A stretch of DNA of 64,000 nucleotides, from NCBI RefSeq assembly GCF_000174355.1, contig NZ_ACIS01000002.1:310001-374000 (forward strand). The letters run 5' to 3'. The translations under genes were made by a program, and so were the position numbers. Under the pieces are notes generated by a model, which did not search any database, was not told the origin of the DNA, and worked only from the letters and a program-made list of their open reading frames with translations. This document shows positions 1 through 64,000 of this stretch, piece after piece (position 1 is the first letter of the stretch; each line of letters starts with the position of its first letter). The DNA is from Pseudogulbenkiania ferrooxidans 2002. GTDB taxonomy: Bacteria > Pseudomonadota > Gammaproteobacteria > Burkholderiales > Chromobacteriaceae.

Positions 1-849
1 AACATGACGCCGTTCAACCTCTACCCGGACCAGGACAGCATCAACGAGCAATACAGCGGGCGGCATATCGATTACCTGGCCTTCTTCGACGAATCGGTGC
101 GTGGCCTGACGGTCGGCGCGCCGGTAGAGTACCGGGGCCTGCGCATCGGCACGGTGCAAGCGCTCCCCTACCCGCTGAAGAGCCAGAAGCGCTGGGTGCT
201 CGGCGAGCGGCGCATTCCGGTGCTGCTGCGCATCGAACCCGACCGCATCGAATCCTTTACCCAATCCCGCCCGAACGACTGGCAGCAAGAAATCGAACGC
301 GCCATTGGCGAAGGGCTCAACGCCCGCCTGAAAACCGGCAGCCTGCTGACCGGCGCCGTGTTCGTCGACCTCGATTTCGACGGCAAGCTGCGCGAGCGGC
401 ACACCGCCAGCGTCGACGGCCTGCCGGTGCTGCCGACCACCAGCGGTGGGCTGGCCCAGATCGAGACCAAGGTGATCGCCCTGCTCAACAAGCTCAACGG
501 CCTGAAGCTCGACACGACGCTGAACACCGCCGACCAGACCTTGGCCGAAGGACAGCGCACCTTGAGCGAGGTACGCCGCCTGACCCAGCGCCTGGACAGA
601 TTGCTAGCCCAGCCGGATACGCAGCAGCTGCCGCAAGACTTGCGCGGCACCCTGCAGGAATTGCAGCAAACGCTAAATGGCGTCTCGCCGCAGTCCCCCG
701 CTTACCAGCAGCTGCAACAATCGCTGTCGACGCTGAACCAGTTGCTGCGGGAGATGCGCCCGGTCGTCCGCACCCTGGACGAAACCCCCAACGCCCTGCT
801 GTTCAACCGTTCCGCCCGCGACCCCGAGCCAAAAGGAGCCACACCATGA
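1..849 (+). CDS. pqiB: Intermembrane transport protein PqiB, C-terminal part (5' truncated by window edge)
   Basis: This is the C-terminal part of a PqiB-type MCE protein. PqiB spans the periplasm as a tube-like bridge that moves lipids between the inner and outer membranes, together with inner-membrane PqiA and lipoprotein PqiC. The visible part opens with a last MCE domain (VRGLTVGAPVEYRGLRIGTV, about residues 32-51 of the visible protein). It continues with a long heptad-rich helical stretch (LNKLNGLKLDTTLNTADQTL and onward to LLREMRPVVRTL), as expected for the C-terminal coiled-coil needle. The reading frame is open to base 1, so the Met at base 4 is probably internal. The stop overlaps the pqiC start (ATGA), indicating translational coupling. 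Only the boundary at the left is uncertain. Confidence 0.9.
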   Translation, partial: NMTPFNLYPDQDSINEQYSGRHIDYLAFFDESVRGLTVGAPVEYRGLRIGTVQALPYPLKSQKRWVLGERRIPVLLRIEPDRIESFTQSRPNDWQQEIERAIGEGLNARLKTGSLLTGAVFVDLDFDGKLRERHTASVDGLPVLPTTSGGLAQIETKVIALLNKLNGLKLDTTLNTADQTLAEGQRTLSEVRRLTQRLDRLLAQPDTQQLPQDLRGTLQELQQTLNGVSPQSPAYQQLQQSLSTLNQLLREMRPVVRTLDETPNALLFNRSARDPEPKGATP

Positions 850-1424
850 TGCGCTGTTACGGGCTTGCACTACTGGCCGCGCTGGCCGGCTGCGCCAGCG
901 CACCCGAGGTCCACTACTACCGGCTGTCGGACGAGACCATGGCGACGCCCCAGGCCGTCGCTGTCGAGGGCAACATTCAACTCAGCGTCCGGTTACCCGA
1001 CTACCTGAACGACCGCAACATCGTCTACCAGAGCGACGACGTCACCATCGCCGCCGCCCGCCAAAACCTCTGGGCGGAACCGCCGGAGCAAGCCATCGGC
1101 CGCCGCTTGAGCGCCGAGCTGGGCCTGTTGCGACCGCACTACGGCTGGTCCACCCCGCTGAGCGGCGGCGGCCCGCGTGATCCGGTACTGGAAGTCGTGT
1201 TCGACCAGTTCAACGGCCGTTTCAATGGACGGGCGGTGCTGAGCGGGCACTGGCTGCTACGCGATGGACGGTCGGCGACGCCGAGCCGCCACTCCTTCCG
1301 CATCGAGGCCCGCCAGCAAGGGGACGGCTACCCGGCCCTGGTCAGGGCGCTCAACCAGGGGCTGGTCGAGCTGGCTGGGCAGATCGCCCGCCAGTTGCCG
1401 CCCCCAGCGTTCAAGCCGGCGTAA
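846..1424 (+). CDS. pqiC: PqiC-family outer-membrane lipoprotein
   Basis: This 192-residue lipoprotein belongs to the ABC-type transport auxiliary (PqiC) family. The signal peptide ends in a clear lipobox, L-A-G-C, with the lipidated cysteine at residue 16, followed by ASAPEVHYYRLSDE, the family's typical opening. PqiC anchors to the outer membrane and is thought to receive the tip of the PqiB tube. The gene starts inside the pqiB stop codon (4-base overlap) and is the last gene of the operon; a convergent aldehyde dehydrogenase gene ends 26 bases downstream. Confidence 0.9.
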   Translation: MMRCYGLALLAALAGCASAPEVHYYRLSDETMATPQAVAVEGNIQLSVRLPDYLNDRNIVYQSDDVTIAAARQNLWAEPPEQAIGRRLSAELGLLRPHYGWSTPLSGGGPRDPVLEVVFDQFNGRFNGRAVLSGHWLLRDGRSATPSRHSFRIEARQQGDGYPALVRALNQGLVELAGQIARQLPPPAFKPA

Positions 1425-1450
1425 GCGCTGCCGGCGGATGACGCGGCCGC

Positions 1451-2884
1451 TCAACGCCGCAGCATCAGCTTCAGCAGCCAGCGTGCGCGGGTGCCGTAGG
1501 GCGGGCGCATCCAGGCGATGGCGTTCGGCCGCCCCTGCCGGAAGACAGGACGCAGCTTGGAGAACGCCTGAAAGCCCTCTCGGCCATGATAATGGCCCAT
1601 GCCGGAGTGGCCGACACCACCGAAGGGCAGATCGCCCTGCGCCACGTGCAGCATGGTCTCGTTGACCGTCACCCCGCCCGAGCGGGTCTGGCGCAGCACT
1701 GAGCGAACCCGTTGGACATTGTCGTCGAACAGGTAGAGCGCGAGGGGGTGAGGCCGCTGGTTGACGTAGGCGATGGCGGCCTCGATGGAGTCGTATTCGA
1801 TCAGCGGCAGGATGGGGCCGAAAATCTCCTGCTGCAGCAGCGCGGCCTCCTGAGGGCAGTTCCACACCAGCGTCAACGGGAAGGCGCGGCGAATGCGCCA
1901 GTCCTCAGACGGCGGATTCACTTGGTGTATCTGCGCCCCTTTTGCTTTGGCATCGTCGAGCAGCCCCTCCAGGCGCTGCAGTTGGTCCGGGTTGATGATG
2001 GTGGTGTAGTCGGGGTTGTCGACCCAGTGCGGGTAGCGCCGAACCGCCTCATTTTCGATGGCGTCGAGCAAGGCCTGACGCTCGCCGGCCGGAACCAGCA
2101 CGTAATCCGGCGCCACACAGGTCTGGCCGGCGTTGAGCAGCTTGCCGGCCACGATGGCGGCCGCGGCACGCGCTGGCGAGAAACCTGGGGTGACGATGAC
2201 CGGGGATTTACCGCCCAGCTCCAGCGTCACCGGCACCAAGTGGTCGGCGGCGCCCTTCATGACCTGCCGCCCCACCTCGGTGGAGCCGGTGAACAGCAGA
2301 TGATCGAAGGGCAACGCACTGAAGGCCCGGGCCACATCGACACCGCCGTTGACCGTCTGCACCCATTCGGACCCCAGGTAGCGTTCCAGCAGGCCGGCCA
2401 ACAGCTGGCCGGTGCGCGGGGTGAATTCGGACATCTTGATCATCACCCGGTTGCCGGCGGCCAACGCGCTCACCAGCGGGCCGAGCGCCAGGTACAGCGG
2501 GTAATTCCATGGCACCACGATGCCCACCACGCCAAGCGGCTGCGGTTCGACCCAGGCCTGCCCGGGCCAAAACCAGAATGCCACGCCGCGGCGCTGACGT
2601 TTCATCCAGCGCGGCAGGTGATGCCGGGCGTGGCGTATCGCCCCCAGCGTCGGGAACAGCTCCAACACTCGCGTCTCCACCTCGCTGCGGCGGCCAAAAT
2701 CGGCCGATACCGCTTCCGCCAGCGCAGCCTGGTGATCGACCAGCAGATGCGCGAGGGACTGCAAGAGCTTGAGCCGCTGCGGCAGCGTCGAAACATCCCG
2801 CTCGCGGCATAGCTGGCGCAGTGCGGCGAGCCGCTCCGACAGGGTCAGAGCGTCGCCCGCCACATCACGGATATTGACGTCCAT
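1451..2884 (-). CDS. calB: Coniferyl aldehyde dehydrogenase-like ALDH
   Basis: This 477-residue NAD(P)-dependent aldehyde dehydrogenase most resembles the coniferyl-aldehyde dehydrogenase group, which oxidises aromatic and long-chain aldehydes to acids. Catalytic Cys256 (NAGQTCVAPDYVLVP) and general-base Glu222 (VTLELGGKSPV) are 34 residues apart, as in classical ALDHs. The PWNYP cofactor motif is also present. The ATG at 2884 (MDVNIRDV) is preferred over longer reads because an inverted repeat lies at 2900-2919, just upstream, where promoter or operator DNA is expected. The gene is monocistronic and converges on pqiC. The family call is firm; the substrate is inferred. Confidence 0.85.
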   Translation of the reverse strand: MDVNIRDVAGDALTLSERLAALRQLCRERDVSTLPQRLKLLQSLAHLLVDHQAALAEAVSADFGRRSEVETRVLELFPTLGAIRHARHHLPRWMKRQRRGVAFWFWPGQAWVEPQPLGVVGIVVPWNYPLYLALGPLVSALAAGNRVMIKMSEFTPRTGQLLAGLLERYLGSEWVQTVNGGVDVARAFSALPFDHLLFTGSTEVGRQVMKGAADHLVPVTLELGGKSPVIVTPGFSPARAAAAIVAGKLLNAGQTCVAPDYVLVPAGERQALLDAIENEAVRRYPHWVDNPDYTTIINPDQLQRLEGLLDDAKAKGAQIHQVNPPSEDWRIRRAFPLTLVWNCPQEAALLQQEIFGPILPLIEYDSIEAAIAYVNQRPHPLALYLFDDNVQRVRSVLRQTRSGGVTVNETMLHVAQGDLPFGGVGHSGMGHYHGREGFQAFSKLRPVFRQGRPNAIAWMRPPYGTRARWLLKLMLRR

Positions 2885-2899
2885 GCCTCGCCTCCGATC

Positions 2900-2919
2900 A
2901 ACCAAACGATTGTTTGGTT
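2900..2919. promoter_or_regulatory. TetR-type operator upstream of the aldehyde dehydrogenase
   Basis: There is a perfect inverted repeat here, AACCAAAC-GATT-GTTTGGTT (8-bp arms, 4-base spacer), 16 bases upstream of the calB start codon. Size, symmetry and position match operators of TetR-family repressors. No tetR gene lies next to it; the only one in the window (21595-22206) has a different palindrome, so the cognate regulator is probably elsewhere. Confidence 0.6.
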
Positions 2920-3016
2920 TATTGGCACGCTGCGAGCATATCACCTCGAAGGGGCAGGGCGACATCCGACGCTGTGAAACAGCATCGGCATCATCCTAAG
3001 GCGGGGGCTTGCAGCA

Positions 3017-3032
3017 GCCCCCTTTCGGGGGC
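3017..3032 (-). terminator. Short GC hairpin after the TPR gene
   Basis: On the minus strand this reads GCCCCC-GAAA-GGGGGC, a 6-bp stem closed by a GNRA-type tetraloop, 15 bases past the TPR gene stop. It lacks a U-tract, so it may be an mRNA 3'-end protector or a weak terminator. Confidence 0.4.
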
Positions 3033-3046
3033 GGACCATGGCGCGA

Positions 3047-3379
3047 TCAGCCGGTCTCGCCCAGGCTTTTCTGCAGGCGCCGGGCAAACACGGTCATTTC
3101 CTTGACCGCCTGGATGTCGCCCTTGGCCTGGGCCACGGCGATGCCTTCCTGATAGACGGCCAGCGCCTCTCGCTCCTGACCGGCCGAGGCCAGCACCTTG
3201 CCCAGAAGCTTCCAGGCCGCCGAGTAGTCGTGCTGCATCGTCAGCGCCGCCCTCAGGTGCTTTTCGGCTTCGGCCCAGTCTTGCGCATGCACGTACTCGT
3301 TGGCGATGCCGAAGCGCAACAGCGCTCCGTCGCGCGGGGTATCGAGCAGTTTCAGCAGGTTTTGCAGTATTGGTGACAT
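3047..3379 (-). CDS. Small TPR-repeat protein
   Basis: This 110-residue cytoplasmic protein is made of tetratricopeptide-like helices: FGIANEYVHAQDWAEAEKHL, then a segment ending in KLLGKVLASAGQEREALAVY. It is probably a protein-interaction adaptor; no enzymatic motif is visible. The second ATG (3379) is chosen because GGAGGG at 3386-3391 sits 6 bases before it, whereas it abuts the ATG at 3385. A GC-rich hairpin with a GAAA loop lies just downstream (3017-3032). The biological role is unknown. Confidence 0.8.
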   Translation of the reverse strand: MSPILQNLLKLLDTPRDGALLRFGIANEYVHAQDWAEAEKHLRAALTMQHDYSAAWKLLGKVLASAGQEREALAVYQEGIAVAQAKGDIQAVKEMTVFARRLQKSLGETG

Positions 3380-3530
3380 GGCCATCCCTCCGCTAGTTGA
3401 ATGCTTCCCATGATCTCATACCCGCCCTATCCCGGAGCTGGACGGCGAAAACCGGGAACCGCCGGTTCCTTCATCGCTTGCCTCCTGGCCATGCCGGCCC
3501 GGTCAGCATTTGCCACGTTGGACATGAAAC

Positions 3531-3562
3531 GACAAAAGTGCCGCCGAAGCCGCGCTTTTGTC
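3531..3562. terminator. Stem-loop terminator downstream of ftsK
   Basis: The arms GACAAAAG and CTTTTGTC enclose a partly self-complementary GC-rich core with a CGAA loop. The A and T runs inside the arms give a bidirectional terminator shape. It lies 18 bases past the ftsK stop codon and upstream of the TPR gene. Confidence 0.6.
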
Positions 3563-3579
3563 ATGGGAAAAAGCCGGGG

Positions 3580-6552
3580 CTAGAAAGAGCGGTCGGGCAC
3601 CAGCACGGTACGGTTGCCGTTGCTCTCCATCGCGCTGACGATGCCGGCTACTTCCATTTCTTCGATCAGGCGTGCGGCACGGTTGTAGCCGATGCGCAGG
3701 TGGCGCTGTACCGACGAGATCGACGGCTTGCGCGTGCGCAGCACGATCTCGACCGCCTCGTCGTAGAGCGGATCGGTTTCCGCCGTGGTCTTGCCACCGG
3801 TTTCGCTCGCGGCCGCCTCCTCCGCCTCCGTTTCGCCGGTGAGCAGCCCCTCCACGTAATCTGGCTCGCCGAATTGCTTGAGGTGTTCGACAACGGCGTG
3901 CACTTCCTCGTCGGTAACGAAGGCGCCGTGCACCCGCTGCGGGTAGCCGGTGCCCGGCGGCAGGAACAACATGTCGCCCTGCCCCAGCAGGCTTTCCGCC
4001 CCCATCTGGTCGAGAATGGTGCGGCTGTCGACCTTGCTCGACACCTGGAAGGCGATGCGGGTCGGGATGTTGGCCTTGATCAGGCCGGTGATGACGTCCA
4101 CCGACGGACGTTGCGTGGCCAGAATCAGATGGATGCCGGCGGCACGCGCCTTCTGCGCCAGGCGGGCGATCAATTCCTCGATCTTCTTGCCGGCCACCAT
4201 CATCAGGTCGGCGAATTCGTCCACCACCACCACGATGAACGGCAGCGGCGCCAGCGGTTCCGGGGTTTCCGGCGTCAGGCTGAACGGGTTGGTGAGCTTG
4301 TGGCCGGCCTCTTCGGCCTCGCGCACCTTCTGGTTGAAGCCGGCCAGGTTGCGCACGCCCAGCGCGCTCATCAGACGGTAGCGCTTCTCCATCTCGCCGA
4401 CGCACCAGTTGAGCGCGTTGGCAGCGAGCTTCATGTCGGTCACGACCGGCGCCAGCAGGTGCGGGATGTCGTTGTACACCGACAGTTCGAGCATCTTGGG
4501 GTCGATCATGATGAAGCGCACTTCGTCCGGCGTGGCCTTGTACAGCATCGACAGGATCATGGCGTTGACCCCGACCGACTTGCCGGAGCCGGTGGTGCCG
4601 GCAACCAGCAGGTGCGGCGCCTTGGCCAGATCCATCACCACCGGCTGCCCGGTGATGTCCTTGCCCAGCGCCAGCGTCAGGCGTGAGCCGGAATGCTGGA
4701 ACACGTCGGCCGAGAAGATTTCCGACAGGCGGATCATCTGCCGGCGCGGGTTGGGCAGCTCCAGTCCCATACAGGTCTTGCCGGGAATGGTCTCGACCAC
4801 GCGGATCGACGCCAGGCCCAACGCGCGCGCCAGGTCCTTCACCAGGTTGACCACCTGGTTGCCGCGCACGCCCACCGCCGGCTCCACCTCGTAGCGGGTG
4901 ATCACCGGGCCGGCGTAGGCATCGACCACGCTGACCTTGACCTTGAACTCGGCGCATTTTTCCTCGATGACGATACCGCGTTCGAGCAGCAGCTCCTCGT
5001 TCTGAGGCTCTTCGAAACCATCGGCCGGGTTGAGCAGCTCCAGCGGCGGCAGGCAGACCTCGCCGTAGATCACCGGCAAGGGGTGCTTGTGCAGTAGGGG
5101 TGCCGCTGGCGCGCGGGCTGCTTCCACGTCAGGCCAGATCGCATCCTCGGCCTCGATCTCGACCGGCTCGGACACGGGATAGAGTGGCGCGGCCGGGGCG
5201 TCGGCAACGGGCTCGGCTTTCGGCCAACCTGTTGCGGGTGCGGGACGCTCGCTGATCATCTCCCACACTAGGCCGGACGCCGGTCGCTGCGGCGTTTCGG
5301 GGGGCATGGTGGCAACAGGTTCCGGCTCGACCTCCTCAACCACGGCAGCCGCCGGCTTTGACACCGCGCTCCAGACTGGCGCAGCAACCGCCGCTTGCCT
5401 CGACGCAACGGGATCGGGCCGGGGGGCGGATATGTCGGAAACCGCCGTCATGATGGGCGCCGCGACGGCGACCGGCGCGGCGTCCACCGCTGGCACGGGA
5501 GCCGGCGCGGGCACACGAACAGCCGGTTCGCATTGAGGCGGAGGTTCCGTCACAACCGCTGTCGGCGGGGCCGGCGGCGGCGTTACGGCGACAAATTCGG
5601 GCACCTCCGGAGCGCTCGGCACGCGGGCCGGCGCAGAGGCATCGACCACGGGCCGAATCGCCGAAGGCGGCTCCATCGCGGCCGACGGCATGGTGGGGAC
5701 GCGTGGCGCGGCAACCGGAGCCGGCCGCGCCAGGGGTGGCGTGGCGATCACCGGTTTTGGCGGCACCACGACGGGACGCGGGCGGGCTGGCGCCGGAACA
5801 CCCTTGAGCGGTTTGGCCACCGGGGTGAAGTGCTGCAGCGGCTTGTCGCCATGAATCTGGCGCAATTGCGCCCTCACCTCGTCGGCACCGATCAGCGGCA
5901 ACTCCGGGGCAGTGGACTCGAACCCGGCGCGGGAGCGCCCCGCCCCTTTCAGATCGTTCTCGCGCTGGCGCCGTCGCACGCCGGCGTGCAGGTTATGCTG
6001 CACGTCGGCCAGCCCGATCACCGGCAGCGCGGGGTTGGCCGGTTCAGGCTGGCGACGGCGGGCGGGCGTCTGGAAACGGGGCAGCTCGACATGGGGCAGG
6101 TTCTTGTCGGGTGCGGGTGCGACCGAGCCGCGGCGAGCCGTCGCCGCTGGCGCGGAACGAGATTCCGCGGCGGCGTCGGCCCCGGGCTGCCCCCGTAGAG
6201 GCTCGGCCGGACGGCGCTGGGGGGCCTGGAAGCGCGGCAGTTCGACTTGCGGCAGGCCGGGGTCCGGCATCGACGGAGTGCGCCGAGCCGGAGGCGCGGA
6301 TGCGGGGCGGGACGCGGCATCATCCGGCGCCGACACCGGTCGAGCCTCTTCCATGGGCGACGAGGCGGGCTGATTCGGGCGCGGCACCGGCTCGAACAAG
6401 GTCGTGTCATCCCATTCCTCGGCACACCGGTCATCGCCAATGTCGAACAGACGATCAAACCAGTGCGTGAGCTTTTCCAGCGGCAACCTGCCACTACGCA
6501 CCAGCCAGGCACCCGCCACCACCACACACAGCAACAATAGGACCCACACCAT
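3580..6552 (-). CDS. ftsK: DNA translocase FtsK (single-TM, long Pro/Ala linker)
   Basis: This 990-residue DNA pump coordinates chromosome segregation with division. Residues 1-18 form one membrane segment ([18 protein letters not shown]). Residues about 50-490 are a Pro/Ala/Val-rich low-complexity linker. The motor follows, with Walker A GTTGSGKS (652-659) and Walker [10 protein letters not shown] (772-780). A gamma winged-helix domain (about 926-990, [20 protein letters not shown]) should read KOPS. The N-terminus has only one obvious membrane helix instead of four; a second, long FtsK with this build is known in Neisseriaceae. The linker holds two copies of VELPRFQ (103-109, 155-161). The start at 6552 has GGAAAG about 11 bases upstream and begins directly at the hydrophobic segment; longer reads add no recognisable sequence. 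Confidence 0.92.
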
Positions 6553-6928
6553 CAAATCCAGCTTTCCATCTTGTCTTGAAGCGTAAACGCAAATTGTACC
6601 CGCTTTTGTCACGACATCGTGCTCGCAAGGGCTGAGTTCCCCTTGCGGGCACGGGCTGCCGCATGCGCTCCCGGCCTTTCCTGCCCAGGCGGTGGAAATA
6701 CAAAAGGGCCCCGGCAACGCTGGCGGGGCCCAAAGAGGAGAAATCTGATTTCAGCATAGCCCCTGGCGCGAGCTATGCCACCCTTCTAATTCGATTTTTG
6801 ATCTACTCCGACTCAGGCAGGACTTCAGGCCGGCGACGATAGCCATGCCAGCGCTCATTTCGACCCGCGCCCCGCCCGGAAACCGGCATTGTCGCGGCCC
6901 CGGACCGCACCTGCCGTGGCGCAACCCT
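6553..6928. other. Intergenic region between ftsK and a LysR gene
   Basis: This 376-base stretch has no convincing gene. It holds the ftsK promoter region (not resolvable by eye) and a minus-strand terminator hairpin at 6706-6731. Nothing else stands out. Confidence 0.6.
6706..6731 (-). terminator. Rho-independent terminator (minus strand)
   Basis: The arms GGGCCCC and GGGGCCC are perfect complements. On the minus strand they are followed by TTTTG. It lies about 200 bases past the LysR gene at 6929-7822, which it probably terminates, upstream of ftsK. Confidence 0.65.
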
Positions 6929-7822
6929 CTAACCACGCTCCGTGGATTCGCGCACCATCTGGTAGAGCGCGCCGGCGGCCGGCGAGAATTCGGCCGTTTT
7001 ACGCGCGATCAGCACTAAGCCCCTGGCGATCACCGGATCGACCAGGGACAGCACGCGAATGCGCGGGTAGGCGTCGCTCTGCAAGGCCAGGCGCGGCAAC
7101 ACGGCGGCGCCGACCCCTTCCGCCACCAGCCCCAGCGCGGTGGAAACACGCTGCACCTCGTACACCGACTGCAGGGCCAGGTTCTGCCCCTCCAGGGCGC
7201 GGTCGAGCAAGGGCCGGTTGCCGCTGAACTGGCCGATCGAAATCAGCGAATAGGGCTCCAGTTCTTTCCAGGAGAGCTGCGTGCGCTCGCTCAACGGATG
7301 GTCGTCGCGACAGATCAGGACGAAGTCGTCCTCCAGCAGCGGGACGCTGCTCAGTTCGGCGTGGTGCGAGCCGGCGATGGTGATGCCGAACTCGGCCTCG
7401 CGCTGCAGCACGGCGCTGGACACCCCGGCGGAGGTGTGATCGAGGATCTTGATGCGGTTGTCAGGGTATTTGGCCGAATAGGCCTGGATGATCCGGGGCA
7501 GGAAGCGCACCCCCACCGTCGGCACGCAGGCGATGGTGACGCTGCCGCGCTTGAGCTTGCCGGTATCGCGGATTTCGCCCAGCGAGCTGGCAAGCTCCCC
7601 CAGCAAACGCTTCGCATGCGGTAGAAAATCCTCGCCGACGCGGGTCAGCGCCACCGAGCGCGTGGTGCGCTCGATCAGCTTGACACCCAGGTACTCCTCG
7701 AGATTCTGCAGCCGTCGGGTGATGCCGGCCTGGGACAGGAACAGGCTTTCGGCGGCGGTCTGGAAGCTGCCGCTCTCCGCAATGGCGATGAAAGCTTGCA
7801 CGCCGATCGTGTCGATTTTCAT
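6929..7822 (-). CDS. LysR-family transcriptional regulator
   Basis: This 297-residue LysR regulator has an N-terminal winged HTH (FIAIAESGSFQTAAESLFLS, then GITRRLQNLEEYLGVKLIER) and a periplasmic-binding-like effector domain. The ATG at 7822 is used; upstream codons in frame are TTG-CTC only. No good Shine-Dalgarno is visible. It is divergent from the TRAP receptor gene at 8331 across a 508-base gap, so that gene is a plausible target. The effector is unknown. Confidence 0.88.
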   Translation of the reverse strand: MKIDTIGVQAFIAIAESGSFQTAAESLFLSQAGITRRLQNLEEYLGVKLIERTTRSVALTRVGEDFLPHAKRLLGELASSLGEIRDTGKLKRGSVTIACVPTVGVRFLPRIIQAYSAKYPDNRIKILDHTSAGVSSAVLQREAEFGITIAGSHHAELSSVPLLEDDFVLICRDDHPLSERTQLSWKELEPYSLISIGQFSGNRPLLDRALEGQNLALQSVYEVQRVSTALGLVAEGVGAAVLPRLALQSDAYPRIRVLSLVDPVIARGLVLIARKTAEFSPAAGALYQMVRESTERG

Positions 7823-7983
7823 GAGCAATACTCAACAATCACTTATATCAATTCATTTTACTCATACCCATCGGATGCGCACAATTCGGACATGGCCTCT
7901 GCCAGTACAGGCAGAGAAAACCCGATTCCGCCCGCACCGCGAGCCAGCACGATCGGTCCCGTTTCCACAGTGTGACTCCATTA

Positions 7984-8015
7984 AGCCGCCCCGCAATCAG
8001 GGCGGCTCTTTTTTT
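7984..8015 (+). terminator. Strong rho-independent terminator, orphan
   Basis: An 8-bp perfect stem (AGCCGCCC / GGGCGGCT) has an 8-base loop and is followed by C and a run of seven T. No coding sequence on the plus strand precedes it; the nearest gene on the left is transcribed away. Confidence 0.8.
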
Positions 8016-8120
8016 GGTCAAGGCGCCGGGAACGCGCCTCCGCAGCCATCTCGGGTTGGGCCGCGCCAGCCGCTGCCGGTACGTAATTTCCTCTGCTCGC
8101 CAAACACAGAAAAACTCATC

Positions 8121-8141
8121 AATGCAAAACAATAATGCATT
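8121..8141. promoter_or_regulatory. Inverted repeat upstream of the TRAP receptor gene
   Basis: AATGCA-N9-TGCATT lies in a locally A-rich stretch about 190 bases before the dctP start. It could be an operator for the divergent LysR regulator or another protein. The evidence is symmetry and position only. Confidence 0.3.
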
Positions 8142-8330
8142 TAACAAAAGAGAAGTCTCTGGCGACAATGCCCTCACCGAAGCGCGGAAGCGGAGCCTCC
8201 ACCGAATCAAGGGTTGGCCGAACACCCGCCACCGCGCGCCGCCATGAAAAGAGCCTGAACGGCAGACACGATCACGATCGCTGTCGGCCCGACGGCCAGG
8301 AAGCCTACAACGTCAAGGAGAGACAGATTC

Positions 8331-9323
8331 ATGAAGCGCCTGATCACCTCGCTGGCCATCGCCGCCGCCTTTAGCGCAACCGCCCCGGCCTTTGCCAGCG
8401 CCCCCATCGTCATCAAGTTCAGCCACGTCGTCGCACCCGACACGCCCAAAGGCCAGGCTGCCGAGTACTTCAAGAAGTTGGCCGAAGAACGCACCAAGGG
8501 CCGGGTCAAGGTCGTCATCTATCCAAACAGCCAGCTGTACAAGGACAAGGAAGAGCTGGAAGCGCTGCAACTGGGCGCGGTGCAGATGCTGGCGCCGACC
8601 ACCAGCAAATTCGGTCCGATGGGACTGAAGGAATTCGAGGTCTTCGACCTGCCCTATCTCTTCATGAACGAAGACCAGGTGCACAAAGTGACGCGCGGCC
8701 CGGTAGGACAGGCCCTGCTGAAAAAACTCGAACCCCGCGGGCTCAAAGGGCTGGCGTTCTGGGACAACGGTTTTCGCGTGTTCAGCGCCAACAGGCCGGT
8801 ACGCACACCGCAGGACATCAAGGGCCTGAAGATCCGCATCAACTCGTCCAAGGTGAACACCGCCATCGTGCAGTCGGTCGGCGCCCTGCCCCAGACCATG
8901 GCGTTGTCCGAGGTCTACCAGGCCTTGCAGACCGGCGTGGTGGACGGCGCCGACGGCAACATTTCCAATCTGTACACCCAGAAGCAGTTCGAGGTGCAGA
9001 AATACATGACCAATACCCGCCACTCCTATAGCGGCTACGCCGTGGTGGTGAACAAGAAGTTCTGGGACGGCCTGCCCGGGGACATTCGCACCACGCTGGA
9101 AGGGGCGATGAAGGACGCCTCCGAATACAACGACCAGATGGCCGAGAAAGACACCACCGCCGCCCTGAACGCCATCAAGGCTTCGGGCAAGACGCAAATC
9201 TACGAGCCCACCGCGGCCGAGAAAGCCGCCTGGGTGAAGGCGATGCAGCCGGTTCAGAACGAGATGGCCGCGCGCATCGGCACCGATACCGTCAAAGCCA
9301 TCCACACCGCTCTTGCCAAGTAA
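8331..9323 (+). CDS. dctP: TRAP transporter solute-binding protein, DctP family (orphan)
   Basis: This 330-residue periplasmic receptor of a TRAP transporter has a Sec signal peptide (KR, hydrophobic core, cleavage after AFA at residue 22). The mature part has DctP features: IKFSHVVAPDTPKGQAAEYF, VFSANRPVRTPQDIKGLKIR and the EVYQALQTGVVDGADGN segment. TRAP receptors bind C4-dicarboxylates or other carboxylates and deliver them to DctQM in a sodium-driven process. The Shine-Dalgarno AAGGAGAG precedes the ATG. No dctQ or dctM gene is adjacent; the only membrane pair in the window is at 44975-47034. A terminator follows. The ligand cannot be told from sequence. Confidence 0.9.
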   Translation: MKRLITSLAIAAAFSATAPAFASAPIVIKFSHVVAPDTPKGQAAEYFKKLAEERTKGRVKVVIYPNSQLYKDKEELEALQLGAVQMLAPTTSKFGPMGLKEFEVFDLPYLFMNEDQVHKVTRGPVGQALLKKLEPRGLKGLAFWDNGFRVFSANRPVRTPQDIKGLKIRINSSKVNTAIVQSVGALPQTMALSEVYQALQTGVVDGADGNISNLYTQKQFEVQKYMTNTRHSYSGYAVVVNKKFWDGLPGDIRTTLEGAMKDASEYNDQMAEKDTTAALNAIKASGKTQIYEPTAAEKAAWVKAMQPVQNEMAARIGTDTVKAIHTALAK

Positions 9324-9346
9324 ACCGATACCACCGCGACGAACAT

Positions 9347-9376
9347 CGGGCTCCCACCGACAAGGGGAGCCCGGTG
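9347..9376 (+). terminator. Terminator after dctP
   Basis: A 9-bp stem CGGGCTCCC / GGGAGCCCG is followed by a short T-rich stretch (GTGTCTTCT), 24 bases past the dctP stop. Confidence 0.65.
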
Positions 9377-9511
9377 TCTTCTCCCCCCGTTGGCCGAAGT
9401 GGCCTACCCCAGCAGCCATCTCCGAGTTCATCGCCATCTGTCAGCGCGATCACCATAGCCAACTGGTCGCGCACCGCCGTTGCAGCCAACCGGGCAGGAG
9501 CCGGCCTGCGC

Positions 9512-10447
9512 TTACAGGGACAAAGGCGTGGCCGCCAGCGTCTTGACGATCAGGGCATCGTTGATGAAGTCCCCCTGCGAGAGCTTCTCGATCCACCACT
9601 GCACGCCAAGCCCGGCATCGCCGGTATTCCAGGCAGCAAAGAACTGCTTGAGCGGGCGCGGCTCTTTCACTTCCTTGACCTTGAGCTTACCCAGATTGGC
9701 GCAGTGCTGAACCAGGCAGCCCGGTAAAAAGCCGCAGCCGAGCCCGGCCAGTACGGCTTCCAGCTTCGCCTCGAGATTGGGCACCAGCAGGAAATCCTGG
9801 CCGATTTGCAGATCGAGCGGGCGTAATAATCGTTGCCGCGACGTATCCTGGATTTCGACCAGGCGATACTGCCCGATCACCGAGCGGTCGAGCGGCTCCA
9901 CGGCATCGGCGAGCGGATGCCCGGGGGCAACGGCAAAGGCGGACTGCACCTGGCCGATGGCACAGCTCGAGAAACCGGGCAGATTGGGCGCGTGATCCAG
10001 CGCACCGATGGCGAAATCCGCCCTGCCGTCCAGCAGTGCCTCCCAAGGCCCGCCCGACACCTCGTGGCTGAACAGCAGGCGGGTTTGTGAGTTTTCCCCG
10101 TAAAAGGTCGTGATATACGGCAGCAAGATGCGAAACGGCAGGATGACGTCCACGGCGATGCGCAGTTCGCTCTCCCAGCCGGCTTCGATTTTCTTGGCGC
10201 GCCTCTCCAGCGCGATCGCCCCGCGCAGCAGGCGCCGCCCGTCTTCCAGCACGGCCTGCCCGGTGGGCGTCAGTTTGGCCTTGAGGCCGGTACGGTCGAA
10301 CAAGGTGACGCCCAGGTCTTCTTCCAGCTTGCCGATCATGTAGCTGATCGAGGACGGCACCTTGAACAAGGCTTCCCCCGCCGCGGCAAAGGAGCCGTGC
10401 CGGTCGATCGCATCCAGCACTTCCAGCGCTTCCAGACTCAGTTTCAT
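9512..10447 (-). CDS. LysR-family transcriptional regulator
   Basis: This 311-residue LysR regulator has its HTH at about residues 3-60 (LEALEVLDAIDRHGSFAAAG, SSISYMIGKLEEDLGVTLFD). The C-terminal domain includes the QTRLLFSHEVSGGPWEALLD and ALDHAPNLPG segments seen in YhaJ/DhcR-like members. The ATG at 10447 (MKLSLEAL) starts exactly at the HTH; the longer in-frame read adds unrelated sequence. It is divergent from the hydrolase-amidohydrolase pair (225-base gap) and so probably controls it. Confidence 0.88.
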   Translation of the reverse strand: MKLSLEALEVLDAIDRHGSFAAAGEALFKVPSSISYMIGKLEEDLGVTLFDRTGLKAKLTPTGQAVLEDGRRLLRGAIALERRAKKIEAGWESELRIAVDVILPFRILLPYITTFYGENSQTRLLFSHEVSGGPWEALLDGRADFAIGALDHAPNLPGFSSCAIGQVQSAFAVAPGHPLADAVEPLDRSVIGQYRLVEIQDTSRQRLLRPLDLQIGQDFLLVPNLEAKLEAVLAGLGCGFLPGCLVQHCANLGKLKVKEVKEPRPLKQFFAAWNTGDAGLGVQWWIEKLSQGDFINDALIVKTLAATPLSL

Positions 10448-10672
10448 CGCTCGTTTTTTCCCACAGGCCAGATGACAGCGTAGCGCGCCGCCGGTCGGCT
10501 TGCCATGGGGTTCGAAAAATGTGATCAGGCCGATCGGAAATCTTCGCTTGTGCCATTGGGGCGGCAAAACTACCTTTCCAACACAAGACGCCGCCGCCGG
10601 ACCTGCCTCCGGCGCACCGGTCTTGCGCGACAGTCACCCACCCATCGAGAAGCCTCTATACAGGAGACGATC

Positions 10673-11326
10673 ATGCCCATCGCCAAAGCCCAGCCTGGCC
10701 AGACCCTGCTTGACCCGAGCAACCACACCCTCATCATGATCGACCACCAATCGCAAATGGCCTTTGCGACCAAGTCGATCGACGCGGTCACCCTGCGCAA
10801 CAACGCTGCCCTGGTGGCAAAGGCTGCCAAGGAATTCCGCGTGCCGACCATTCTGACCACCGTGGCGGAGAAGAGCTTCTCCGGCCCGCTGTTCGATGAA
10901 ATCAAATCGGTATTTCCCGACGAGTCGGCGATCGACCGCACCACCATGAACACCTGGGAAGACGGCCGCATCGCCGAGCGGGTGAATGCGATTGGCAAGG
11001 ACAAGATCGTGCTGGCCGGCCTGTGGACCTCGGTATGCATCGTCGGCCCGGCCTTGTCGGCGCTGGACCAGGGCTTCCAGGTCTACGTGATCGCCGATGC
11101 CTGTGGCGACGTCTCCGACGAGGCGCACGAGCGCGCGATGGAGCGCATGGTGCAACAAGGCGCCCGCCCGATGACCTCGTTGCAGTACCTGCTCGAACTG
11201 CAACGTGACTGGGCGCGCGGGGAAACCTACAACGAAACCGTCGCCACCTCGATTGCGCATGGCGGCGGCTACGGTCTGGGCCTGATCTACGCCAAGACCA
11301 TGTTCGGCGGCGGCGAAGGCCACTGA
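10673..11326 (+). CDS. ycaC: Isochorismatase-family cysteine hydrolase (YcaC-like)
   Basis: This 217-residue isochorismatase-fold hydrolase is closest to YcaC. The candidate catalytic residues are Asp24 (IMIDHQ), Arg89 (AIDRTTMNTWED) and nucleophile Cys122 (GLWTSVCIVGPALSA), with Arg in place of the usual Lys as in YcaC. A C-terminal Gly-rich tail (HGGGYGLGL and so on) is present. It is preceded by AGGAGACG. The gene is the first of a two-gene unit with an amidohydrolase 62 bases downstream. YcaC's physiological substrate is not settled, so only amide or ester hydrolysis can be proposed. Confidence 0.85.
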   Translation: MPIAKAQPGQTLLDPSNHTLIMIDHQSQMAFATKSIDAVTLRNNAALVAKAAKEFRVPTILTTVAEKSFSGPLFDEIKSVFPDESAIDRTTMNTWEDGRIAERVNAIGKDKIVLAGLWTSVCIVGPALSALDQGFQVYVIADACGDVSDEAHERAMERMVQQGARPMTSLQYLLELQRDWARGETYNETVATSIAHGGGYGLGLIYAKTMFGGGEGH

Positions 11327-11388
11327 GCGGCGGCAGGCAAGCCAACCTGGGCCGGCCCCGACGACCGGCCCCTTCAGGAGAAGCTCCC

Positions 11389-13239
11389 ATGAGCGCAGAT
11401 CTGATTCTGTTCAACGGCCGGATCCACACGGTGGATCGGGAACACCCCGAGGCCACGGCTGTGGCCATAAAAGGCGACACGTTCCTCGCAGTCGGCGAAG
11501 CCGACGAGGTGATGCGGCACCGTTCGGGCACCACCCGCATGGTGGACCTGGGTGGCCGGACGGTGATACCGGGCCTGAACGACTCCCACCTGCACCTGAT
11601 CCGCGGTGGGCTCAACTACAACCTGGAGCTGCGCTGGGAGGGCGTACCGTCACTGGCCGACGCCTTGCGCATGCTGAAGGAACAGGCCGACCGCACCCCC
11701 AACCCGCAGTGGGTGCGCGTGGTAGGGGGCTGGACCGAATTCCAGTTCGCCGAACGGCGTATGCCCACGCTGGATGAGATCAACGCGGCGGCACCCGACA
11801 CGCCGGTCTTCGTCCTGCACCTGTACGACCGCGCCCTGCTCAACCGCGCCGCCCTGCGCGCCGCGGGCTACACCAAGGACACCCCCAACCCGCCCGGTGG
11901 CGAGATCCAGCGCGACGCGGCCGGCAACCCCACCGGCATGCTGATCGCCCGTCCCAACGCGATGATCCTGTACGCCACGCTGGCCAAGGGGCCGAAGCTG
12001 CCGCTGGAATATCAGGTGAACTCGACACGCCAGTTCATGCGCGAGCTGAACCGCCTCGGGCTCACCAGCGCCATCGATGCCGGCGGCGGCTTCCAGAACT
12101 ACCCGGAAGACTACGATGTCATCGCCGAGCTGGCGAAGAACAAGCAACTGACCCTCCGCATCGCCTACAACCTGTTTACCCAGCGCAAGGGGCAGGAACT
12201 GGAGGACTTCCAGCAATGGACCGCCATGGTCGGCCCCGGCCAGGGTGACGACTTCTTCCGCCACAACGGCGCCGGTGAGATGTTGGTGTTTTCCGCCGCC
12301 GATTTCGAGGACTTCCTCGAACCGCGCCCGGACCTCGCGCCGCAGATGGAAGACGAGCTGGAAAAGGTCGTGCGCCACCTGGTGGCCAAGCGCTGGCCGT
12401 TCCGCCTGCACGCCACCTACGACGAATCCATCGGACGCATGCTGGACGTGTTCGAGAAGGTGAATCACGATATCCCGTTTGACGGGCTGCACTGGCTGTT
12501 CGACCACGCCGAGACCATCTCGCCGCGCAATATCGAACGCGTGCGCGCCCTGGGCGGCGGCATCGCCATCCAGCACCGCATGGCGTTCCAGGGCGAATAT
12601 TTCGTCGAGCGCTATGGCGCGGAGGCGGCCAGGCACACCCCGCCGGTTGCCCGCATGCTCGACATGGGCGTGCCGGTCGGCGCCGGTACCGATGCCACGC
12701 GCGTGGCCAGCTACAACCCGTGGACGGCGCTCTACTGGCTGGTTTCCGGCTGCACGGTGGGCGGGCTGCCGCTGTATGACGAGCAGAACCGGCTGTCGCG
12801 CGAAACCGCGCTCGAACTGTGGACGGCCGGCAGCGCCTGGTTCTCCAACGAGCAAGGCAAGAAAGGGCGGATCAAGGCCGGGCAGCTGGCCGACCTGGCC
12901 GTGCTGTCGGCCGATTACTTCAGGGTAACGCCGGAAGCCATCAAGGCGATCGAATCGGTCTTGACCATCGTGGGCGGCAACATCGTCTACGGCGCCGATG
13001 AATTCACCCCGCTGGCCCCGTCCGCGTTGCCGGTCCTGCCGGACTGGTCTCCGGTCAGGACCGTGCCGGGCCATTACCGTGCCGCGCCGAAACAGCAGCG
13101 CAATCCGCTACCGCACCAGTGCCACGGCGCTTGCGGCGTGCATGGCCACGCGCACGACAGGGCTCGCAAGTCAAACGTGCCGGTGTCCGACTTCGCCGGA
13201 TTCTGGGGAGCGTTCGGTTGCAGTTGCTTTGCCTTCTGA
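11389..13239 (+). CDS. YtcJ-like metal-dependent amidohydrolase with Cys/His-rich tail
   Basis: This 616-residue cytoplasmic amidohydrolase is of the YtcJ type. It shows the N-terminal small beta domain (LILFNGRIHTVDREHPEA), the metal motif NDSHLHL, and the closing LADLAVLSADYF segment typical of the superfamily. After the normal domain end, the last ~45 residues form an unusual tail with four Cys and five His (PHQCHGACGVHGHAHD, then FWGAFGCSCFAF), a possible extra metal-binding element. The Shine-Dalgarno AGGAGAAG precedes the ATG. The adjacent YcaC-like hydrolase suggests stepwise breakdown of an amide or N-acyl compound; the substrate is unknown. Confidence 0.87.
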   Translation: MSADLILFNGRIHTVDREHPEATAVAIKGDTFLAVGEADEVMRHRSGTTRMVDLGGRTVIPGLNDSHLHLIRGGLNYNLELRWEGVPSLADALRMLKEQADRTPNPQWVRVVGGWTEFQFAERRMPTLDEINAAAPDTPVFVLHLYDRALLNRAALRAAGYTKDTPNPPGGEIQRDAAGNPTGMLIARPNAMILYATLAKGPKLPLEYQVNSTRQFMRELNRLGLTSAIDAGGGFQNYPEDYDVIAELAKNKQLTLRIAYNLFTQRKGQELEDFQQWTAMVGPGQGDDFFRHNGAGEMLVFSAADFEDFLEPRPDLAPQMEDELEKVVRHLVAKRWPFRLHATYDESIGRMLDVFEKVNHDIPFDGLHWLFDHAETISPRNIERVRALGGGIAIQHRMAFQGEYFVERYGAEAARHTPPVARMLDMGVPVGAGTDATRVASYNPWTALYWLVSGCTVGGLPLYDEQNRLSRETALELWTAGSAWFSNEQGKKGRIKAGQLADLAVLSADYFRVTPEAIKAIESVLTIVGGNIVYGADEFTPLAPSALPVLPDWSPVRTVPGHYRAAPKQQRNPLPHQCHGACGVHGHAHDRARKSNVPVSDFAGFWGAFGCSCFAF

Positions 13240-13258
13240 GGCAGGAAGGAGCATCGCG

Positions 13259-13486
13259 ATGAACTATTGGAAAATCCTGCTCGGCCTGGCGTTGTCGTTC
13301 CTGATCGGATTCGGCTGTCGGCTGACCGGCATCCCGGCGGCGTCGCCGCCGGTCCTGTCCGGTGCCCTGCTGGTTTTCATGATGAGCACCGGGTACTGGT
13401 TGGTCGACCGCTACCTTGCCTCACGCCCCGCGCAAGAAAAGAAACACTGCGGCGGGCATGACTTGGGTAAAAGGAACGAAGCATGA
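13259..13486 (+). CDS. XapX domain membrane protein 1
   Basis: This 75-residue protein contains one XapX domain (DUF1427): a hydrophobic ILLGLALSFLIGFGCRLTGI helix, a turn with PAASPPVLSGAL, and a second helix LLVFMMSTGYWLV. The tail is charged and His/Cys-containing (KKHCGGHD). GGAAGGAG lies upstream of the ATG. It starts 20 bases after the amidohydrolase stop and overlaps the second XapX gene by 4 bases. The function of XapX proteins is not known. Confidence 0.8.
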   Translation: MNYWKILLGLALSFLIGFGCRLTGIPAASPPVLSGALLVFMMSTGYWLVDRYLASRPAQEKKHCGGHDLGKRNEA

Positions 13487-13638
13487 CAGCGCTGTTGATC
13501 GGTTCCGTCCTCGGCATCGCGGTCGGCGGCCTGTGCCGCTGGCTGGATATTCCCTCCCCCGCGCCGCCTTCCCCCATCGGCGCCCTGCTGGTGGTCGCCA
13601 TGACGGCTGGCTACGTGATAGCGGGAAGCTTCGCATGA
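13483..13638 (+). CDS. XapX domain membrane protein 2 (51 aa)
   Basis: This very small protein has a second XapX domain: MTALLIGSVLGIAVGGLCRW, then IPSPAPPSPIGALLVVAMTA and GY. It overlaps the preceding XapX gene and the following DoxX gene by 4 bases each (ATGA), so it is translationally coupled on both sides. The two XapX proteins share layout (Gly-rich helix, PxPAPP-type turn, hydrophobic helix) and may form a heteromeric membrane complex; that is inference. Confidence 0.78.
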   Translation: MTALLIGSVLGIAVGGLCRWLDIPSPAPPSPIGALLVVAMTAGYVIAGSFA

Positions 13639-14075
13639 ACCGCCACCAGAACAGCGGCAGACACCATCCCGCCAAACCGGTTGACTTGACGCGCCTGCCG
13701 CGGCCAGACGCCGGCCTGCTGTTCCTGCGCCTGACGGGCAGCGGCTTGCTGCTCTACGTGCACGGCTTGCCCAAGCTGATCCACTTCAGTGCCGAACTGC
13801 AGCACATCGACGACCCCCTGCACCTGGGGCGCGGGGTGACGCTGGTGCTGGCACTGTTTGCCGAAATCGCGTGCCCGCTGCTGATCGCCGCCGGCTGGCT
13901 GACGCGTCTGGCCACCCTGCCCATCCTGTTCCTGCTGTTCGTTTCCATGGCCTTGGTGCATCCGGATTGGGATGTGGCCACCGGCCAGTTTGCCTGGCTG
14001 CTGGTCATCGTGTTCGGCACGATCGCGCTGGCCGGCCCGGGGGAGTATTCGATCGATGGCCATCAGCACCGCTAG
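13635..14075 (+). CDS. DoxX family membrane protein
   Basis: This 146-residue four-helix membrane protein is of the DoxX family. It shows the family's opening (DAGLLFLRLTGSGLLLYVHG, then LPKLIHF), LVLALFAEIACPLLIAAGWL, and a last helix AWLLVIVFGTIALAGPG. The ATG at 13635 overlaps the XapX2 stop. The C-terminus overlaps the next gene by 20 bases. DoxX proteins are linked to redox and thiol stress in some bacteria, but a specific role here is not shown. Confidence 0.85.
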   Translation: MNRHQNSGRHHPAKPVDLTRLPRPDAGLLFLRLTGSGLLLYVHGLPKLIHFSAELQHIDDPLHLGRGVTLVLALFAEIACPLLIAAGWLTRLATLPILFLLFVSMALVHPDWDVATGQFAWLLVIVFGTIALAGPGEYSIDGHQHR

Positions 14076-14760
14076 CAACGGCGCCGCGCCGCGCATCTCG
14101 TGGACCAGCGTGGCGCTCGGCTTTACCGCCGGTTATGTGGACACGCTCGGCTTCGTGGCGCTGTTCGGTCTGTTCACCGCACACGTCACCGGCAACTTCG
14201 TACTGATTGGCAGCGAGCTGGCCAGGCCGAGCCATGGCGTGTTGATCAAGTTTCTCGCCTTCCCCGCCTTCGTGGCCGGGATCGCGTTGACGCGAGCGAT
14301 CGTGCGCCAGCAAGAGCCACGGGGCACATCCCCGTTGCCGTGGCTCTATGGCATGCAGTTGATGCTGTTGGCCGGCTTCATGCTGGCAGGCCTCTACGCC
14401 TTGCCGCTTAGCGACAGCCGCTCCACGGCGGCGCTCGTCGCCGGCATGTTCGGTGCCGCCGGCATGGGGGTGCAAAATGCCGCCAGCCGGCTGGCGTTGA
14501 GCAAGCTCACCCCCACCACGGTGATGACCGGCAATGTCACCCAGCTGGTGATCGATCTGCTGGATCTGACCTGCCCCACTCCCGACCCGGCCGTCAGGGA
14601 ACGCATCGTCAGGTTCCTGTGGCCCATTCTTGCCTTCGCCGTCGGCGCCATCGGCGGTGCCTTCGGCTACGTCAATCTGTCGTTTTGGGCTCTGCTGCTG
14701 CCCATCGGCATTCTTGCGGCATTGCTGCTCGACGCCAGGGGGAACGATCCCAAGGGGTGA
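14056..14760 (+). CDS. DUF1275 (YoaK-like) membrane protein
   Basis: This 234-residue inner-membrane protein is of the DUF1275/YoaK family. The signature ALGFTAGYVDTLGFVALFGL with FTAHVTGNFV is near the N-terminus, and GMGVQNAASRLALSKLTPTT and VMTGNVTQL are in the middle, with about six membrane helices. The start lies 20 bases inside the DoxX gene. It is the last gene of the run that begins at the YcaC-like hydrolase. Its function is unknown; some family members are suspected transporters. Confidence 0.85.
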   Translation: MAISTASNGAAPRISWTSVALGFTAGYVDTLGFVALFGLFTAHVTGNFVLIGSELARPSHGVLIKFLAFPAFVAGIALTRAIVRQQEPRGTSPLPWLYGMQLMLLAGFMLAGLYALPLSDSRSTAALVAGMFGAAGMGVQNAASRLALSKLTPTTVMTGNVTQLVIDLLDLTCPTPDPAVRERIVRFLWPILAFAVGAIGGAFGYVNLSFWALLLPIGILAALLLDARGNDPKG

Positions 14761-14815
14761 AACATGACGGACAGCCTGCCGCCGCGGGAGGTGTCGACTC
14801 GGCCGCGTCCAGTAT

Positions 14816-15706
14816 CTAGCCGGGCATCGAGAACTGCTGAAACAGGTCTTTCAAGTGCGGGGTTTCAAACCGACGCCTGACCGTGATGGCATAGAACGTT
14901 TCCTCCACGCCGTGCACTGAACCATATTTCTCCAGCAGGCCCTTGTTCAACTCGTCCTTGACCACGATGGCGGGAATCAGTGCCACCGCACCCGAGTCCC
15001 GCGCCAGCAAGCGCAAGGCAGCCATGTCATCGACTTCGGCGCGAATCCACGGCTCGATGCCCAATTGCTCGCACAGCAGGTCGAAGCGAACCCGGATTTC
15101 GCTTTTCGCGCTCGGCACGACCAATTGGTGGTGGGTCAGGACCTTGCCCAGGTCGAACCCTTCGCCGATGAGTCCCGGTGGCCCGATCAGGCAGACCTCC
15201 TGCCGCGCCAGGGTGCGGCAGCGCCAGGGGTGCTTGTCGTCGGCGATGACCGGACGGTTGCTCAGCACCACGTCCAGCTCGTAGGCGCTCAGCCGGTTGA
15301 GCAGCTCTTCCAGCCCGCCCGCCTCCAGGTTCAGCTTGACGGCCTGTTTGCTCAACACCGGGTTCAGAAAGTTTTCCAGGAAATTACGCGACAGGGTGGA
15401 AACGCTGCCGATGCGCAGCTGCCCACCCTGTCCCGCATCCTGGCTGGTCGTCGCGGACAGCAACTCGTTGCCCAGCGCAAAAATCGCTTCCGCGTAGCGC
15501 AACACGGAAGAACCCATTTCCGTCAGCAGCAGCTTCTTGCCTTCGCGCAAGAACAGCGGCGTGCCGAGCTGCTCTTCCAGCTGGCGTATTTGCGCCGACA
15601 GCGCGGACTGCGAGATATGCAGGCGTTCGGCTGTTCTGGTGAGGTGGCCCTCGGCCGCCACGCGCCAGAAGTAATAGAGGTGGTGATAGTTGAGTCGGCT
15701 TATCAT
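14816..15706 (-). CDS. LysR-family regulator (NhaR-like), divergent from dabBA
   Basis: This 296-residue LysR regulator has the NhaR-type N-terminus: LNYHHLYYFWRVAAEGHLTR, then LHISQSALSAQIRQLEEQLG. The effector domain includes GSVSTLSRNFLENFL and LARDSGAVALIPAIVVKDEL. The start codon is 96 bases from the dabB start, and an ideal T-N11-A palindrome (15707-15719) touches its start, suggesting autoregulation and control of dabBA. LysR regulators beside carbon-uptake genes commonly respond to inorganic-carbon supply; that link is inferred from position. Confidence 0.9.
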   Translation of the reverse strand: MISRLNYHHLYYFWRVAAEGHLTRTAERLHISQSALSAQIRQLEEQLGTPLFLREGKKLLLTEMGSSVLRYAEAIFALGNELLSATTSQDAGQGGQLRIGSVSTLSRNFLENFLNPVLSKQAVKLNLEAGGLEELLNRLSAYELDVVLSNRPVIADDKHPWRCRTLARQEVCLIGPPGLIGEGFDLGKVLTHHQLVVPSAKSEIRVRFDLLCEQLGIEPWIRAEVDDMAALRLLARDSGAVALIPAIVVKDELNKGLLEKYGSVHGVEETFYAITVRRRFETPHLKDLFQQFSMPG

Positions 15707-15719
15707 TCTATAAAATAGA
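15707..15719. promoter_or_regulatory. LysR-type box between the regulator and dabB
   Basis: TCTAT-AAA-ATAGA is a perfect 13-bp palindrome matching the T-N11-A rule for LysR binding. It is placed directly upstream of the LysR start and overlaps a possible plus-strand -10 element (TATAAA, 15709-15714). Confidence 0.5.
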
Positions 15720-15802
15720 TCGATTTGTACTTATTAATGTATTTTACCGAACATGATTTGCCGGGCATAGTGCCGCTGTCTCAATTTCGGCATGGTGTCC
15801 TT

Positions 15803-17269
15803 ATGTTGTTGCTGTCCGAACATGCGCTGATTGCCCTGCTGTGGCTGCTGCCGGCCATCGGTACGCCAGCGCTGCCTCGTCATTGGTGGCTCGCCCAAGC
15901 CAGCGCGGCGGCCGGCGCCCTGGCCGCCACGCTGCTGATGGTGGCCAAGGGAGTCCAGCCCGCCTTGCTGTTCCAGCTTCTGATCCAGTTGCTGGCCTGG
16001 GTGATCCTGCGGTTCTCCGTCCGCTATCTGAGCGGCGAACAGGGCCAGGCCCGCTACCTGAAAGCGATAGGCTGGCTGCTTGTCGGTTCCACGCTGGTGG
16101 TGGCCAGCCGCGACTGGCCAACCCTGCTGGGCGGCTGGCTGCTGACCAGCCGGGCGCTGCACAGCCTGCTCACTTTCTATCCGTCCCGCCCCCAGGCCGG
16201 CATTGCCGCCCGGCGCGAGGCGGTGGCCAGCCGGCTGGCCGAACTGTGCTTGGTGCTGGGTGCGCTGTTGATCGCCGGGGCGGTCGGCTCGCTGCATTTC
16301 GCGGATGCGGCGCAGCCGCTGGCCGAGCCGCTACGACAAGCTGCACGAGCGCTGGGCGCCGTGCTGGTGGTGTGCTGCGTGTTGCTGAAAGCCGCTCAAC
16401 TGCCTTTCCATGGCTGGCTGACCCAGGTCATGGAGGCCCCCACCCCGGTGTCGGCGCTGTTGCATGCCGGCGTAGTCAATCTGGGCGGCATGGTGCTGAT
16501 CAAGCTGGCGCCGCTGTGGAGCGTGGCGCCCGCCACGGCCTGGCTACTGACGCTGTGGGGCGGGGTCACCGCCGGCCTGGCCTGCTGGGTTATGCAAACC
16601 CGCATCAGCATCAAACTGCGCCTGGCCTGGTCTACCTGCGCGCAGATGGGCTTCATGTTGATGGAATGCGGCCTCGGGCAGTATTCGCTGGCCCTGCTCC
16701 ACCTGGTGGCGCACTCCATTTACAAGGCGCACGCCTTTCTCAGCTCCGGCAGCCAGGTGCGCACCACCATCCGTCAATCTGCCTCGGCGCAGGCCAACAG
16801 CGTATGGCGCCACCTTGCCAGCGGCATCGCCGGCATCGCGCTACTGGTAGCGAGTCTGCAAGCCTGGTCATATGCGCTTGCCCACCCCGTGCAACCGCCG
16901 CTGCTGCTGGTCGTGGTGATCGGCCTGGGGCTGGCCCCGCTGTGCCAGCGGCTGCGCGGCTACGTGCTGGCCTTGGCGCTGTGCCAGGCCTACCTGCTGC
17001 TGCACAGCCTGTTTGCCCGCCTGCAGACCGACCATGCCGGGGCGCCGCTGTCCTGCCAGCTACTGGTTGCGCTGTTCTTTGCCGCGCTCTACCTGCTGCA
17101 AGGCTGGCTGGTGCGTCATCCCGGCCACCGCCTCAGCCAACGGCTCTACGCGCTGGCATTCGGCGGTTTGTATCTGGACGAATGGTGGGTGCGCGCCACG
17201 GTGCGCTCCCGCCTGGCGATACCGGGCAATCCAGCCCTTTCCGGCGCTCAGGGAGGCCCCCGCTCATGA
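15803..17269 (+). CDS. dabB: DAB inorganic-carbon pump, membrane subunit DabB
   Basis: This is a NuoL/MrpA-like membrane protein of about 488 residues and roughly 13 helices. The core region LKAAQLPFHGWLTQVMEAPT, then PVSALLHAGVVNLGG, carries the Lys and His of the proton-translocation family. DabB is thought to couple cation flow to carbon hydration by DabA, giving cytoplasmic bicarbonate. No complex I genes are nearby, and its stop overlaps the dabA start, so it is DabB rather than a respiratory subunit. The start is uncertain: ATG 15803 begins the hydrophobic part; ATG 15737 would add 22 residues. Neither has a good Shine-Dalgarno. Confidence 0.88.
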   Translation: MLLLSEHALIALLWLLPAIGTPALPRHWWLAQASAAAGALAATLLMVAKGVQPALLFQLLIQLLAWVILRFSVRYLSGEQGQARYLKAIGWLLVGSTLVVASRDWPTLLGGWLLTSRALHSLLTFYPSRPQAGIAARREAVASRLAELCLVLGALLIAGAVGSLHFADAAQPLAEPLRQAARALGAVLVVCCVLLKAAQLPFHGWLTQVMEAPTPVSALLHAGVVNLGGMVLIKLAPLWSVAPATAWLLTLWGGVTAGLACWVMQTRISIKLRLAWSTCAQMGFMLMECGLGQYSLALLHLVAHSIYKAHAFLSSGSQVRTTIRQSASAQANSVWRHLASGIAGIALLVASLQAWSYALAHPVQPPLLLVVVIGLGLAPLCQRLRGYVLALALCQAYLLLHSLFARLQTDHAGAPLSCQLLVALFFAALYLLQGWLVRHPGHRLSQRLYALAFGGLYLDEWWVRATVRSRLAIPGNPALSGAQGGPRS

Positions 17270-19641
17270 CAAGACCCGACCTTGACTGGCAGACGGCGGC
17301 AATCGAAGCGGCCAATCGCATCGCGCCAAGCTGGCCGCTGGACAGCCTGCTGGCCAGCTCCCCCTACTGGGGCTTGCGTGACAAGCCGTTTGCCCAGGCG
17401 CACGACTATCTGCATCGGCTGGCGGGCAGCGGCCTGCATCTCGACGAGACGCATTACCGCCGGCAATACGACAGCGGCCTGATCAGCCCCCGCCACCTGG
17501 CCGCCGCCATGCGGGAGTACGGCGAAACCCTGTCGCCGGAACAGTGGCTGCTCGCCTCGGCAAACAAGCCGAGTCAGGGCAGTGCGGCGCTGCTGCTGAG
17601 CGACTTGCGGCCCGACCCGGCCGGCCACGCCGGGGTGCAGGCGTGGCGCCAGGTCGTCACGCAACAGATCAGCCAGTGTTGCGCGGCCTGGTTCGACCAC
17701 GACCAGGCCGACTGGCAGCCAGACCGCCAGCGCAACCTGTACCAGTCGTGGCTGGAGGAAATGGCGATCCAGCCGGTCCCCACTCCCGACGCCAGGCTCA
17801 AGCAACGGCTGCAAGGGGCGATCGCAGGCTTGCCGGAGGACCATGACCGGCTCTTTCAACACGCGCTGGCACAGCTACAGCCCGCCAACCGTTGGCTCGA
17901 CGACTGGTTTTATGCCCTGTTGCTGCGCAACAGCGGCTGGGCGGCATGGTGCCGCTACCAGCTGTGGCAGGCCGAACTGGCGGGCAAGCGCTGTTCGCTG
18001 CTGCAAGAGCTGCTGGCCATGCAATTGGCCTGGGAGTGCTTGCTCGATGACGGCCAGCGCGAGAGCGGCAGCCGCTGGCACCGCTGGCAAGCCGACTGGT
18101 CCGAGACAGCGCCGACAACGCCGGCCGGCAACCGCGAACTGATCTGGCAACGCGCCGCCGAGCTGGCCACTCATGCGCCACTGCTGGCCGCCCTGCCGCG
18201 TCAGGACGCTCAGCCTGTGCGCATCGGTCGCGAACTGCATGCGGTGTTCTGTATCGATGTGCGTTCCGAACCGATGCGCCGGGCGCTGGAACAGGTGATA
18301 CCCGAGGCCAGCAGCGCCGGTTTCGCCGGCTTTTTCGGGCTGCCGCTGGCGATCCGCTTCGCCGGAGAAACCCGGACCCAGCCGCGCCTGCCCGGCCTGC
18401 TGGCGCCAAGCTGGGAAGCGCTGGCGCCGCCGGTGGAGAAGGGGCTCGAAGAGTGGAGCCATTTCCAGCGCGCCCCGCTGTCCTCCTTCACGCTGGTGGA
18501 AAGCGCCGGCCTGACCAAGGCCGGCAAGCTGCTGCGCAAGGCGTTTCCGCGCAAGACGCGCGCCACGTTGGCCGAAGTCGATCCCTGGCTGAACGGCGAG
18601 GACGAGGCCATGGTGTCGGCTGGCCGCCAGTTGGACACCGGGACCATCGTCTCGGTGCTGACCACGCTGCTGCCGGCCATGGGGCTCGGCGCGGACTTTC
18701 CCCGCACCGTGCTGTTGATCGGGCATGCCAGCCACAGCAGCAACAACCCGCAAGCCTCGGCGCTGCAGTGTGGCGCCTGCGGCGGACATGGCGGACACCT
18801 GCACGTGCTGTTGCTGAGCGACTGGCTGCAACGACCGGCGGTACGTGAGGGCCTCGCCGCCGCCGGGCTGGCGATTCCGTCCGACACCGTGTTCCTGCCG
18901 GTGCTGCACCTGACCCATAGCGATGAGCTGCACCTGCTGCCGGCCAGTTCGCCAGACCCGGCCTTGCGCCAGCGCGCCGAAGCGCTGCGGCCCGTGCTCG
19001 ACCAAGTGGAACGCCGCGCCCGCGCCCGCCGGGCCGGCATCGATGGCGTGCCGGACCACCTCGACGACGCCGCGCTGCTGGCGCTGCTGCGGCAAAAGGG
19101 GCACCACTGGGCGGAAACCCGGCCCGAATGGGGCCTGACCAACAATGCGTTCTTTATCGCCGCCCCGCGCGCGCGCACCGCGCAACTGGACCTGGGCGGG
19201 CGCGCCTTCCTGCAGGAATACGACTGGCGGCAGGATGCGGACGCCAGCCGGCTCACCGGCATCCTGGCAGGGCCGCTGGTGGTGGCCCACTGGATCAACA
19301 TGCAGTACTTCGCTTCCGTGGTCGATCCCACGCGCTTCGGCAGCGGCAACAAGCTGCTGCACAACGTGGTGGGCGGCCGTATCGGCGTGTTTGAAGGCAA
19401 CAGCGGCGACTTGCGCATCGGCCTGTCCTGGCAGTCCGTGCACGACGGCAGCCGCTGGCGGCATGAGCCCTTGCGCCTGGCGGCCTGCATCGACGCGCCC
19501 GCCGATTTGATCGAACAGGCCCTGGCGCGCCAGCCGGACGTGGCAAGACTCGTCGCCAACCGCTGGTTGCACCTGTACCGCATCGCCGAAGACCAACTGG
19601 AACAATGGCGCGAGGGCGACTGGCATGCCGCCGAGCTGTGA
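17266..19641 (+). CDS. dabA: DAB inorganic-carbon pump, zinc subunit DabA (DUF2309)
   Basis: This 791-residue cytoplasmic zinc protein resembles a beta-type carbonic anhydrase and is proposed to hydrate CO2 in one direction, driven through DabB. The expected ligands are all present: Cys329-x-Asp331 (FCIDVRSEP), His487 (GHASHSSNNPQ) and Cys502 (LQCGACGGHGG), with the 15-residue His-Cys spacing of characterised DabA. Other family blocks include GLTNNAFFIAAPR and HWINMQYFASVVDPTRFGSG. It overlaps dabB by 4 bases. Accumulating bicarbonate would supply anaplerotic carboxylases in a heterotroph; no Rubisco or carboxysome gene is in the window. Confidence 0.93.
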   Translation: MTRPDLDWQTAAIEAANRIAPSWPLDSLLASSPYWGLRDKPFAQAHDYLHRLAGSGLHLDETHYRRQYDSGLISPRHLAAAMREYGETLSPEQWLLASANKPSQGSAALLLSDLRPDPAGHAGVQAWRQVVTQQISQCCAAWFDHDQADWQPDRQRNLYQSWLEEMAIQPVPTPDARLKQRLQGAIAGLPEDHDRLFQHALAQLQPANRWLDDWFYALLLRNSGWAAWCRYQLWQAELAGKRCSLLQELLAMQLAWECLLDDGQRESGSRWHRWQADWSETAPTTPAGNRELIWQRAAELATHAPLLAALPRQDAQPVRIGRELHAVFCIDVRSEPMRRALEQVIPEASSAGFAGFFGLPLAIRFAGETRTQPRLPGLLAPSWEALAPPVEKGLEEWSHFQRAPLSSFTLVESAGLTKAGKLLRKAFPRKTRATLAEVDPWLNGEDEAMVSAGRQLDTGTIVSVLTTLLPAMGLGADFPRTVLLIGHASHSSNNPQASALQCGACGGHGGHLHVLLLSDWLQRPAVREGLAAAGLAIPSDTVFLPVLHLTHSDELHLLPASSPDPALRQRAEALRPVLDQVERRARARRAGIDGVPDHLDDAALLALLRQKGHHWAETRPEWGLTNNAFFIAAPRARTAQLDLGGRAFLQEYDWRQDADASRLTGILAGPLVVAHWINMQYFASVVDPTRFGSGNKLLHNVVGGRIGVFEGNSGDLRIGLSWQSVHDGSRWRHEPLRLAACIDAPADLIEQALARQPDVARLVANRWLHLYRIAEDQLEQWREGDWHAAEL

Positions 19642-19686
19642 AGCCGCCGGCCTGCTGCGCTGTCCGCAACCCTTGAGAACCCAAGC

Positions 19687-20649
19687 ATGGACTACCTGAA
19701 CACCCACCCCGAACATATCGACCGCGCCGCCCGCCTGCTCCGAGAGGGCGGCCTGGTCGCCCTGCCGACCGAGACCGTGTACGGTCTGGCCGCCTGCGCG
19801 GAAGACCCGCAGGCCATCGCCAAGGTCTTCAGCGCGAAAGGCCGGCCGGCCGATCATCCGCTCATCGTTCACCTGCCCGACCTCGCCCATCTGACGCGCT
19901 GGGCATGCCGGATACCGTCGGTCGCTTTCCGTCTGGCCGAAGCCTTCTGGCCCGGTCCGCTCACCCTGGTGCTGCCCGCGGCCCCAGCCGTCTCCCCGCT
20001 GATTACCGGCGGTCAGGACACTATCGCGGTGCGCTGGTCGGCGCACCCGCTGTTCCAGGCGGTGCTCGACCAGCTGGGGAGCGCGGTCGTCGCGCCTTCG
20101 GCCAACCCCTTCGGCCATATCAGCCCTACCAGCGCCGCGCATGTGCTCAAGCACATGGAGGGCCGTATCGACGCCGTGCTGGATGGCGGCGATTGCCGCG
20201 TCGGCGTGGAATCGACCATTCTGGACCTGTCCGGGCCGGAGGCGAAAATCCTGCGGCCCGGCTGTATCGGCGCCAGCCAACTGGCCGCCTACCTGCCGCT
20301 GGTGGAACGACCGGCTGCTCCGGCACCCAGAGTGCCGGGCGCGCTGGACTCCCACTACGCGCCGCGGCTGCCGTGCCACCGCTTCGAGCATGACGAGCGC
20401 GCCTATCTGTCGCAGGGCGTGCCGAGCGGAAAATGCGCCTTCATCGGGTTTCGCGAGTTGCCGATGAGCACGCACCGCAGCTATCTGCTGCCAGCCGATC
20501 CGGCCGCCTACGCCAGCCAGATCTACGCCGTGCTGCATCAGGCGGAATCGAGCGGCAGCGAGAGCATCCTGATCGAGATGCCCCCCGACACGCCGGAATG
20601 GCTGCATGTTCGTGATCGGCTGCTGCGCGCCAGTACCAGCCTGGGCTGA
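19687..20649 (+). CDS. sua5: L-threonylcarbamoyladenylate synthase, Sua5 type
   Basis: This 320-residue enzyme makes threonylcarbamoyl-AMP from Thr, bicarbonate and ATP for tRNA t6A37. The YrdC domain (about 8-200) has LVALPTETVYGLA, FSAKGRPADHPLIVHL, VAPSANPFGHISPTSA and VGVESTILDLSG. The length and the C-terminal extra domain (PGALDSHYAPRLP onward) mark Sua5 rather than short TsaC. It begins 45 bases after dabA and could share its transcript. Because the reaction consumes bicarbonate, the pairing with DabBA is metabolically sensible, though it may be chance. Confidence 0.9.
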   Translation: MDYLNTHPEHIDRAARLLREGGLVALPTETVYGLAACAEDPQAIAKVFSAKGRPADHPLIVHLPDLAHLTRWACRIPSVAFRLAEAFWPGPLTLVLPAAPAVSPLITGGQDTIAVRWSAHPLFQAVLDQLGSAVVAPSANPFGHISPTSAAHVLKHMEGRIDAVLDGGDCRVGVESTILDLSGPEAKILRPGCIGASQLAAYLPLVERPAAPAPRVPGALDSHYAPRLPCHRFEHDERAYLSQGVPSGKCAFIGFRELPMSTHRSYLLPADPAAYASQIYAVLHQAESSGSESILIEMPPDTPEWLHVRDRLLRASTSLG

Positions 20650-20745
20650 ACAGTGCGACTCCCCTGCTTGCCCTGCTTCCGCCGCAACGTATGATGCAAG
20701 GGTAATGCGGACACACAAAACCATTTTCTCGGGGTGACATCACAC

Positions 20746-21537
20746 ATGAATCCGATCAGCAAGGGGCAACATGCACGGCATTTGAGTGATGCTCCCACAT
20801 GTACCATCTGCCGCGATGGCGATGCGCTGGATTTTGATTTCAGCTTTGCCTTTCAGCCCATCATCGATATCCGCGCCCGAACGGTGTTCGCCCATGAAGC
20901 GCTGGTACGCGGCCCGCGCGGAGAGGGCGCCCAGTTTGTGCTGGATCAGGTCACGGCAGCCAACCGCTACCGGTTTGATCAGGCCTGCCGGGTAAAGGCA
21001 ATCAAAACCGCAGCCCGGCTGGGCCTCGCCAGCAAGGTCTCGATCAACTTCCTTCCCAATGCCATTTACCGGCCGGAGGTATGTATCAGCACCACGCTGA
21101 AGGCGGCCCAAGAATATGGGTTTCCGGTCGACAGGATCGTGTTCGAAACGGTAGAAGGCGAGCAGATCGAAGATGGCAAGTGGTTGGCCGACGTGTTCAG
21201 GGAATACCAGCGTATCGGTTTCATGACTGCGATCGACGACTTCGGTGCCGGCTATGCGGGCCTCAACCTGCTGGCGGATTTCCAGCCGGATATCATCAAG
21301 CTGGACATGGCGTTGGTGCGGAATATCGCCTCCCGCAATGCCAGTCAGACCATCGTCCGCAGCGTCGCCGACATCTGCCGGCAACTTGGCATCCAGCTCA
21401 TCGCCGAAGGCGTGGAAACCCTGGATGAGTACCTTTGTCTTCAGGACATCGGCGTAGAGCTGATGCAGGGCTATCTGTTGTGCAAGCCTCTGCTGGAGAA
21501 CAGCCTGCACGACGCGGAGGCGGTTTTGCCGCGATGA
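20746..21537 (+). CDS. EAL-domain cyclic-di-GMP phosphodiesterase
   Basis: This 263-residue protein is almost only an EAL domain. The active-site set looks complete: EALVRGP, the Asn in INFLPN, the ETVE motif, AIDDFGAGYAGLNLL, IKLDM, AEGVET and the late MQGYLL glutamine. It therefore should cleave c-di-GMP. The sequence style (EALVRGPRGEGA) is that of EAL domains that often follow BLUF sensors, but no sensor is fused; instead there is a short N-terminal segment with a Cys-x2-Cys (CTICRDGDA) of unknown use. ATG 20746 has GGGGTG nine bases upstream; an in-frame GTG at 20734 is the alternative. Confidence 0.88.
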   Translation: MNPISKGQHARHLSDAPTCTICRDGDALDFDFSFAFQPIIDIRARTVFAHEALVRGPRGEGAQFVLDQVTAANRYRFDQACRVKAIKTAARLGLASKVSINFLPNAIYRPEVCISTTLKAAQEYGFPVDRIVFETVEGEQIEDGKWLADVFREYQRIGFMTAIDDFGAGYAGLNLLADFQPDIIKLDMALVRNIASRNASQTIVRSVADICRQLGIQLIAEGVETLDEYLCLQDIGVELMQGYLLCKPLLENSLHDAEAVLPR

Positions 21538-21555
21538 GTCCGCGGCGCGGCCATC

Positions 21556-21574
21556 AGGCGGCCTCAAGGCCGCC
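21556..21574. terminator. Convergent hairpin between the EAL gene and the TetR gene
   Basis: GGCGGCC-TCAA-GGCCGCC forms a 7-bp GC stem with a tetraloop, followed on the plus strand by CTTCCCC. It sits between two convergent genes and probably serves the EAL gene. The T content is low, so efficiency is uncertain. Confidence 0.45.
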
Positions 21575-21594
21575 CTTCCCCCGGCTTGCCAGTC

Positions 21595-22206
21595 CTAGTC
21601 TTTGGCAATCCCGGTAAAAATCATGGTACGCATGTGCGCCACGATGTCGTCGTCGCTGTAATGCCCGTAGTCTTTCATGTAGTCAACGGCGGGGTCGCAA
21701 GTGCGCGAGTAGTAGGCATAGAGGATGACGTCGGTCGGTAGATCGTCGCGGATCTCGCCCGCCGCCTTTGACTTGTCCACCATGCCCTGCAATTGCTTGT
21801 GCAATTGGTAGACGCGCGTTACGTAGCGGATGTTGCGGGTCAGCATCGCCCGCACCTGCGGGCTGCTGGACGGCAGAAACGGCAGCCCGCCTTGCAGCCT
21901 GACGCGTAGCGCCCACTCCAGCAGGCTGCCCAGCCTTTCCTTGCCGCTCATGCCGGCGTCCAGACCGTCCAGATACTCCAGCGCGCCATCGAGCAGGCGG
22001 ATCATCACCTCGGTGGCGAGGTCTTCTTTCGATTTGAAATGCTTGTACAGGCTGGGCTTGGAGATGCCGGCCTCGCCAGCCACGTCGTCCATGGTCATCA
22101 GGTCGAAGCCCTTGCTGGCCAACAGCTTGGTGGTGGCGTCGAGCACGGCCTGTTCGCGCAGTTTGAACGCCTGATCCTTGAAGCTGAGCTTGCTTAAAAT
22201 ACTCAT
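21595..22206 (-). CDS. TetR-family regulator of the lipid/stress cluster
   Basis: This 203-residue TetR repressor has its HTH at about residues 18-62: AVLDATTKLLASKGFDLMTM, then VAGEAGISKPSLYKHFKSKE. The C-terminal ligand domain is variable. It is divergent from the FAD oxidoreductase operon. A 12-bp palindrome lies at 22220-22231, 14 bases upstream of its start, so it probably represses itself and the cluster. The ligand is unknown. Confidence 0.9.
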   Translation of the reverse strand: MSILSKLSFKDQAFKLREQAVLDATTKLLASKGFDLMTMDDVAGEAGISKPSLYKHFKSKEDLATEVMIRLLDGALEYLDGLDAGMSGKERLGSLLEWALRVRLQGGLPFLPSSSPQVRAMLTRNIRYVTRVYQLHKQLQGMVDKSKAAGEIRDDLPTDVILYAYYSRTCDPAVDYMKDYGHYSDDDIVAHMRTMIFTGIAKD

Positions 22207-22219
22207 GAGTACTGCCTTT

Positions 22220-22231
22220 TACTAATTAGTA
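22220..22231. promoter_or_regulatory. Palindromic operator between tetR and the oxidoreductase operon
   Basis: TACTAATTAGTA is a perfect 12-bp palindrome in the divergent promoter region. It fits half-site spacing used by TetR-family proteins. A second palindrome, ACTCATGAGT, overlaps the tetR start codon (22201-22210). Confidence 0.5.
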
Positions 22232-22321
22232 GCTTTTTTTCCAAAGCGGTTATATCCTGACTATAAGCACCACGCCACACCGTGCCAAGCAGTTTCCGCA
22301 GCAGACGAATCCACTACGGGA

Positions 22322-23620
22322 GTGAAGGTGAAAGCAGATCCTGTCGAACGTCAGCGCGTCGCCGTCATCGGCGCCGGCATTGCCGGCCTGGCCAGCGCCT
22401 GGCTGCTGGCGGCCAAGCATGATGTCACGCTGTTCGAGGCGGCGGACTACCCTGGCGGCCATACCAATACGGTCGACCTCAAGCTCGACGGGCATGAGGT
22501 CGCGGTGGATACCGGGTTTCTGGTCTTCAACGAGCGCACCTATCCCAATCTGATCGCCCTGTTCGCCGAGCTTGGCGTGCCCTCTTGCAGCACCGAGATG
22601 TCTTTCAGCGTCTCGCTGGACCAGGGCCGCGACGAATGGGCCGGCAGCAATCTGGATACGGTTTTCGCCCAGCGCGGCAAACTGCTGTCCCCGGCTTTTC
22701 ATGGCATGTTGTACGACATCCTGCGGTTCAACGGCGCGGCCCCGCGCCTCTTGGAAACGGCCGAGCGTCAGCGGCTCACGCTGGGCGAATTGTTACGGCT
22801 GGAAGGCTTCGGCGCTCGCTTTCGCGACCACTACCTGGTGCCGATGGCCGCCGCTATCTGGTCCAGCCCCAGCAACGAGATACTTGATTTCCCCGCCGCT
22901 ACCTTCCTGCGCTTCTGCATGAACCACGGCCTGCTGCAAATCCGCCAGCGCCCGCGCTGGTTCACCGTGCCCGGCGGCGCGCGCCAGTACGTGCACAAGC
23001 TGCTGGCTCGCATCACTGATCTGCGTCTGTGCACGCCTGTCGAGGCGGTGCGGCGAGACAACCACGGCGTCACCCTCAGCAGCCGTTTCGGCGATGAACG
23101 CTTCGACAGCGTGATTTTCTCCACCCACGCGCCACAGACGCTGGCGATGCTGGCGGACGCCAGCGCGGAGGAGCGCCGCGTGCTGGAGGCGGTCCGCTAC
23201 CAGACCAATACCGCTGTCTTGCACGGCGATGCCGCCCTGCTGCCGAGACGGCGCAAGGTGTGGTCGGCCTGGAATTTTCTGGCGGACAGCGGGCAATCCG
23301 AGCAGCGCGCCGTCTGCGTCAGCTATCTGCTCAACACCTTGCAGCCCTTGCCGGTCGCATCGCCGGTCATCGTCACCCTTAACCCGGTACGCGACCCGGA
23401 ACGCGCGCTGGAATACGCCCGCTTCATCTACGAACACCCCTTGTTCGACAAGGCCGCCGTCGAGGCGCAGGCCCGCCTCCCGGCGCTGCAGGGGAGCCGG
23501 CGCAGCTGGTTCGCCGGCGCCTGGACAGGCTACGGTTTCCACGAGGACGGCTTGAAATCGGCATTGCGCGTCGCGCGCGATTTCGTCGCGCTGCCGGCCT
23601 GGGCGAGGTTGGCCGAATGA
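22322..23620 (+). CDS. FAD-dependent amine-oxidase-like oxidoreductase
   Basis: This flavoprotein of about 432 residues has an N-terminal Rossmann motif, VAVIGAGIAGLASAWLLA, and the substrate-domain signature YPGGHTNTV. It resembles proteins annotated as NAD/FAD-binding amine oxidase family that sit next to DUF1365 and CFA-synthase-like genes in many Proteobacteria, where a role in modifying unsaturated fatty acyl chains or in photo-oxidative stress is suspected. GTG at 22322 is the longest start; GTG 22328, with GGAG just upstream, is equally likely. It overlaps DUF1365 by 4 bases. Confidence 0.85.
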   Translation: MKVKADPVERQRVAVIGAGIAGLASAWLLAAKHDVTLFEAADYPGGHTNTVDLKLDGHEVAVDTGFLVFNERTYPNLIALFAELGVPSCSTEMSFSVSLDQGRDEWAGSNLDTVFAQRGKLLSPAFHGMLYDILRFNGAAPRLLETAERQRLTLGELLRLEGFGARFRDHYLVPMAAAIWSSPSNEILDFPAATFLRFCMNHGLLQIRQRPRWFTVPGGARQYVHKLLARITDLRLCTPVEAVRRDNHGVTLSSRFGDERFDSVIFSTHAPQTLAMLADASAEERRVLEAVRYQTNTAVLHGDAALLPRRRKVWSAWNFLADSGQSEQRAVCVSYLLNTLQPLPVASPVIVTLNPVRDPERALEYARFIYEHPLFDKAAVEAQARLPALQGSRRSWFAGAWTGYGFHEDGLKSALRVARDFVALPAWARLAE

Positions 23621-24393
23621 GCGACGCCTACCTGATCAAGGGCGTGGTGATGCACCAGCGCTTGCGCCCCGCCCGCCATCGCTTCCTCTACCCGGTGTTC
23701 GCCGTGCGCCTGCGCCTGTCGGCTCTCGATCGTCTTGGCAACGCCTGGTTCGGGGTGGACCGGCGGCGGCCGATGTCGGTGCGCACCAAGGATTACGGCC
23801 CGCGCGACGGCTCGCCCCTTCTGCCCTGGATCCGCCAACAGTTGGCCGAAGCGGGCTTGCCGCACGACGGCGAGGTCTGGCTGCAGACCTTTCCCCGGCT
23901 GTTCGGCTACGCCTTCAACCCGGTGAGTTTCTGGTACTGCCACGATGCGGCCGGCCAGCTGGTGGCCGTGCTCGCAGACGTCAACAACACCTTCGGCGAG
24001 CATCACGCCTACCTGCTGGCCAACAAGGCGGGGGAGCCGATCACGGCGGGCACGAGGCTCACCTGCCGCAAGCAGCTGCATGTTTCACCCTTCTGCCAGG
24101 TGGAAGGCCACTACCGTTTCCGGCTTGCCGAGAAGGCCGACCGCATGCTGATGCGTATCGACTACCACGACACGCAAGGCCTTCTGCTGAACACCAGCAT
24201 TTCCGGCCGCATGACGCCGCTGACGTCGACGACCGCCCTGGCCGCCCTGCTGCGGCAACCGCTGCTGACCTTCGCCATCATCAGCCGCATTCACTGGCAG
24301 GCATGGCGGCTGTGGCGGAAGAAAGTGCCTTTCTTCGGCAAACCCCGGCCCCCCGCCACCCGCCTGACTCACGGAGAGGAGTGTCAACCATGA
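23617..24393 (+). CDS. DUF1365 family protein
   Basis: This 258-residue protein has the DUF1365 hallmarks: an opening KGVVMHQRLRPARHRFLYPV, the motif FPRLFGYAFNPVSFWYCHD, EVNNTFGEHHAYLL-like VNNTFGEHH, and KQLHVSPFCQVEGHYRF. The biochemical role is not established; the family co-occurs with the flanking oxidoreductase and CFA-type methyltransferase. It is coupled to both by 4-base overlaps. Confidence 0.88.
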   Translation: MSDAYLIKGVVMHQRLRPARHRFLYPVFAVRLRLSALDRLGNAWFGVDRRRPMSVRTKDYGPRDGSPLLPWIRQQLAEAGLPHDGEVWLQTFPRLFGYAFNPVSFWYCHDAAGQLVAVLADVNNTFGEHHAYLLANKAGEPITAGTRLTCRKQLHVSPFCQVEGHYRFRLAEKADRMLMRIDYHDTQGLLLNTSISGRMTPLTSTTALAALLRQPLLTFAIISRIHWQAWRLWRKKVPFFGKPRPPATRLTHGEECQP

Positions 24394-25598
24394 GCCTATC
24401 CCGCACCCTTGGCGCCCCCTGTTCACCACTGCCCGTTATCGCCAGGATCTTTCTTTCCCGGTTGAAACGGCTGGAACACGGCTGCCTGCGCCTCATCACG
24501 CCGGACGGATCGGCGCTGTGGTTCGGCAACCCCGGCGAAATGCCGGAAGCGGAGCTGACCGTGCGGGATTGGTCGGCCTGCCGCACGCTGCTGCTGGCGG
24601 GCGACATCGGCTTTGCCGAAGCCTACCGCGACGGCCTGCTCGACTCGCCCAACCTCACCGCGCTGCTACGCCTCGCCGTGCGCAACGAGGCGGCGCTGGG
24701 GCCCGCCACGTCCGGCAGCCTGCCGGCGCGGGCCTGGTACTGGCTCAAGCACCGCCTGCGCCGCAACAGCCGCGCGGGCAGCCGGCGTAACGTCCACGCC
24801 CACTACGATCTGGGCAACCCTTTCTACCAGCTCTGGCTCGACCCGAGCTGGACCTACTCCAGCGCCTGGTTCGACGGCCACTACGAGCAGCCGCTCTCGC
24901 TGGCGCAGGCCGCCAAGTACCAGCGCATCTGCGACGTGCTGGGCCTGCGCCCCGGCATGCGGGTGCTGGAAATCGGCTGCGGCTGGGGCGGCTTCGCCGA
25001 ACACGCCGCGCGCCAGGGCATCGCGGTACATGGCGTGACCATTTCCAACGCGCAGCTGGATTTCGCCCGACGGCGGCTGGCGGGCAATGCCTTGACCCAC
25101 CTCGAGTGGCGCGACTATCGCGACCTGGACGGCCGCTACGACGCCATCGTATCGATCGAAATGTTCGAGGCGGTGGGCGAAGCCTACTGGCAGGACTACT
25201 TCCGCAAAGTGCGCAGCCTCCTGAAGCCCGGCGCCAAGGCCCTGATCCAGAGCATCACCATTGCCGAAAACCGTTTCCAGCGTTACCGCAGCGGCAGCGA
25301 TTTCATCCAGGAATTCATCTTCCCCGGCGGCATGTTGCCCAGTTGCACCGTCTTTGAAGCACAGGCGCGCCAAGCGGGCCTGGCCACCCATGACCGGCTG
25401 GATTTCGGCCCCGACTACGCGGAAACCCTGCGCCGCTGGCGGCAAGCGTTCGAAGGCGCGCTGGAGCCGGTGCGCCGCTTGGGGTTCGATGAGGCCTTCA
25501 TCCGGCTGTGGCGGCTCTACCTGTGCTACTGCGAAGCCGGCTTCGACGAAGGCCGCATCGGCGTCTCGCAGTTCGTGTTGAAGGAGGCCCAGCCATGA
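24390..25598 (+). CDS. Cyclopropane-fatty-acyl-phospholipid synthase family methyltransferase
   Basis: This 402-residue SAM-dependent methyltransferase is of the CFA-synthase family. The SAM-binding block VLEIGCGWGGFAEHAARQGI is clear, preceded by HYDLGNPFYQLWLDPSWTYS and followed by YDAIVSIEMFEAVGE and FIFPGGMLPS. Such enzymes transfer a methyl carbon to double bonds of membrane phospholipids, giving cyclopropane, methyl-branched or related chains. The neighbouring flavoprotein suggests that the product may be oxidised further. It overlaps both neighbours by 4 bases. Confidence 0.9.
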   Translation: MSLSRTLGAPCSPLPVIARIFLSRLKRLEHGCLRLITPDGSALWFGNPGEMPEAELTVRDWSACRTLLLAGDIGFAEAYRDGLLDSPNLTALLRLAVRNEAALGPATSGSLPARAWYWLKHRLRRNSRAGSRRNVHAHYDLGNPFYQLWLDPSWTYSSAWFDGHYEQPLSLAQAAKYQRICDVLGLRPGMRVLEIGCGWGGFAEHAARQGIAVHGVTISNAQLDFARRRLAGNALTHLEWRDYRDLDGRYDAIVSIEMFEAVGEAYWQDYFRKVRSLLKPGAKALIQSITIAENRFQRYRSGSDFIQEFIFPGGMLPSCTVFEAQARQAGLATHDRLDFGPDYAETLRRWRQAFEGALEPVRRLGFDEAFIRLWRLYLCYCEAGFDEGRIGVSQFVLKEAQP

Positions 25599-26125
25599 GC
25601 CATCGATTACCGCGTCTGATACTGGCGACGCTGGCCTTGCTGACCGGCTGCGGCACCCCCAGCGTGCAGGCGTACCGCGACAACACGCCGCGCCTCGACC
25701 TGTACCAGTTCTTTGGCGGCCACACCCGGGCCTGGGGCATGTTCCGCGACCGCAAGGGCCAGCTGATCAAGCGCTTCACGGTGGACATCGACGGCCGTCG
25801 CGAAGGCGACGTCCTGATCCTTGAAGAGCGTTTCCTGTACGCCGACGGCACAAGACAACAACGCAACTGGCGGCTGGAGCCGAAAGGCGACGGCAAATGG
25901 CGTGGCACCGCGGCGGATGTGGTCGGCGAGGCCGAGGGCGAAGTCGCCGGCAACGCCCTGCACTGGCGCTACAACTTGCGGCTGCCGGTGGATGGCCGCG
26001 AGTGGACCGTGCATTTCGACGACTGGATGTTCCTGCTGGACGATCACGCCATGCTCAACAGCGCCCGCATGAGCAAGTTCGGCTTCGGGCTTGGCGAGGT
26101 CAGCCTGTTCTTCCGCAAGGAGTGA
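25595..26125 (+). CDS. DUF3833 family lipoprotein
   Basis: This 176-residue lipoprotein has a signal peptide ending in LLTGC (lipidated Cys19). The body carries DUF3833 features: FGGHTRAWGMFRDRKGQLIK and VHFDDWMFLLDDHAMLNSAR. The family is a regular partner of CFA-like and DUF1365 genes; its function is unknown, possibly a lipid-binding envelope protein. It sits 3 bases before the SDR gene. Confidence 0.87.
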   Translation: MSHRLPRLILATLALLTGCGTPSVQAYRDNTPRLDLYQFFGGHTRAWGMFRDRKGQLIKRFTVDIDGRREGDVLILEERFLYADGTRQQRNWRLEPKGDGKWRGTAADVVGEAEGEVAGNALHWRYNLRLPVDGREWTVHFDDWMFLLDDHAMLNSARMSKFGFGLGEVSLFFRKE

Positions 26126-26128
26126 GCC

Positions 26129-26911
26129 ATGCCGCTCGCGCCCATCAATCCCCCGATCCGTGACTGGCGCCGTCAACGGGTGTGGATCGTCGGCGCCTCC
26201 AGCGGCATCGGCGCGGCGCTGTCCCGCCTGCTGCTGGACAAGGGCGCGGAAGTGGTCTTGTCCGCCCGCCGCCAGGCCCAGCTGATGCAGGTGGCCCATG
26301 CCCACCCGCGCGCCACCGTGCTGCCGCTGGATGTCACGGACCCGCAATCCTGGCGCGAGGGCTGGTCGCGATGGCAGGACCAGCAGCGCTTGCCGGACCT
26401 AGTGGTGTTCTGCGCCGCCGACTACCGGCCGGAGCGCTGCTGGGAGCTGCAGCACGAGCGCGTTCGGCAGACCCTCGACACCAACCTGGCGGGGGTGTAC
26501 TTCGGGCTGGAAACCATCCTGCCCGCGCTGATGGCGCGCCAGTCCGGCGGCATCGCGCTGGTGGCCAGCGTGGCGGGCTATGTCGGTCTACCCGGCGCCA
26601 GCGTCTACGGCCCGAGCAAGGCCGCGCTGATCAACCTGGCCGAATTGCTGCACGCCGAACTGCGCTGCCACGGCATCCCTGTCTACCTCATCAACCCCGG
26701 CTTCGTGACCACCCGGCTCACCGCCATGAACGACTTCCCGATGCCCGCCATCATGAGTGCCGACGACGCCGCGCGGTGCATAGTGCGCGGACTGGAGCGC
26801 GGCCATTTCGAAATCCACTTTCCTCGCAGGTTTACGCTATGGATCAAGCTGATCGCCATGCTGCCCTATCGCCTGAGATTGCCGCTGCTGCGCCACCTGG
26901 CCCGAACCTGA
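26129..26911 (+). CDS. Short-chain dehydrogenase/reductase
   Basis: This 260-residue SDR has the cofactor motif GASSGIG at 22-28, an NNAG-like LDTNLAGVYFG, VASVAGYVGLPGASVYGPSK with the catalytic Ser-Tyr-Lys, and a PG motif (INPGFVTT). The basic, hydrophobic C-terminus (LWIKLIAMLPYRLRLPLLRH) may lie on the membrane. Its position within the lipid cluster suggests an acyl or lipid-derived carbonyl as substrate. Confidence 0.88.
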   Translation: MPLAPINPPIRDWRRQRVWIVGASSGIGAALSRLLLDKGAEVVLSARRQAQLMQVAHAHPRATVLPLDVTDPQSWREGWSRWQDQQRLPDLVVFCAADYRPERCWELQHERVRQTLDTNLAGVYFGLETILPALMARQSGGIALVASVAGYVGLPGASVYGPSKAALINLAELLHAELRCHGIPVYLINPGFVTTRLTAMNDFPMPAIMSADDAARCIVRGLERGHFEIHFPRRFTLWIKLIAMLPYRLRLPLLRHLART

Positions 26912-27347
26912 GAGCGCGGCTGGCCGAATTGGCCGACTGGTATGCCCATCTGAGCCCGGTCACGCTGGATGAGGCATCGACCGTTTTTACGCCGCGTCGG
27001 CCTGCTTCAAGGACCCGTTCAACACGGTGCAGAGCCGCGACGGCATACACGATGTCTTCCGGCATATGTTCAACGTGCTGGAACAGCCGGTGTTCATCCT
27101 CCGCGAGCAATTGCTGGACGGCAGCCAGGCTTTCCTGACCTGGGACTTCCGCTTCCGCCGCCGCGGCAAGGCCTATCTCTTGCATGGCGGCAGCCATCTA
27201 CGCTTCGACTCTCGCGGCAAAGTGGTAGCGCACCGGGACTACTGGGATTCCGCCGAAGAGTTGCTGCACAAGCTGCCGCTGATCGGCCCGCCCTTGCGCC
27301 TGTTGCGGCGCCTGCTGTCGGTGCATGACGAAGGCTGGCGCGCATGA
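26839..27347 (+). pseudogene. NTF2-like (SnoaL-type) protein, split by a frameshift
   Basis: The N-terminal half reads in one frame (RARLAELADWYAHLSPVTLD, then E). The rest reads in another (IDRFYAASACFKDPFNTVQS, then RHMFNVLEQPVF and QAFLTWDFRF to the stop at 27347). Together they make a normal NTF2-fold protein of the type that follows the SDR in related clusters. The second frame has a stop at 26970-26972, so the frame change must fall at about 26973-26988; loss of one base near 26975 would restore DEAIDRFYA. This is either a real mutation or a sequencing error. The start is unclear; ATG 26839 overlaps the SDR gene. Confidence 0.75.
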
Positions 27348-27523
27348 AGCCATCCTTCAAGGGCAACAAGTCCGCCCTTCCCGCCAAGCCGTGCGCCGGC
27401 TGCGGCCACCCCATGAGCTGGCGGCGCAAATGGGCGCGTTGCTGGGATGAGGTGAAGTTTTGTTCCGAACGCTGCCGCCAGCGGCGCCAAGCCCATGACC
27501 GCCTTGATCTACCGCCGCCATGA
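27344..27523 (+). CDS. DUF2256 small zinc-ribbon-like protein (59 aa)
   Basis: This short basic protein has two Cys pairs: KPCAGCGHPMSWRRKWARCW, then VKFCSERCRQRR. That is the DUF2256 pattern, probably a small zinc-binding module. It overlaps the preceding gene's stop by 4 bases. In other bacteria DUF2256 genes often sit by photolyase or cryptochrome genes; none is present here. Confidence 0.85.
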   Translation: MKPSFKGNKSALPAKPCAGCGHPMSWRRKWARCWDEVKFCSERCRQRRQAHDRLDLPPP

Positions 27524-27666
27524 CGACACGCGCGCCGTCTTCGGCCAACCTTGCGCGATGCCTGCGCCAGCACATCCAGCGGCGGAGGGGGATCGGCAGC
27601 GCCTCGCTGCGGGCCGGCCTGTCGCCGCATACTGCAACGCATCGAAACCTTGTGAGTCATCAATAG
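27520..27666 (+). CDS. Possible 48-aa hypothetical ORF
   Basis: A short ORF (MTTRAPSSANLARCLRQHIQ and so on) starts inside the DUF2256 stop codon with the same ATGA overlap used throughout this operon and ends 11 bases before the lipocalin gene. It is Arg-rich and matches no family I recognise. It may be a remnant or non-coding spacer; it also contains a copy of the CTTCGGCCAAC motif (27539-27549). Confidence 0.25.
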   Translation: MTTRAPSSANLARCLRQHIQRRRGIGSASLRAGLSPHTATHRNLVSHQ

Positions 27667-27677
27667 AGGAAGACACC

Positions 27678-28220
27678 ATGCGACGCTCCCGACTGCAACG
27701 CCTCATGCTCCTTGGCGGCAGCCTGCTGCTGGCGGCCTGCTCCACCTTGCCGCCGCCCGGCATCCAGCCGGTCAGCGGCTTCGAGCTGCAACGCTACAGC
27801 GGCAAGTGGTATGAAATCGCCCGGCTGGAGCACCGCTTCGAACGCGGGCTCAGCGACGTCAGCGCCAGCTACGCGCCGCAGGCGGACGGCAGCGTCAGCG
27901 TGATCAATCGCGGCTTCGATCCCGCCGCCGGGCGCTGGAAACAGGCGGAAGGCCGCGCGCTGTTCAACGGCGACCCGCACCGCGCCTCGCTGAAGGTGTC
28001 GTTCTTCGGCCCCTTCTACGGCGGCTATCACGTGGTGGTGCTGGACCCGGACTACCGCTGGGCCATGGTGGCCGGCAACGACCGCTCCTACTTGTGGATT
28101 CTGGCGCGCGACAAGCAACTGCCCGATGACGTCACCGCCCGCCTGCTTGAAAAGGCGCGGCAACTGGGTTTCGACACCGGCAAACTGATCCGGGTCGGCC
28201 AGACCCGCAGCGACGGCTGA
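27678..28220 (+). CDS. blc: Outer-membrane lipocalin Blc
   Basis: This 180-residue bacterial lipocalin has a lipoprotein signal (LLLAAC, Cys21). It carries the lipocalin GxW motif FELQRYSGKWYEIARLEHRF, and YGGYHVVVLDPDYRWAMVAG for the second conserved region. Blc binds fatty acids or lysophospholipids in the envelope. Its place in the operon supports a role in lipid repair or turnover. GAGGAAG precedes the ATG. Confidence 0.92.
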   Translation: MRRSRLQRLMLLGGSLLLAACSTLPPPGIQPVSGFELQRYSGKWYEIARLEHRFERGLSDVSASYAPQADGSVSVINRGFDPAAGRWKQAEGRALFNGDPHRASLKVSFFGPFYGGYHVVVLDPDYRWAMVAGNDRSYLWILARDKQLPDDVTARLLEKARQLGFDTGKLIRVGQTRSDG

Positions 28221-28228
28221 GGCGCGCC

Positions 28229-28453
28229 ATGACGATACGCCTCAACCCGCGCAAGCTGCTGCTGAGCAAGTGGACGGCCCTGGCGCCGCAGAACAAGGAA
28301 AAGCACTTCATCGTGGTGCGCGTGCTGGAGCCGGAACACCCCGACGCACCGATTACCGAAGTGGAACTGGAAGCGGTCTACAGCCGACGCAGCCGCATCA
28401 TTCCCTGGAAAACGCTGACCGACGCCACCCAGTGGCGGCAAGGCTGGCATTAA
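28229..28453 (+). CDS. TIGR02450 family Trp-rich protein
   Basis: This 74-residue protein has the family pattern: NPRKLLLSKWTALAPQNKEK, HFIVV, then VELEAVYSRRSRIIPWKTLT and W residues near the end (QWRQGWH). The function is unknown. It is the last gene of the cluster, 8 bases after blc. Confidence 0.88.
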   Translation: MTIRLNPRKLLLSKWTALAPQNKEKHFIVVRVLEPEHPDAPITEVELEAVYSRRSRIIPWKTLTDATQWRQGWH

Positions 28454-28568
28454 CCGTCGGGGCAATCCGTTTCCTGAACTGCGCCATCGCCAACAGCGGT
28501 GGCGCTGGTGAGCATAGATCACACTTTGCTATCCGCTTCCTGGAACTGATGGCAAACCGTTCCGGAGC

Positions 28569-28610
28569 TTCGACCACGCCCGGCCTGCACTACAATGAAC
28601 CTTGGTTCAT
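28569..28610 (+). promoter_or_regulatory. Promoter with an overlapping palindromic operator, HIT gene
   Basis: A candidate sigma-70 promoter TTCGAC (28569-28574), 16-base spacer, TACAAT (28591-28596) precedes the HIT gene. The perfect inverted repeat ATGAACC-TT-GGTTCAT (28595-28610) overlaps the -10 end and the start region, where a repressor would block transcription. No regulator gene is adjacent. Confidence 0.5.
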
Positions 28611-28625
28611 CGAACGGAAAGTGCC

Positions 28626-29063
28626 ATGTCTTACGACTCCAACAACATCTTTGCCCAAATCCTGCGTGGCCAAGCCCCATGCATCAAAGTTTTCGAAGAC
28701 CAGATGACGCTCGTGTTCATGGACATCATGCCTCAGGCAGACGGCCATCTCCTCGTTATCCCCAAAGAACCCGCATCGCAGATTTTCGAGCTGTCCGACG
28801 ATGCGGCGGCGGCCTGCATGCTGACCGCACGCAAGGCGGCCATCGCGGTCAGGGCGGCCCTGAACCCTCCCGGCATGATCCTGGCCCAGGCGAACGGCAG
28901 CGCGGCCGGCCAGACCGTGCCGCACTTTCACATCCACGTGATTCCGAGACACAGCGGGGAATTCCTCGCTCCGCATGCAGCACGGCGGGAAGACACGGAA
29001 AAGCTGAAGGAGCTTGCCAAGCGCATCATTGCCGCTTGGCCCGAACTCGACGAGAGCAATTGA
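28626..29063 (+). CDS. HIT-family nucleotide hydrolase/transferase
   Basis: This 145-residue histidine-triad protein has the catalytic triad in HFHIHVIPR (His100, His102, His104). Earlier family blocks are DQMTLVFMDIMPQADGHLLV and NPPGMILAQANGSAAGQTVP. HIT proteins hydrolyse adenylated or phosphoramidate nucleotides. ATG 28626 is used; a longer read adds eight residues without support. A terminator follows. Part of this gene with its downstream DNA and terminator recurs, decayed, at 37690-38070. Confidence 0.9.
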   Translation: MSYDSNNIFAQILRGQAPCIKVFEDQMTLVFMDIMPQADGHLLVIPKEPASQIFELSDDAAAACMLTARKAAIAVRAALNPPGMILAQANGSAAGQTVPHFHIHVIPRHSGEFLAPHAARREDTEKLKELAKRIIAAWPELDESN

Positions 29064-29507
29064 CCGGAACCACGGCTCCCTCCCGCCTCGTCAGGGGACG
29101 CCGCGGCGGATTGGCTCCTGCACGATTGTTGATGACATCGGAAGCGAGCTGAACATGCGCAAAAAAATGCCCCGCACCAGGCGGGGCATTTTTTCAAACC
29201 GGAAGCATCCGTGGCATGTCATTGACGGCTAGTTCGGCATGACGAGGGAACCTCAAGGAGACGGTACGGCGGAATTCCGCCTGCTTGCAATCCCAGTGAA
29301 CCACTCCTGCCAGACAAACCGTCACTTCCTTGCTCATCCGCACCATTACCCAATCCAGTGTTAAGTGCCAATATTCAACAGCAGCCAACACTGCAACGGA
29401 AGCATATTCGGCGGATATCGGCGTGAGTGAGGTGACTCGCCCGCCAGTTGACACTCCCCCGCTGAACTGCGAACCTTCCCGCTCCAATTTATTTGCCATT
29501 GCCCGCC
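29064..29507. other. Intergenic region, locally A/T-rich
   Basis: This 444-base gap contains the HIT terminator (29166-29195) and the upstream region of the SlyD-like gene, with TTGACA at 29448-29453 as a possible -35. A minus-strand ORF of 101 codons (29194-29499) is open but has no recognisable domain or clear ribosome-binding site. I do not call it a gene. Confidence 0.5.
29166..29195 (+). terminator. Rho-independent terminator after the HIT gene
   Basis: A 9-bp stem ATGCCCCGC / GCGGGGCAT has an ACCAG loop, a preceding A-run and a following run of T. The A-run also makes it usable on the minus strand. Confidence 0.85.
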
Positions 29508-29984
29508 ATGAAAATCACCCAAAACACCGCCGTCACCCTGCGAATGAAAGTCACAGACAGCCAGGGTCTGGTTTACGACGATGGCAAGAACCCAGTCTCC
29601 TACCTGCACGGCGATTACGACAACCTCTTCCCCAAACTGGAAGCCGCACTTGAAGGTCAGGAATCAGGCTTTCAAACCACGCTGGAACTCGCTACCGAAG
29701 ACACCTTCGGCGAACGCGACGAAGCCCTGGTCACCACCATGCCCAAGGCCGAATTCCCCCCCGGCATCAAGGTAGGCGGCCAGATCCAACGCCCCGGCCC
29801 GGATGGCACCCCGCGCTATTATTTCGTCACCAAGATCAAAGGCCCAACCGTATTGCTGGACGGCAACCACCCGCTTTGCGGCAAAACCCTGCGCTTCGCC
29901 CTCAAGGTTGTGGACGTACGTGAGGCAACCGCCGAGGAAATTGCCCACCAGCATGTACATGGCGAGCACGGGCATCAGCACTGA
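29508..29984 (+). CDS. SlyD-like FKBP-type peptidyl-prolyl isomerase
   Basis: This 158-residue FKBP-type isomerase has an inserted flap domain. Typical features are VTLRMKVTDSQGLVYDDGKN, the PVSYLHGDYDNLFPKLEAAL core, and an IF-domain segment DTFGERDEALVTTMPKAEFP. The C-terminus is His-rich (HQHVHGEHGHQH), able to bind nickel or other metals as in SlyD. It is a cytoplasmic folding helper. It is monocistronic with its own terminator. Confidence 0.9.
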   Translation: MKITQNTAVTLRMKVTDSQGLVYDDGKNPVSYLHGDYDNLFPKLEAALEGQESGFQTTLELATEDTFGERDEALVTTMPKAEFPPGIKVGGQIQRPGPDGTPRYYFVTKIKGPTVLLDGNHPLCGKTLRFALKVVDVREATAEEIAHQHVHGEHGHQH

Positions 29985-30006
29985 CACCACCCCGCCCCAT
30001 ACAAAT

Positions 30007-30036
30007 AAAGCCCTCCCATCCAGGAGGGCTTTGTTT
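30007..30036 (+). terminator. Terminator after the SlyD-like gene
   Basis: The 10-bp perfect stem AAAGCCCTCC / GGAGGGCTTT is followed by GTTTT. Confidence 0.85.
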
Positions 30037-30320
30037 TGCCTGGACCCCACCTGCCATGTGGAATTGGTGATCTGCTCCTGATCCACTCGCCTCCTGCAAA
30101 CCCAACTTCGAGTTCTCCACGCGCTCCCTCTCAGATGGCCACACTTAATCCCTAGTGCTGATAGTAGCCATTCTTGATTGCTGAGGATTCGTCTGAAGTT
30201 CGGCCAGGGAAGTCTTTCGCATCCGAGGTCCACGGCGGCCACTTTGGAAGGGGAAGCAGCCATAAAAGTACCTAGCAAGTAAGGTACGTTTCACAGTCCA
30301 TTGTGACTTTCAATTTCTTG

Positions 30321-30343
30321 AAAAGAGGGGCATTTCAGCCCCC
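30321..30343 (-). terminator. Terminator after the cupin gene (minus strand)
   Basis: On the minus strand, GGGGC-TGAAAT-GCCCC is followed by TCTTTTC, 16 bases past the cupin stop codon. Confidence 0.65.
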
Positions 30344-30358
30344 TGCACTTTCTAGAAT

Positions 30359-30787
30359 TTAGCTTCTGTATTGTTCGTCACTAACTTTTTCCAGCCAGTT
30401 CGCGGCAATTCCTTGCAACTGCTCCTGAATGGCAATGTGGCTCATAGCGGTAGTAGGTGCTGCGCCGTGCCAGTGTTTAGTTCCAGCGGGAATACTCACC
30501 ACGTCGCCGGGGCGGATTTCCTGTACCGGGCCACCCCACTGCTGCACGCAGCCGCAGCCGGCGGTCACGATCAGTGTCTGCCCCAACGGGTGGGTGTGCC
30601 AGTCGGTGCGTGCGCCCGGCTCGAAGGTTACCAGTGCGCCGGAGCCGGCGGCGGGTTGGCGGGCGGCGAACAGAGGGTCGACGCGCACGCTGCCGGTGAA
30701 CCACTCCGCCGGGCCGCGGTAGGAGTCTTGCGAGCCAGCGCGGGCCACGGTTACGGCGTCGGCACTGGAGAGAGTTTGCTCAGTCAT
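30359..30787 (-). CDS. Cupin-domain protein, (R)-mandelonitrile lyase-like
   Basis: This 142-residue single-domain cupin has the metal motif [18 protein letters not shown] (His-x-His) and the second motif [19 protein letters not shown]. It opens with [20 protein letters not shown], as in small cupins that travel with aldo-keto reductases and YqhD-type dehydrogenases. It is the last gene of the detoxification operon, 42 bases after the reductase, with AAGGAAAG before the ATG. The reaction is unproven. Confidence 0.85.
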
Positions 30788-30829
30788 GATGCTTTCCTTG
30801 CTTGATGTCTGGATATAGGGATGCTTGGG

Positions 30830-31702
<873 letters not shown>

Positions 31703-33148
31703 TTATTTGCCGCCCGCTACCTGGCCAATGGCAACCGGCATGCCCGCCGGCACCGGCTTGCGGGCATGCGCCGGCAGGATCAGCACCAAGGAGGCCAGCA
31801 GAGCCAGCGATAACATCACGGCGCTGCCATCCATCACCATGGCAATGCGATGTGCCAGCAGTGGCACACCGGCCAGCTGTACCGGCACTGCGGCGGCAAA
31901 CACCACCACCAGCACGCCCAGGCCGATGGCGCCACCAAGCTGGTGAGCCACGTTCACTAGCCCCGACGCCGCACCGGCGTCCTGCCGGGCAACACCCGCA
32001 ACGGCAAACACGGTAAGCGGCGGCAGCACCACGCCCTGGCCAAAGCCGATCAGCATCATGGGCAGGGCAACGCCACTGACGTAGTGCGTACCGGCCGACA
32101 CCTGCCCCAGCCAGGTCAATCCTCCAAGGCAGGCCAGCAGCCCAAACGCCAGCAGCCTGGCGCTGCCTACCCGCGGAGTGAGCCGCGGCACCAGCATGGC
32201 GGAAAGGAAGTTGGGCAAGGTGGCAGGCAGAAACGCCAGCCCGGCCTGCAAGGGGGTAAAGCCCAACACGCCCTGTAGGAACTGGGTGGTAAAGAACCAG
32301 AATCCCACCATGCCGCCCAGGAACAACATCCGCGCGGCGTAGGCGCCGCTGCGCTCCCGGCTGGCAAACAGGCGCAGCGGCAGAATGGGCTGCCGGGCCC
32401 GCGCCTGTATCAGCAGGAAGATACCGAGCAGGCCTAGCCCGCCGGTCAGCGCCGTGATGGTGAGCCAATCGCCCCAGCCCTGCTCTGCCGCCCGCACCAG
32501 TCCGTAGACCAGCGCGGTCATGCCCAGGGTGGAGCTGGCAGCGCCGCCGATATCGAGCTGACCACTGTGGGTCGGCGTTTCTTGGATGTAGCGGCGGGTA
32601 GCCAGCATCAGCAAGGCACCTATCGGCAGATTGATGAAGAAGCCGGCGCGCCAGGACAACAGCTCGGCAAACAACCCTCCCAGCACCAGGCCCAGCGTGG
32701 CGCCTATGCCGGCGGTGGCAGCATACAGCGACAGCGCGCGGGTGCGCTCCGGCCCTTCGGCAAAGTGGGTGGACAGCAGCGCCAGCGTAGCCGGCGCCAG
32801 AATGGCGGAGCCCGCGCCCTGCACCGCCCGTGCGGCCAACAGCCAGGCCGGCGTTTGCGCCAGGCCGATGGCCAGCGAGGAAAGAGTGAAGATGGCCAGC
32901 CCCAGCAGCAGCATGCGGCGGCGACCGAGGATATCGCCTGCGCGCGCGCCCAGCAGCAACAGCCCGCCCAGTGCCAGCGTGTAGGCGTTCTGCACCCACG
33001 ACAGCCCCACTGTGCTAAAGCCCAGCCCAGCCTGTATCTTCGGCAGCCCGGTAATGACGATAGACACGTCGATCAGGATCATCAGGTAACTGGCCATGAT
33101 GATGGCCATGATGGCGCGGCGATTGTCTGGCAAGGTCTGCGTTGTCAT
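31703..33148 (-). CDS. MFS exporter, DHA2 (EmrB/QacA) family, 14 TM
   Basis: This 481-residue drug:proton antiporter has DHA2 features: VQNAYTLALGGLLLLGARAG and DILGRRRML for motif A, LAARAVQGAGSAILAPATLA for motif C, and about 14 hydrophobic segments. GGAGGT lies upstream of the ATG. In this operon it may export aldehydes or their conjugates, or a toxic inducer. Substrate prediction from sequence is not possible. Confidence 0.9.
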   Translation of the reverse strand: MTTQTLPDNRRAIMAIIMASYLMILIDVSIVITGLPKIQAGLGFSTVGLSWVQNAYTLALGGLLLLGARAGDILGRRRMLLLGLAIFTLSSLAIGLAQTPAWLLAARAVQGAGSAILAPATLALLSTHFAEGPERTRALSLYAATAGIGATLGLVLGGLFAELLSWRAGFFINLPIGALLMLATRRYIQETPTHSGQLDIGGAASSTLGMTALVYGLVRAAEQGWGDWLTITALTGGLGLLGIFLLIQARARQPILPLRLFASRERSGAYAARMLFLGGMVGFWFFTTQFLQGVLGFTPLQAGLAFLPATLPNFLSAMLVPRLTPRVGSARLLAFGLLACLGGLTWLGQVSAGTHYVSGVALPMMLIGFGQGVVLPPLTVFAVAGVARQDAGAASGLVNVAHQLGGAIGLGVLVVVFAAAVPVQLAGVPLLAHRIAMVMDGSAVMLSLALLASLVLILPAHARKPVPAGMPVAIGQVAGGK

Positions 33149-33255
33149 GCGGTGTTCACCTCCAGCCTATTGCCTGCGTGGTGCATTTTCATGGTGTTGC
33201 TTCCGGATTAAGTGGCCACCGCGGGCGGCACCTGCTACCAGCGGTGGCAGGTGCA

Positions 33256-34404
33256 TCACAGCGCGTTGCGCAGAATGGTAGCCACCACATCGCGGCTATA
33301 GATGTCGGCGATGCCAAACCACTTCGCATTGCCCAGTACGTTGTCGGTAATGGCCGGCAGGTCTGCCTCGCCAATGCCCAGCTGCGACAGGCGCGTGGGG
33401 GTACCCATCTTGTCGAACCAGGCTTCCAGCGCAGCAATGCCCTGCTGCGGGGTATCCACGCCGAACACGTATTGCGCCAGGCGCTGGAACTGCGCCGGGT
33501 TGCGGCCGTGGTACCACTTCATCCAGGCCGGCATGATCACCGACAACCCGGCGCCGTGCGGCACGTTGAACAGCGCCGACAGCGCGTGCTCGATCATGTG
33601 GTTTGGGTAGCTGAAGCCAGCCGTGCCGGCGTAGATCAGGCCGTTCAGTGCCTGGGTGGAGGCCCAGGCAAACTCGGCACGTGCCGCGTAGTCGGCCGGG
33701 TTGTCCAGCAGCGTTTCCGTGGTGTCGATCACGGTATTGATGAGGGCTTCCACCATGCGCGAGTGCAGCGTGGGCTGCACCGTGGCGGTGAAATAGCCTT
33801 CAATGCAGTGCGCGATGATGTCGGCGGCCGAGTACACCAGGTAGTCACGCGACACGGTCTGCATCAGCGCCGGGTTGACGATGGAGACGCGCGGGTAGGT
33901 ATGCACCGACTGGATGGCGAACTTCTCTTTGGTAGCCTCGTTGGTCACCACCGCACCACTGTTCATCTCGCTGCCGGTGGCAGCCAGGGTAAGGATGGAG
34001 AACACGGGTAGCGCCGAGACAATATCTGCCTTGCCGATGAATAGGTCCCAGACATCGCCCTGGTACGGCACGCCGGCGGCGATGGCCTTGGAGCTGTCCA
34101 GCACCGAGCCGCCGCCTACGCTGAGCACGGCACCCACCTGGTGGCCGCGCGCCAGGGCGATGCCATCGCGCACTTTCGACAGCAGCGGGTTGCTGACAAT
34201 GCTGCCAAACTCGATGAACTCGATATCGTGTGCGGCCAGGCTCTTGCTCACCGCCTCGAACAGGCCGTCGCGCTTGATGCGGTAGCTACCGAAGCAGAGC
34301 AGCACTTTCCGGATGCCGTGCTCGGCCAGGTGCTGGCCGATCAGCTGCTCCTTGCCGGTGCCGAAATCGATCTTGGTAGGGTTGTAGAAAGTAAAGTTGT
34401 CCAT
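33256..34404 (-). CDS. yqhD: Iron-containing alcohol dehydrogenase, YqhD type
   Basis: This 382-residue family-III alcohol dehydrogenase begins MDNFTFYNPTKIDFGTGKEQ, as YqhD and butanol dehydrogenases do. It has the cofactor motif SVGGGSVLDSSKAIA and metal ligands in SAADIIAHCIEGYF (Asp, His), NHMIEHALSALFN and VPHGAGLS (His). YqhD uses NADPH to reduce aldehydes to alcohols. It is the first gene of the operon with the exporter, reductase and cupin. The divergent LysR gene at 34540 is the likely regulator. Confidence 0.9.
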   Translation of the reverse strand: MDNFTFYNPTKIDFGTGKEQLIGQHLAEHGIRKVLLCFGSYRIKRDGLFEAVSKSLAAHDIEFIEFGSIVSNPLLSKVRDGIALARGHQVGAVLSVGGGSVLDSSKAIAAGVPYQGDVWDLFIGKADIVSALPVFSILTLAATGSEMNSGAVVTNEATKEKFAIQSVHTYPRVSIVNPALMQTVSRDYLVYSAADIIAHCIEGYFTATVQPTLHSRMVEALINTVIDTTETLLDNPADYAARAEFAWASTQALNGLIYAGTAGFSYPNHMIEHALSALFNVPHGAGLSVIMPAWMKWYHGRNPAQFQRLAQYVFGVDTPQQGIAALEAWFDKMGTPTRLSQLGIGEADLPAITDNVLGNAKWFGIADIYSRDVVATILRNAL

Positions 34405-34539
34405 GCGTGTCCTCTACTGCCGTAATGGCCGGTGGTCTTGATGGACAGAACTTTAGTTTCCAGGAAAACATTAAACTAGAGCGTTATCATTTGAATAATC
34501 TACAACTTTTTGATGTTAATTTGCCGGCGGGATTGAAAC

Positions 34540-35502
34540 ATGTCCATGAACGAGCTCCGCTCCATTACCACCTTCGTGCGCACAGCCGAGTTCGGCAGTC
34601 TCAGCAAGGCCGCTGAAGCGCAGCAGATATCGCCTCAAGCCGCCAGCAAGGCGCTGGGGCAGTTGGAACAGTACCTGGGCGTGCGCCTATTCCACCGCAC
34701 CACCCGCAGCATGTCGCTGACAGAGGAAGGCCAGCGCTTTCTGGAGGCAGTACATCCTTCGCTGGTCGGCTTCCAGCAGGCGCTGTCGGCGGTCCGGCAG
34801 ACCAAGGACGACTTGGCCGGGCCATTGCGGATAGTCGGCCCGCGCACGGTGCTACAGTCGGTCATCGGCCCGGTAATGGACGAATACTGCCGGCTCTATC
34901 CCGAGGTGCAGCCAGATGTGCAGCTTGACGACCGTATCGGCAACTGGGTGGAAGACCGCATCGATGTCGGCTTCCGGCTGGGTAACTCGCCGCAGGAAGG
35001 CCTGGTGGCCCGGCGGCTGTTCCCGATGCAGCTGATCATCTGCGCCGCGCCCAGCTACCTGCGCAAGTACGGCATTCCGCAGAGTCTGTACGACCTGAGC
35101 TCCCACCGCTGCAGCGCCTTCCGCCGGGCAAGCGACGGCCGCGTGGTGCCATGGCGTGTCCGTGTCGGCGATAGCATGCAGGATCAGCCGGTCAACCCTT
35201 CTTTTTGTACCAATGACGAGGCGATGGAGTTGCGGGCTGTACTGGCGGGCGAAGTTATCGGTCAGTTGGCCGCTCCTACTGCTGCGCCGCTGATTCGCAG
35301 TGGCCGGCTGGTGCCCATCCTGCTGGAGCACATGGCCGATCACTACAGCCTGTTTGTGTATTACGGTAGCCGCGCAGCGCAGCCGGCCAGAGTGCGCAGA
35401 TTCATCGACCTAGCCGTGGAGCGCCTGACAGAATGTGCTGATTTTGTACTGAGTAGCAAAGAGTTGGTGCAGGCCAATTCCAGAGGCGCAGAAACAAACT
35501 GA
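34540..35502 (+). CDS. LysR-family regulator of the aldehyde-detoxification operon
   Basis: This 320-residue LysR regulator has an HTH of the CrgA/DmlR group: LRSITTFVRTAEFGSLSKAA, SPQAASKALGQLEQYLGVRL, FHRTTRSMSLTEEG. The effector domain includes VEDRIDVGFRLGNSPQEGLV. It is divergent from yqhD across 135 bases that are visibly A/T-rich (34440-34510). E. coli uses an AraC-type activator for yqhD, so a LysR regulator here is a different solution; the link is by position. Confidence 0.9.
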   Translation: MSMNELRSITTFVRTAEFGSLSKAAEAQQISPQAASKALGQLEQYLGVRLFHRTTRSMSLTEEGQRFLEAVHPSLVGFQQALSAVRQTKDDLAGPLRIVGPRTVLQSVIGPVMDEYCRLYPEVQPDVQLDDRIGNWVEDRIDVGFRLGNSPQEGLVARRLFPMQLIICAAPSYLRKYGIPQSLYDLSSHRCSAFRRASDGRVVPWRVRVGDSMQDQPVNPSFCTNDEAMELRAVLAGEVIGQLAAPTAAPLIRSGRLVPILLEHMADHYSLFVYYGSRAAQPARVRRFIDLAVERLTECADFVLSSKELVQANSRGAETN

Positions 35503-35758
35503 GTCGTCCCTCAATTACCAGATAGATTTATGGCTGGTTCCTTGAGTAAAGCAGTCATTTTTCATCTGACATTCGAAGGGCCGCTTTGGCCGAGGATCTA
35601 CCGAAACTCCCTCCAGACCGGTAGTAGTGCCGCCTGAGCTATTTCGGAAGCCCATCATGAGCAATGGCTGCTCTCATACTGAAAAGCAGCCATTGATGTT
35701 TCTGGCAAACAAGGGCGATTCAAAACACAGTTACGAGCACCCTTCGCGTTGATGCATC
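35503..35758. other. Intergenic region with a long inverted repeat
   Basis: This is a gap between convergent genes. It holds the 11-bp perfect inverted repeat CAATGGCTGCT / AGCAGCCATTG (35662-35672 and 35685-35695) and the word AAGGGCCGCTTT (35576-35587), which recurs at 37678-37689. It has no coding potential. Confidence 0.5.
35662..35695. repeat. Inverted repeat, 11-bp arms
   Basis: CAATGGCTGCT and AGCAGCCATTG are separated by 12 bases. The arm word AATGGCTGCT also occurs near 37475 and AGCAGCCAT near 30253, so the element looks like one member of a degenerate intergenic repeat family. It could also act as a convergent terminator. Confidence 0.5.
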
Positions 35759-36799
35759 TCAGAACTCCGTGACGACTGTTACGCCTGCAACTTCGAATTT
35801 GTCCATATTCATCAGCACATCGATCGACTGCTCAAGGTCGATCGTCCGGCCGATAAGCTTTTCCGGCGCCAACTTGCCCGACTTCATCATCGCGAACATC
35901 GCGTCGTAGCGGTGCGCCTGCATGCCGTGGCTGCCCAGAATTTCAAGCTCGTGCGCGATGACCTTGCTCATCGGAATGGCCGGGGTACTGTGCTCTCCCA
36001 GCATGAGTCCGACCTGGACATGCTTGCCGCGTTTGCGCAGGTTGCTGACCGAGTTGAAGCAGGTGACAGGGTTCCCGAGTGCATCCAGGGAGACGTGCGC
36101 GCCGCCTTGGGTGATTTCCAGCACGGCTTCGACCACGTTGGCCACTTTTGCTGCGTTTACAGTGGCAACCGCACCGAGAGAGCGGGCTAGATCGAGCTTG
36201 TCTTCCGAAATATCAATAGCGATGACATTCGCGCCAATGGCATTGGCAATCATGATGGCGGATAGGCCGACGCCACCGCAGCCATGAACCGCCAGCCACT
36301 GGCCGGCAAAGGTCTTGCCCTGATCCACCACAGCGCGAAACGAGGTGGCAAACCGGCACCCCAGGCTGGCTGCGGTCGTGAAATCCAGGGTTTCTGGCAA
36401 GGACACCAGATTGATGTCCGCCTGATGAATCGACACGTACTCGGCAAATGATCCCCAGTGGGTGAAGCCGGGCTGAAACTGATGGTCGCAAACCTGATGA
36501 TTACCTGAGTGGCATTCAGGGCAATGGCCGCATCCGGCCACAAACGGAACGGTCACCCGGTCGCCCACCCTCCATTTTGTCACCTGCTTGCCAACCGCCT
36601 CCACGACGCCGGAGAACTCATGCCCCGGGACGTGGGGAAGACGAATGTCCGGATCATGACCGACCCAGCCATGCCAGTCGCTTCGGCAAACACCGGTCGC
36701 CATAACCTTGATGACCACGCCGCTGGATTCCGGCGTCGGGTCAGGGACAGTCGTAAGTTGCGGCGGGGCGGCAAAGGACTCGTAGACAACGGCTTTCAT
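35759..36799 (-). CDS. Zinc-dependent alcohol dehydrogenase (MDR family)
   Basis: This 346-residue medium-chain dehydrogenase has the catalytic zinc Cys in [16 protein letters not shown] and His in [14 protein letters not shown]. The structural zinc loop is [15 protein letters not shown], and the Rossmann motif is [17 protein letters not shown]. It is an NAD-dependent alcohol or aldehyde oxidoreductase. It is divergent from an Lrp-type regulator, with an inverted repeat CTTCA-TTG-TGAAG 26 bases upstream of its start. The substrate is unknown. Confidence 0.9.
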
Positions 36800-36824
36800 G
36801 AGCGGCTCCTGTGTTGAAGTGTTC

Positions 36825-36837
36825 CTTCATTGTGAAG
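36825..36837. promoter_or_regulatory. Candidate operator upstream of the alcohol dehydrogenase
   Basis: CTTCA-TTG-TGAAG is a 13-bp perfect inverted repeat in the divergent promoter region between the dehydrogenase and the Lrp-type regulator. Size and position suit an Lrp/AsnC half-site pair; it is supported only by symmetry. Confidence 0.35.
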
Positions 36838-36933
36838 CATTGCAGTGAATTTACCTTTCTATTTTCGATTGGAATAACAGGGAATATGAAATAGTATTTC
36901 GCCAATGAAAATGTATTGAAAGGTTGTTTCGCC

Positions 36934-37413
36934 ATGACCGCGCTCGACAAAGTCGATATTGCAATTGCCGACCGGCTGCAACAGGATGGCCGCCTGTCCA
37001 ATGCCAGGCTCGCCGAGCAGCTCGCCCTGAGCGAAGCCTCCTGCTGGCGGCGCCAGAAACGGCTGGAAGAGATGGGAGTTATCGAAGGCTATAAAGCGAT
37101 ACTGAACCGGCGCAAGCTCGGAATCGGCGTGATGGCTTTTGTGCAGATTGTTTGTACGCAGCACAGCGAGGAGGTCACTGCCGCATTCGAGAGAATCATT
37201 CAGGCCAGCCCCAATGTGCTTGCTTGTCACAACACAACCGGCGAGGCCGACTTTCTACTGCAGGTGGTCGCCAGGGATCTCGATGATTACAGCCGTTTTG
37301 TCGAGACCGTGCTGAGAAAATTGCCGGGCGTGTTGAGCATCCGTACGAATATTTCATTGAGGGAGATGAAAGCGACGAACAAGCTGCCGATTACGGATAT
37401 TGAACTAAGCTAG
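36934..37413 (+). CDS. Lrp/AsnC-family transcriptional regulator
   Basis: This 159-residue regulator has an HTH at about 7-60 (ALDKVDIAIADRLQQDGRLS, LAEQLALSEASCWRRQKRLE) and a RAM ligand domain (GVMAFVQIVCTQHSEEVTAA, GEADFLLQVVARDL). ATG 36934 is chosen since AAAGG lies 10-15 bases upstream; an in-frame TTG at 36916 is less likely. It is divergent from the zinc alcohol dehydrogenase and probably controls it. Confidence 0.9.
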   Translation: MTALDKVDIAIADRLQQDGRLSNARLAEQLALSEASCWRRQKRLEEMGVIEGYKAILNRRKLGIGVMAFVQIVCTQHSEEVTAAFERIIQASPNVLACHNTTGEADFLLQVVARDLDDYSRFVETVLRKLPGVLSIRTNISLREMKATNKLPITDIELS

Positions 37414-37689
37414 ATTGGCCCCAGGACTTTACCAACAGGATTATGGTAAACCGCTCATGGACTGCGGGTCACGTTAATGGCTGCTTTAGCCACGGAAGCA
37501 GCTACTTCTGGCCAAAAGGCCGGGCGACTCCTTTGGCCGAAGAGTTCTCATTGGCTGTTCGGCAGGTTTCAGAGTGAGCCGCCGCTTGAATGGCGGCTAT
37601 GCCAAATGAGCGACTGGCAGCAGTTGGCCGAGAGCGGGACTTCATGTTGGTTTCCGATAGCCGACAGGTGGAAACTCAAGGGCCGCTTT

Positions 37690-37935
37690 CTGGATGCTGT
37701 CCGCTACGGCCGCCTTCGCGATCAGGACCGCCCAGAGGCCACCTGGCATTATCCTGGTGCAGGCTAACGGCAGCGCGGCCGGCCAGACCGCACGTACTTT
37801 CACATCCACCTGATTCCGAGATACAGCGGAGAATTCCTTGCTCCACATGCAGCACGGCGGGAAGGCACGGAAAAGCTGAAGGGGCGCGCCAAACGCATCA
37901 TTGCCGCCTGGCCCGAGCTCAAGGAGAGCAATTGA
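37690..37935 (+). pseudogene. Decayed partial copy of the HIT gene
   Basis: This matches the last half of the HIT gene at 28626-29063 (about 85% by eye), including GIILVQANGSAAGQT, then after a one-base deletion YFHIHLIPRYSGEFLAPHAA and the C-terminus KRIIAAWPELKESN. The first His of the triad is Tyr and the frame is broken, so it cannot be active. Similarity continues about 130 bases past the stop into the same terminator, so the duplicated unit was gene end plus flank, not just coding sequence. Confidence 0.85.
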
Positions 37936-38033
37936 CCGGGGCCACGGTTCCTTCCCACCTCGTCAGGGGATACCGCTGCGGATTGGCTCCTTCACGATTG
38001 TTGATGGCCCCGGCGCTAGGCTGAGAATGTCCC

Positions 38034-38068
38034 AAAAAAATGCCCCGCACTTGGCGGGGCAGCTTTTT
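38034..38068. terminator. Bidirectional terminator (acnB side and HIT pseudogene side)
   Basis: The 8-bp stem TGCCCCGC / GCGGGGCA has seven A before it and five T after, so it works on both strands. It is the degenerate twin of the terminator at 29166-29195 and now probably terminates acnB on the minus strand. Confidence 0.8.
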
Positions 38069-38071
38069 ACA

Positions 38072-38094
38072 TTGGGGGTATCTTTGGGGGTATC
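38072..38094. repeat. Tandem 11-bp direct repeat TTGGGGGTATC
   Basis: Two exact copies (38072-38082 and 38084-38094) with one base between lie at the right edge of the segment bounded by HIT copies. Repeats of this form occur near integrase attachment regions in some islands, from memory, so it may be a scar; no integrase gene is present. Confidence 0.4.
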
Positions 38095-38151
38095 CATCCA
38101 CTGATAAAAGACAGCGCCAGAATACCCAACCAACCGAAACCCTTGCTGTAG

Positions 38152-40737
38152 TTAGACGTTGACCGTGTCGGCCACTTCCTTGAACTCGTCGATCTGGTCG
38201 AAGTTCATGTAGCGGTAAACGTCGGCAGCCTGCTTGTTGATGACGCCGATGTCGGCCATGTACTCTTCCTTGCTCGGGATGCGGCCCAGCTTGGAGCAGA
38301 TCGCAGCCAGTTCCGCCGAGCCGAGATACACGTTGGTATTCTTGCCCAGACGGTTCGGGAAGTTACGGGTCGAGGTCGACATCACGGTGGCGCCTTCGCG
38401 GACCTGTGCCTGGTTACCCATGCACAGCGAGCAACCCGGCATTTCGGTACGGGCGCCGGCAGAGCCAAACACGCCGTAGTGGCCTTCGTTGGTCAGCTGC
38501 TGGGCATCCATCTTGGTCGGCGGAGCCACCCACAGTTTGACCGGGATGTCGCGCTTGCCTTCCAGCAGCTTGGAAGCGGCACGGAAGTGGCCGATGTTGG
38601 TCATGCACGAACCGATGAACACTTCGTCGATCTTGGCGCCGGCGACTTCGGACAGGGTCTTCACGTCGTCCGGGTCGTTCGGGCAGGCCACGATCGGCTC
38701 GTGGATGTCAGCCAGATCGATCTCGATCACGGCGGCGTACTCGGCGTCGGCGTCCGGCTGCAGCAGTTCACCGTTGGCGATCCACTGTTCCATGGCCTTG
38801 ATGCGGCGCTCCAGGGTACGTGCGTCCTGGTAGCCGTCGGCGATCATCACCTTCATCAGGGTGATGTTCGACTTCATGTACTCGACGATCGGGTCCTTGT
38901 TCAGGCGCACGGAACAACCGGCGGCGGAACGTTCGGCCGAGGCGTCGGACAGTTCGAACGCTTGCTCGACCTTCAGGTTCGGCAGGCCTTCGATTTCCAG
39001 GATGCGACCGGAGAAGATGTTCTTCTTGCCAGCCTTGGCCACGGTCAGCAGGCCCTGCTTGATGGCGTAGAGCGGAATGGCATTGACCAGATCACGCAGG
39101 GTGACGCCCGGCTGCATTTCGCCCTTGAAGCGCACCAGCACCGATTCCGGCATGTCGAGCGGCATCACGCCGGTCGCGGCAGCAAAGGCTACCAGACCGG
39201 AGCCGGCCGGGAAGGAAATGCCGATCGGGAAGCGGGTGTGCGAGTCACCACCAGTGCCGACGGTATCCGGCAGCAGCAGGCGGTTGAGCCAGGAGTGGAT
39301 CACGCCGTCGCCCGGACGCAGCGCAACACCGCCACGGGTAGAGATGAAGGCCGGCAGTTCCTTGTGGGTTTTCACGTCGACCGGCTTCGGATAGGCGGCA
39401 GTGTGGCAGAACGACTGCATTACCAGGTCGGCGGAGAAGCCCAGGCAAGCCAAGTCTTTCAGCTCGTCACGGGTCATCGGGCCGGTGGTGTCCTGCGAGC
39501 CGACGGTGGTCATCTTCGGTTCGCAGTAGGTGCCCGGACGTACGCCCTGACCTTCCGGCAGACCACAGGCGCGGCCAACCATCTTCTGCGCCAGCGAGAA
39601 GCCCTTGCCGGAATCGACCGGTGCGGTCGGCAGGCGGAATTCGGTGGAGGCCGGCAGACCCAGCGCTTCGCGCGCCTTGCTGGTCAGGCCACGGCCGATG
39701 ATCAGGTTGATACGGCCGCCAGCGCGCACTTCGTCCAGGATCACGTCGGACTTGAGCGCGAACTCGGCGATCTTTTCGCCGTTCTTCTCAATCTTGCCTT
39801 GATACGGGTAGATGTCGACCACGTCACCCATGTCCATCTTCGACACGTCGACTTCGATCGGCAGGGCGCCGGAGTCTTCCTGGGTGTTGAAGAAGATCGG
39901 AGCGATCTTGCCGCCGAGACACACGCCGCCGAAGCGCTTGTTCGGCACAAACGGGATGTCTTCGCCGGTCGCCCAGATCACGCTGTTGGTGGCAGACTTG
40001 CGGGAAGAGCCGGTGCCGACCACGTCGCCGACATAGGCCACCAGGTTGCCCTTGGCTTTCAGGTCTTCGATGAACTGGATCGGGCCGCGCTTGCCGTCTT
40101 CTTCCGGGGTGATGCCGGGACGGGCGTTCTTCAGCATGGCCAGGTAGTGCAGCGGGATGTCCGGGCGCGACCAGGCGTCCGGAGCCGGCGACAGGTCGTC
40201 GGTGTTGGTTTCGCCGGTGACCTTGAACACGGTCACGGTGATTTTTTCCTGCACGGCCGGACGGCTGGTGAACCACTCGGCGTTGGCCCAGGATTCGACT
40301 ACTTCGCGGGCGAACGTGTTGCCGGCGTCCATTTTTTCCTTCACGTCGTGGAAGGAGTCGAACATCAGCAGGGTTTTCTTCAGTCCGTTGGCAGCGATCT
40401 GGGCCACGGAGGCGTCGTCCAGCAGGTCGATCAGCGGCTTGATGTTGTAGCCACCCAGCATGGTGCCGAGCAGTTCGGTGGCTTTTTCGCGGGAGATCAG
40501 CGCGCAGGTCACGTCGCCGTCGGCCACGGCGGCCAGGAAGGACGCCTTGACCTTGGCAGCGTCATCCACGCCCGGCGGCACGCGGTGGGTGATCAGCTCG
40601 ACCAGGAAATCTTCTTCGCCCTTGGGCGGGTTTTTCAGGAGCTCGACCAGCTCTTCGGTCTGTTTGGCGGAAAGCGGCAGCGGCGGAATGCCGAGAGCGG
40701 CACGCTCGGCAACATGTTGGCGGTAAGCTTCAAGCAT
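38152..40737 (-). CDS. acnB: Bifunctional aconitate hydratase 2 / 2-methylisocitrate dehydratase AcnB
   Basis: This is the full-length 861-residue AcnB, the main TCA-cycle aconitase, which also hydrates 2-methyl-cis-aconitate. The N-terminal HEAT-like domain ([20 protein letters not shown] onward) and swivel domain precede the catalytic part. Fe-S ligands are seen in [16 protein letters not shown] and [15 protein letters not shown]. The last helix ends [20 protein letters not shown]. Codon use is strongly biased, as in highly expressed genes. It is divergent from a LysR gene, with acnA beyond it. Confidence 0.97.
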
Positions 40738-40923
40738 CGTTCTTAACCTTTACGCTGGAGATGTTGGTGATTGAGTCGGCCGGCAATTGGTATGACTCCT
40801 GCCAGCTAGCGCCCTGGGGAGATCGCATTCTCTCCCCTATTTTTTGATGCTGGAAGATTACGCGGTCTGGCCCACGCTTACAAACGAGTAATCGCCACAG
40901 CGCCTGTGAGTTAAAATCACAGT

Positions 40924-41826
40924 ATGAATACCTATCCTCCTCTCAATGCCTTGCGCATTTTCGAAGCGGCAGCAAGGCTGGAAAGCTTCTCGGCCGCGGC
41001 CAACGAGCTCTTCATCACCCATGGCGCTGTGAGCAAGCAGATCAAGCAGCTGGAAGAATGGCTGGGCGTGAAGCTGTTCGACCGCACCGGCGGGCGGGTC
41101 AAGCTGAGCGATACCGGTTGGCGCTATCTGATCCAGGTGCAGGACGGGCTCGACCTGATCGCCAACGCCACCTCGCAGCTGTTGCAGCCGGACCGGCTGC
41201 GGCGGCTCACGGTGAACTCCACCCCGACCTTTGCGCGGCATTGGCTGCTTCCCCGGCTGACCCAGTTTCGCGACGCCTACCCGGACGTGGAGCTGCACCT
41301 GGTCACCTCCGACCGCGACATCGGCCGCCTCGACACCCCCTTCGATATCGCCATCCGGCGCGGCCCCGGCGACTGGCCGGGCCACATCGCCAAGCCCTTC
41401 CTGGAAGAGTGGGAGCTGCCGCTGTGCAGCCCCGCTCTGCTGGAGCGGGCTCCCGTCGCCAGCCCCGCCGACCTGGCCCGCCACACCCTGCTCTACGCCG
41501 ACACCCGCCCCACCGCCTGGCAGCGCTGGCTCACGCTGGCCGGGGTGCCGGACCTGAAGCCGGCCAGCACGCTGCACTTCGATCGCTTCTCGCTGGCGCT
41601 GGAGGCGGCCATGGACGGACTGGGCGTGGTGCTCGGGCCGATGCCGATGGCGCAAGACGAAATTGCCCGCGGCCGCCTGACCACGCCGCTGTCGAGCCCT
41701 ATCGTACCGGTACGGGCCTACTGCTGGGTCGCACCGCGCACCGCCGTGGACGACCCGACCGTCAGCGCCTTCTGCCACTGGCTGGAGACCTGCGCCGCCG
41801 GGCTCAGCGTGCCGCCCACCGCCTGA
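40924..41826 (+). CDS. LysR-family regulator (GcvA-like) between acnB and acnA
   Basis: This 300-residue regulator has the GcvA-type start: PPLNALRIFEAAARLESFSA, then HGAVSKQIKQLEEWLGVKLF. The effector domain includes DIGRLDTPFDIAIRRGPGDW and AMDGLGVVLGPMPMAQDEIA. It sits between divergent acnB (186-base gap) and co-directional acnA (71-base gap), so it may regulate either. Its effector is unknown. Confidence 0.9.
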   Translation: MNTYPPLNALRIFEAAARLESFSAAANELFITHGAVSKQIKQLEEWLGVKLFDRTGGRVKLSDTGWRYLIQVQDGLDLIANATSQLLQPDRLRRLTVNSTPTFARHWLLPRLTQFRDAYPDVELHLVTSDRDIGRLDTPFDIAIRRGPGDWPGHIAKPFLEEWELPLCSPALLERAPVASPADLARHTLLYADTRPTAWQRWLTLAGVPDLKPASTLHFDRFSLALEAAMDGLGVVLGPMPMAQDEIARGRLTTPLSSPIVPVRAYCWVAPRTAVDDPTVSAFCHWLETCAAGLSVPPTA

Positions 41827-41897
41827 AGGCAGCGAAATCACGTCGATTGGCCATAATGAAAGGTAGGTTTTAGCGGCGCAACCGGCAGGGAGAGACC

Positions 41898-44705
41898 ATG
41901 GACAACAACCCGTTCAACACCCTCAAGACCATCGAGACGCACCCCGGCAACCCCCTGCTCTACCATTCGTTGCCGGCCCTGGAGACGGCCGGACTGGGCG
42001 CGGTGTCGCGCCTGCCGGTGTCGATCCGCATCGTGCTGGAGTCGGTGCTGCGGCATTGCGACGGCAAGAAAGTCACCGAGGCGCATGTGCGTCAGCTGGC
42101 CGCCTGGCAGCCGAACGCCCCGCGTACCGACGAAATTCCCTTCGTCGTCGCGCGCGTGGTGCTGCAGGACTTTACCGGCGTGCCGCTGCTGGCCGATCTG
42201 GCGGCAATGCGCAACGTGGCCGACGAGATGGGCAAGAACCCGAAGCTGATCGAGCCCCTGGTGCCGGTCGACCTGGTGGTAGACCACTCGGTGATGATCG
42301 ACCATTACGGCGGACCGGATGCGCTGCGCCTCAACATGGAGCTGGAATTCGAGCGCAACCGCGAACGCTACCAGTTCATGAAGTGGGGCATGCAGGCGTT
42401 CGATACTTTCAAGGTAGTCCCCCCGGGCATCGGCATCGTGCACCAGGTGAACCTGGAATACCTGTTCCGCGGCGTGCAGATCCGTGACGGTGTGGTGTTC
42501 CCCGACACGCTGGTCGGCACCGACAGCCATACCACCATGATCAACGGCGTCGGCGTGGTCGGCTGGGGGGTGGGCGGGATCGAGGCGGAGGCCGCCATGC
42601 TGGGTCAGCCGGTGTACTTCCTGACGCCGGACGTGGTGGGCGTGGAACTGACCGGCAGGTTGGCCGAAGGCATCACCGCCACCGATCTGGTGTTGACCGT
42701 GACCGAACTGCTGCGCCGCCAGAAGGTGGTCGGCAAGTTCGTCGAGTTTTACGGTGAGGGCACCGCCAGCCTGACCGTGACCGACCGCGCCACCATCGCC
42801 AACATGGCCCCGGAGTACGGCGCCACCATGGGCTTCTTCCCGGTGGACGAGAAGACAGTCGATTACCTGAAGAAGACCGGTCGCAGCGATAGCGAAGTGG
42901 AACACTTCGAGGACTATTTCCGCGCCCAGGGGCTGTTTGGCGTGCCCCGTGCGGGCGAGATCGATTACAGCATGACGCTGCGGCTCGATCTGTCCAGCAT
43001 CGTGCCGTCGCTGGCCGGGCCGAAACGCCCGCAGGACCGCATCGAACTGGCGGCGATGAAAGAGAATTTCACCCACCTGTTTTCCTTGCCGGCGGCACAG
43101 AACGGCTTCAACAAGCACGCCGACGAGCTGACGCTGCGTTATCCCACCCAGGCCGCTGCCGGCGACGACGCCCCGGTGCCGGCTGTACGTCATCAGATCG
43201 AGATGGTCGATGACCACCCCATGCTCGACCGCAGGGAGCCGGGCACGGACACCGAACCCGAAACGCCGGCCATGGATATCGGCAGCGGTGACGTACTGAT
43301 CGCCGCCATCACTAGCTGCACCAACACCTCGAACCCCAGCGTGCTGCTGGCGGCCGGTCTGTTGGCGCAAAAGGCCGTCGCCAGGGGGCTGACGGTCCAT
43401 CCGCGCGTCAAGACCAGCCTGGCGCCCGGCTCGCGCGTGGTCACCGACTATCTGGAAACGACCGGCCTGCTGGAGCCGCTGGCGCGCCTCGGCTTCAACG
43501 TCGCCGCCTACGGCTGCACCACCTGCATCGGCAACGCTGGCGACCTGCGCCCCGAGTTCAACGAGGCCATCACCCGCCACGACCTGGTCTGCGCCGCGGT
43601 GCTGTCCGGCAACCGCAACTTCGAGGCACGCATTCACCCCAACCTGCGCGCCAATTTCCTCGCCTCGCCACCGCTAGTGGTGGCGTTCGCGCTGGCCGGA
43701 CGCGTCACCATCGACATGACGCGCGAGCCGCTGGGCATCGGCCGGGATGGCCAGCCGGTCTACCTCAAGGACATCTGGCCCAGCTCGGAGGAAGTGGCCG
43801 CGCTGCTGCCGCGTGCCATGGACCCGGACACCTTCCGCCGCCTGTACGGCGACTTCACCCACGACCACGATCTGTGGAACGCCATCGCCGCGCCGCTCGG
43901 CAACGTCTACAGTTGGCCGAAGTCGACCTATATCGCCCGTCCGCCGTTCTTCGACGGCTTCGCGATGCAGCCCGGCAAGGTCGGCGACATCCGGGGAGCG
44001 CGTGCCTTGCTGATGCTCGGCGATTCGGTGACCACCGATCACATCTCCCCGGCCGGCTCATTCCGTGACAGCACCCCGGCCGGGCAGTATCTATTGGCCG
44101 AAGGGGTCACGAAAAAGGACTTCAACAGCTACGGCAGCCGGCGCGGCAATCACGAGGTCATGATCCGTGGCACCTTTGCCAACGTCCGCGTCAAGAACCT
44201 GATGCTGCCGGGCAAGGACGACGGCAGCCGGGTCGAAGGCGGCTACACCCTGTTCGACGGCCACCAGACCACGGTCTACGACGCGGCGATGAAGTATTGT
44301 CACCGCGGCACCCCGACCATGGTGTTCGCCGGTGAAGAGTACGGCACCGGCTCCAGCCGCGACTGGGCCGCCAAGGGCACCCAGCTGTTGGGCGTCAAGG
44401 CCGTGGTGGCAAAGAGCTTCGAACGCATTCACCGTTCCAACCTGGTCGGCATGGGGGTCTTGCCGCTGCAGTTCCAGAATGGGGACAGCTGGGAAAGCCT
44501 GGACCTCGGCAGTGACGACAGCTTCGACATCGTCGGTATCGAACAGGGCCTCAAGCCTCAACAGGAACTGATGCTACGCATCACCCGTCCGGACGGGAGG
44601 CAGCGCGACGTCATCTTGCGCTCTCGCATCGATACCCCGATCGAGGTCGAATACTACCTCCACGGCGGCATCCTGCCCTACGTATTACGGGAACTGATGC
44701 AGTAA
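41898..44705 (+). CDS. acnA: Aconitate hydratase AcnA (IRP-like)
   Basis: This 935-residue monomeric aconitase is of the AcnA/IRP1 type. It has [20 protein letters not shown], the Fe-S Cys in [13 protein letters not shown], the two-Cys motif [13 protein letters not shown], and the C-terminal [20 protein letters not shown] substrate loop. AcnA enzymes usually serve under stress or iron limitation as AcnB's backup. GGGAGAG is near the start. It has its own strong terminator. An AcnD-type methylcitrate dehydratase is an alternative, but the length and motifs favour AcnA. Confidence 0.93.
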
Positions 44706-44739
44706 CCCCCTCCCGATTCTTCCCTCTGCTGCAACACAA

Positions 44740-44790
44740 AGCGGTGCGTCCCGAGGCCGAGCGCGGGCCCGGGACGCACCGCTCTTTCCA
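44740..44790 (+). terminator. Strong terminator after acnA
   Basis: The 14-bp perfect stem AGCGGTGCGTCCCG / CGGGACGCACCGCT (44740-44753, 44770-44783) is followed by CTTTCC. It separates acnA from the TRAP operon. Confidence 0.8.
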
Positions 44791-44974
44791 TCGCCTTCCT
44801 TCGCCCGCAGCAAGGCAACCCGGCACGCCCAAGGGTAAACCCGCATACCTAAACACCTTCTCAAAGACTATTCCATATGCTTAGATAGTTCGAACCGGCG
44901 CAGACCGGCCTATCGCTCGAACGATAAGGTTCCGCCCAGCGGCGGCATCAGGAAGAACTACAAAGGAGACTTAC

Positions 44975-45529
44975 GTGCACTCGTTGCTCGCCTTGTCGCG
45001 TCTCATCGACGGGATCACCGCACGCATCGGCCGTTCCGCCTCATGGATCGTGCTGATCGTCGTGCTCATCAGCGCCGGTAACGCCGTTATCCGGAAACTG
45101 TTCAACGTCAGCTCCAACGCCTTTCTCGAAATCCAGTGGTATTTGTTCTCGGCCATGTTCCTTTTGGCTGCCGCCTACACACTGCAACGCAACGAGCACA
45201 TCCGCATCGACCTCTTGGCGGGCCGGCTCTCCAAGCGCGGCCAGGCCGTGCTCGACATCGTCTGCACGGTGCTCTTCCTGCTCCCGATGACCTCCATCAT
45301 CGCCTGGTACGGCTGGCCGATCTTCATCGACGCCTTGCGCAGCGGAGAGATGTCGTCCGACCCCGGCGGGCTGATCCGCTGGCCGGTCCTGATGTTGATC
45401 CCGATCGGCTTCACGCTGCTGTTGCTCCAAGGGGTATCCGAGATCATCAAGCGCGTCGCGTTCCTGCAGGGCCTGGCACCCGACCCTGCCGAGAAGACGC
45501 TGGATCCGCACAAGGAGGAGCACGTATGA
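44975..45529 (+). CDS. dctQ: TRAP transporter small membrane subunit DctQ
   Basis: This 184-residue protein has four membrane helices (WIVLIVVLISAGNAVIRKLF; LEIQWYLFSAMFLLAAAYTL with the family Trp-Tyr; LDIVCTVLFLLPMTSIIAWY; WPVLMLIPIGFTLLLLQGVS). DctQ is the scaffold subunit that works with DctM. The start is GTG with AAGGAG eight bases upstream. It is the first gene of the operon and overlaps dctM by 4 bases. An inverted repeat TATCG-N6-CGATA (near 44912) precedes it. Confidence 0.9.
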   Translation: MHSLLALSRLIDGITARIGRSASWIVLIVVLISAGNAVIRKLFNVSSNAFLEIQWYLFSAMFLLAAAYTLQRNEHIRIDLLAGRLSKRGQAVLDIVCTVLFLLPMTSIIAWYGWPIFIDALRSGEMSSDPGGLIRWPVLMLIPIGFTLLLLQGVSEIIKRVAFLQGLAPDPAEKTLDPHKEEHV

Positions 45530-47034
45530 ACCTGGAAATGATGGCTCCCGTCATGTTCGGATCGCTGATCGTGTTTCTCTTGATCGGCTATCCGGTGGCC
45601 TTCGCGCTGGGCGCGGTCGGCCTGCTGTTCAGCTGGATCGGCATTCACTTCGACCTGCTGCGCCCCGAGCTGCTGCAAGCCCTGCCGCGCCAGGTGTTCG
45701 ACATCATGAAGAACGACACCTTGCTGGCCATCCCCTTCTTCACCTTCATGGGGCTGATCCTCGAGCGCAGCGGCATGGCGGAGGACATGCTCGACACCAT
45801 CGGCCAGCTGTTCGGCCGTATCCGTGGCGGACTGGCCTTCGCCGTGATCTTCGTGGGCGCCCTGCTCGCCGCCACAACCGGCGTGGTGGCCGCTTCGGTG
45901 ATCTCGATGGGCCTGATTTCGCTGCCGATCATGCTGCGTTACGGCTACGACAAACGCATTGCCACCGGCGTCATCGCCGCTTCCGGCACGCTGGCGCAGA
46001 TCATCCCCCCGAGCCTGGTACTGATCGTGCTGGCCGATCAGTTGGGCACGTCGGTAGGCGACATGTACGCCGGAGCAATGGCCCCGGGGCTGCTGCTGTG
46101 CCTGTTCTATGCCGTGTTCATCTTCGCCGTGACAATGGCAAGACCGCACTGGGCGCCGGCCTTGCCCGCCGAGGCGCGCACCCTGCACGGACTGGCTCTG
46201 GCCAGCCGCGCCCTGTTCGTGATGGTGCCGCCGCTGCTGCTGATCTTCCTGGTGCTGGGCACCATCTTCCTCGGCATCGCCACCCCGACCGAAGGCGGTG
46301 CGATGGGCGCCGTCGGCGCGCTGATCCTGGCCATCCTGAACCGGCGCCTGAGCCTATCGCTGCTGCAGCAGGCGATGGATTCCACCCTCAAACTGTCTAC
46401 CTTCGTGGTGTTCATCCTGATCGGTGCACGGGTGTTCCGCATCGCCTTCCTCGGCGTGGACGGCGACCGTTGGGTAGAGCACCTGCTGACCTCGCTGCCG
46501 GGTGGCCCGACCGGCTTCCTGATCGTGGTCAACCTGTTGGTGTTCTTCCTGGCCTTCTTTCTCGATTTCTTCGAGATCGCCTTCATTCTGGTACCGCTCC
46601 TGGCTCCCGTGGCCCAGAAGCTCGGTATCGATCTGGTGTGGTTTGGCGTGATCCTCGGGGTCAACATGCAGACGTCGTTCATGCACCCGCCGTTCGGCTT
46701 CGCCTTGTTCTACCTGAAGAGCGTGGCCCCCAAATCGATCAAGACCACCGACATCTACTGGGGCGCCATCCCCTACGTCGTGATCCAGCTTTTCATGGTG
46801 GGCCTGATCATCACCCTGCCGGGGCTGGTAACGTCGTTCGTCGGCCATGAAGCCCTGACCAGTGCCAGCGAGGCCGAAGCCACGCTGCAGCAGATGGGAG
46901 ACACCGCTGCCCCAGCCTCATCGGGAGCCATCGAGATACCATCAGCCCCTCAGGAAAGTTCTGCCCCAGCGGGCGAGGAAGCCAGCGACGCCAGCGCCGA
47001 GCTGCTCAAGCAACTCACCGGCGACGGCAAGTGA
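45526..47034 (+). CDS. dctM: TRAP transporter large permease subunit DctM
   Basis: This 502-residue transport channel subunit has about 12 hydrophobic segments. It carries the DctM motifs AIPFFTFMGLILERSGMAED, GVIAASGTLAQIIPPSLVLI and VNMQTSFMHPPFGFALFYL. It imports the ligand with sodium. The last ~65 residues (after VTSFVGHEAL) form a hydrophilic Ala/Ser/Glu-rich tail not typical of DctM, possibly cytoplasmic. AAGGAGGAG precedes the ATG. Confidence 0.92.
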   Translation: MNLEMMAPVMFGSLIVFLLIGYPVAFALGAVGLLFSWIGIHFDLLRPELLQALPRQVFDIMKNDTLLAIPFFTFMGLILERSGMAEDMLDTIGQLFGRIRGGLAFAVIFVGALLAATTGVVAASVISMGLISLPIMLRYGYDKRIATGVIAASGTLAQIIPPSLVLIVLADQLGTSVGDMYAGAMAPGLLLCLFYAVFIFAVTMARPHWAPALPAEARTLHGLALASRALFVMVPPLLLIFLVLGTIFLGIATPTEGGAMGAVGALILAILNRRLSLSLLQQAMDSTLKLSTFVVFILIGARVFRIAFLGVDGDRWVEHLLTSLPGGPTGFLIVVNLLVFFLAFFLDFFEIAFILVPLLAPVAQKLGIDLVWFGVILGVNMQTSFMHPPFGFALFYLKSVAPKSIKTTDIYWGAIPYVVIQLFMVGLIITLPGLVTSFVGHEALTSASEAEATLQQMGDTAAPASSGAIEIPSAPQESSAPAGEEASDASAELLKQLTGDGK

Positions 47035-47108
47035 ATCACCATTCCTTCAGCCAGGGCGACACCGATCGCCCCAGTGACGACAGCAGCACACAACAAAGGA
47101 GACAAAAC

Positions 47109-48194
47109 GTGGAACGACGCTCATTTCTGAAGAAAGCCGGTGCCACCGGCCTCGCTGCAGCGGCCGTTTCGGCCCCCGCCCTCGCCGCCGACACACCGAC
47201 CGTCCGCTGGCGCCTGGCCTCCAGCTTCCCCAAGAGCCTGGACACCATCTACGGCGGCGCCGTGACCCTGTCCAACCGCATCAGTCAGCTCACCGGCGGC
47301 AAATTCCAGATCCGGGTATTCGCTGGTGGGGAAATCGTGCCGGGCACCCAGGTGCTGGACGCGGTCCAGAACGGCACCGTCGAATGCGGCCACAGCTGCG
47401 GCTATTACTACGTCGGCAAGAACAAGGCCTTCGGCTTCGATACCTCGGTGCCGTTCGGTCTGACCTCGCGCCAGCAAGCCGCCTGGATGTACTACGGCAA
47501 CGGCCTCAAGCTGCTGCGCGAGCTGTACGCCCAATACAACATCGTCAACTTCCCGGGCGGCAACACCGGCACGCAGATGGGCGGCTGGTTCCGCAATGAA
47601 GTGAAGTCGCTGGCCGATCTCAAGGGCCTGAAGATGCGCATCCCGGGCCTGGGTGGCGAGGTCATGGCCCGCCTGGGTGCCGTACCGCAGACCATCGCCG
47701 GCGGGGATATCTACCCGGCACTGGAAAAAGGCACCATCGACGCCACCGAGTGGGTCGGCCCGTACGACGACGAGAAGCTCGGTTTCTACAAAGTGGCCAA
47801 GCACTACTACTACCCCGGTTTCTGGGAGCCGGGCCCGCAGATCACCTTCTTCGTCAACACCAAGGAATGGGCCAAGCTGCCGAAGGAGTACCAGGCGGCC
47901 TTCGAAGCGGCGGCAGCCGAAGCCAACATCCTGATGCAGGCGGAATACGATGCCAAGAACCCGCAAGCGCTGGTGAGCCTGTTGCAGAAAGGCGTCAAGC
48001 TGCACAAGTACCCATTGGACATTCTCAAGGCGGGGCAGAAGGCGGCCTTCGAGATGTACGAGGAAGAAGCCGCCAAGAACCCCATCTTCAAGAAAATCTA
48101 TACCGACTGGAAGAAATTCCGCACGCTCGAACATGGCTGGTTCAACCTGGCGGAAGCGTCGATGGAAAGCTTCATGTACAGCAACCGCAAGTAA
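47109..48194 (+). CDS. dctP: TRAP solute receptor (DctP/TakP type), Tat-exported
   Basis: This 361-residue periplasmic receptor has the N-terminus MERRSFLKKAGATGLAAAAV, then SAPALAA, a twin-arginine signal peptide, so it is exported folded. The mature region resembles 2-oxoacid or lactate receptors of the TakP group (WRLASSFPKSLDTIYGGAVT, FPGGNTGTQMGGWFRNEVKS, EWVGPYDDEKLGFYKVAKHY). GTG 47109 is chosen over the longer frame because AAAGGAG lies eight bases upstream and the Tat signal starts there. It closes the Q-M-P operon beside acnA and is followed by a terminator. Ligand inferred: a carboxylate. Confidence 0.92.
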   Translation: MERRSFLKKAGATGLAAAAVSAPALAADTPTVRWRLASSFPKSLDTIYGGAVTLSNRISQLTGGKFQIRVFAGGEIVPGTQVLDAVQNGTVECGHSCGYYYVGKNKAFGFDTSVPFGLTSRQQAAWMYYGNGLKLLRELYAQYNIVNFPGGNTGTQMGGWFRNEVKSLADLKGLKMRIPGLGGEVMARLGAVPQTIAGGDIYPALEKGTIDATEWVGPYDDEKLGFYKVAKHYYYPGFWEPGPQITFFVNTKEWAKLPKEYQAAFEAAAAEANILMQAEYDAKNPQALVSLLQKGVKLHKYPLDILKAGQKAAFEMYEEEAAKNPIFKKIYTDWKKFRTLEHGWFNLAEASMESFMYSNRK

Positions 48195-48221
48195 ACCAGC
48201 CCACCCGGCCCCGGGTGCGTC

Positions 48222-48255
48222 AAGCCCTCGCCGAGATACGGCGAGGGCTTTTTTT
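48222..48255 (+). terminator. Terminator of the TRAP operon
   Basis: The 11-bp stem AAGCCCTCGCC / GGCGAGGGCTT leads into a run of seven T, 27 bases past the receptor stop. Confidence 0.9.
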
Positions 48256-48480
48256 GCGGTTGTTCCACACATGCCGCAGACGTAAAGGCAAGCCCGCACG
48301 CCAGGTCTCACGTCTTGCCCGTGACCGTCGAACACAGTGCGGCCTGCCGCACCGTCGCCCGCTTACCCGCCACGATTTCGCTAACGAGTCCGCAAGTATC
48401 CCGGATAGATGCAGTAGAATATGGCCAGTCTGGCGCGGCAATTGCCACTGCCGACGCGTCGCTCAGCCCCTATCCAACTC

Positions 48481-50637
48481 ATGGTTTATCCCGACCGGGA
48501 CAGATCCGCCCCTTGTGATTACCGCCAGATGGAAGCCTCCCGCCTCGATTCACTGACCGAAGACCTGCTGCGAGAGGCGGACAGCCTGTTCCTCGAGCTT
48601 CTGCACAACGATCTGGTCGGGGTGTATATCATCCAGGACAACCGCTTTCTCTACGCCAACACCCATCTGGCCGAACTTTTCGGCTACACGCAGGCGGAAT
48701 TGTGCGGAACACTCGGACCGATGGACCTGACGGCGCCAGAGTTTCGACACATCGCCAAACGTGCCATCGACCGCCGCATCAACAACGAAGCAACGACCAG
48801 CCGCTATTCATTCGACGGTCTGTGCAAAGATGGCCGCCGTATACAGGTCGAGGTTTTCGGCATCCGTACCGAATTTGCCGGCCGGCCGGCGATCATCGGC
48901 ATGATGATCGACAATACCGACCGCCGCCAAGCCGAGCACGCGGTGGAAGAACAGCTGAACTTCACCTCCCAGCTCATTGAAACCATCCCCAGTCCTGTTT
49001 TCTACAAGGACGAGGCGGGGCGCTATCTGGGCTGCAACGAGGCGTTCGAGCACTATATTGGGCTCCCGCGTGAAGAGCTGATCGGCAAATCGGTTTTCGA
49101 TATCTCCCCCCGCCACTTGGCCGAACGCTACCACGCCGCCGACCAGGCCCTGTTCGACGCCCCCGGCACCCAGACCTACGAGGCAGAAGTGCAGTCCACC
49201 GACGGGACGCTCAAGAACGTCGTGTTCTACAAGGCGACCTTCAACAAGTCGGGTGGCCAGCTTGGCGGCCTGGTGGGCGTCATCCTCGACATCACCGACC
49301 GCAAGCGAAGCGAGAAAACCATCTGGCACCAGGCCAATTACGATCTCTTGACCGAGCTGCCGAATCGCCGCCTTTTCCTCGAGCGGCTACAGCAGGGTAT
49401 CGAGCACGCAAAAGGCTCGGGCAGCGCGCTGGCACTGATGTTCATCGATCTCGACCGCTTCAAGGAGGTCAATGACATGCTGGGGCATAAGGTGGGGGAC
49501 CAGCTACTGTCGCAAGCCGGCCAGCGCATTGCCGACTGCGTGCGCGAGACGGGCCTGGTGGCCCGCCTGGGAGGTGACGAATTCACGGTCATCCTCGAGA
49601 ACCTGTCGCAACCGACGCCTATCGAGCAGGTGGCGCAATCGATCATCGAAACACTCAGCAAGCCATTCCAGCTGGGGCCGGACGTGGCCTATGTCTCGGC
49701 CAGTATCGGTGTCACCTTGTATCCCAAAGACGCGCAGGACATGGATACGCTGCTGATCAACGCCGACCAGGCGATGTACCACGCCAAGGCCCTGGGCAAA
49801 AACCGTTTCTGCTACTTCGTGCCGTCGATTCAGGCAATATTTGCGGAACGGCTCCAACTCGGCCATGACCTGCGCAGTGCCATGGCCCAGGGCCAGCTGG
49901 ACGTGTACTACCAGCCCATCGTCGATCTCGCCACCGGGCACATCGTCAAGGCGGAAGCCTTGGTGCGCTGGCACCACCCGCGTCGGGGCTGGATCAGCCC
50001 GGCGCAGTTCATCCCGATTGCGGAGGACATCGGCCTCATCAACGGGATCGGCGACTGGGTGTTCCGGCGGGCTGCGGGCATGGCCAAGCGCTTATGGGAG
50101 TCTGGCTGCAGCGGAACCCCCGCAGGCGCGCCGCTGCAGATCAGCATCAACAAATCGCCACGCCAGTTTTTCACCGGCCACGCCCATGAAACCTGGATCG
50201 ACCATCTGCAGGAAATCGGTCTGCCCGCCGAGTGCATTGCCATCGAAATCACGGAGGGGCTGTTGCTGGACGAGCGTCCGGACGTCACCAGCAAGTTGCA
50301 GCAATTCCGCAGGGCGGGCGTCCAGGTCTCGCTGGACGATTTCGGGACCGGCTATTCGGCCATGGCGTACCTGAAGCGGCTCGATATCGACTATCTGAAG
50401 ATCGACCAGTCCTTCGTGCGCGACATGACGTCCACCCCCAGTGACCGGGCCATCACCGAGGCTATCATCGCCATGTCCCACAAGCTCGGCCTCCGGGTGG
50501 TGGCGGAGGGGGTCGAGACGAGGGAGCAACGGGATTTATTGAGTGCGGCAGGCTGTGATTTTGGCCAAGGCTACTGGTTTTCCAGGGCGCTTCCCGAGGA
50601 CGAGTTTTTCAAGCTCCTGCAGCGCTGGCCAGACTGA
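48481..50637 (+). CDS. PAS-PAS-GGDEF-EAL cyclic-di-GMP signalling protein
   Basis: This protein of about 718 residues has two PAS sensors (VGVYIIQDNRFLYANTHLAE; IPSPVFYKDEAGRYLGCNEA). An intact GGDEF cyclase motif (ARLGGDEFTVI) is followed by an EAL domain with the main catalytic motifs (EALVRWHHP, EITEG, LDDFGTGYSAM, YLKIDQSFV, AEGVET). No membrane helices are visible, so it is a cytoplasmic sensor. Both catalytic activities appear possible. The start is uncertain: ATG 48421, 48481 and 48529 are all open and none has a good Shine-Dalgarno; the first PAS begins after 48580 in any case. Confidence 0.9.
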   Translation: MVYPDRDRSAPCDYRQMEASRLDSLTEDLLREADSLFLELLHNDLVGVYIIQDNRFLYANTHLAELFGYTQAELCGTLGPMDLTAPEFRHIAKRAIDRRINNEATTSRYSFDGLCKDGRRIQVEVFGIRTEFAGRPAIIGMMIDNTDRRQAEHAVEEQLNFTSQLIETIPSPVFYKDEAGRYLGCNEAFEHYIGLPREELIGKSVFDISPRHLAERYHAADQALFDAPGTQTYEAEVQSTDGTLKNVVFYKATFNKSGGQLGGLVGVILDITDRKRSEKTIWHQANYDLLTELPNRRLFLERLQQGIEHAKGSGSALALMFIDLDRFKEVNDMLGHKVGDQLLSQAGQRIADCVRETGLVARLGGDEFTVILENLSQPTPIEQVAQSIIETLSKPFQLGPDVAYVSASIGVTLYPKDAQDMDTLLINADQAMYHAKALGKNRFCYFVPSIQAIFAERLQLGHDLRSAMAQGQLDVYYQPIVDLATGHIVKAEALVRWHHPRRGWISPAQFIPIAEDIGLINGIGDWVFRRAAGMAKRLWESGCSGTPAGAPLQISINKSPRQFFTGHAHETWIDHLQEIGLPAECIAIEITEGLLLDERPDVTSKLQQFRRAGVQVSLDDFGTGYSAMAYLKRLDIDYLKIDQSFVRDMTSTPSDRAITEAIIAMSHKLGLRVVAEGVETREQRDLLSAAGCDFGQGYWFSRALPEDEFFKLLQRWPD

Positions 50638-50698
50638 CGCCTATCCGCCAAGGAGGCCAGGCACCACGAGAACGGCGACCGGTGCCGGGCCCAGGCAG

Positions 50699-50722
50699 CG
50701 CCCGGAGGTTCGGGCGTTTTTT
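50699..50722 (+). terminator. Terminator after the GGDEF-EAL gene
   Basis: CGCCCG-GAGGTT-CGGGCG is followed by six T. Confidence 0.8.
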
Positions 50723-50801
50723 GCTTTTGGCCCACTCCCTGACTAGGCTGGAACAGGAAGGCCGGCTTCGGCCAACCATGATCTAAAGGGGTGTTGTCGT
50801 C

Positions 50802-51083
50802 ATGAAAAAAGCCATCCTGCTGTTCTGGCCGTCGTTCCTGATCGCCGGTTTCGCCACCATGATGTTCTTCTCGATCTTCGATCCCTACGAACTGAGCCTG
50901 CACGGTGCCCGGCTGTTCGCCGACAAGTTGACGGCCTATTCGGTATTCTTCCTCATCGCCTGGTCGTTCGGTGCACTCAACACCGCGATCGTGCTGCTGC
51001 TGGAAAAGCCGGTGCAGGACGTCAACCGCTTCTGTCCCGTGCCGCCGCCCTCTGCCAGCATGGGCGATCCGGATCAGGCGTGA
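50802..51083 (+). CDS. Small two-helix membrane protein, unknown function
   Basis: This 93-residue protein has two membrane helices (AILLFWPSFLIAGFATMMFF; YSVFFLIAWSFGALNTAIVL). Between them is a short loop with DPYELSLHG, and the Pro-rich tail has one Cys. I do not recognise a named family, though the compact length, good codon pattern and charged start (MKK) support a real gene. Its last 10 bases overlap the convergent cupin gene. A copy of CTTCGGCCAAC lies upstream (50766-50776). Confidence 0.7.
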   Translation: MKKAILLFWPSFLIAGFATMMFFSIFDPYELSLHGARLFADKLTAYSVFFLIAWSFGALNTAIVLLLEKPVQDVNRFCPVPPPSASMGDPDQA

Positions 51084-51466
51084 GAGGCGTTGTGCTCCAC
51101 CACGACAAAATACTTGCGCACCGGCTCCACCACCTCGAACACCCCGGTAAAGCCGGCGGGAATGACCGCGGCCTCGCCGGCACGGACGTCCACCGCCTGG
51201 CCGTCGGCTTCGTGCAGCCGGACGTGACCTTCGATCACGGCAAAGAACTCGTCCTTGTGCTCGGCAAAGGCGATGCGCCAGGCCCCCTTTTCGCATGACC
51301 AGATGCCGGCGCTGACTTCACCGGTCGGGCTCTCGAAATGGCTCCAGGTGAGGCGCCGCGGATTGCCGGCGACCAGCCGGTCCGGCCGGGGGTAATCGAC
51401 GGAGGGCTCAACGGCGAGGTCGGCAAACAGGGTAATGCGCTTGGGTGCCACGGAGTGATCGGTCAT
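51074..51466 (-). CDS. Cupin protein (DUF861 type)
   Basis: This 130-residue cupin has the DUF861/cupin_3 layout: RRLTWSHFESPTGEVSAGIW, then SCEKGAWRIAFAEHKDEFFA, VIEGHVRL, and GEAAVIPAGFTGVFEV. The family includes ureidoglycine aminohydrolase-like and uncharacterised proteins. Its ATG overlaps the argE stop (4 bases), so the two are co-translated. The function is unknown. Confidence 0.85.
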   Translation of the reverse strand: MTDHSVAPKRITLFADLAVEPSVDYPRPDRLVAGNPRRLTWSHFESPTGEVSAGIWSCEKGAWRIAFAEHKDEFFAVIEGHVRLHEADGQAVDVRAGEAAVIPAGFTGVFEVVEPVRKYFVVVEHNASHA

Positions 51467-52647
51467 GCGGGTCTTTCTGCTGCCGGGGTGCAGAGCAGCT
51501 CGCCCAGCCTGGCAAGCCACTCGCTGCAGGCGTAGAGCTGCTCCACTTCGACGTACTCGTCGGGGCGGTGGGCCTGCTGGATCGAGCCCGGGCCACACAC
51601 CACGCTCGGCATCCCCGCTTGATGGAACAGGCCGGCTTCGGTGGCGTAGGCCACACCCTCGCCCTGGCAACAACCGGTCAGCGTTTCGACATACTGCATC
51701 ACCGCACTCTCCGGCACCGCCTCGAACGCCGGGCAGTACACCGTGGGCTCGATGGTGATGTTGCTCTCCTCTGCCACCGCGCGCATCTCTTCCAGCAGGT
51801 TGGAAGCGTAGTCGCGCACCGAGTCGACGTAGCGCTCCGGCTGGTCGCCAGGCAGCCAGCGACACTCGAACACGAACTCGCAGTCCTTGGGGACGATATT
51901 GGGCGCGGTACCGCCCTGGATGGTGCCGGTCTGCAAGGTGGTGAACGGTACATCGTACAGGGTATGGCGATGCCCGAACGACGCCTCGGTATCGGCCAAC
52001 TTGCGGATGTGCGTGATCAGCCGGGCCGCGTACTCGATGGCGTTGACCCCGTACGGCGTCAGCGAGGAATGCGCCGCGCGGCCGCTGACGTGGCAGCGGT
52101 AATGGGCAATGCCCTTGTGCGCGACCACCGGCTTCATGTCGGTCGGCTCGCCGATGATGCAGCCCGCCACCTTGATGCCGGATTGCTGCAAATCGTCGAT
52201 CAGTCCGCGAACGCCGAGGCAGCCGACTTCCTCGTCGTAGGACAAGGCGATGCCGACCGACTGGGTCAGGCGCCCGGAGTCGGCCAGTTCGAGGAAGAAC
52301 GGCACCTTGGCGAGCACGCAGGCGATGAAGCCTTTCATGTCGGCCGAGCCGCGGCCGTACAGCTTGCCTTCGCGCTCGACCAGCTCGAACGGCGGCGTCT
52401 GCCACGCCTGGCCATCGACCGGCACCACGTCGGTGTGCCCGGACAGCACCACGGCCGGCAGCGCGGGGTTCCCGATCTGGGCGAACAGATTGGCCTTGCT
52501 GCCGTCGGCATTGAAGGTCAGCCGCGACGCCACGCCAAACGAGTCCAGATAGCGTTGCACCCAGCGGATCAGTTCGAGGTTGGAATGGCGGCTGGTGGTG
52601 TCAAACGCCACCAGCGTGGCGAGCAGGTCATGAACGGAAGCGGTCAT
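51463..52647 (-). CDS. argE: Acetylornithine deacetylase ArgE
   Basis: This 394-residue M20-family metalloenzyme, cytoplasmic, removes acetyl from N-acetylornithine in arginine synthesis. Metal and catalytic motifs are SGHTDVVPVDGQAW (His, Asp), YGRGSADMKGFIA (Asp), SYDEEVGCLG (catalytic Glu pair), IIGEPTDMKPVVAHKG and a late CGPGSIQQAHRPDEYVEVEQ (His). The start is at 52647 (MTASVHDLLATLVAFDTTSR). It is followed by a coupled cupin gene. A general M20 deacylase is the alternative. Confidence 0.9.
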   Translation of the reverse strand: MTASVHDLLATLVAFDTTSRHSNLELIRWVQRYLDSFGVASRLTFNADGSKANLFAQIGNPALPAVVLSGHTDVVPVDGQAWQTPPFELVEREGKLYGRGSADMKGFIACVLAKVPFFLELADSGRLTQSVGIALSYDEEVGCLGVRGLIDDLQQSGIKVAGCIIGEPTDMKPVVAHKGIAHYRCHVSGRAAHSSLTPYGVNAIEYAARLITHIRKLADTEASFGHRHTLYDVPFTTLQTGTIQGGTAPNIVPKDCEFVFECRWLPGDQPERYVDSVRDYASNLLEEMRAVAEESNITIEPTVYCPAFEAVPESAVMQYVETLTGCCQGEGVAYATEAGLFHQAGMPSVVCGPGSIQQAHRPDEYVEVEQLYACSEWLARLGELLCTPAAERPA

Positions 52648-52830
52648 GCGATTTCCAAGGGCAAGATGTGCCCTAAGGATAATCCAAGCGCGCCCCCTTG
52701 CACCATGCCCAACCGGCCGGTTTGGCGGGGGTGCGAAGTTGGCCGAAGACCGGCTTGCCGCCGCCATCGGCGCTGCGTCCGGCGCCGGCAAACTGTTATG
52801 ATCATGACAAACCACTGCGCGCACACTGCC

Positions 52831-54195
52831 ATGACCAAGCCACACCGCATGAAATGGGAGCACCTGCTGTCGGCCCGGCGCTTCAAGCAGATCGACGGCG
52901 AGGTACTGCCCACCCGCACCCCTGCGACCAGCGAGGGCGCCTCCGGGTTGCGCAGCGATTTCCACATCGACCACGACCGGGTGGTGTTCTCCGGCGCCTT
53001 CCGCCGCCTGGGGCGCAAGACCCAGGTCCACCCCTTGGCGCAGAACGACCACACCCACAACCGCCTGACGCATAGCGTCGAAGTGGCCAGCGTCGGGCGC
53101 AGCCTGGGCAACCGTGCCGGAGTGATGATGCAGCACGCCGGCCAACTGCCCGCCGGCTACACGCCGCACGACATCGGCGCCGTGGTGCAAGTGGCCTGCC
53201 TAGCACACGACATCGGCAACCCGCCGTTCGGCCATACCGGCGAAGACGCCCTGCGCGACTGGTTCCGCGACGAGCGCCACGCCCCGCTGATGGCAGGCCT
53301 GAGTCCGGCCGAGCGGCGCGACGTCGAAACCTACGAGGGCAACGCGCACAGCCTACGCATGCTCGCCACGCTCGAGATGTACGCCGGCGAAGGCGGCATG
53401 CGCCTGACTGCGGCGGCAATCGGCGCGCTGATCAAATACCCGTGGACCTCCAGTGCCGAACCGGCCTACCTGCGCGACAAGTTCAACATCTACCAGACCG
53501 AACTGCCCTACTTCCGCCAGATTGCCAGCGAACTCGGCCTGATCGAGCGCGGTGCCGACCAGTGGGCACGCCACCCGCTGTCCTATCTGATGGAAGCGGC
53601 GGACGACATCTGCTACGCCATCCTCGACCTCGAAGACGCGGTCGAGATCGGCATTCTCGACTATTCCGAATTCGAGAATCTGTTCACCAAGTTCGCCGAG
53701 GTCGACAAGCTCTGGGCCACACCGTCGGTGCGCCAGAAATGCGCGATGCTGCGCGGCATGGCGATCGGCCGCTGCGTGGCCGAGGTGGCGGAAAAATTCA
53801 TGCTGCACCAGGACACGCTGCTGGCAGGCGCCTTCCAGGGCAAGGACCTGATCGACGTATGCGCGCCGGAAATCCGCGAGACCCTGCTGGAGGCCAAACG
53901 GCTGGCCAGCCAGAAAGTGTACCGGCACCGCACCAAGCTGGTGACCGAAATCGCCTCCTTCCCCTGCCTCTCCACCCTGCTAGACGTGCTGGTCCCGGCC
54001 GTAGCGGCCAGAGTGCGAGGCGAACGATTGTCGGCGCGCCACACGCTGGCGCTGGGCCTGATGGCGGAAACCCCCTTCACCGACAAGGACACCCCCTACC
54101 TGGCCTACATGAAGGTGCTGGACTTCGTCGGCGGCATGACCGACAACTACGCCGCCAACCTGGCGCGTGAAATCTCCGGCGTCGGCATTCTCTGA
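52831..54195 (+). CDS. dgt: Deoxyguanosinetriphosphate triphosphohydrolase (dGTPase)
   Basis: This 454-residue HD-domain dNTP triphosphohydrolase hydrolyses dGTP to deoxyguanosine and triphosphate. Motifs: RTPATSEGASGLRSDFHIDH, FRRLGRKTQVHPL, NRLTHSVEVASVGRSLGNRA, CLAHDIGNPPFGHTGEDALR (the HD pair) and YLMEAADDICYAILDLEDAV. ATG 52831 (MTKPHRMKWEHL) is used; an internal ATG six codons later is possible. It is divergent from argE; a perfect hairpin built from two copies of a recurring 11-mer lies just downstream. Confidence 0.93.
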   Translation: MTKPHRMKWEHLLSARRFKQIDGEVLPTRTPATSEGASGLRSDFHIDHDRVVFSGAFRRLGRKTQVHPLAQNDHTHNRLTHSVEVASVGRSLGNRAGVMMQHAGQLPAGYTPHDIGAVVQVACLAHDIGNPPFGHTGEDALRDWFRDERHAPLMAGLSPAERRDVETYEGNAHSLRMLATLEMYAGEGGMRLTAAAIGALIKYPWTSSAEPAYLRDKFNIYQTELPYFRQIASELGLIERGADQWARHPLSYLMEAADDICYAILDLEDAVEIGILDYSEFENLFTKFAEVDKLWATPSVRQKCAMLRGMAIGRCVAEVAEKFMLHQDTLLAGAFQGKDLIDVCAPEIRETLLEAKRLASQKVYRHRTKLVTEIASFPCLSTLLDVLVPAVAARVRGERLSARHTLALGLMAETPFTDKDTPYLAYMKVLDFVGGMTDNYAANLAREISGVGIL

Positions 54196-54201
54196 CCGGC
54201 T

Positions 54202-54235
54202 CTTCGGCCAACCTTGACAACAAGGTTGGCCGAAG
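54202..54235. repeat. Perfect 15-bp hairpin made of inverted GTTGGCCGAAG copies
   Basis: The left arm CTTCGGCCAACCTTG, an ACAA loop and the right arm CAAGGTTGGCCGAAG start 7 bases past the dgt stop. The outer 11 bases of each arm are the 11-mer that recurs 10 more times in the window. Exact intergenic single copies are at 9389, 27539, 50766 and 52738. There is no U-tract, yet position and strength suit a terminator; in Neisseria, inverted DNA-uptake sequences act this way. Confidence 0.8.
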
Positions 54236-54316
54236 CACGGCAAGCCATGGCTTACCTCGCTTGTCCGGTCAAGATATTTGACCAATAATGGCACCATCCC
54301 ACCCCGCCTGAGTCCC

Positions 54317-55192
54317 ATGTTCGAACGCATCGTCACCATCATTCTTCCCGTCCTGATCATCGTGCTGATCGGCTGGCTCTACGGCCGCAAGATGCGCCCC
54401 GACATGCGAGCCGCGAACACGATCAACATGGACGTCTGTGTGCCGCTCCTGGTGTTCTCGGCGCTGGCGGCAAAGGATTTCGATCTCGTCAGCCAGTGGA
54501 AGCTGCTGCCGGCCTCCGCTGCGGTGATCCTGCTGTCGGGCCTGCTCGCCTGGCCGGTGGCGCGCGCCACCGGCAACCAGGTGCGTACCCTGCTGCCCCC
54601 GTCGATGTTCAACAACTGCGGCAACATGGGCCTGCCGCTCGCCCTGCTCGCCTTCGGCCGCAGCGGCTTCAACGCCTTCGTGGTGCTGTTCGTGGTGTCC
54701 AACCTGCTGCACTTCACCCTGGGGGCCTTCATCTTCAACCGCCACACCCGCTTCAGCGGCCTGTTGAAGAACCCCATCGTGCTCGCCACGGCGCTGGGGC
54801 TGATATTTGCACTGGCGGGCTGGCATCTGCCCGACGGGCTGATGATCGGTCTCAAGATGCTGGGCGACGCCTCCATTCCGCTGATGCTGTTCGCACTGGG
54901 AGTGCGCATGGTGGACGCCAACCTGCGCGACTGGAAGATAGGCCTGCTCGGCGCCGCGCTCTGCCCGCTGAGCGGCCTCGCGGCGGCGGCCGTGACCGTG
55001 CCGCTGCTGCGACTGTCGCCGGCGCAGGCCGGCCTGGTCTATCTGTTCGGCGTACTGCCGCCGGCGGTGCTCAATTTCATGATGGCGGAAATCTACCGGC
55101 AGGAACCTAGCAAGATGGCGTCGATCGTACTGATTGGCAACCTGGCCTGCCTCGCCTTCGTACCGTTCGGGCTGTGGCTGGCGCTGGGCTGA
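54317..55192 (+). CDS. AEC-family (auxin efflux carrier-like) permease
   Basis: This 291-residue membrane protein has about ten helices in two repeats and the family start FERIVTIILPVLIIVLIGWL. It has Asn-rich motifs in the middle (MFNNCGNMGLPLALLAFG) and LGDASIPLMLFALGVRM. AEC carriers move small carboxylates such as malate or malonate. ATG 54317 is used. It could be cotranscribed with the phosphatase gene 34 bases downstream. The substrate is unknown. Confidence 0.88.
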   Translation: MFERIVTIILPVLIIVLIGWLYGRKMRPDMRAANTINMDVCVPLLVFSALAAKDFDLVSQWKLLPASAAVILLSGLLAWPVARATGNQVRTLLPPSMFNNCGNMGLPLALLAFGRSGFNAFVVLFVVSNLLHFTLGAFIFNRHTRFSGLLKNPIVLATALGLIFALAGWHLPDGLMIGLKMLGDASIPLMLFALGVRMVDANLRDWKIGLLGAALCPLSGLAAAAVTVPLLRLSPAQAGLVYLFGVLPPAVLNFMMAEIYRQEPSKMASIVLIGNLACLAFVPFGLWLALG

Positions 55193-55225
55193 TCGCAACC
55201 CGAACCTGACTGCTAGAATGAATCG

Positions 55226-55873
55226 ATGGACCACACTCCGCTGACCCGCTTCTGCTTCGTGCGCCACGGCGAAACCGACTGGAACCGCGAGCGCCGCCTG
55301 CAAGGCCAGATCGATACCCCGCTCAACACCACCGGCCAGGAACAGGCGCAAACATTGAGCTTGGCCCTGACGGCCCGGGCACTGCGTTTCGACGCGCTCT
55401 ACTGCAGCGATCTGGTGCGCACCCGCCAGACCGCCGTTCCCATCGGACAGGCTACCGGGCTCGACGTCAACCTCGACCCCCTGCTGCGCGAGCGTCACTA
55501 CGGCCGCCTGCAGGGCCTCACCTATCACGAGGCCGGCGAGGTCATGCCCGACGCCTACCGCCGCCATCGCAACCGCGACCCGCACGACGTCCCGGAAGGG
55601 GGCGAGAGCCTGTACGCCTTCCACGTCCGGATTCAGGCCTTCCTGGAGCGGGCGGTGCTCGAACACCCCGGCCAACGGCTGCTCGTCGTCACTCATGGCG
55701 GCGTGCTCGACATGGTCTACCGCATCGTCACCGGCAAGCCGCTGACCGAACCGCGCGATTTTCCCATCCCCAACGCCGCCTTCAACTGGATCATCCACCA
55801 TCAGGGGGCCTGGCAGCTGGAGAAATGGGCGGATAGCGAGCACCTTGGTGGCTCGCTGGACGAATTGCTGTAA
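55226..55873 (+). CDS. Histidine phosphatase family protein (GpmB/CobC-like)
   Basis: This 215-residue phosphoglycerate-mutase-like phosphatase has the phosphohistidine motif FCFVRHGETDWN and partner residues in CSDLVRTRQTA, LRERHYGRLQGLTYHEAG and VVTHGGVLDMVYR. It is a cytoplasmic phosphomonoesterase; the substrate is not predictable. Downstream is a 9-bp tandem repeat region, then msrB. Confidence 0.9.
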   Translation: MDHTPLTRFCFVRHGETDWNRERRLQGQIDTPLNTTGQEQAQTLSLALTARALRFDALYCSDLVRTRQTAVPIGQATGLDVNLDPLLRERHYGRLQGLTYHEAGEVMPDAYRRHRNRDPHDVPEGGESLYAFHVRIQAFLERAVLEHPGQRLLVVTHGGVLDMVYRIVTGKPLTEPRDFPIPNAAFNWIIHHQGAWQLEKWADSEHLGGSLDELL

Positions 55874-55900
55874 GAACCGCCCATCGGCCACGACCAACCG

Positions 55901-55939
55901 ACGCAACCGGCGCAACCGGCGCAACCGGCGCGAACCGCG
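55901..55939. repeat. 9-bp tandem repeat between the phosphatase gene and msrB
   Basis: The unit CGCAACCGG (3 near-perfect copies with partial ends) spans 55901-55939 in non-coding DNA. It is a short minisatellite likely to vary between strains. The related word GCGCAACCGGC also occurs just before acnA (near 41875). Confidence 0.7.
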
Positions 55940-56000
55940 GCCCGGATAGCCGTGCCGACGCCAACAGCCTTCGGCCAAGACGCCCCCACAGGAGCCCACC

Positions 56001-56396
56001 ATGACAGACAAGATAGACAAGAGCGACGCCGAGTGGCGCGCCCAACTGACCCCCGAGCAATACCGCGTCACCCGCCAGGCCGGCACCGAACGCCCCTACA
56101 GCGGCGAGCACTACTACCGCCACGCCAGCGGCGATTACCATTGCATCTGCTGCGACGCGCTGCTGTTCCACTCCGACACCAAGTTCGATGCCGGCTGCGG
56201 CTGGCCCAGTTTCTGGGAAGAAGCCTTCCCCGGCAGCATCACCCGCATCGAAGACCGCTCGCACGGCATGATCCGCACCGAGGTGCGCTGCGCCCGCTGC
56301 GACGCCCACCTCGGCCACGTGTTCCCGGATGGCCCGGAACCCACGGGCGAGCGTTATTGCATCAACTCGGTGGCGATCAGCTTCAAGGAGGGCTGA
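56001..56396 (+). CDS. msrB: Peptide methionine (R)-S-oxide reductase MsrB
   Basis: This 131-residue MsrB reduces the R-epimer of methionine sulfoxide. Zinc-binding pairs are CICCDALLF and [19 protein letters not shown] and the catalytic Cys in [11 protein letters not shown] are present. A Shine-Dalgarno lies within AGGAGCCC. It stands alone and converges on hflX. Confidence 0.95.
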
Positions 56397-56434
56397 GAGG
56401 GCTGTTGCCGTGTTGGTTGCAGGCTGACCATCGC

Positions 56435-56468
56435 AGCAAGGCCTGGGCCGAACCGCTCAGGCCTTGCT
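56435..56468. terminator. Convergent hairpin between msrB and hflX
   Basis: The 11-bp perfect stem AGCAAGGCCTG / CAGGCCTTGCT has a 12-base loop. It is placed between convergent genes; no T-run is present on either side. Confidence 0.5.
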
Positions 56469-56479
56469 ACGACAGCGCC

Positions 56480-57868
56480 TCAGACTTCCCAATATTCCTT
56501 TTCCCGACCCGGCAAGCCGGGATTGAGCTGCTCGTGCAGACTGCGCAGTTTTTCCTGCTCGCCACGCACGCGGAACCAGCTGCCATCTTCCTCGGCACGC
56601 TCTTCCAGCACTTGGCAGTGGCTGTAGATTTCACCGCGCAGCTGTTGTGCCGACCACGGCAGCAGCAGCTCCTCTTCCACCAGATCCTGCTGGAAAAAGG
56701 AAACGATGGTCGCATGCAGGCTGGCCACATCCTCCGGACAACGCGCACTCATCACTACGCAGCCTGGATAGCGTTCCTGCAGTTCGGCCGTCCAGGCAGC
56801 CTGCTCCGCCTCATCGCCGACATGGTCGATCTTGTTGAACACGCGAATTCTCGGCACGTCGTCGGCGCCGATTTCCTGCAGCACCTCGTCGGTCACTTCC
56901 AGCTGGCGCTGGAAACCGGGGTCACTGGCATCAATCACATGCAGCAACAGCGCTGCATCCAGAGCCTCTTCCAGCGTAGACTTGAACGAGGCTACCAGTC
57001 CGTGGGGCAGGTTCTTGATGAAGCCGACAGTATCGCTGACCAGCACGCGCGGCACACTTTCCGGATAAAGGGCGCGCACTGTGGTGTCCAGCGTAGCGAA
57101 CAGCTTGTTGGCCACGAGCACCTCGCTGCCGGTCAGTGCCCGCATCAGCGTGGACTTGCCTGCATTGGTATACCCCACCAGCGACACCCCGCCCAGGCCC
57201 AGGCCCTGACGTTCCAGACGGCGCGCGCGTTGGGTCTTGCGCTCCAGTTCCATCGCGATGATTTCGCGTTGCAGCTCGGCGATGCGGTCACGCACCTTGC
57301 GACGGTCCAGCTCGGTATGCGATTCACCGGCACCACGACCACCCGTACCGCTGCGCTGCCGGCCTTGCGGGCCGGCCAGCTTGGCCGCTTCGCGCAGGCG
57401 CGGCGCCATATAGCCGAGACGGGCGATTTCCACCTGCGCGCGTGCCGCACGCGAGCGGGCATTGCGATGGAAAATCTCCAGGATGACCATGGTGCGGTCC
57501 ATCACTTCACAACCAACGGCCAGCTCCAGATTGCGCGCCTGTGAGGGCGAGATTTCGTGGTCCACCAGCAACACGTCGAACTCGACCGTGCTGGAATCCA
57601 GCTCTTGCGGGTCTTCTTCCAGTTCGTCGTTACGGATACCACGATTGACGAACATGCTGATTTCTTCCAGCTTGCCCACGCCCAGATAGGCCGTGCGGTC
57701 GAAGCTGTTACGCTTTTGAACAAAGGTCTGCATCACCTGGAAACCCAGCGTCTTGGCCAACTCGCTCAGTTCGTTGAGCGAGGCCTCGAACTCGCTATCG
57801 CTGACATCCGGCAACTGGACCGAGGTCACAAGGGCATAACGAGGCTTCTCTTTGACTTCTGTTTGCAT
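56480..57868 (-). CDS. hflX: Ribosome-associated GTPase HflX
   Basis: This 462-residue HflX rescues or splits stalled ribosomes under stress. The N-terminal HflX domain (AYLGVGKLEEI; LLVDHEISPSQARNLELAVG) is followed by a coiled-coil linker with the Gly-rich RQRSGTGGRGAGESHTELDR. The G domain has GYTNAGKST (G1), SDTVGFIKNLPHGLVASFKS (G3) and FNKIDHV (G4). The usual hfq neighbour is absent. Codon usage and gene surroundings look ordinary. Confidence 0.95.
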   Translation of the reverse strand: MQTEVKEKPRYALVTSVQLPDVSDSEFEASLNELSELAKTLGFQVMQTFVQKRNSFDRTAYLGVGKLEEISMFVNRGIRNDELEEDPQELDSSTVEFDVLLVDHEISPSQARNLELAVGCEVMDRTMVILEIFHRNARSRAARAQVEIARLGYMAPRLREAAKLAGPQGRQRSGTGGRGAGESHTELDRRKVRDRIAELQREIIAMELERKTQRARRLERQGLGLGGVSLVGYTNAGKSTLMRALTGSEVLVANKLFATLDTTVRALYPESVPRVLVSDTVGFIKNLPHGLVASFKSTLEEALDAALLLHVIDASDPGFQRQLEVTDEVLQEIGADDVPRIRVFNKIDHVGDEAEQAAWTAELQERYPGCVVMSARCPEDVASLHATIVSFFQQDLVEEELLLPWSAQQLRGEIYSHCQVLEERAEEDGSWFRVRGEQEKLRSLHEQLNPGLPGREKEYWEV

Positions 57869-58110
57869 GTGCAGATTGCTTTACTTGGTGACGAGCCCAG
57901 ATAGTACTCACAAATAGCACTTTCCGCTGGCAGGATGAGTGACTGGCCATCGATCCGCTACCACCCGCAGCCCCCTGGCAAGCAAGAGCCGCCATCTGGG
58001 CGCACACTGGCTGCAGCCACGCAACGCCTTCCTTGACCGCGTGGCTGGCGCAGCCGATACTCCTGCGGCCCCAGGCCGCAAGGCCCTCACACTCATACCC
58101 GTCACCATTC

Positions 58111-59379
58111 ATGCCATTCTCTTCCATGGGCCTGCAACCCTCTCTGGCCCAGGCCGCCCTCAGTCAGGGCTACCTTGCCCCCTCTGCCATCCAGACCTCC
58201 GCCATTCCTGCCATTTTGCAGGGCCGTGATGTACTGGCCACCGCACAGACCGGCTCCGGCAAGACAGCGGCCTTCTGTCTGCCGCTGCTGCAGCAATGGC
58301 TGACAAGTCGCCAGGGTTCGCCACGTCAGGTCCAGGCGTTGATCCTGCTACCCACTCGCGAACTGGCAGTTCAGGTCGGCAACACCCTGCGTGAACTGGC
58401 CCTGTCCCTGCCACGGCGCGTGAAGGTGGCCGTGGTCTATGGCGGCGTCTCCATCAACCCGCAAATGATGGCCTTGCGCGGCGGTGCCGACATCGTGGTG
58501 GCCACCCCCGGACGACTGCTGGACTTGATCGGGTACAATGCACTGAGTATTTCCACCGTCGGTACCTTGGTACTCGACGAGGCCGACCGTCTGCTCGACC
58601 TCGGTTTTGCCGACGAACTTGGCCGCCTGCTGGCCTTGCTGCCCCCCTACCGGCAGAACCTGCTGTTCTCCGCCACGTTTCCGCCCGCCGTTCACTCACT
58701 GGCGGAACAACTCCTGAGCCAGCCACTGCGCATCGACATTGCGCAGACCGCCGCCACGGCACCGGATATCCACCAGCGCGCCATCGAAGTGGACGCCAGC
58801 CAGCGCACGATGCTGCTGCGCCACCTGTTGCAGACGCATGGATGGGACCGGGTACTGGTGTTCGTGGCTAGCCGGCAGGCTGCCGACCGTGTGACCGGCA
58901 AGCTGCAACGTGCCGGTATCCGTGCCGCGGCCCTGCATGGCGATTGCAGCCAGGGACAGCGCGGCCAAGTGCTGGCCGATCTCAAGTCGGGACAGTTGCA
59001 GGTACTGGTGGCCACCGACGTGGCGGCTCGCGGCATCGACATCCCCCTCCTGCCGGTGGTGGTCAACTACGATCTGCCACGCTCGCCGGTGGACTACACC
59101 CACCGTATCGGCCGCACCGGCCGGGCCGGTGCTCGCGGCGAAGCCATCAGTTTCATCAGCGCCGACTGCGCCGCCCATTTCCAGCTGATCGAAAAGCGCC
59201 AGCAGCAACGGCTGCAGCGCGAACAGATTGCCGGTTTCGAGCCGACCGCCACCTCGAATGTCGCGAGCTTAGGCCACACGGCCGAACACGTCGGCAACGG
59301 CGGCATCAAGGGCAAACGCAAAAGCAAGAAAGACAAGCTGCGCGAAGCCGCCGCTCAACAACAGGCTGACAACAGCTAG
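58111..59379 (+). CDS. rhlE: DEAD-box RNA helicase, RhlE-like
   Basis: This 422-residue ATP-dependent RNA helicase has a Q motif (SQGYLAPSAIQTSAIPAILQ), motif I ATAQTGSGKTAAF, motif II LDEADRLLDLG, motif III FSATFP, and VATDVAARGIDIPLLPVVVN and YTHRIGRTGRAGARGEA in the second RecA domain. The short basic tail (KGKRKSKKDKLREAAAQQ) may bind RNA. ATG 58111 is used. It probably helps in ribosome assembly or cold adaptation. Confidence 0.93.
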   Translation: MPFSSMGLQPSLAQAALSQGYLAPSAIQTSAIPAILQGRDVLATAQTGSGKTAAFCLPLLQQWLTSRQGSPRQVQALILLPTRELAVQVGNTLRELALSLPRRVKVAVVYGGVSINPQMMALRGGADIVVATPGRLLDLIGYNALSISTVGTLVLDEADRLLDLGFADELGRLLALLPPYRQNLLFSATFPPAVHSLAEQLLSQPLRIDIAQTAATAPDIHQRAIEVDASQRTMLLRHLLQTHGWDRVLVFVASRQAADRVTGKLQRAGIRAAALHGDCSQGQRGQVLADLKSGQLQVLVATDVAARGIDIPLLPVVVNYDLPRSPVDYTHRIGRTGRAGARGEAISFISADCAAHFQLIEKRQQQRLQREQIAGFEPTATSNVASLGHTAEHVGNGGIKGKRKSKKDKLREAAAQQQADNS

Positions 59380-59485
59380 GACGAGTCACGGCGGCAGAAC
59401 TCCGCCATCACCACCCGATGAGTAACAGCAGCGCAGGCGGCAGAGGAAGGAAGACGCTGCCCCCACCCTCTACCGCCACCCCCGG

Positions 59486-61120
59486 CTAGCCAATGACCGT
59501 CAGCTTGGCCGAAATCCAGATCACGGCAACCGCCAGCAGGAGCGCAAGGTACGGCAGGACGCCGGCGCGGGCATGCGGCAACTCCATGTCCTTGCGCATG
59601 GATGCCGGAAACTGCCCCTTGTCTTGCCAGTAATGACGGTAGATGAACACCGGCACGATCAGGAAAGTGGCAATCAGCCCGTTGCGCAGCGTGTTCTCAC
59701 CCTGGAAGTTGGCACCGGCGCCGACGAACACCAGGTCGAGATAACCGCACAGCACGCCAAGCGCCAGCAGCCAGTTGGCGCACTTGTACGGACGCGGCCA
59801 GTCGGCACGGTCGAGGCGGTGAATCCAGCCGGACTGCAGGTTGAGGAAGACGAAGATCATGTAGCAGACGTTGGAAATCGACAGCACGGCCATGTAGTTC
59901 GACATCAACAGCAGGAACAGGTTGAACACCAGGTCGGTCCACATCGCCCGGGTCGGGGCACCGTGCTCGTTGACGTGCGACAGGTATTTCGGCAGCCAGC
60001 CGTCGACCGAGGCCTGGTACAGCGTGCGCGACGATCCCATCATTGACGTCATCACGATCAGCAGGATCGACAACACCAGCATCACCACGATGGCGTTGAA
60101 CACCACCACCCCGCCACCGACAAACCTGGCCATCGCGGCGCCGACGCCCGAGCCGTCGACGATGGCCGGGGCGAGCATGCCGGAGAGACCCAGTTCACCC
60201 TGGAAGGCGATCGGCACCGCGATGAACATGAACAGGCACAAGAGCCCCGACGAGACGATCGCCTTGAAAGTGTCCTGCTGCGGGTTCTTGAACTCCCGGG
60301 TGTAGCACACGGCAGTCTCGAAGCCGAAGGTCGACCAGCAGGCCAGGAACATGGCACCCATCGCGGTACTGATGCCGGCGGAGTTCCAGCTTCCCATCAC
60401 CGAGGCGCCGGTGGCGTCATGCATCAGCGGCAGCAGCGGCAGGAAATTCGTCGACGGCATGTCACCGGTAAACAGGGGAACCAGCGCAATCACCACCAGC
60501 GGCGTCAGCGAGGCGATGCCGAGAATGCGCTGGGTTCGGGCCGCGGCGGAGGCGCCGCTGTGCTGCAGCTTGAACGTGATCAGCAGGAAGATCACCGCCA
60601 GAACGAAGGTGGAGTTGATCCGCAGCGTCAGATCCTTGCTGATGAAGCCCAAATCCAGCAGCGTGACCTGCCAGGTGTTGATGGCGGCATCGGCCGGGAA
60701 CAGGTTGCTCAGCATGTAGCCGGCAGCCAGACTGGTGCCGAGCGCCAGCATCGGCGACCAGGCGATCCAGTTGCACCACACCGATACCGGGGCCACGAAC
60801 TTGCTGTAGCGGACCCAGCCGAGTGCGCCGTACACCGACGCCCCGCCCGACTTGTGGGGGTAGAGCCCGGAGATTTCGGCATAGGTAAAGCACTGGGCGA
60901 ACCCGACCAGGATGGCCAGAATCCAGATGATCCATGCCGGCTGGCCAATGGTGGCAGACACGCCACCGATGGTGAACAGTACACCGGCGGGCACGCCGCT
61001 GGTCACCCAGAACGCATCCTTCCAGGTGAGGTTACGATGCAGGTCCTGGGTTTGCCCGGCAACGTGCGTCCGGGCACCGCCTGCTGTGGGAAAAGGCAGT
61101 ACTTCTTCTTGCAAACTCAC
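59486..61120 (-). CDS. APC-superfamily amino acid permease
   Basis: This permease of about 544 residues has roughly 12 membrane helices. Typical APC features are SGVPAGVLFTIGGVSATIGQ near the first helix, CFTYAEISGLYPHKSGGASV, and ACWSTFGFETAVCYTREFKN. The start is GTG 61120, with AAAGGAG five bases upstream; upstream in-frame ATGs give no coherent N-terminus. A twin palindrome about 155-185 bases upstream (61276-61304) may control it. The amino acid or amine transported is unknown. Confidence 0.88.
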   Translation of the reverse strand: MSLQEEVLPFPTAGGARTHVAGQTQDLHRNLTWKDAFWVTSGVPAGVLFTIGGVSATIGQPAWIIWILAILVGFAQCFTYAEISGLYPHKSGGASVYGALGWVRYSKFVAPVSVWCNWIAWSPMLALGTSLAAGYMLSNLFPADAAINTWQVTLLDLGFISKDLTLRINSTFVLAVIFLLITFKLQHSGASAAARTQRILGIASLTPLVVIALVPLFTGDMPSTNFLPLLPLMHDATGASVMGSWNSAGISTAMGAMFLACWSTFGFETAVCYTREFKNPQQDTFKAIVSSGLLCLFMFIAVPIAFQGELGLSGMLAPAIVDGSGVGAAMARFVGGGVVVFNAIVVMLVLSILLIVMTSMMGSSRTLYQASVDGWLPKYLSHVNEHGAPTRAMWTDLVFNLFLLLMSNYMAVLSISNVCYMIFVFLNLQSGWIHRLDRADWPRPYKCANWLLALGVLCGYLDLVFVGAGANFQGENTLRNGLIATFLIVPVFIYRHYWQDKGQFPASMRKDMELPHARAGVLPYLALLLAVAVIWISAKLTVIG

Positions 61121-61607
61121 ACTTTCTCCTTTGGTGCTGCATTTCATGGTTTGGCCCGCGATACGCAGGCGCAAACTTTTGCTGCCTGTATTGGCAGTCA
61201 TTTTTATATGCAGGGAAATGTAGCCGGCTTTTCTCATTCCTTGTAGCCAGCCAACGAAAAGGCAAACCACGCGACTGTCCGGACAACCGCTGTTTGTCCG
61301 GACAGTGCATCCTGCCCCGTGGGGGCAGGGCAATGTTGCACGGTTACCGTTGTAAGGTATGCGGGGCTCGCTCTCTTGTCCTTACCGGTACTGCACTGGC
61401 CAAATTGCGTCATCGAGAGAGCTGACGCCACGAGAGCCGTCAATCGGTCAGAAAGAGAAAGGACATGGAGAGGCGCGCCCTCCGATCCGATACGCATACC
61501 AACACAAAGCAACTGGAGAAGCCAGCGCGGCTCGGGGTATGCTCAAGCACGGAACCGCACCATGGTGACGGCTCCGTCCCTCGTCCTTCTTCCTGTTAGC
61601 GGGTGCC
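61121..61607. other. Divergent intergenic region with paired palindromes
   Basis: This 487-base gap separates the permease and the TMEM175-like gene. It contains two copies of TGTCCGGACA (61276, 61295) and, next to them, a short GC hairpin CCTGCCCC / GGGGCAGG (61311-61329). There is no coding sequence I can support. Confidence 0.55.
61276..61304. promoter_or_regulatory. Two TGTCCGGACA palindromes, 19 bp apart
   Basis: Two exact copies of a 10-bp palindrome start at 61276 and 61295. The whole 31-base block 61275-61305 is itself an inverted repeat (CTGTCCGGACAA ... TTGTCCGGACAG). This arrangement suits cooperative binding of a dimeric regulator upstream of the permease gene. Confidence 0.5.
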
Positions 61608-62204
61608 ATGGAAAAAAATCGGCTTGAAGCGTTCAGCGACGGCGTACTGGCGATCATCATCACCATCATGGTGCTGGAACTCAAAGTGCCGCATGGCGAA
61701 TCGCTCTCCGCCCTGCTGCCCTTGTGGCCGGTCGCCATCAGCTACGTGCTGAGCTTCATCTACGTCGGCATCTACTGGAACAACCACCATCACATGATGC
61801 ACGCCAGCAAAAGCGTCAACGGTGCCATCTTGTGGTCGAACCTCCACCTGCTGTTCTGGCTGTCCTTGCTGCCTTTTACCACGGGCTGGATGGGCGAGAA
61901 TCATTTTGGCCGCTGGCCGACCATGCTCTATGGCCTGAATCTGCTGCTGTGCGCGGTGGCCTATAACCTGCTGCAGACGTCCCTGATCCGCCATCACGGG
62001 CCGGACAGCCTGCTCGCACGAGCGATCGGACGGGACCTGAAGGGCAAGGCGTCGCCCGTGCTCTACCTGCTAGGCATCGTGACCGCCGGGCTGGATTACC
62101 CCTGTGGCGGGATGATTTTTTTCGTCGGCGTCGCCTTGCTGTGGCTGGTGCCTGATCGACGGATGGAAAGGGCCATGGCGGGGCATCAACGCAGTACGCC
62201 ATAG
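61608..62204 (+). CDS. TMEM175-family potassium channel-like protein (DUF1211)
   Basis: This 198-residue protein has six hydrophobic helices. The N-terminal helix carries the family's RLEAFSDGVLAIIITIMVLE motif (FSDG), which lines the pore in bacterial TMEM175 channels. IYWNNHHHMMHASKSVNGAI and LFWLSLLPFTTGWMGENHF are also family-like. It probably conducts potassium. Only one repeat is present, as in bacterial homologs, which form tetramers. It ends 31 bases before the convergent PRPP-synthetase-like gene. Confidence 0.87.
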   Translation: MEKNRLEAFSDGVLAIIITIMVLELKVPHGESLSALLPLWPVAISYVLSFIYVGIYWNNHHHMMHASKSVNGAILWSNLHLLFWLSLLPFTTGWMGENHFGRWPTMLYGLNLLLCAVAYNLLQTSLIRHHGPDSLLARAIGRDLKGKASPVLYLLGIVTAGLDYPCGGMIFFVGVALLWLVPDRRMERAMAGHQRSTP

Positions 62205-62235
62205 CCCTCAAGATTAAGAGGGCTGACCAGTCGCC

Positions 62236-63138
62236 TCACCGCGTGCCCATGTTCTGGATCGCTTCGGCCAACCAACGCTCGAGCGCGATGGCGTTGCTGG
62301 AATGGACCACCGTATTGCAACTGACCACCTGTGCTGCCCCGGCACCGTTCAGCAGCTCGACAGCTCCCTCGGTGAAGATGGCATGCACGGCGACGCACAC
62401 CGCCGGGTTGGCCCCGAGTTGCCGCAGCTGCTGCAAGGTTTCAGCCATGGTGTGGGCGGTGGACACGATGTCGTCGACCAGAACCGGCGTGCGGCCGGAC
62501 AAGCGGGTCATGTCGGGGCGGGAAACCTCCACCTGCCGGTCGCCATGCCGGGTCTTGCTCAGAACCAGATAAGGCGCCTGGGCCAAGGCCGCGACCTCGG
62601 CAACCCATTGCTGGCTTTCCTGGTCCGGACCGATCAGGAGCGGCTTGGGCACGTTGGCGGCGATCCACTCGGCCATGGCCGGCGCGGCATGGACCACGCA
62701 CGTGGCGCAGCGGTAGACCTGCTCCAGGCGGGCAATGCGGTGCAGGTGCGGGTCGACCGTGACCAGCCAGTCAAGACGTGGCGACAAGGTCTCGGCGAAA
62801 TAGCGCGCCGTCACACCCTCTCCGGGATGGAAGCGGGTGTCCTGCCGCATATAGGCGAGGTAAGGCGCCAGCAGACCAACCTCCGCCGCGCCGTAGTCGC
62901 GCACCAGCGCCGCGGCGAACAACAGGGGCAGCAGCTTGCCGTCGGGACGGTCCAGCGTGGCGACCAGGACGACCCGCGCACCATCCACCTCGCTCAACAG
63001 CTGCAGGTGGGTTTCGCCATCGGGAAAGGAGCGCACCATGAGCTCCCCACGTTCAGCCTGGCCGGCGAGCGCCGGCTGCGCCAGCAAGGCGGCAGCCATC
63101 GCCTCGTTGCCGGGCAAAGGCAGCAGCACGGTCTTCAT
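62236..63138 (-). CDS. Ribose-phosphate pyrophosphokinase-like protein
   Basis: This 300-residue PRPP-synthetase-family protein has SFPDGETHLQLLSEVDGARV, YLAYMRQDTRFHPGEGVTAR, the VTVDPHLHR metal site and the PRPP loop VLVDDIVSTAHTMAETL. It is shorter and more diverged than housekeeping Prs. Its ATG overlaps the stop of the thymidine/AMP-phosphorylase gene, so the two are co-translated. Function is probably in recycling of ribose phosphates from nucleotides; the normal prs should be elsewhere. Confidence 0.87.
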   Translation of the reverse strand: MKTVLLPLPGNEAMAAALLAQPALAGQAERGELMVRSFPDGETHLQLLSEVDGARVVLVATLDRPDGKLLPLLFAAALVRDYGAAEVGLLAPYLAYMRQDTRFHPGEGVTARYFAETLSPRLDWLVTVDPHLHRIARLEQVYRCATCVVHAAPAMAEWIAANVPKPLLIGPDQESQQWVAEVAALAQAPYLVLSKTRHGDRQVEVSRPDMTRLSGRTPVLVDDIVSTAHTMAETLQQLRQLGANPAVCVAVHAIFTEGAVELLNGAGAAQVVSCNTVVHSSNAIALERWLAEAIQNMGTR

Positions 63139-64000
63139 CGCTCCTCCACCACCACGATCTGAGGGTGCATGTCCAGATAGCTGAGGGCATACTCGAGCTC
63201 GCCCGGTGTCTCGGCGTGCACCGTGAACAGCGGCATGCCGATGTCGACGTGGCTGTCGACCATCACGTGCAGGTCGATACCGGCTGACGCCGCGCGTGGG
63301 GCACCGGCCAATTTGGCGGCGCGGCTGACCAGGCGATTGTCGATGGCGGTGACGCGGCCGCCCTTCACGGCGCAGACAGGGTGAGTGTGGGTAGCCACGG
63401 GCGGCGTGCGCAAGCCGCCCTGGGCATTGGCAATGGCGACGAATTTCGCCCACGCCTGCCCCGAATCGAGCAGGCGCCGGGCGTGGGCCACGCCGGTGCC
63501 GATCGCGGCGGTGCCGCAAAACTCGAGCAGGGTGCCCGCCAACGTCAGCGAGCGCTCGCGCAGATCGGCCGGCGCATCCGCTTCATTGCGCAATACCGCC
63601 AGAATGTCGCGGGCCTCCAGGGCCGGCCCCACACCCCGGCCGACCGGCTGGCTGCCGTCGGTGAACACCACCTGAATGGCCAATCCGAGGTTCCCCGCCA
63701 CGTATTCGAGCAGGGTTTTCAACACGGTCGCCGCGTGCTGCGAGCGTATCTTGGCGGTGTAGCCGACGGGAATGTCGATCAGCGCATGGCTGGAACCGGC
63801 GGCCACTTTCTTGGACAGCACGGAGGCAACCAGCTGGCCTTCGCTGTCGAGATCCATCGGGCGTTCGACACGGATCAGGATATCGTCGGCCGGGCTCAGG
63901 TTGACGGCGCCGCCCCAGACGATGCACCCGCCCTCTTTCCCGACGACACGGCGGATGGCCGGCAGATCGAGGGCGACGGGTGCCAGGGTTTCCATGGTAT
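63135..64000 (-). CDS. Thymidine phosphorylase family protein (AMP-phosphorylase-like), C-terminal part
   Basis: The gene runs off the right edge; the visible 288 codons are the C-terminal half of a nucleoside phosphorylase of about 500 residues. Blocks include KKVAAGSSHALIDIPVGYTA, GRGVGPALEARDILAVLRNE, LEFCGTAAIGTGVAHARRLL and IDLHVMVDSHVDIGMPLFTV. The ATG at 63995 is probably internal. Long members of this family include archaeal AMP phosphorylase; that and the PRPP-synthetase-like partner suggest nucleotide salvage to ribose phosphates, but true thymidine phosphorylase activity is possible. Confidence 0.85.
   Translation of the reverse strand, partial: TMETLAPVALDLPAIRRVVGKEGGCIVWGGAVNLSPADDILIRVERPMDLDSEGQLVASVLSKKVAAGSSHALIDIPVGYTAKIRSQHAATVLKTLLEYVAGNLGLAIQVVFTDGSQPVGRGVGPALEARDILAVLRNEADAPADLRERSLTLAGTLLEFCGTAAIGTGVAHARRLLDSGQAWAKFVAIANAQGGLRTPPVATHTHPVCAVKGGRVTAIDNRLVSRAAKLAGAPRAASAGIDLHVMVDSHVDIGMPLFTVHAETPGELEYALSYLDMHPQIVVVEER

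Follow-up and report, generated by a model that had tools for sequence, protein, structure and literature searches.

A predicted furan-fatty-acid (ufa) operon beside a TetR-family regulator gene and a conserved palindrome pair in Pseudogulbenkiania ferrooxidans 2002

Genes and features of the locus

The window is the whole stretch of 64,000 nucleotides that was analysed (contig NZ_ACIS01000002.1, positions 310,001 to 374,000), and the cluster lies at its positions 21,595 to 28,453 (Table 1). Domain identities were determined by Pfam and NCBIfam profile searches, which matched every family named in a preliminary description of this DNA, the NTF2-like one as a broken gene. That description had nearly all genes joined by short overlaps; overlaps of 4 bp are present at ufaD/DUF1365, DUF1365/methyltransferase, methyltransferase/DUF3833 and NTF2/DUF2256, but DUF3833/SDR, DUF2256/Blc and Blc/TIGR02450 are separated by 3, 154 and 8 bp, respectively. 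The predicted model of the DUF1365 protein yielded no Foldseek match at E≤0.001, and its best VIA match was a nitrobindin barrel, at a score close to that reached by common arrangements (Z 8.1).

Table 1. Features of the cluster, in window coordinates.
Feature	Position	Strand	Basis or remark
tetR (TetR-A), TetR-family regulator	21595-22206	-	TetR_N PF00440, E 1.7e-16; divergent from the operon
Operator O1 (predicted), perfect palindrome TACTCATGAGTA	22200-22211		includes the tetR start codon (ATG)
Operator O2 (predicted), perfect palindrome TACTAATTAGTA	22220-22231		start-to-start distance to O1 of 20 bp
Sigma70-like tetR promoter, TTGGCA-17-TATAGT	22260-22288	-	10/12; 0.1 expected in shuffles
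ufaD-like FAD-dependent oxidoreductase, amine-oxidase type; predicted fatty acyl desaturase	22322-23620	+	Pfam; UfaD is an FAD protein
ufaO-like DUF1365 protein; predicted fatty acyl monooxygenase	23617-24393	+	PF07103, E 1.9e-80; UfaO has DUF1365
ufaM-like fatty acyl methyltransferase, SAM-dependent; differs from canonical Cfa	24390-25598	+	CMAS PF02353
DUF3833 protein; lipoprotein according to the preliminary description	25595-26125	+	PF12915
Short-chain dehydrogenase/reductase (SDR)	26129-26911	+	PF00106
NTF2-like (SnoaL_2) gene, frameshifted	26839-27347	+	start picked by eye; SnoaL_2 match in 26979-27347
DUF2256 protein	27344-27523	+	PF10013
DPRP (photolyase-related) gene remnant	about 27552-27652	+	DNA and protein similarity to relatives
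Blc-type lipocalin	27678-28220	+	PF08212; NF007786 224.9 bits (cut-off 267)
TIGR02450/DUF2389 Trp-rich protein	28229-28453	+	Pfam and NCBIfam

Two genes of the distal part are damaged. A frameshift near 26975-26979 interrupts the NTF2-like gene: the region 26838-27347 contains three stop codons, and only its piece 26979-27347, which carries the SnoaL_2 match, is open. In all nine close relatives tested the gene gives a single tblastn piece starting at query residue 7-13, whereas the window gene aligns by tblastn only from query residue 28 onward. A DPRP gene, intact in three relative loci (L002-L004), is represented in the window by a remnant with 79.7% DNA identity to L003 (79 columns) and 65% identity to the L002 protein (20 aa, E 6e-5), together with a short piece like the C-terminus of the L002 protein that reached only E 0.57. 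The frameshift in the NTF2-like gene and the deletion in the DPRP gene thus indicate that the distal part of the operon is decaying.

The operator pair and the TetR regulator

The preliminary description had noted one palindrome by tetR, TACTAATTAGTA; it is present as O2, but a second site of the same pattern, TACTCATGAGTA (O1), had been missed. Among the sampled clusters (see below), a pair of such sites at 19-21 bp occurs in 31 of the 39 loci with TetR-A, whereas none of the 100 remaining loci and only 1 of 1,950 shuffled regions has one, which ties the pair to this TetR; seven of the eight TetR-A loci lacking it retain at least one site, and one (L128) has none. Exact matches to TACTNATNAGTA number three in the 4.2-Mb genome, two of them being O1 and O2. 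A promoter of the form TTGGCA-17-TATA[GT]T lies 28 bp from O2 in all ten scanned members of the window's clade (L115, which has no operator pair, was excluded), and the promoter scan found none directed towards ufaD; O2 lies over no recognisable ufaD promoter.

The N-terminal TetR helix-turn-helix, the divergent genes and the palindromic sites are features expected of an autoregulated repressor of the TetR family. TetR dimers would bind both palindromes, which are spaced by roughly two turns of the helix in the tetR-ufaD intergenic region. The tetR start codon falls within O1, and the tetR leader contains both sites, so TetR is predicted to repress its own gene; this autoregulation is well supported by the sequence. 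The position of O2 on the ufaD side suggests that the ufa operon would be shut or tuned simultaneously with tetR; repression of the operon is what we infer from this arrangement. TetR would then be released from the DNA by an inducer, for which a compound derived from lipids or an electrophile is the most likely candidate.

The closest fold matches of the regulator include PvrA of Pseudomonas aeruginosa (Z 16.8) and FadR of Bacillus subtilis (Z 15.5), TetR proteins responsive to acyl-CoA or lipids that share its overall fold but only 15-18% identity; that fold is common to most TetR proteins, many of whose structures score Z 15-17, and as modelled it points to no single ligand class. A reading in which TetR activates the ufa operon, or acts in both ways with O2 as an activator site and both sites autorepressing tetR, would fit the presence of PvrA, an activator of fatty-acid genes, among the nearest folds, although these matches do not discriminate. 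The absence of a recognisable ufaD promoter under O2, the operators being in the tetR leader, also speaks for such activation; most TetR proteins are repressors, however, and we regard activation as unlikely.

Less likely still is that the TetR subfamily is a direct chemical sensor of membrane photo-oxidation, in which C170 of the ligand domain would be modified by an electrophile from oxidised furan fatty acids or dienes, the operon's product would report the damage, and this would replace ChrR proteolysis and LitR photoreception. C170 lies in an R-x-C-D-P motif in 43 of 44 cluster-borne TetR proteins (the remaining one is cut short), but the motif is also found in a 41%-identical TetR whose gene does not adjoin a ufa cluster, which argues against a link of C170 peculiar to ufa.

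The idea of a wider TetR regulon was rejected. The third exact match to TACTNATNAGTA (C20:227879) lies inside a 351-aa reading frame that resembles a glycosyltransferase by eye, and when one mismatch is allowed the genome has 16 sites, compared with 18 for the reversed control, which is no excess. When 12 extra-cluster sites were placed against reading frames, 8 fell within frames and 4 between them (of two further sites, one had no locus and one overlapped another). One of the four intergenic sites precedes a TetR-like frame in L185, two are in L183 and L184, and the fourth precedes a gene that resembles fadH by eye. A 16-bp palindrome at this fourth site is kept in six of the eight genomes that have the gene (nine searched), including G002, in which no ufaM-type match was found; it is therefore probably the site of another regulator and was discarded as a TetR target.

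The ufa-type core and its methyltransferase

The FAD oxidoreductase, DUF1365 protein and methyltransferase are encoded together and agree with ufaD-ufaO-ufaM both in their domains and in the order of their genes, which indicates enzymology of a known kind and bears out the earlier pointer to the furan-fatty-acid pathway. The excerpted text of PMC7380195 assigns DUF1365 to UfaO, describes UfaD as an FAD protein and UfaM as a methylase resembling Cfa, and gives RPA2571, RPA2570 and RPA2569 of Rhodopseudomonas palustris as ufaD, ufaO and ufaM. By domain, all three kinds of protein of the Rhodobacter sphaeroides/R. palustris pathway are encoded in the window as well. Within the same excerpts, RSP1088 (186 aa) and RSP1087 (245 aa) of the Rhodobacter operon could by size alone correspond to DUF3833 and SDR, ufaM of R. 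sphaeroides lies far from ufaD and ufaO, unlike in the window, and the 402-aa RSP1089, taken here as the MFS gene of related operons, has no counterpart in the window. The window further differs from Rhodobacter in its TetR regulator, which stands in place of sigmaE-ChrR, and in the Blc, DUF2256 and TIGR02450 genes downstream. In the LitR-controlled, light-inducible gene set of Pseudomonas putida/P. mendocina described in the excerpt of PMC9758184, ufaM shares a region with genes for an FAD oxidoreductase, an SDR and a photolyase, as here, but under a class II LitR regulator; none was found in the window genome, whose DPRP gene is a remnant. In two alphaproteobacterial records the FAD-DUF1365-methyltransferase run lies less than 5 kb from genes annotated as sigma factor and ChrR (L108) or within 5 kb of a sigma and an anti-sigma factor (L109).

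Judging from domains, gene order and neighbours, protective furan fatty acids are very probably what the cluster produces. UfaM would methylate cis-vaccenoyl chains, UfaD would then desaturate them, and a methylated furan fatty acid would arise once UfaO has inserted oxygen. Furan fatty acids have been proposed to act in the singlet-oxygen response.

The methyltransferase matches the CMAS family strongly, and its closest solved structures are Cfa enzymes; Halomonas UfaM, moreover, yielded 11-methyloctadec-12-enoate according to the excerpt of the published account. These points would favour a second cyclopropane synthase in a cluster making ordinary cyclopropane fatty acids only. The scores against three Cfa models, however, fall far under all cut-offs (237.7 against 600, 236.7 against 400 and 214.1 against 650). 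At the equivalents of C139, H240 and H266 of E. coli Cfa, which are active-site positions with a bicarbonate role, the window protein has S, A and Q, and the replacement extends across nearly the whole sampled family: S or A at the first position in 137 of 138 relatives, A at the second in 138 of 138 and Q at the third in 137 of 138. The genome also encodes a separate Cfa on contig 11, about 35% identical to the window methyltransferase, which keeps C, H and H (read by eye). By these residues and scores the methyltransferase is distinct from an ordinary cyclopropane synthase, and a product limited to cyclopropane fatty acids is very unlikely.

Regulators of ufa clusters in other lineages

Regulators near the operon were recorded in 139 sampled clusters, obtained from 148 records after removal of six without a ufaD match and three duplicates: LitR in 50, TetR-A in 39, a sister TetR in 5, ECF-ChrR in 8, and none found in 37, a class that takes in loci truncated at the end of a contig (LitR matches below 140 bits were left uncounted). 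The sample consisted of the best 80 of 597 confirmed candidates, 60 regions out of 194 genomes with a match, for the most part the closest to the window, and seven plasmid records from among 50 listed of 121 matching. The earlier contrast of a TetR in place of sigmaE-ChrR holds insofar as a TetR with a conserved operator occupies the regulatory position, but it was too narrow: LitR is the commonest neighbour in this sample, and TetR-A is not peculiar to this genome. At E≤1e-25 the TetR was found in 2 of 369 genomes of the class, in the second of them not beside ufaD. Distances of TetR-A and of the Ufa core are correlated (Mantel r 0.861, 39 loci, p≤0.001). On the tree the TetR-A label needs four changes, at least three of them forced by starred branches, and the pairing has thus been gained or lost more than once; clustering of the TetR-B label was weak, an equally low value being reached in 28 of 500 shuffles.

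The reported absence of ChrR agrees with the search of the whole genome, in which TIGR02451 (ChrR) had no match, a model that may miss betaproteobacterial ChrR; a ChrR such as belongs to a sigmaE-ChrR (ECF11) regulon was accordingly not found encoded there. The same model gave weak matches in 16 of 61 genomes of the family, none of the 61 above the cut-off, and among a control set of 14 genomes it matched in Caulobacter. The genome's one weak cupin match (PF12973) was rejected as a ChrR, as no ECF or ChrR match occurs in the 3.2 kb around it, and a TGATCC seen by eye inside tetR was discounted as a sigmaE site because it is coding sequence. A LitR/CarH-type MerR regulator, as needed for a LitR light-induced regulon, had no match in this genome; the same query matched two of seven genomes searched (G499 and G667). 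That the operon answers to a light or singlet-oxygen regulator encoded at another place in the genome, LitR or ECF-ChrR, with TetR as a bystander, would fit the 50 LitR and 8 ECF-ChrR loci of other lineages and the excerpt of PMC9758184, in which light induces ufaM and other Pseudomonas genes through LitR, but it is highly improbable given the missing LitR match with a query that works in G499 and G667, the missing TIGR02451 match (with its possible blindness to betaproteobacterial ChrR) and the confinement of the operator pair, in the sample, to loci having TetR-A.

The preferred reading, a ufa operon of the UfaM-UfaD-UfaO pathway with accessory genes under local control by a dedicated TetR, is considered likely as a whole. 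Control of the ufa pathway has previously been described for sigmaE-ChrR and LitR. Among the matches listed in a literature search, none dealt with ufa genes controlled by a TetR and none paired ufaM with TetR; the newer part is the proposed TetR control with its operator pair, the enzyme pathway being already known. One enzyme core is combined with sensors that vary from lineage to lineage, and a simple local regulator with a defined operator may offer a tractable route to the signal that is read before furan fatty acids are made.

Enzyme core and distal genes

The gene list of the preliminary description was borne out by Pfam and NCBIfam profile matches; the window sits on contig 19 of the 4.2-Mb genome. 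The nearest named relatives by methyltransferase were Aquitalea loci (L002, 78%; L003, 74%), and no close copy was found in two other genomes of the genus (best matches 34-35%; one genome only 84% complete). The FAD, DUF1365 and methyltransferase genes, joined in the window by 4-bp overlaps, match in domain types and order ufaD (RPA2571), ufaO (RPA2570) and ufaM (RPA2569) of R. palustris; the passages on these proteins state that UfaM methylates cis-vaccenate chains, that UfaD, an FAD protein, desaturates that product and that UfaO, carrying DUF1365, forms the furan using O2 (PMC7380195). Excerpts on Halomonas report consecutive ufa genes and a UfaM yielding 11-methyloctadec-12-enoate, with cyclic fatty acids also detected (PMC12089945). 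The AlphaFold model of the DUF1365 protein (mean pLDDT 94.6) gave no Foldseek match at E<=0.001; it weakly resembles a nitrobindin-type beta-barrel (VIA Z 8.1, rmsd 4.1, 134 aligned), and a barrel of that type might accommodate haem or an acyl chain.

In an alignment to the E. coli Cfa structure (6bqc, chain numbers being native numbers + 1 by our own count), the methyltransferase has S, A and Q at the equivalents of C139, H240 and H266, which we take to be residues of the bicarbonate site. In 138 relatives, a set holding no proven UfaM, these positions are S or A (137), A (138) and Q (137). A separate Cfa, encoded on contig 11 of this genome, keeps C, H and H (read by eye), as do the second Cfa-like proteins of L108 and L110 (n=2). 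Judged by sequence, the window methyltransferase is not an ordinary Cfa.

In this genome the cluster shows decay in its distal, photolyase-type part, with a frameshift in the NTF2-like gene and the photolyase-related gene (DPRP) reduced to a remnant; the frameshift may be a sequencing error. DPRP was not matched in this genome (searched without a positive-control genome); among the ten other TetR-A members (same regulator type, see below) of the window's clade it was matched in eight, and not in the fetched stretches of L115 and L117. The chalcone-isomerase-family and MFS genes found after the methyltransferase gene and ahead of DUF3833 in many related ufa operons are both absent from the window operon.

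Features by position (window positions unless a record is named)
Feature	Position	Strand	Observation
Cluster, tetR to TIGR02450 gene	21595-28453
tetR	21595-22206	-
Operator O1	22200-22211		TACTCATGAGTA, perfect palindrome
Operator O2	22220-22231		TACTAATTAGTA, perfect palindrome
DUF1365 (UfaO-like) gene	23617-24393
NTF2-like gene, DPRP remnant	26839-27652
HIT-type frame	28602-29063		after TIGR02450, in place of the L002 frame; named by eye
L002, nearest relative	8574-9551		NAD/FAD-type oxidoreductase-like frame after TIGR02450; named by eye
L107	10232-12078		chalcone-isomerase-family and MFS genes between methyltransferase and DUF3833
L110, Burkholderia anthina plasmid	951-9809		one stretch: two lipocalins, sigma factor, anti-sigma factor, DUF1295 gene with second methyltransferase, ufa core
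L179, L186	G000:C14:232718-232733		TACTTACTAGTAAGTA, perfect 16-bp palindrome before fadH-like gene

Predicted operators of tetR

With at most 2 mismatches per site, the operator pair occurred in 31 of 39 loci with this type of regulator (TetR-A), at a spacing of 20 (23 loci), 21 (7) or 19 (1), and in none of 50 LitR, 8 ECF-ChrR, 5 TetR-B (sister class) or 37 unassigned loci; chance gave it in 1 of 1950 shuffles. Seven of the eight remaining TetR-A loci keep at least one site, L128 none. All five TetR-B loci carry TGACTnnnnAGTCA with at most 1 mismatch, found otherwise in 0/39 TetR-A, 2/50 LitR, 0/8 ECF-ChrR and 1/37 unassigned loci; ACTnnnnAGT is common to both motifs. The predicted tetR promoter, TTGGCA-17-TATAGT, lies upstream, so both operators would fall within the tetR leader in the window. 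TTGGCA-17-TATA[GT]T stood 28 bp from O2 in 10/10 scanned members of the clade and at that position in 0/20 other rows listed; the promoter scan gave none for ufaD. Autoregulation of tetR is the best-supported predicted step.

Exact motifs were confined to one regulatory place in the genome, and one-mismatch sites showed no excess. The TACTTACTAGTAAGTA palindrome, flanked on both sides by promoter-like boxes (by eye), is kept in 6/8 genomes, including a congener with no ufaM-type match, and is probably the site of another regulator.

The TetR model, good like that of the DUF1365 protein (mean pLDDT 89.0 for TetR), gave fold matches that do not point to a particular ligand. Of 44 TetR-A and TetR-B proteins, 43 carry C170 (the other is cut short), and in 25 it is the sole cysteine; it is a lead only, because one TetR away from ufa genes shares its motif.

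Regulators of related clusters

Neighbouring regulators of 139 sampled clusters were LitR (50), TetR-A (39), ECF-ChrR (8) and TetR-B (5), with none found in 37, which include loci cut by contig ends. These labels track the Ufa-core tree (17 changes; mean 71.5 when shuffled), and TetR-A distances correlate with Ufa-core distances (r 0.861). Neither ChrR (TIGR02451) nor LitR was matched in the window's own genome. In annotated records, the FAD-DUF1365-methyltransferase run lies within 5 kb of a sigma factor and ChrR (L108) or a sigma and anti-sigma factor (L109), in agreement with excerpts placing furan-fatty-acid genes in the core sigmaE-ChrR regulon (PMC6852236). A second tree (IQ-TREE, 87 rows, SH-aLRT support only) put all 39 TetR-A rows in one starred set of 50, with three ECF-ChrR rows (Burkholderia among them) and eight unassigned (six Burkholderiaceae by name); the TetR-A label needs 4 changes, at least 3 of them forced. 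Since TetR-A and ECF-ChrR rows share that set, a change between TetR and ECF-ChrR, in either direction, probably took place within the set. The literature matches listed held no published account of TetR control of ufa genes. The ufa pathway itself is already known; a TetR-type regulator is common among relatives of the window cluster.
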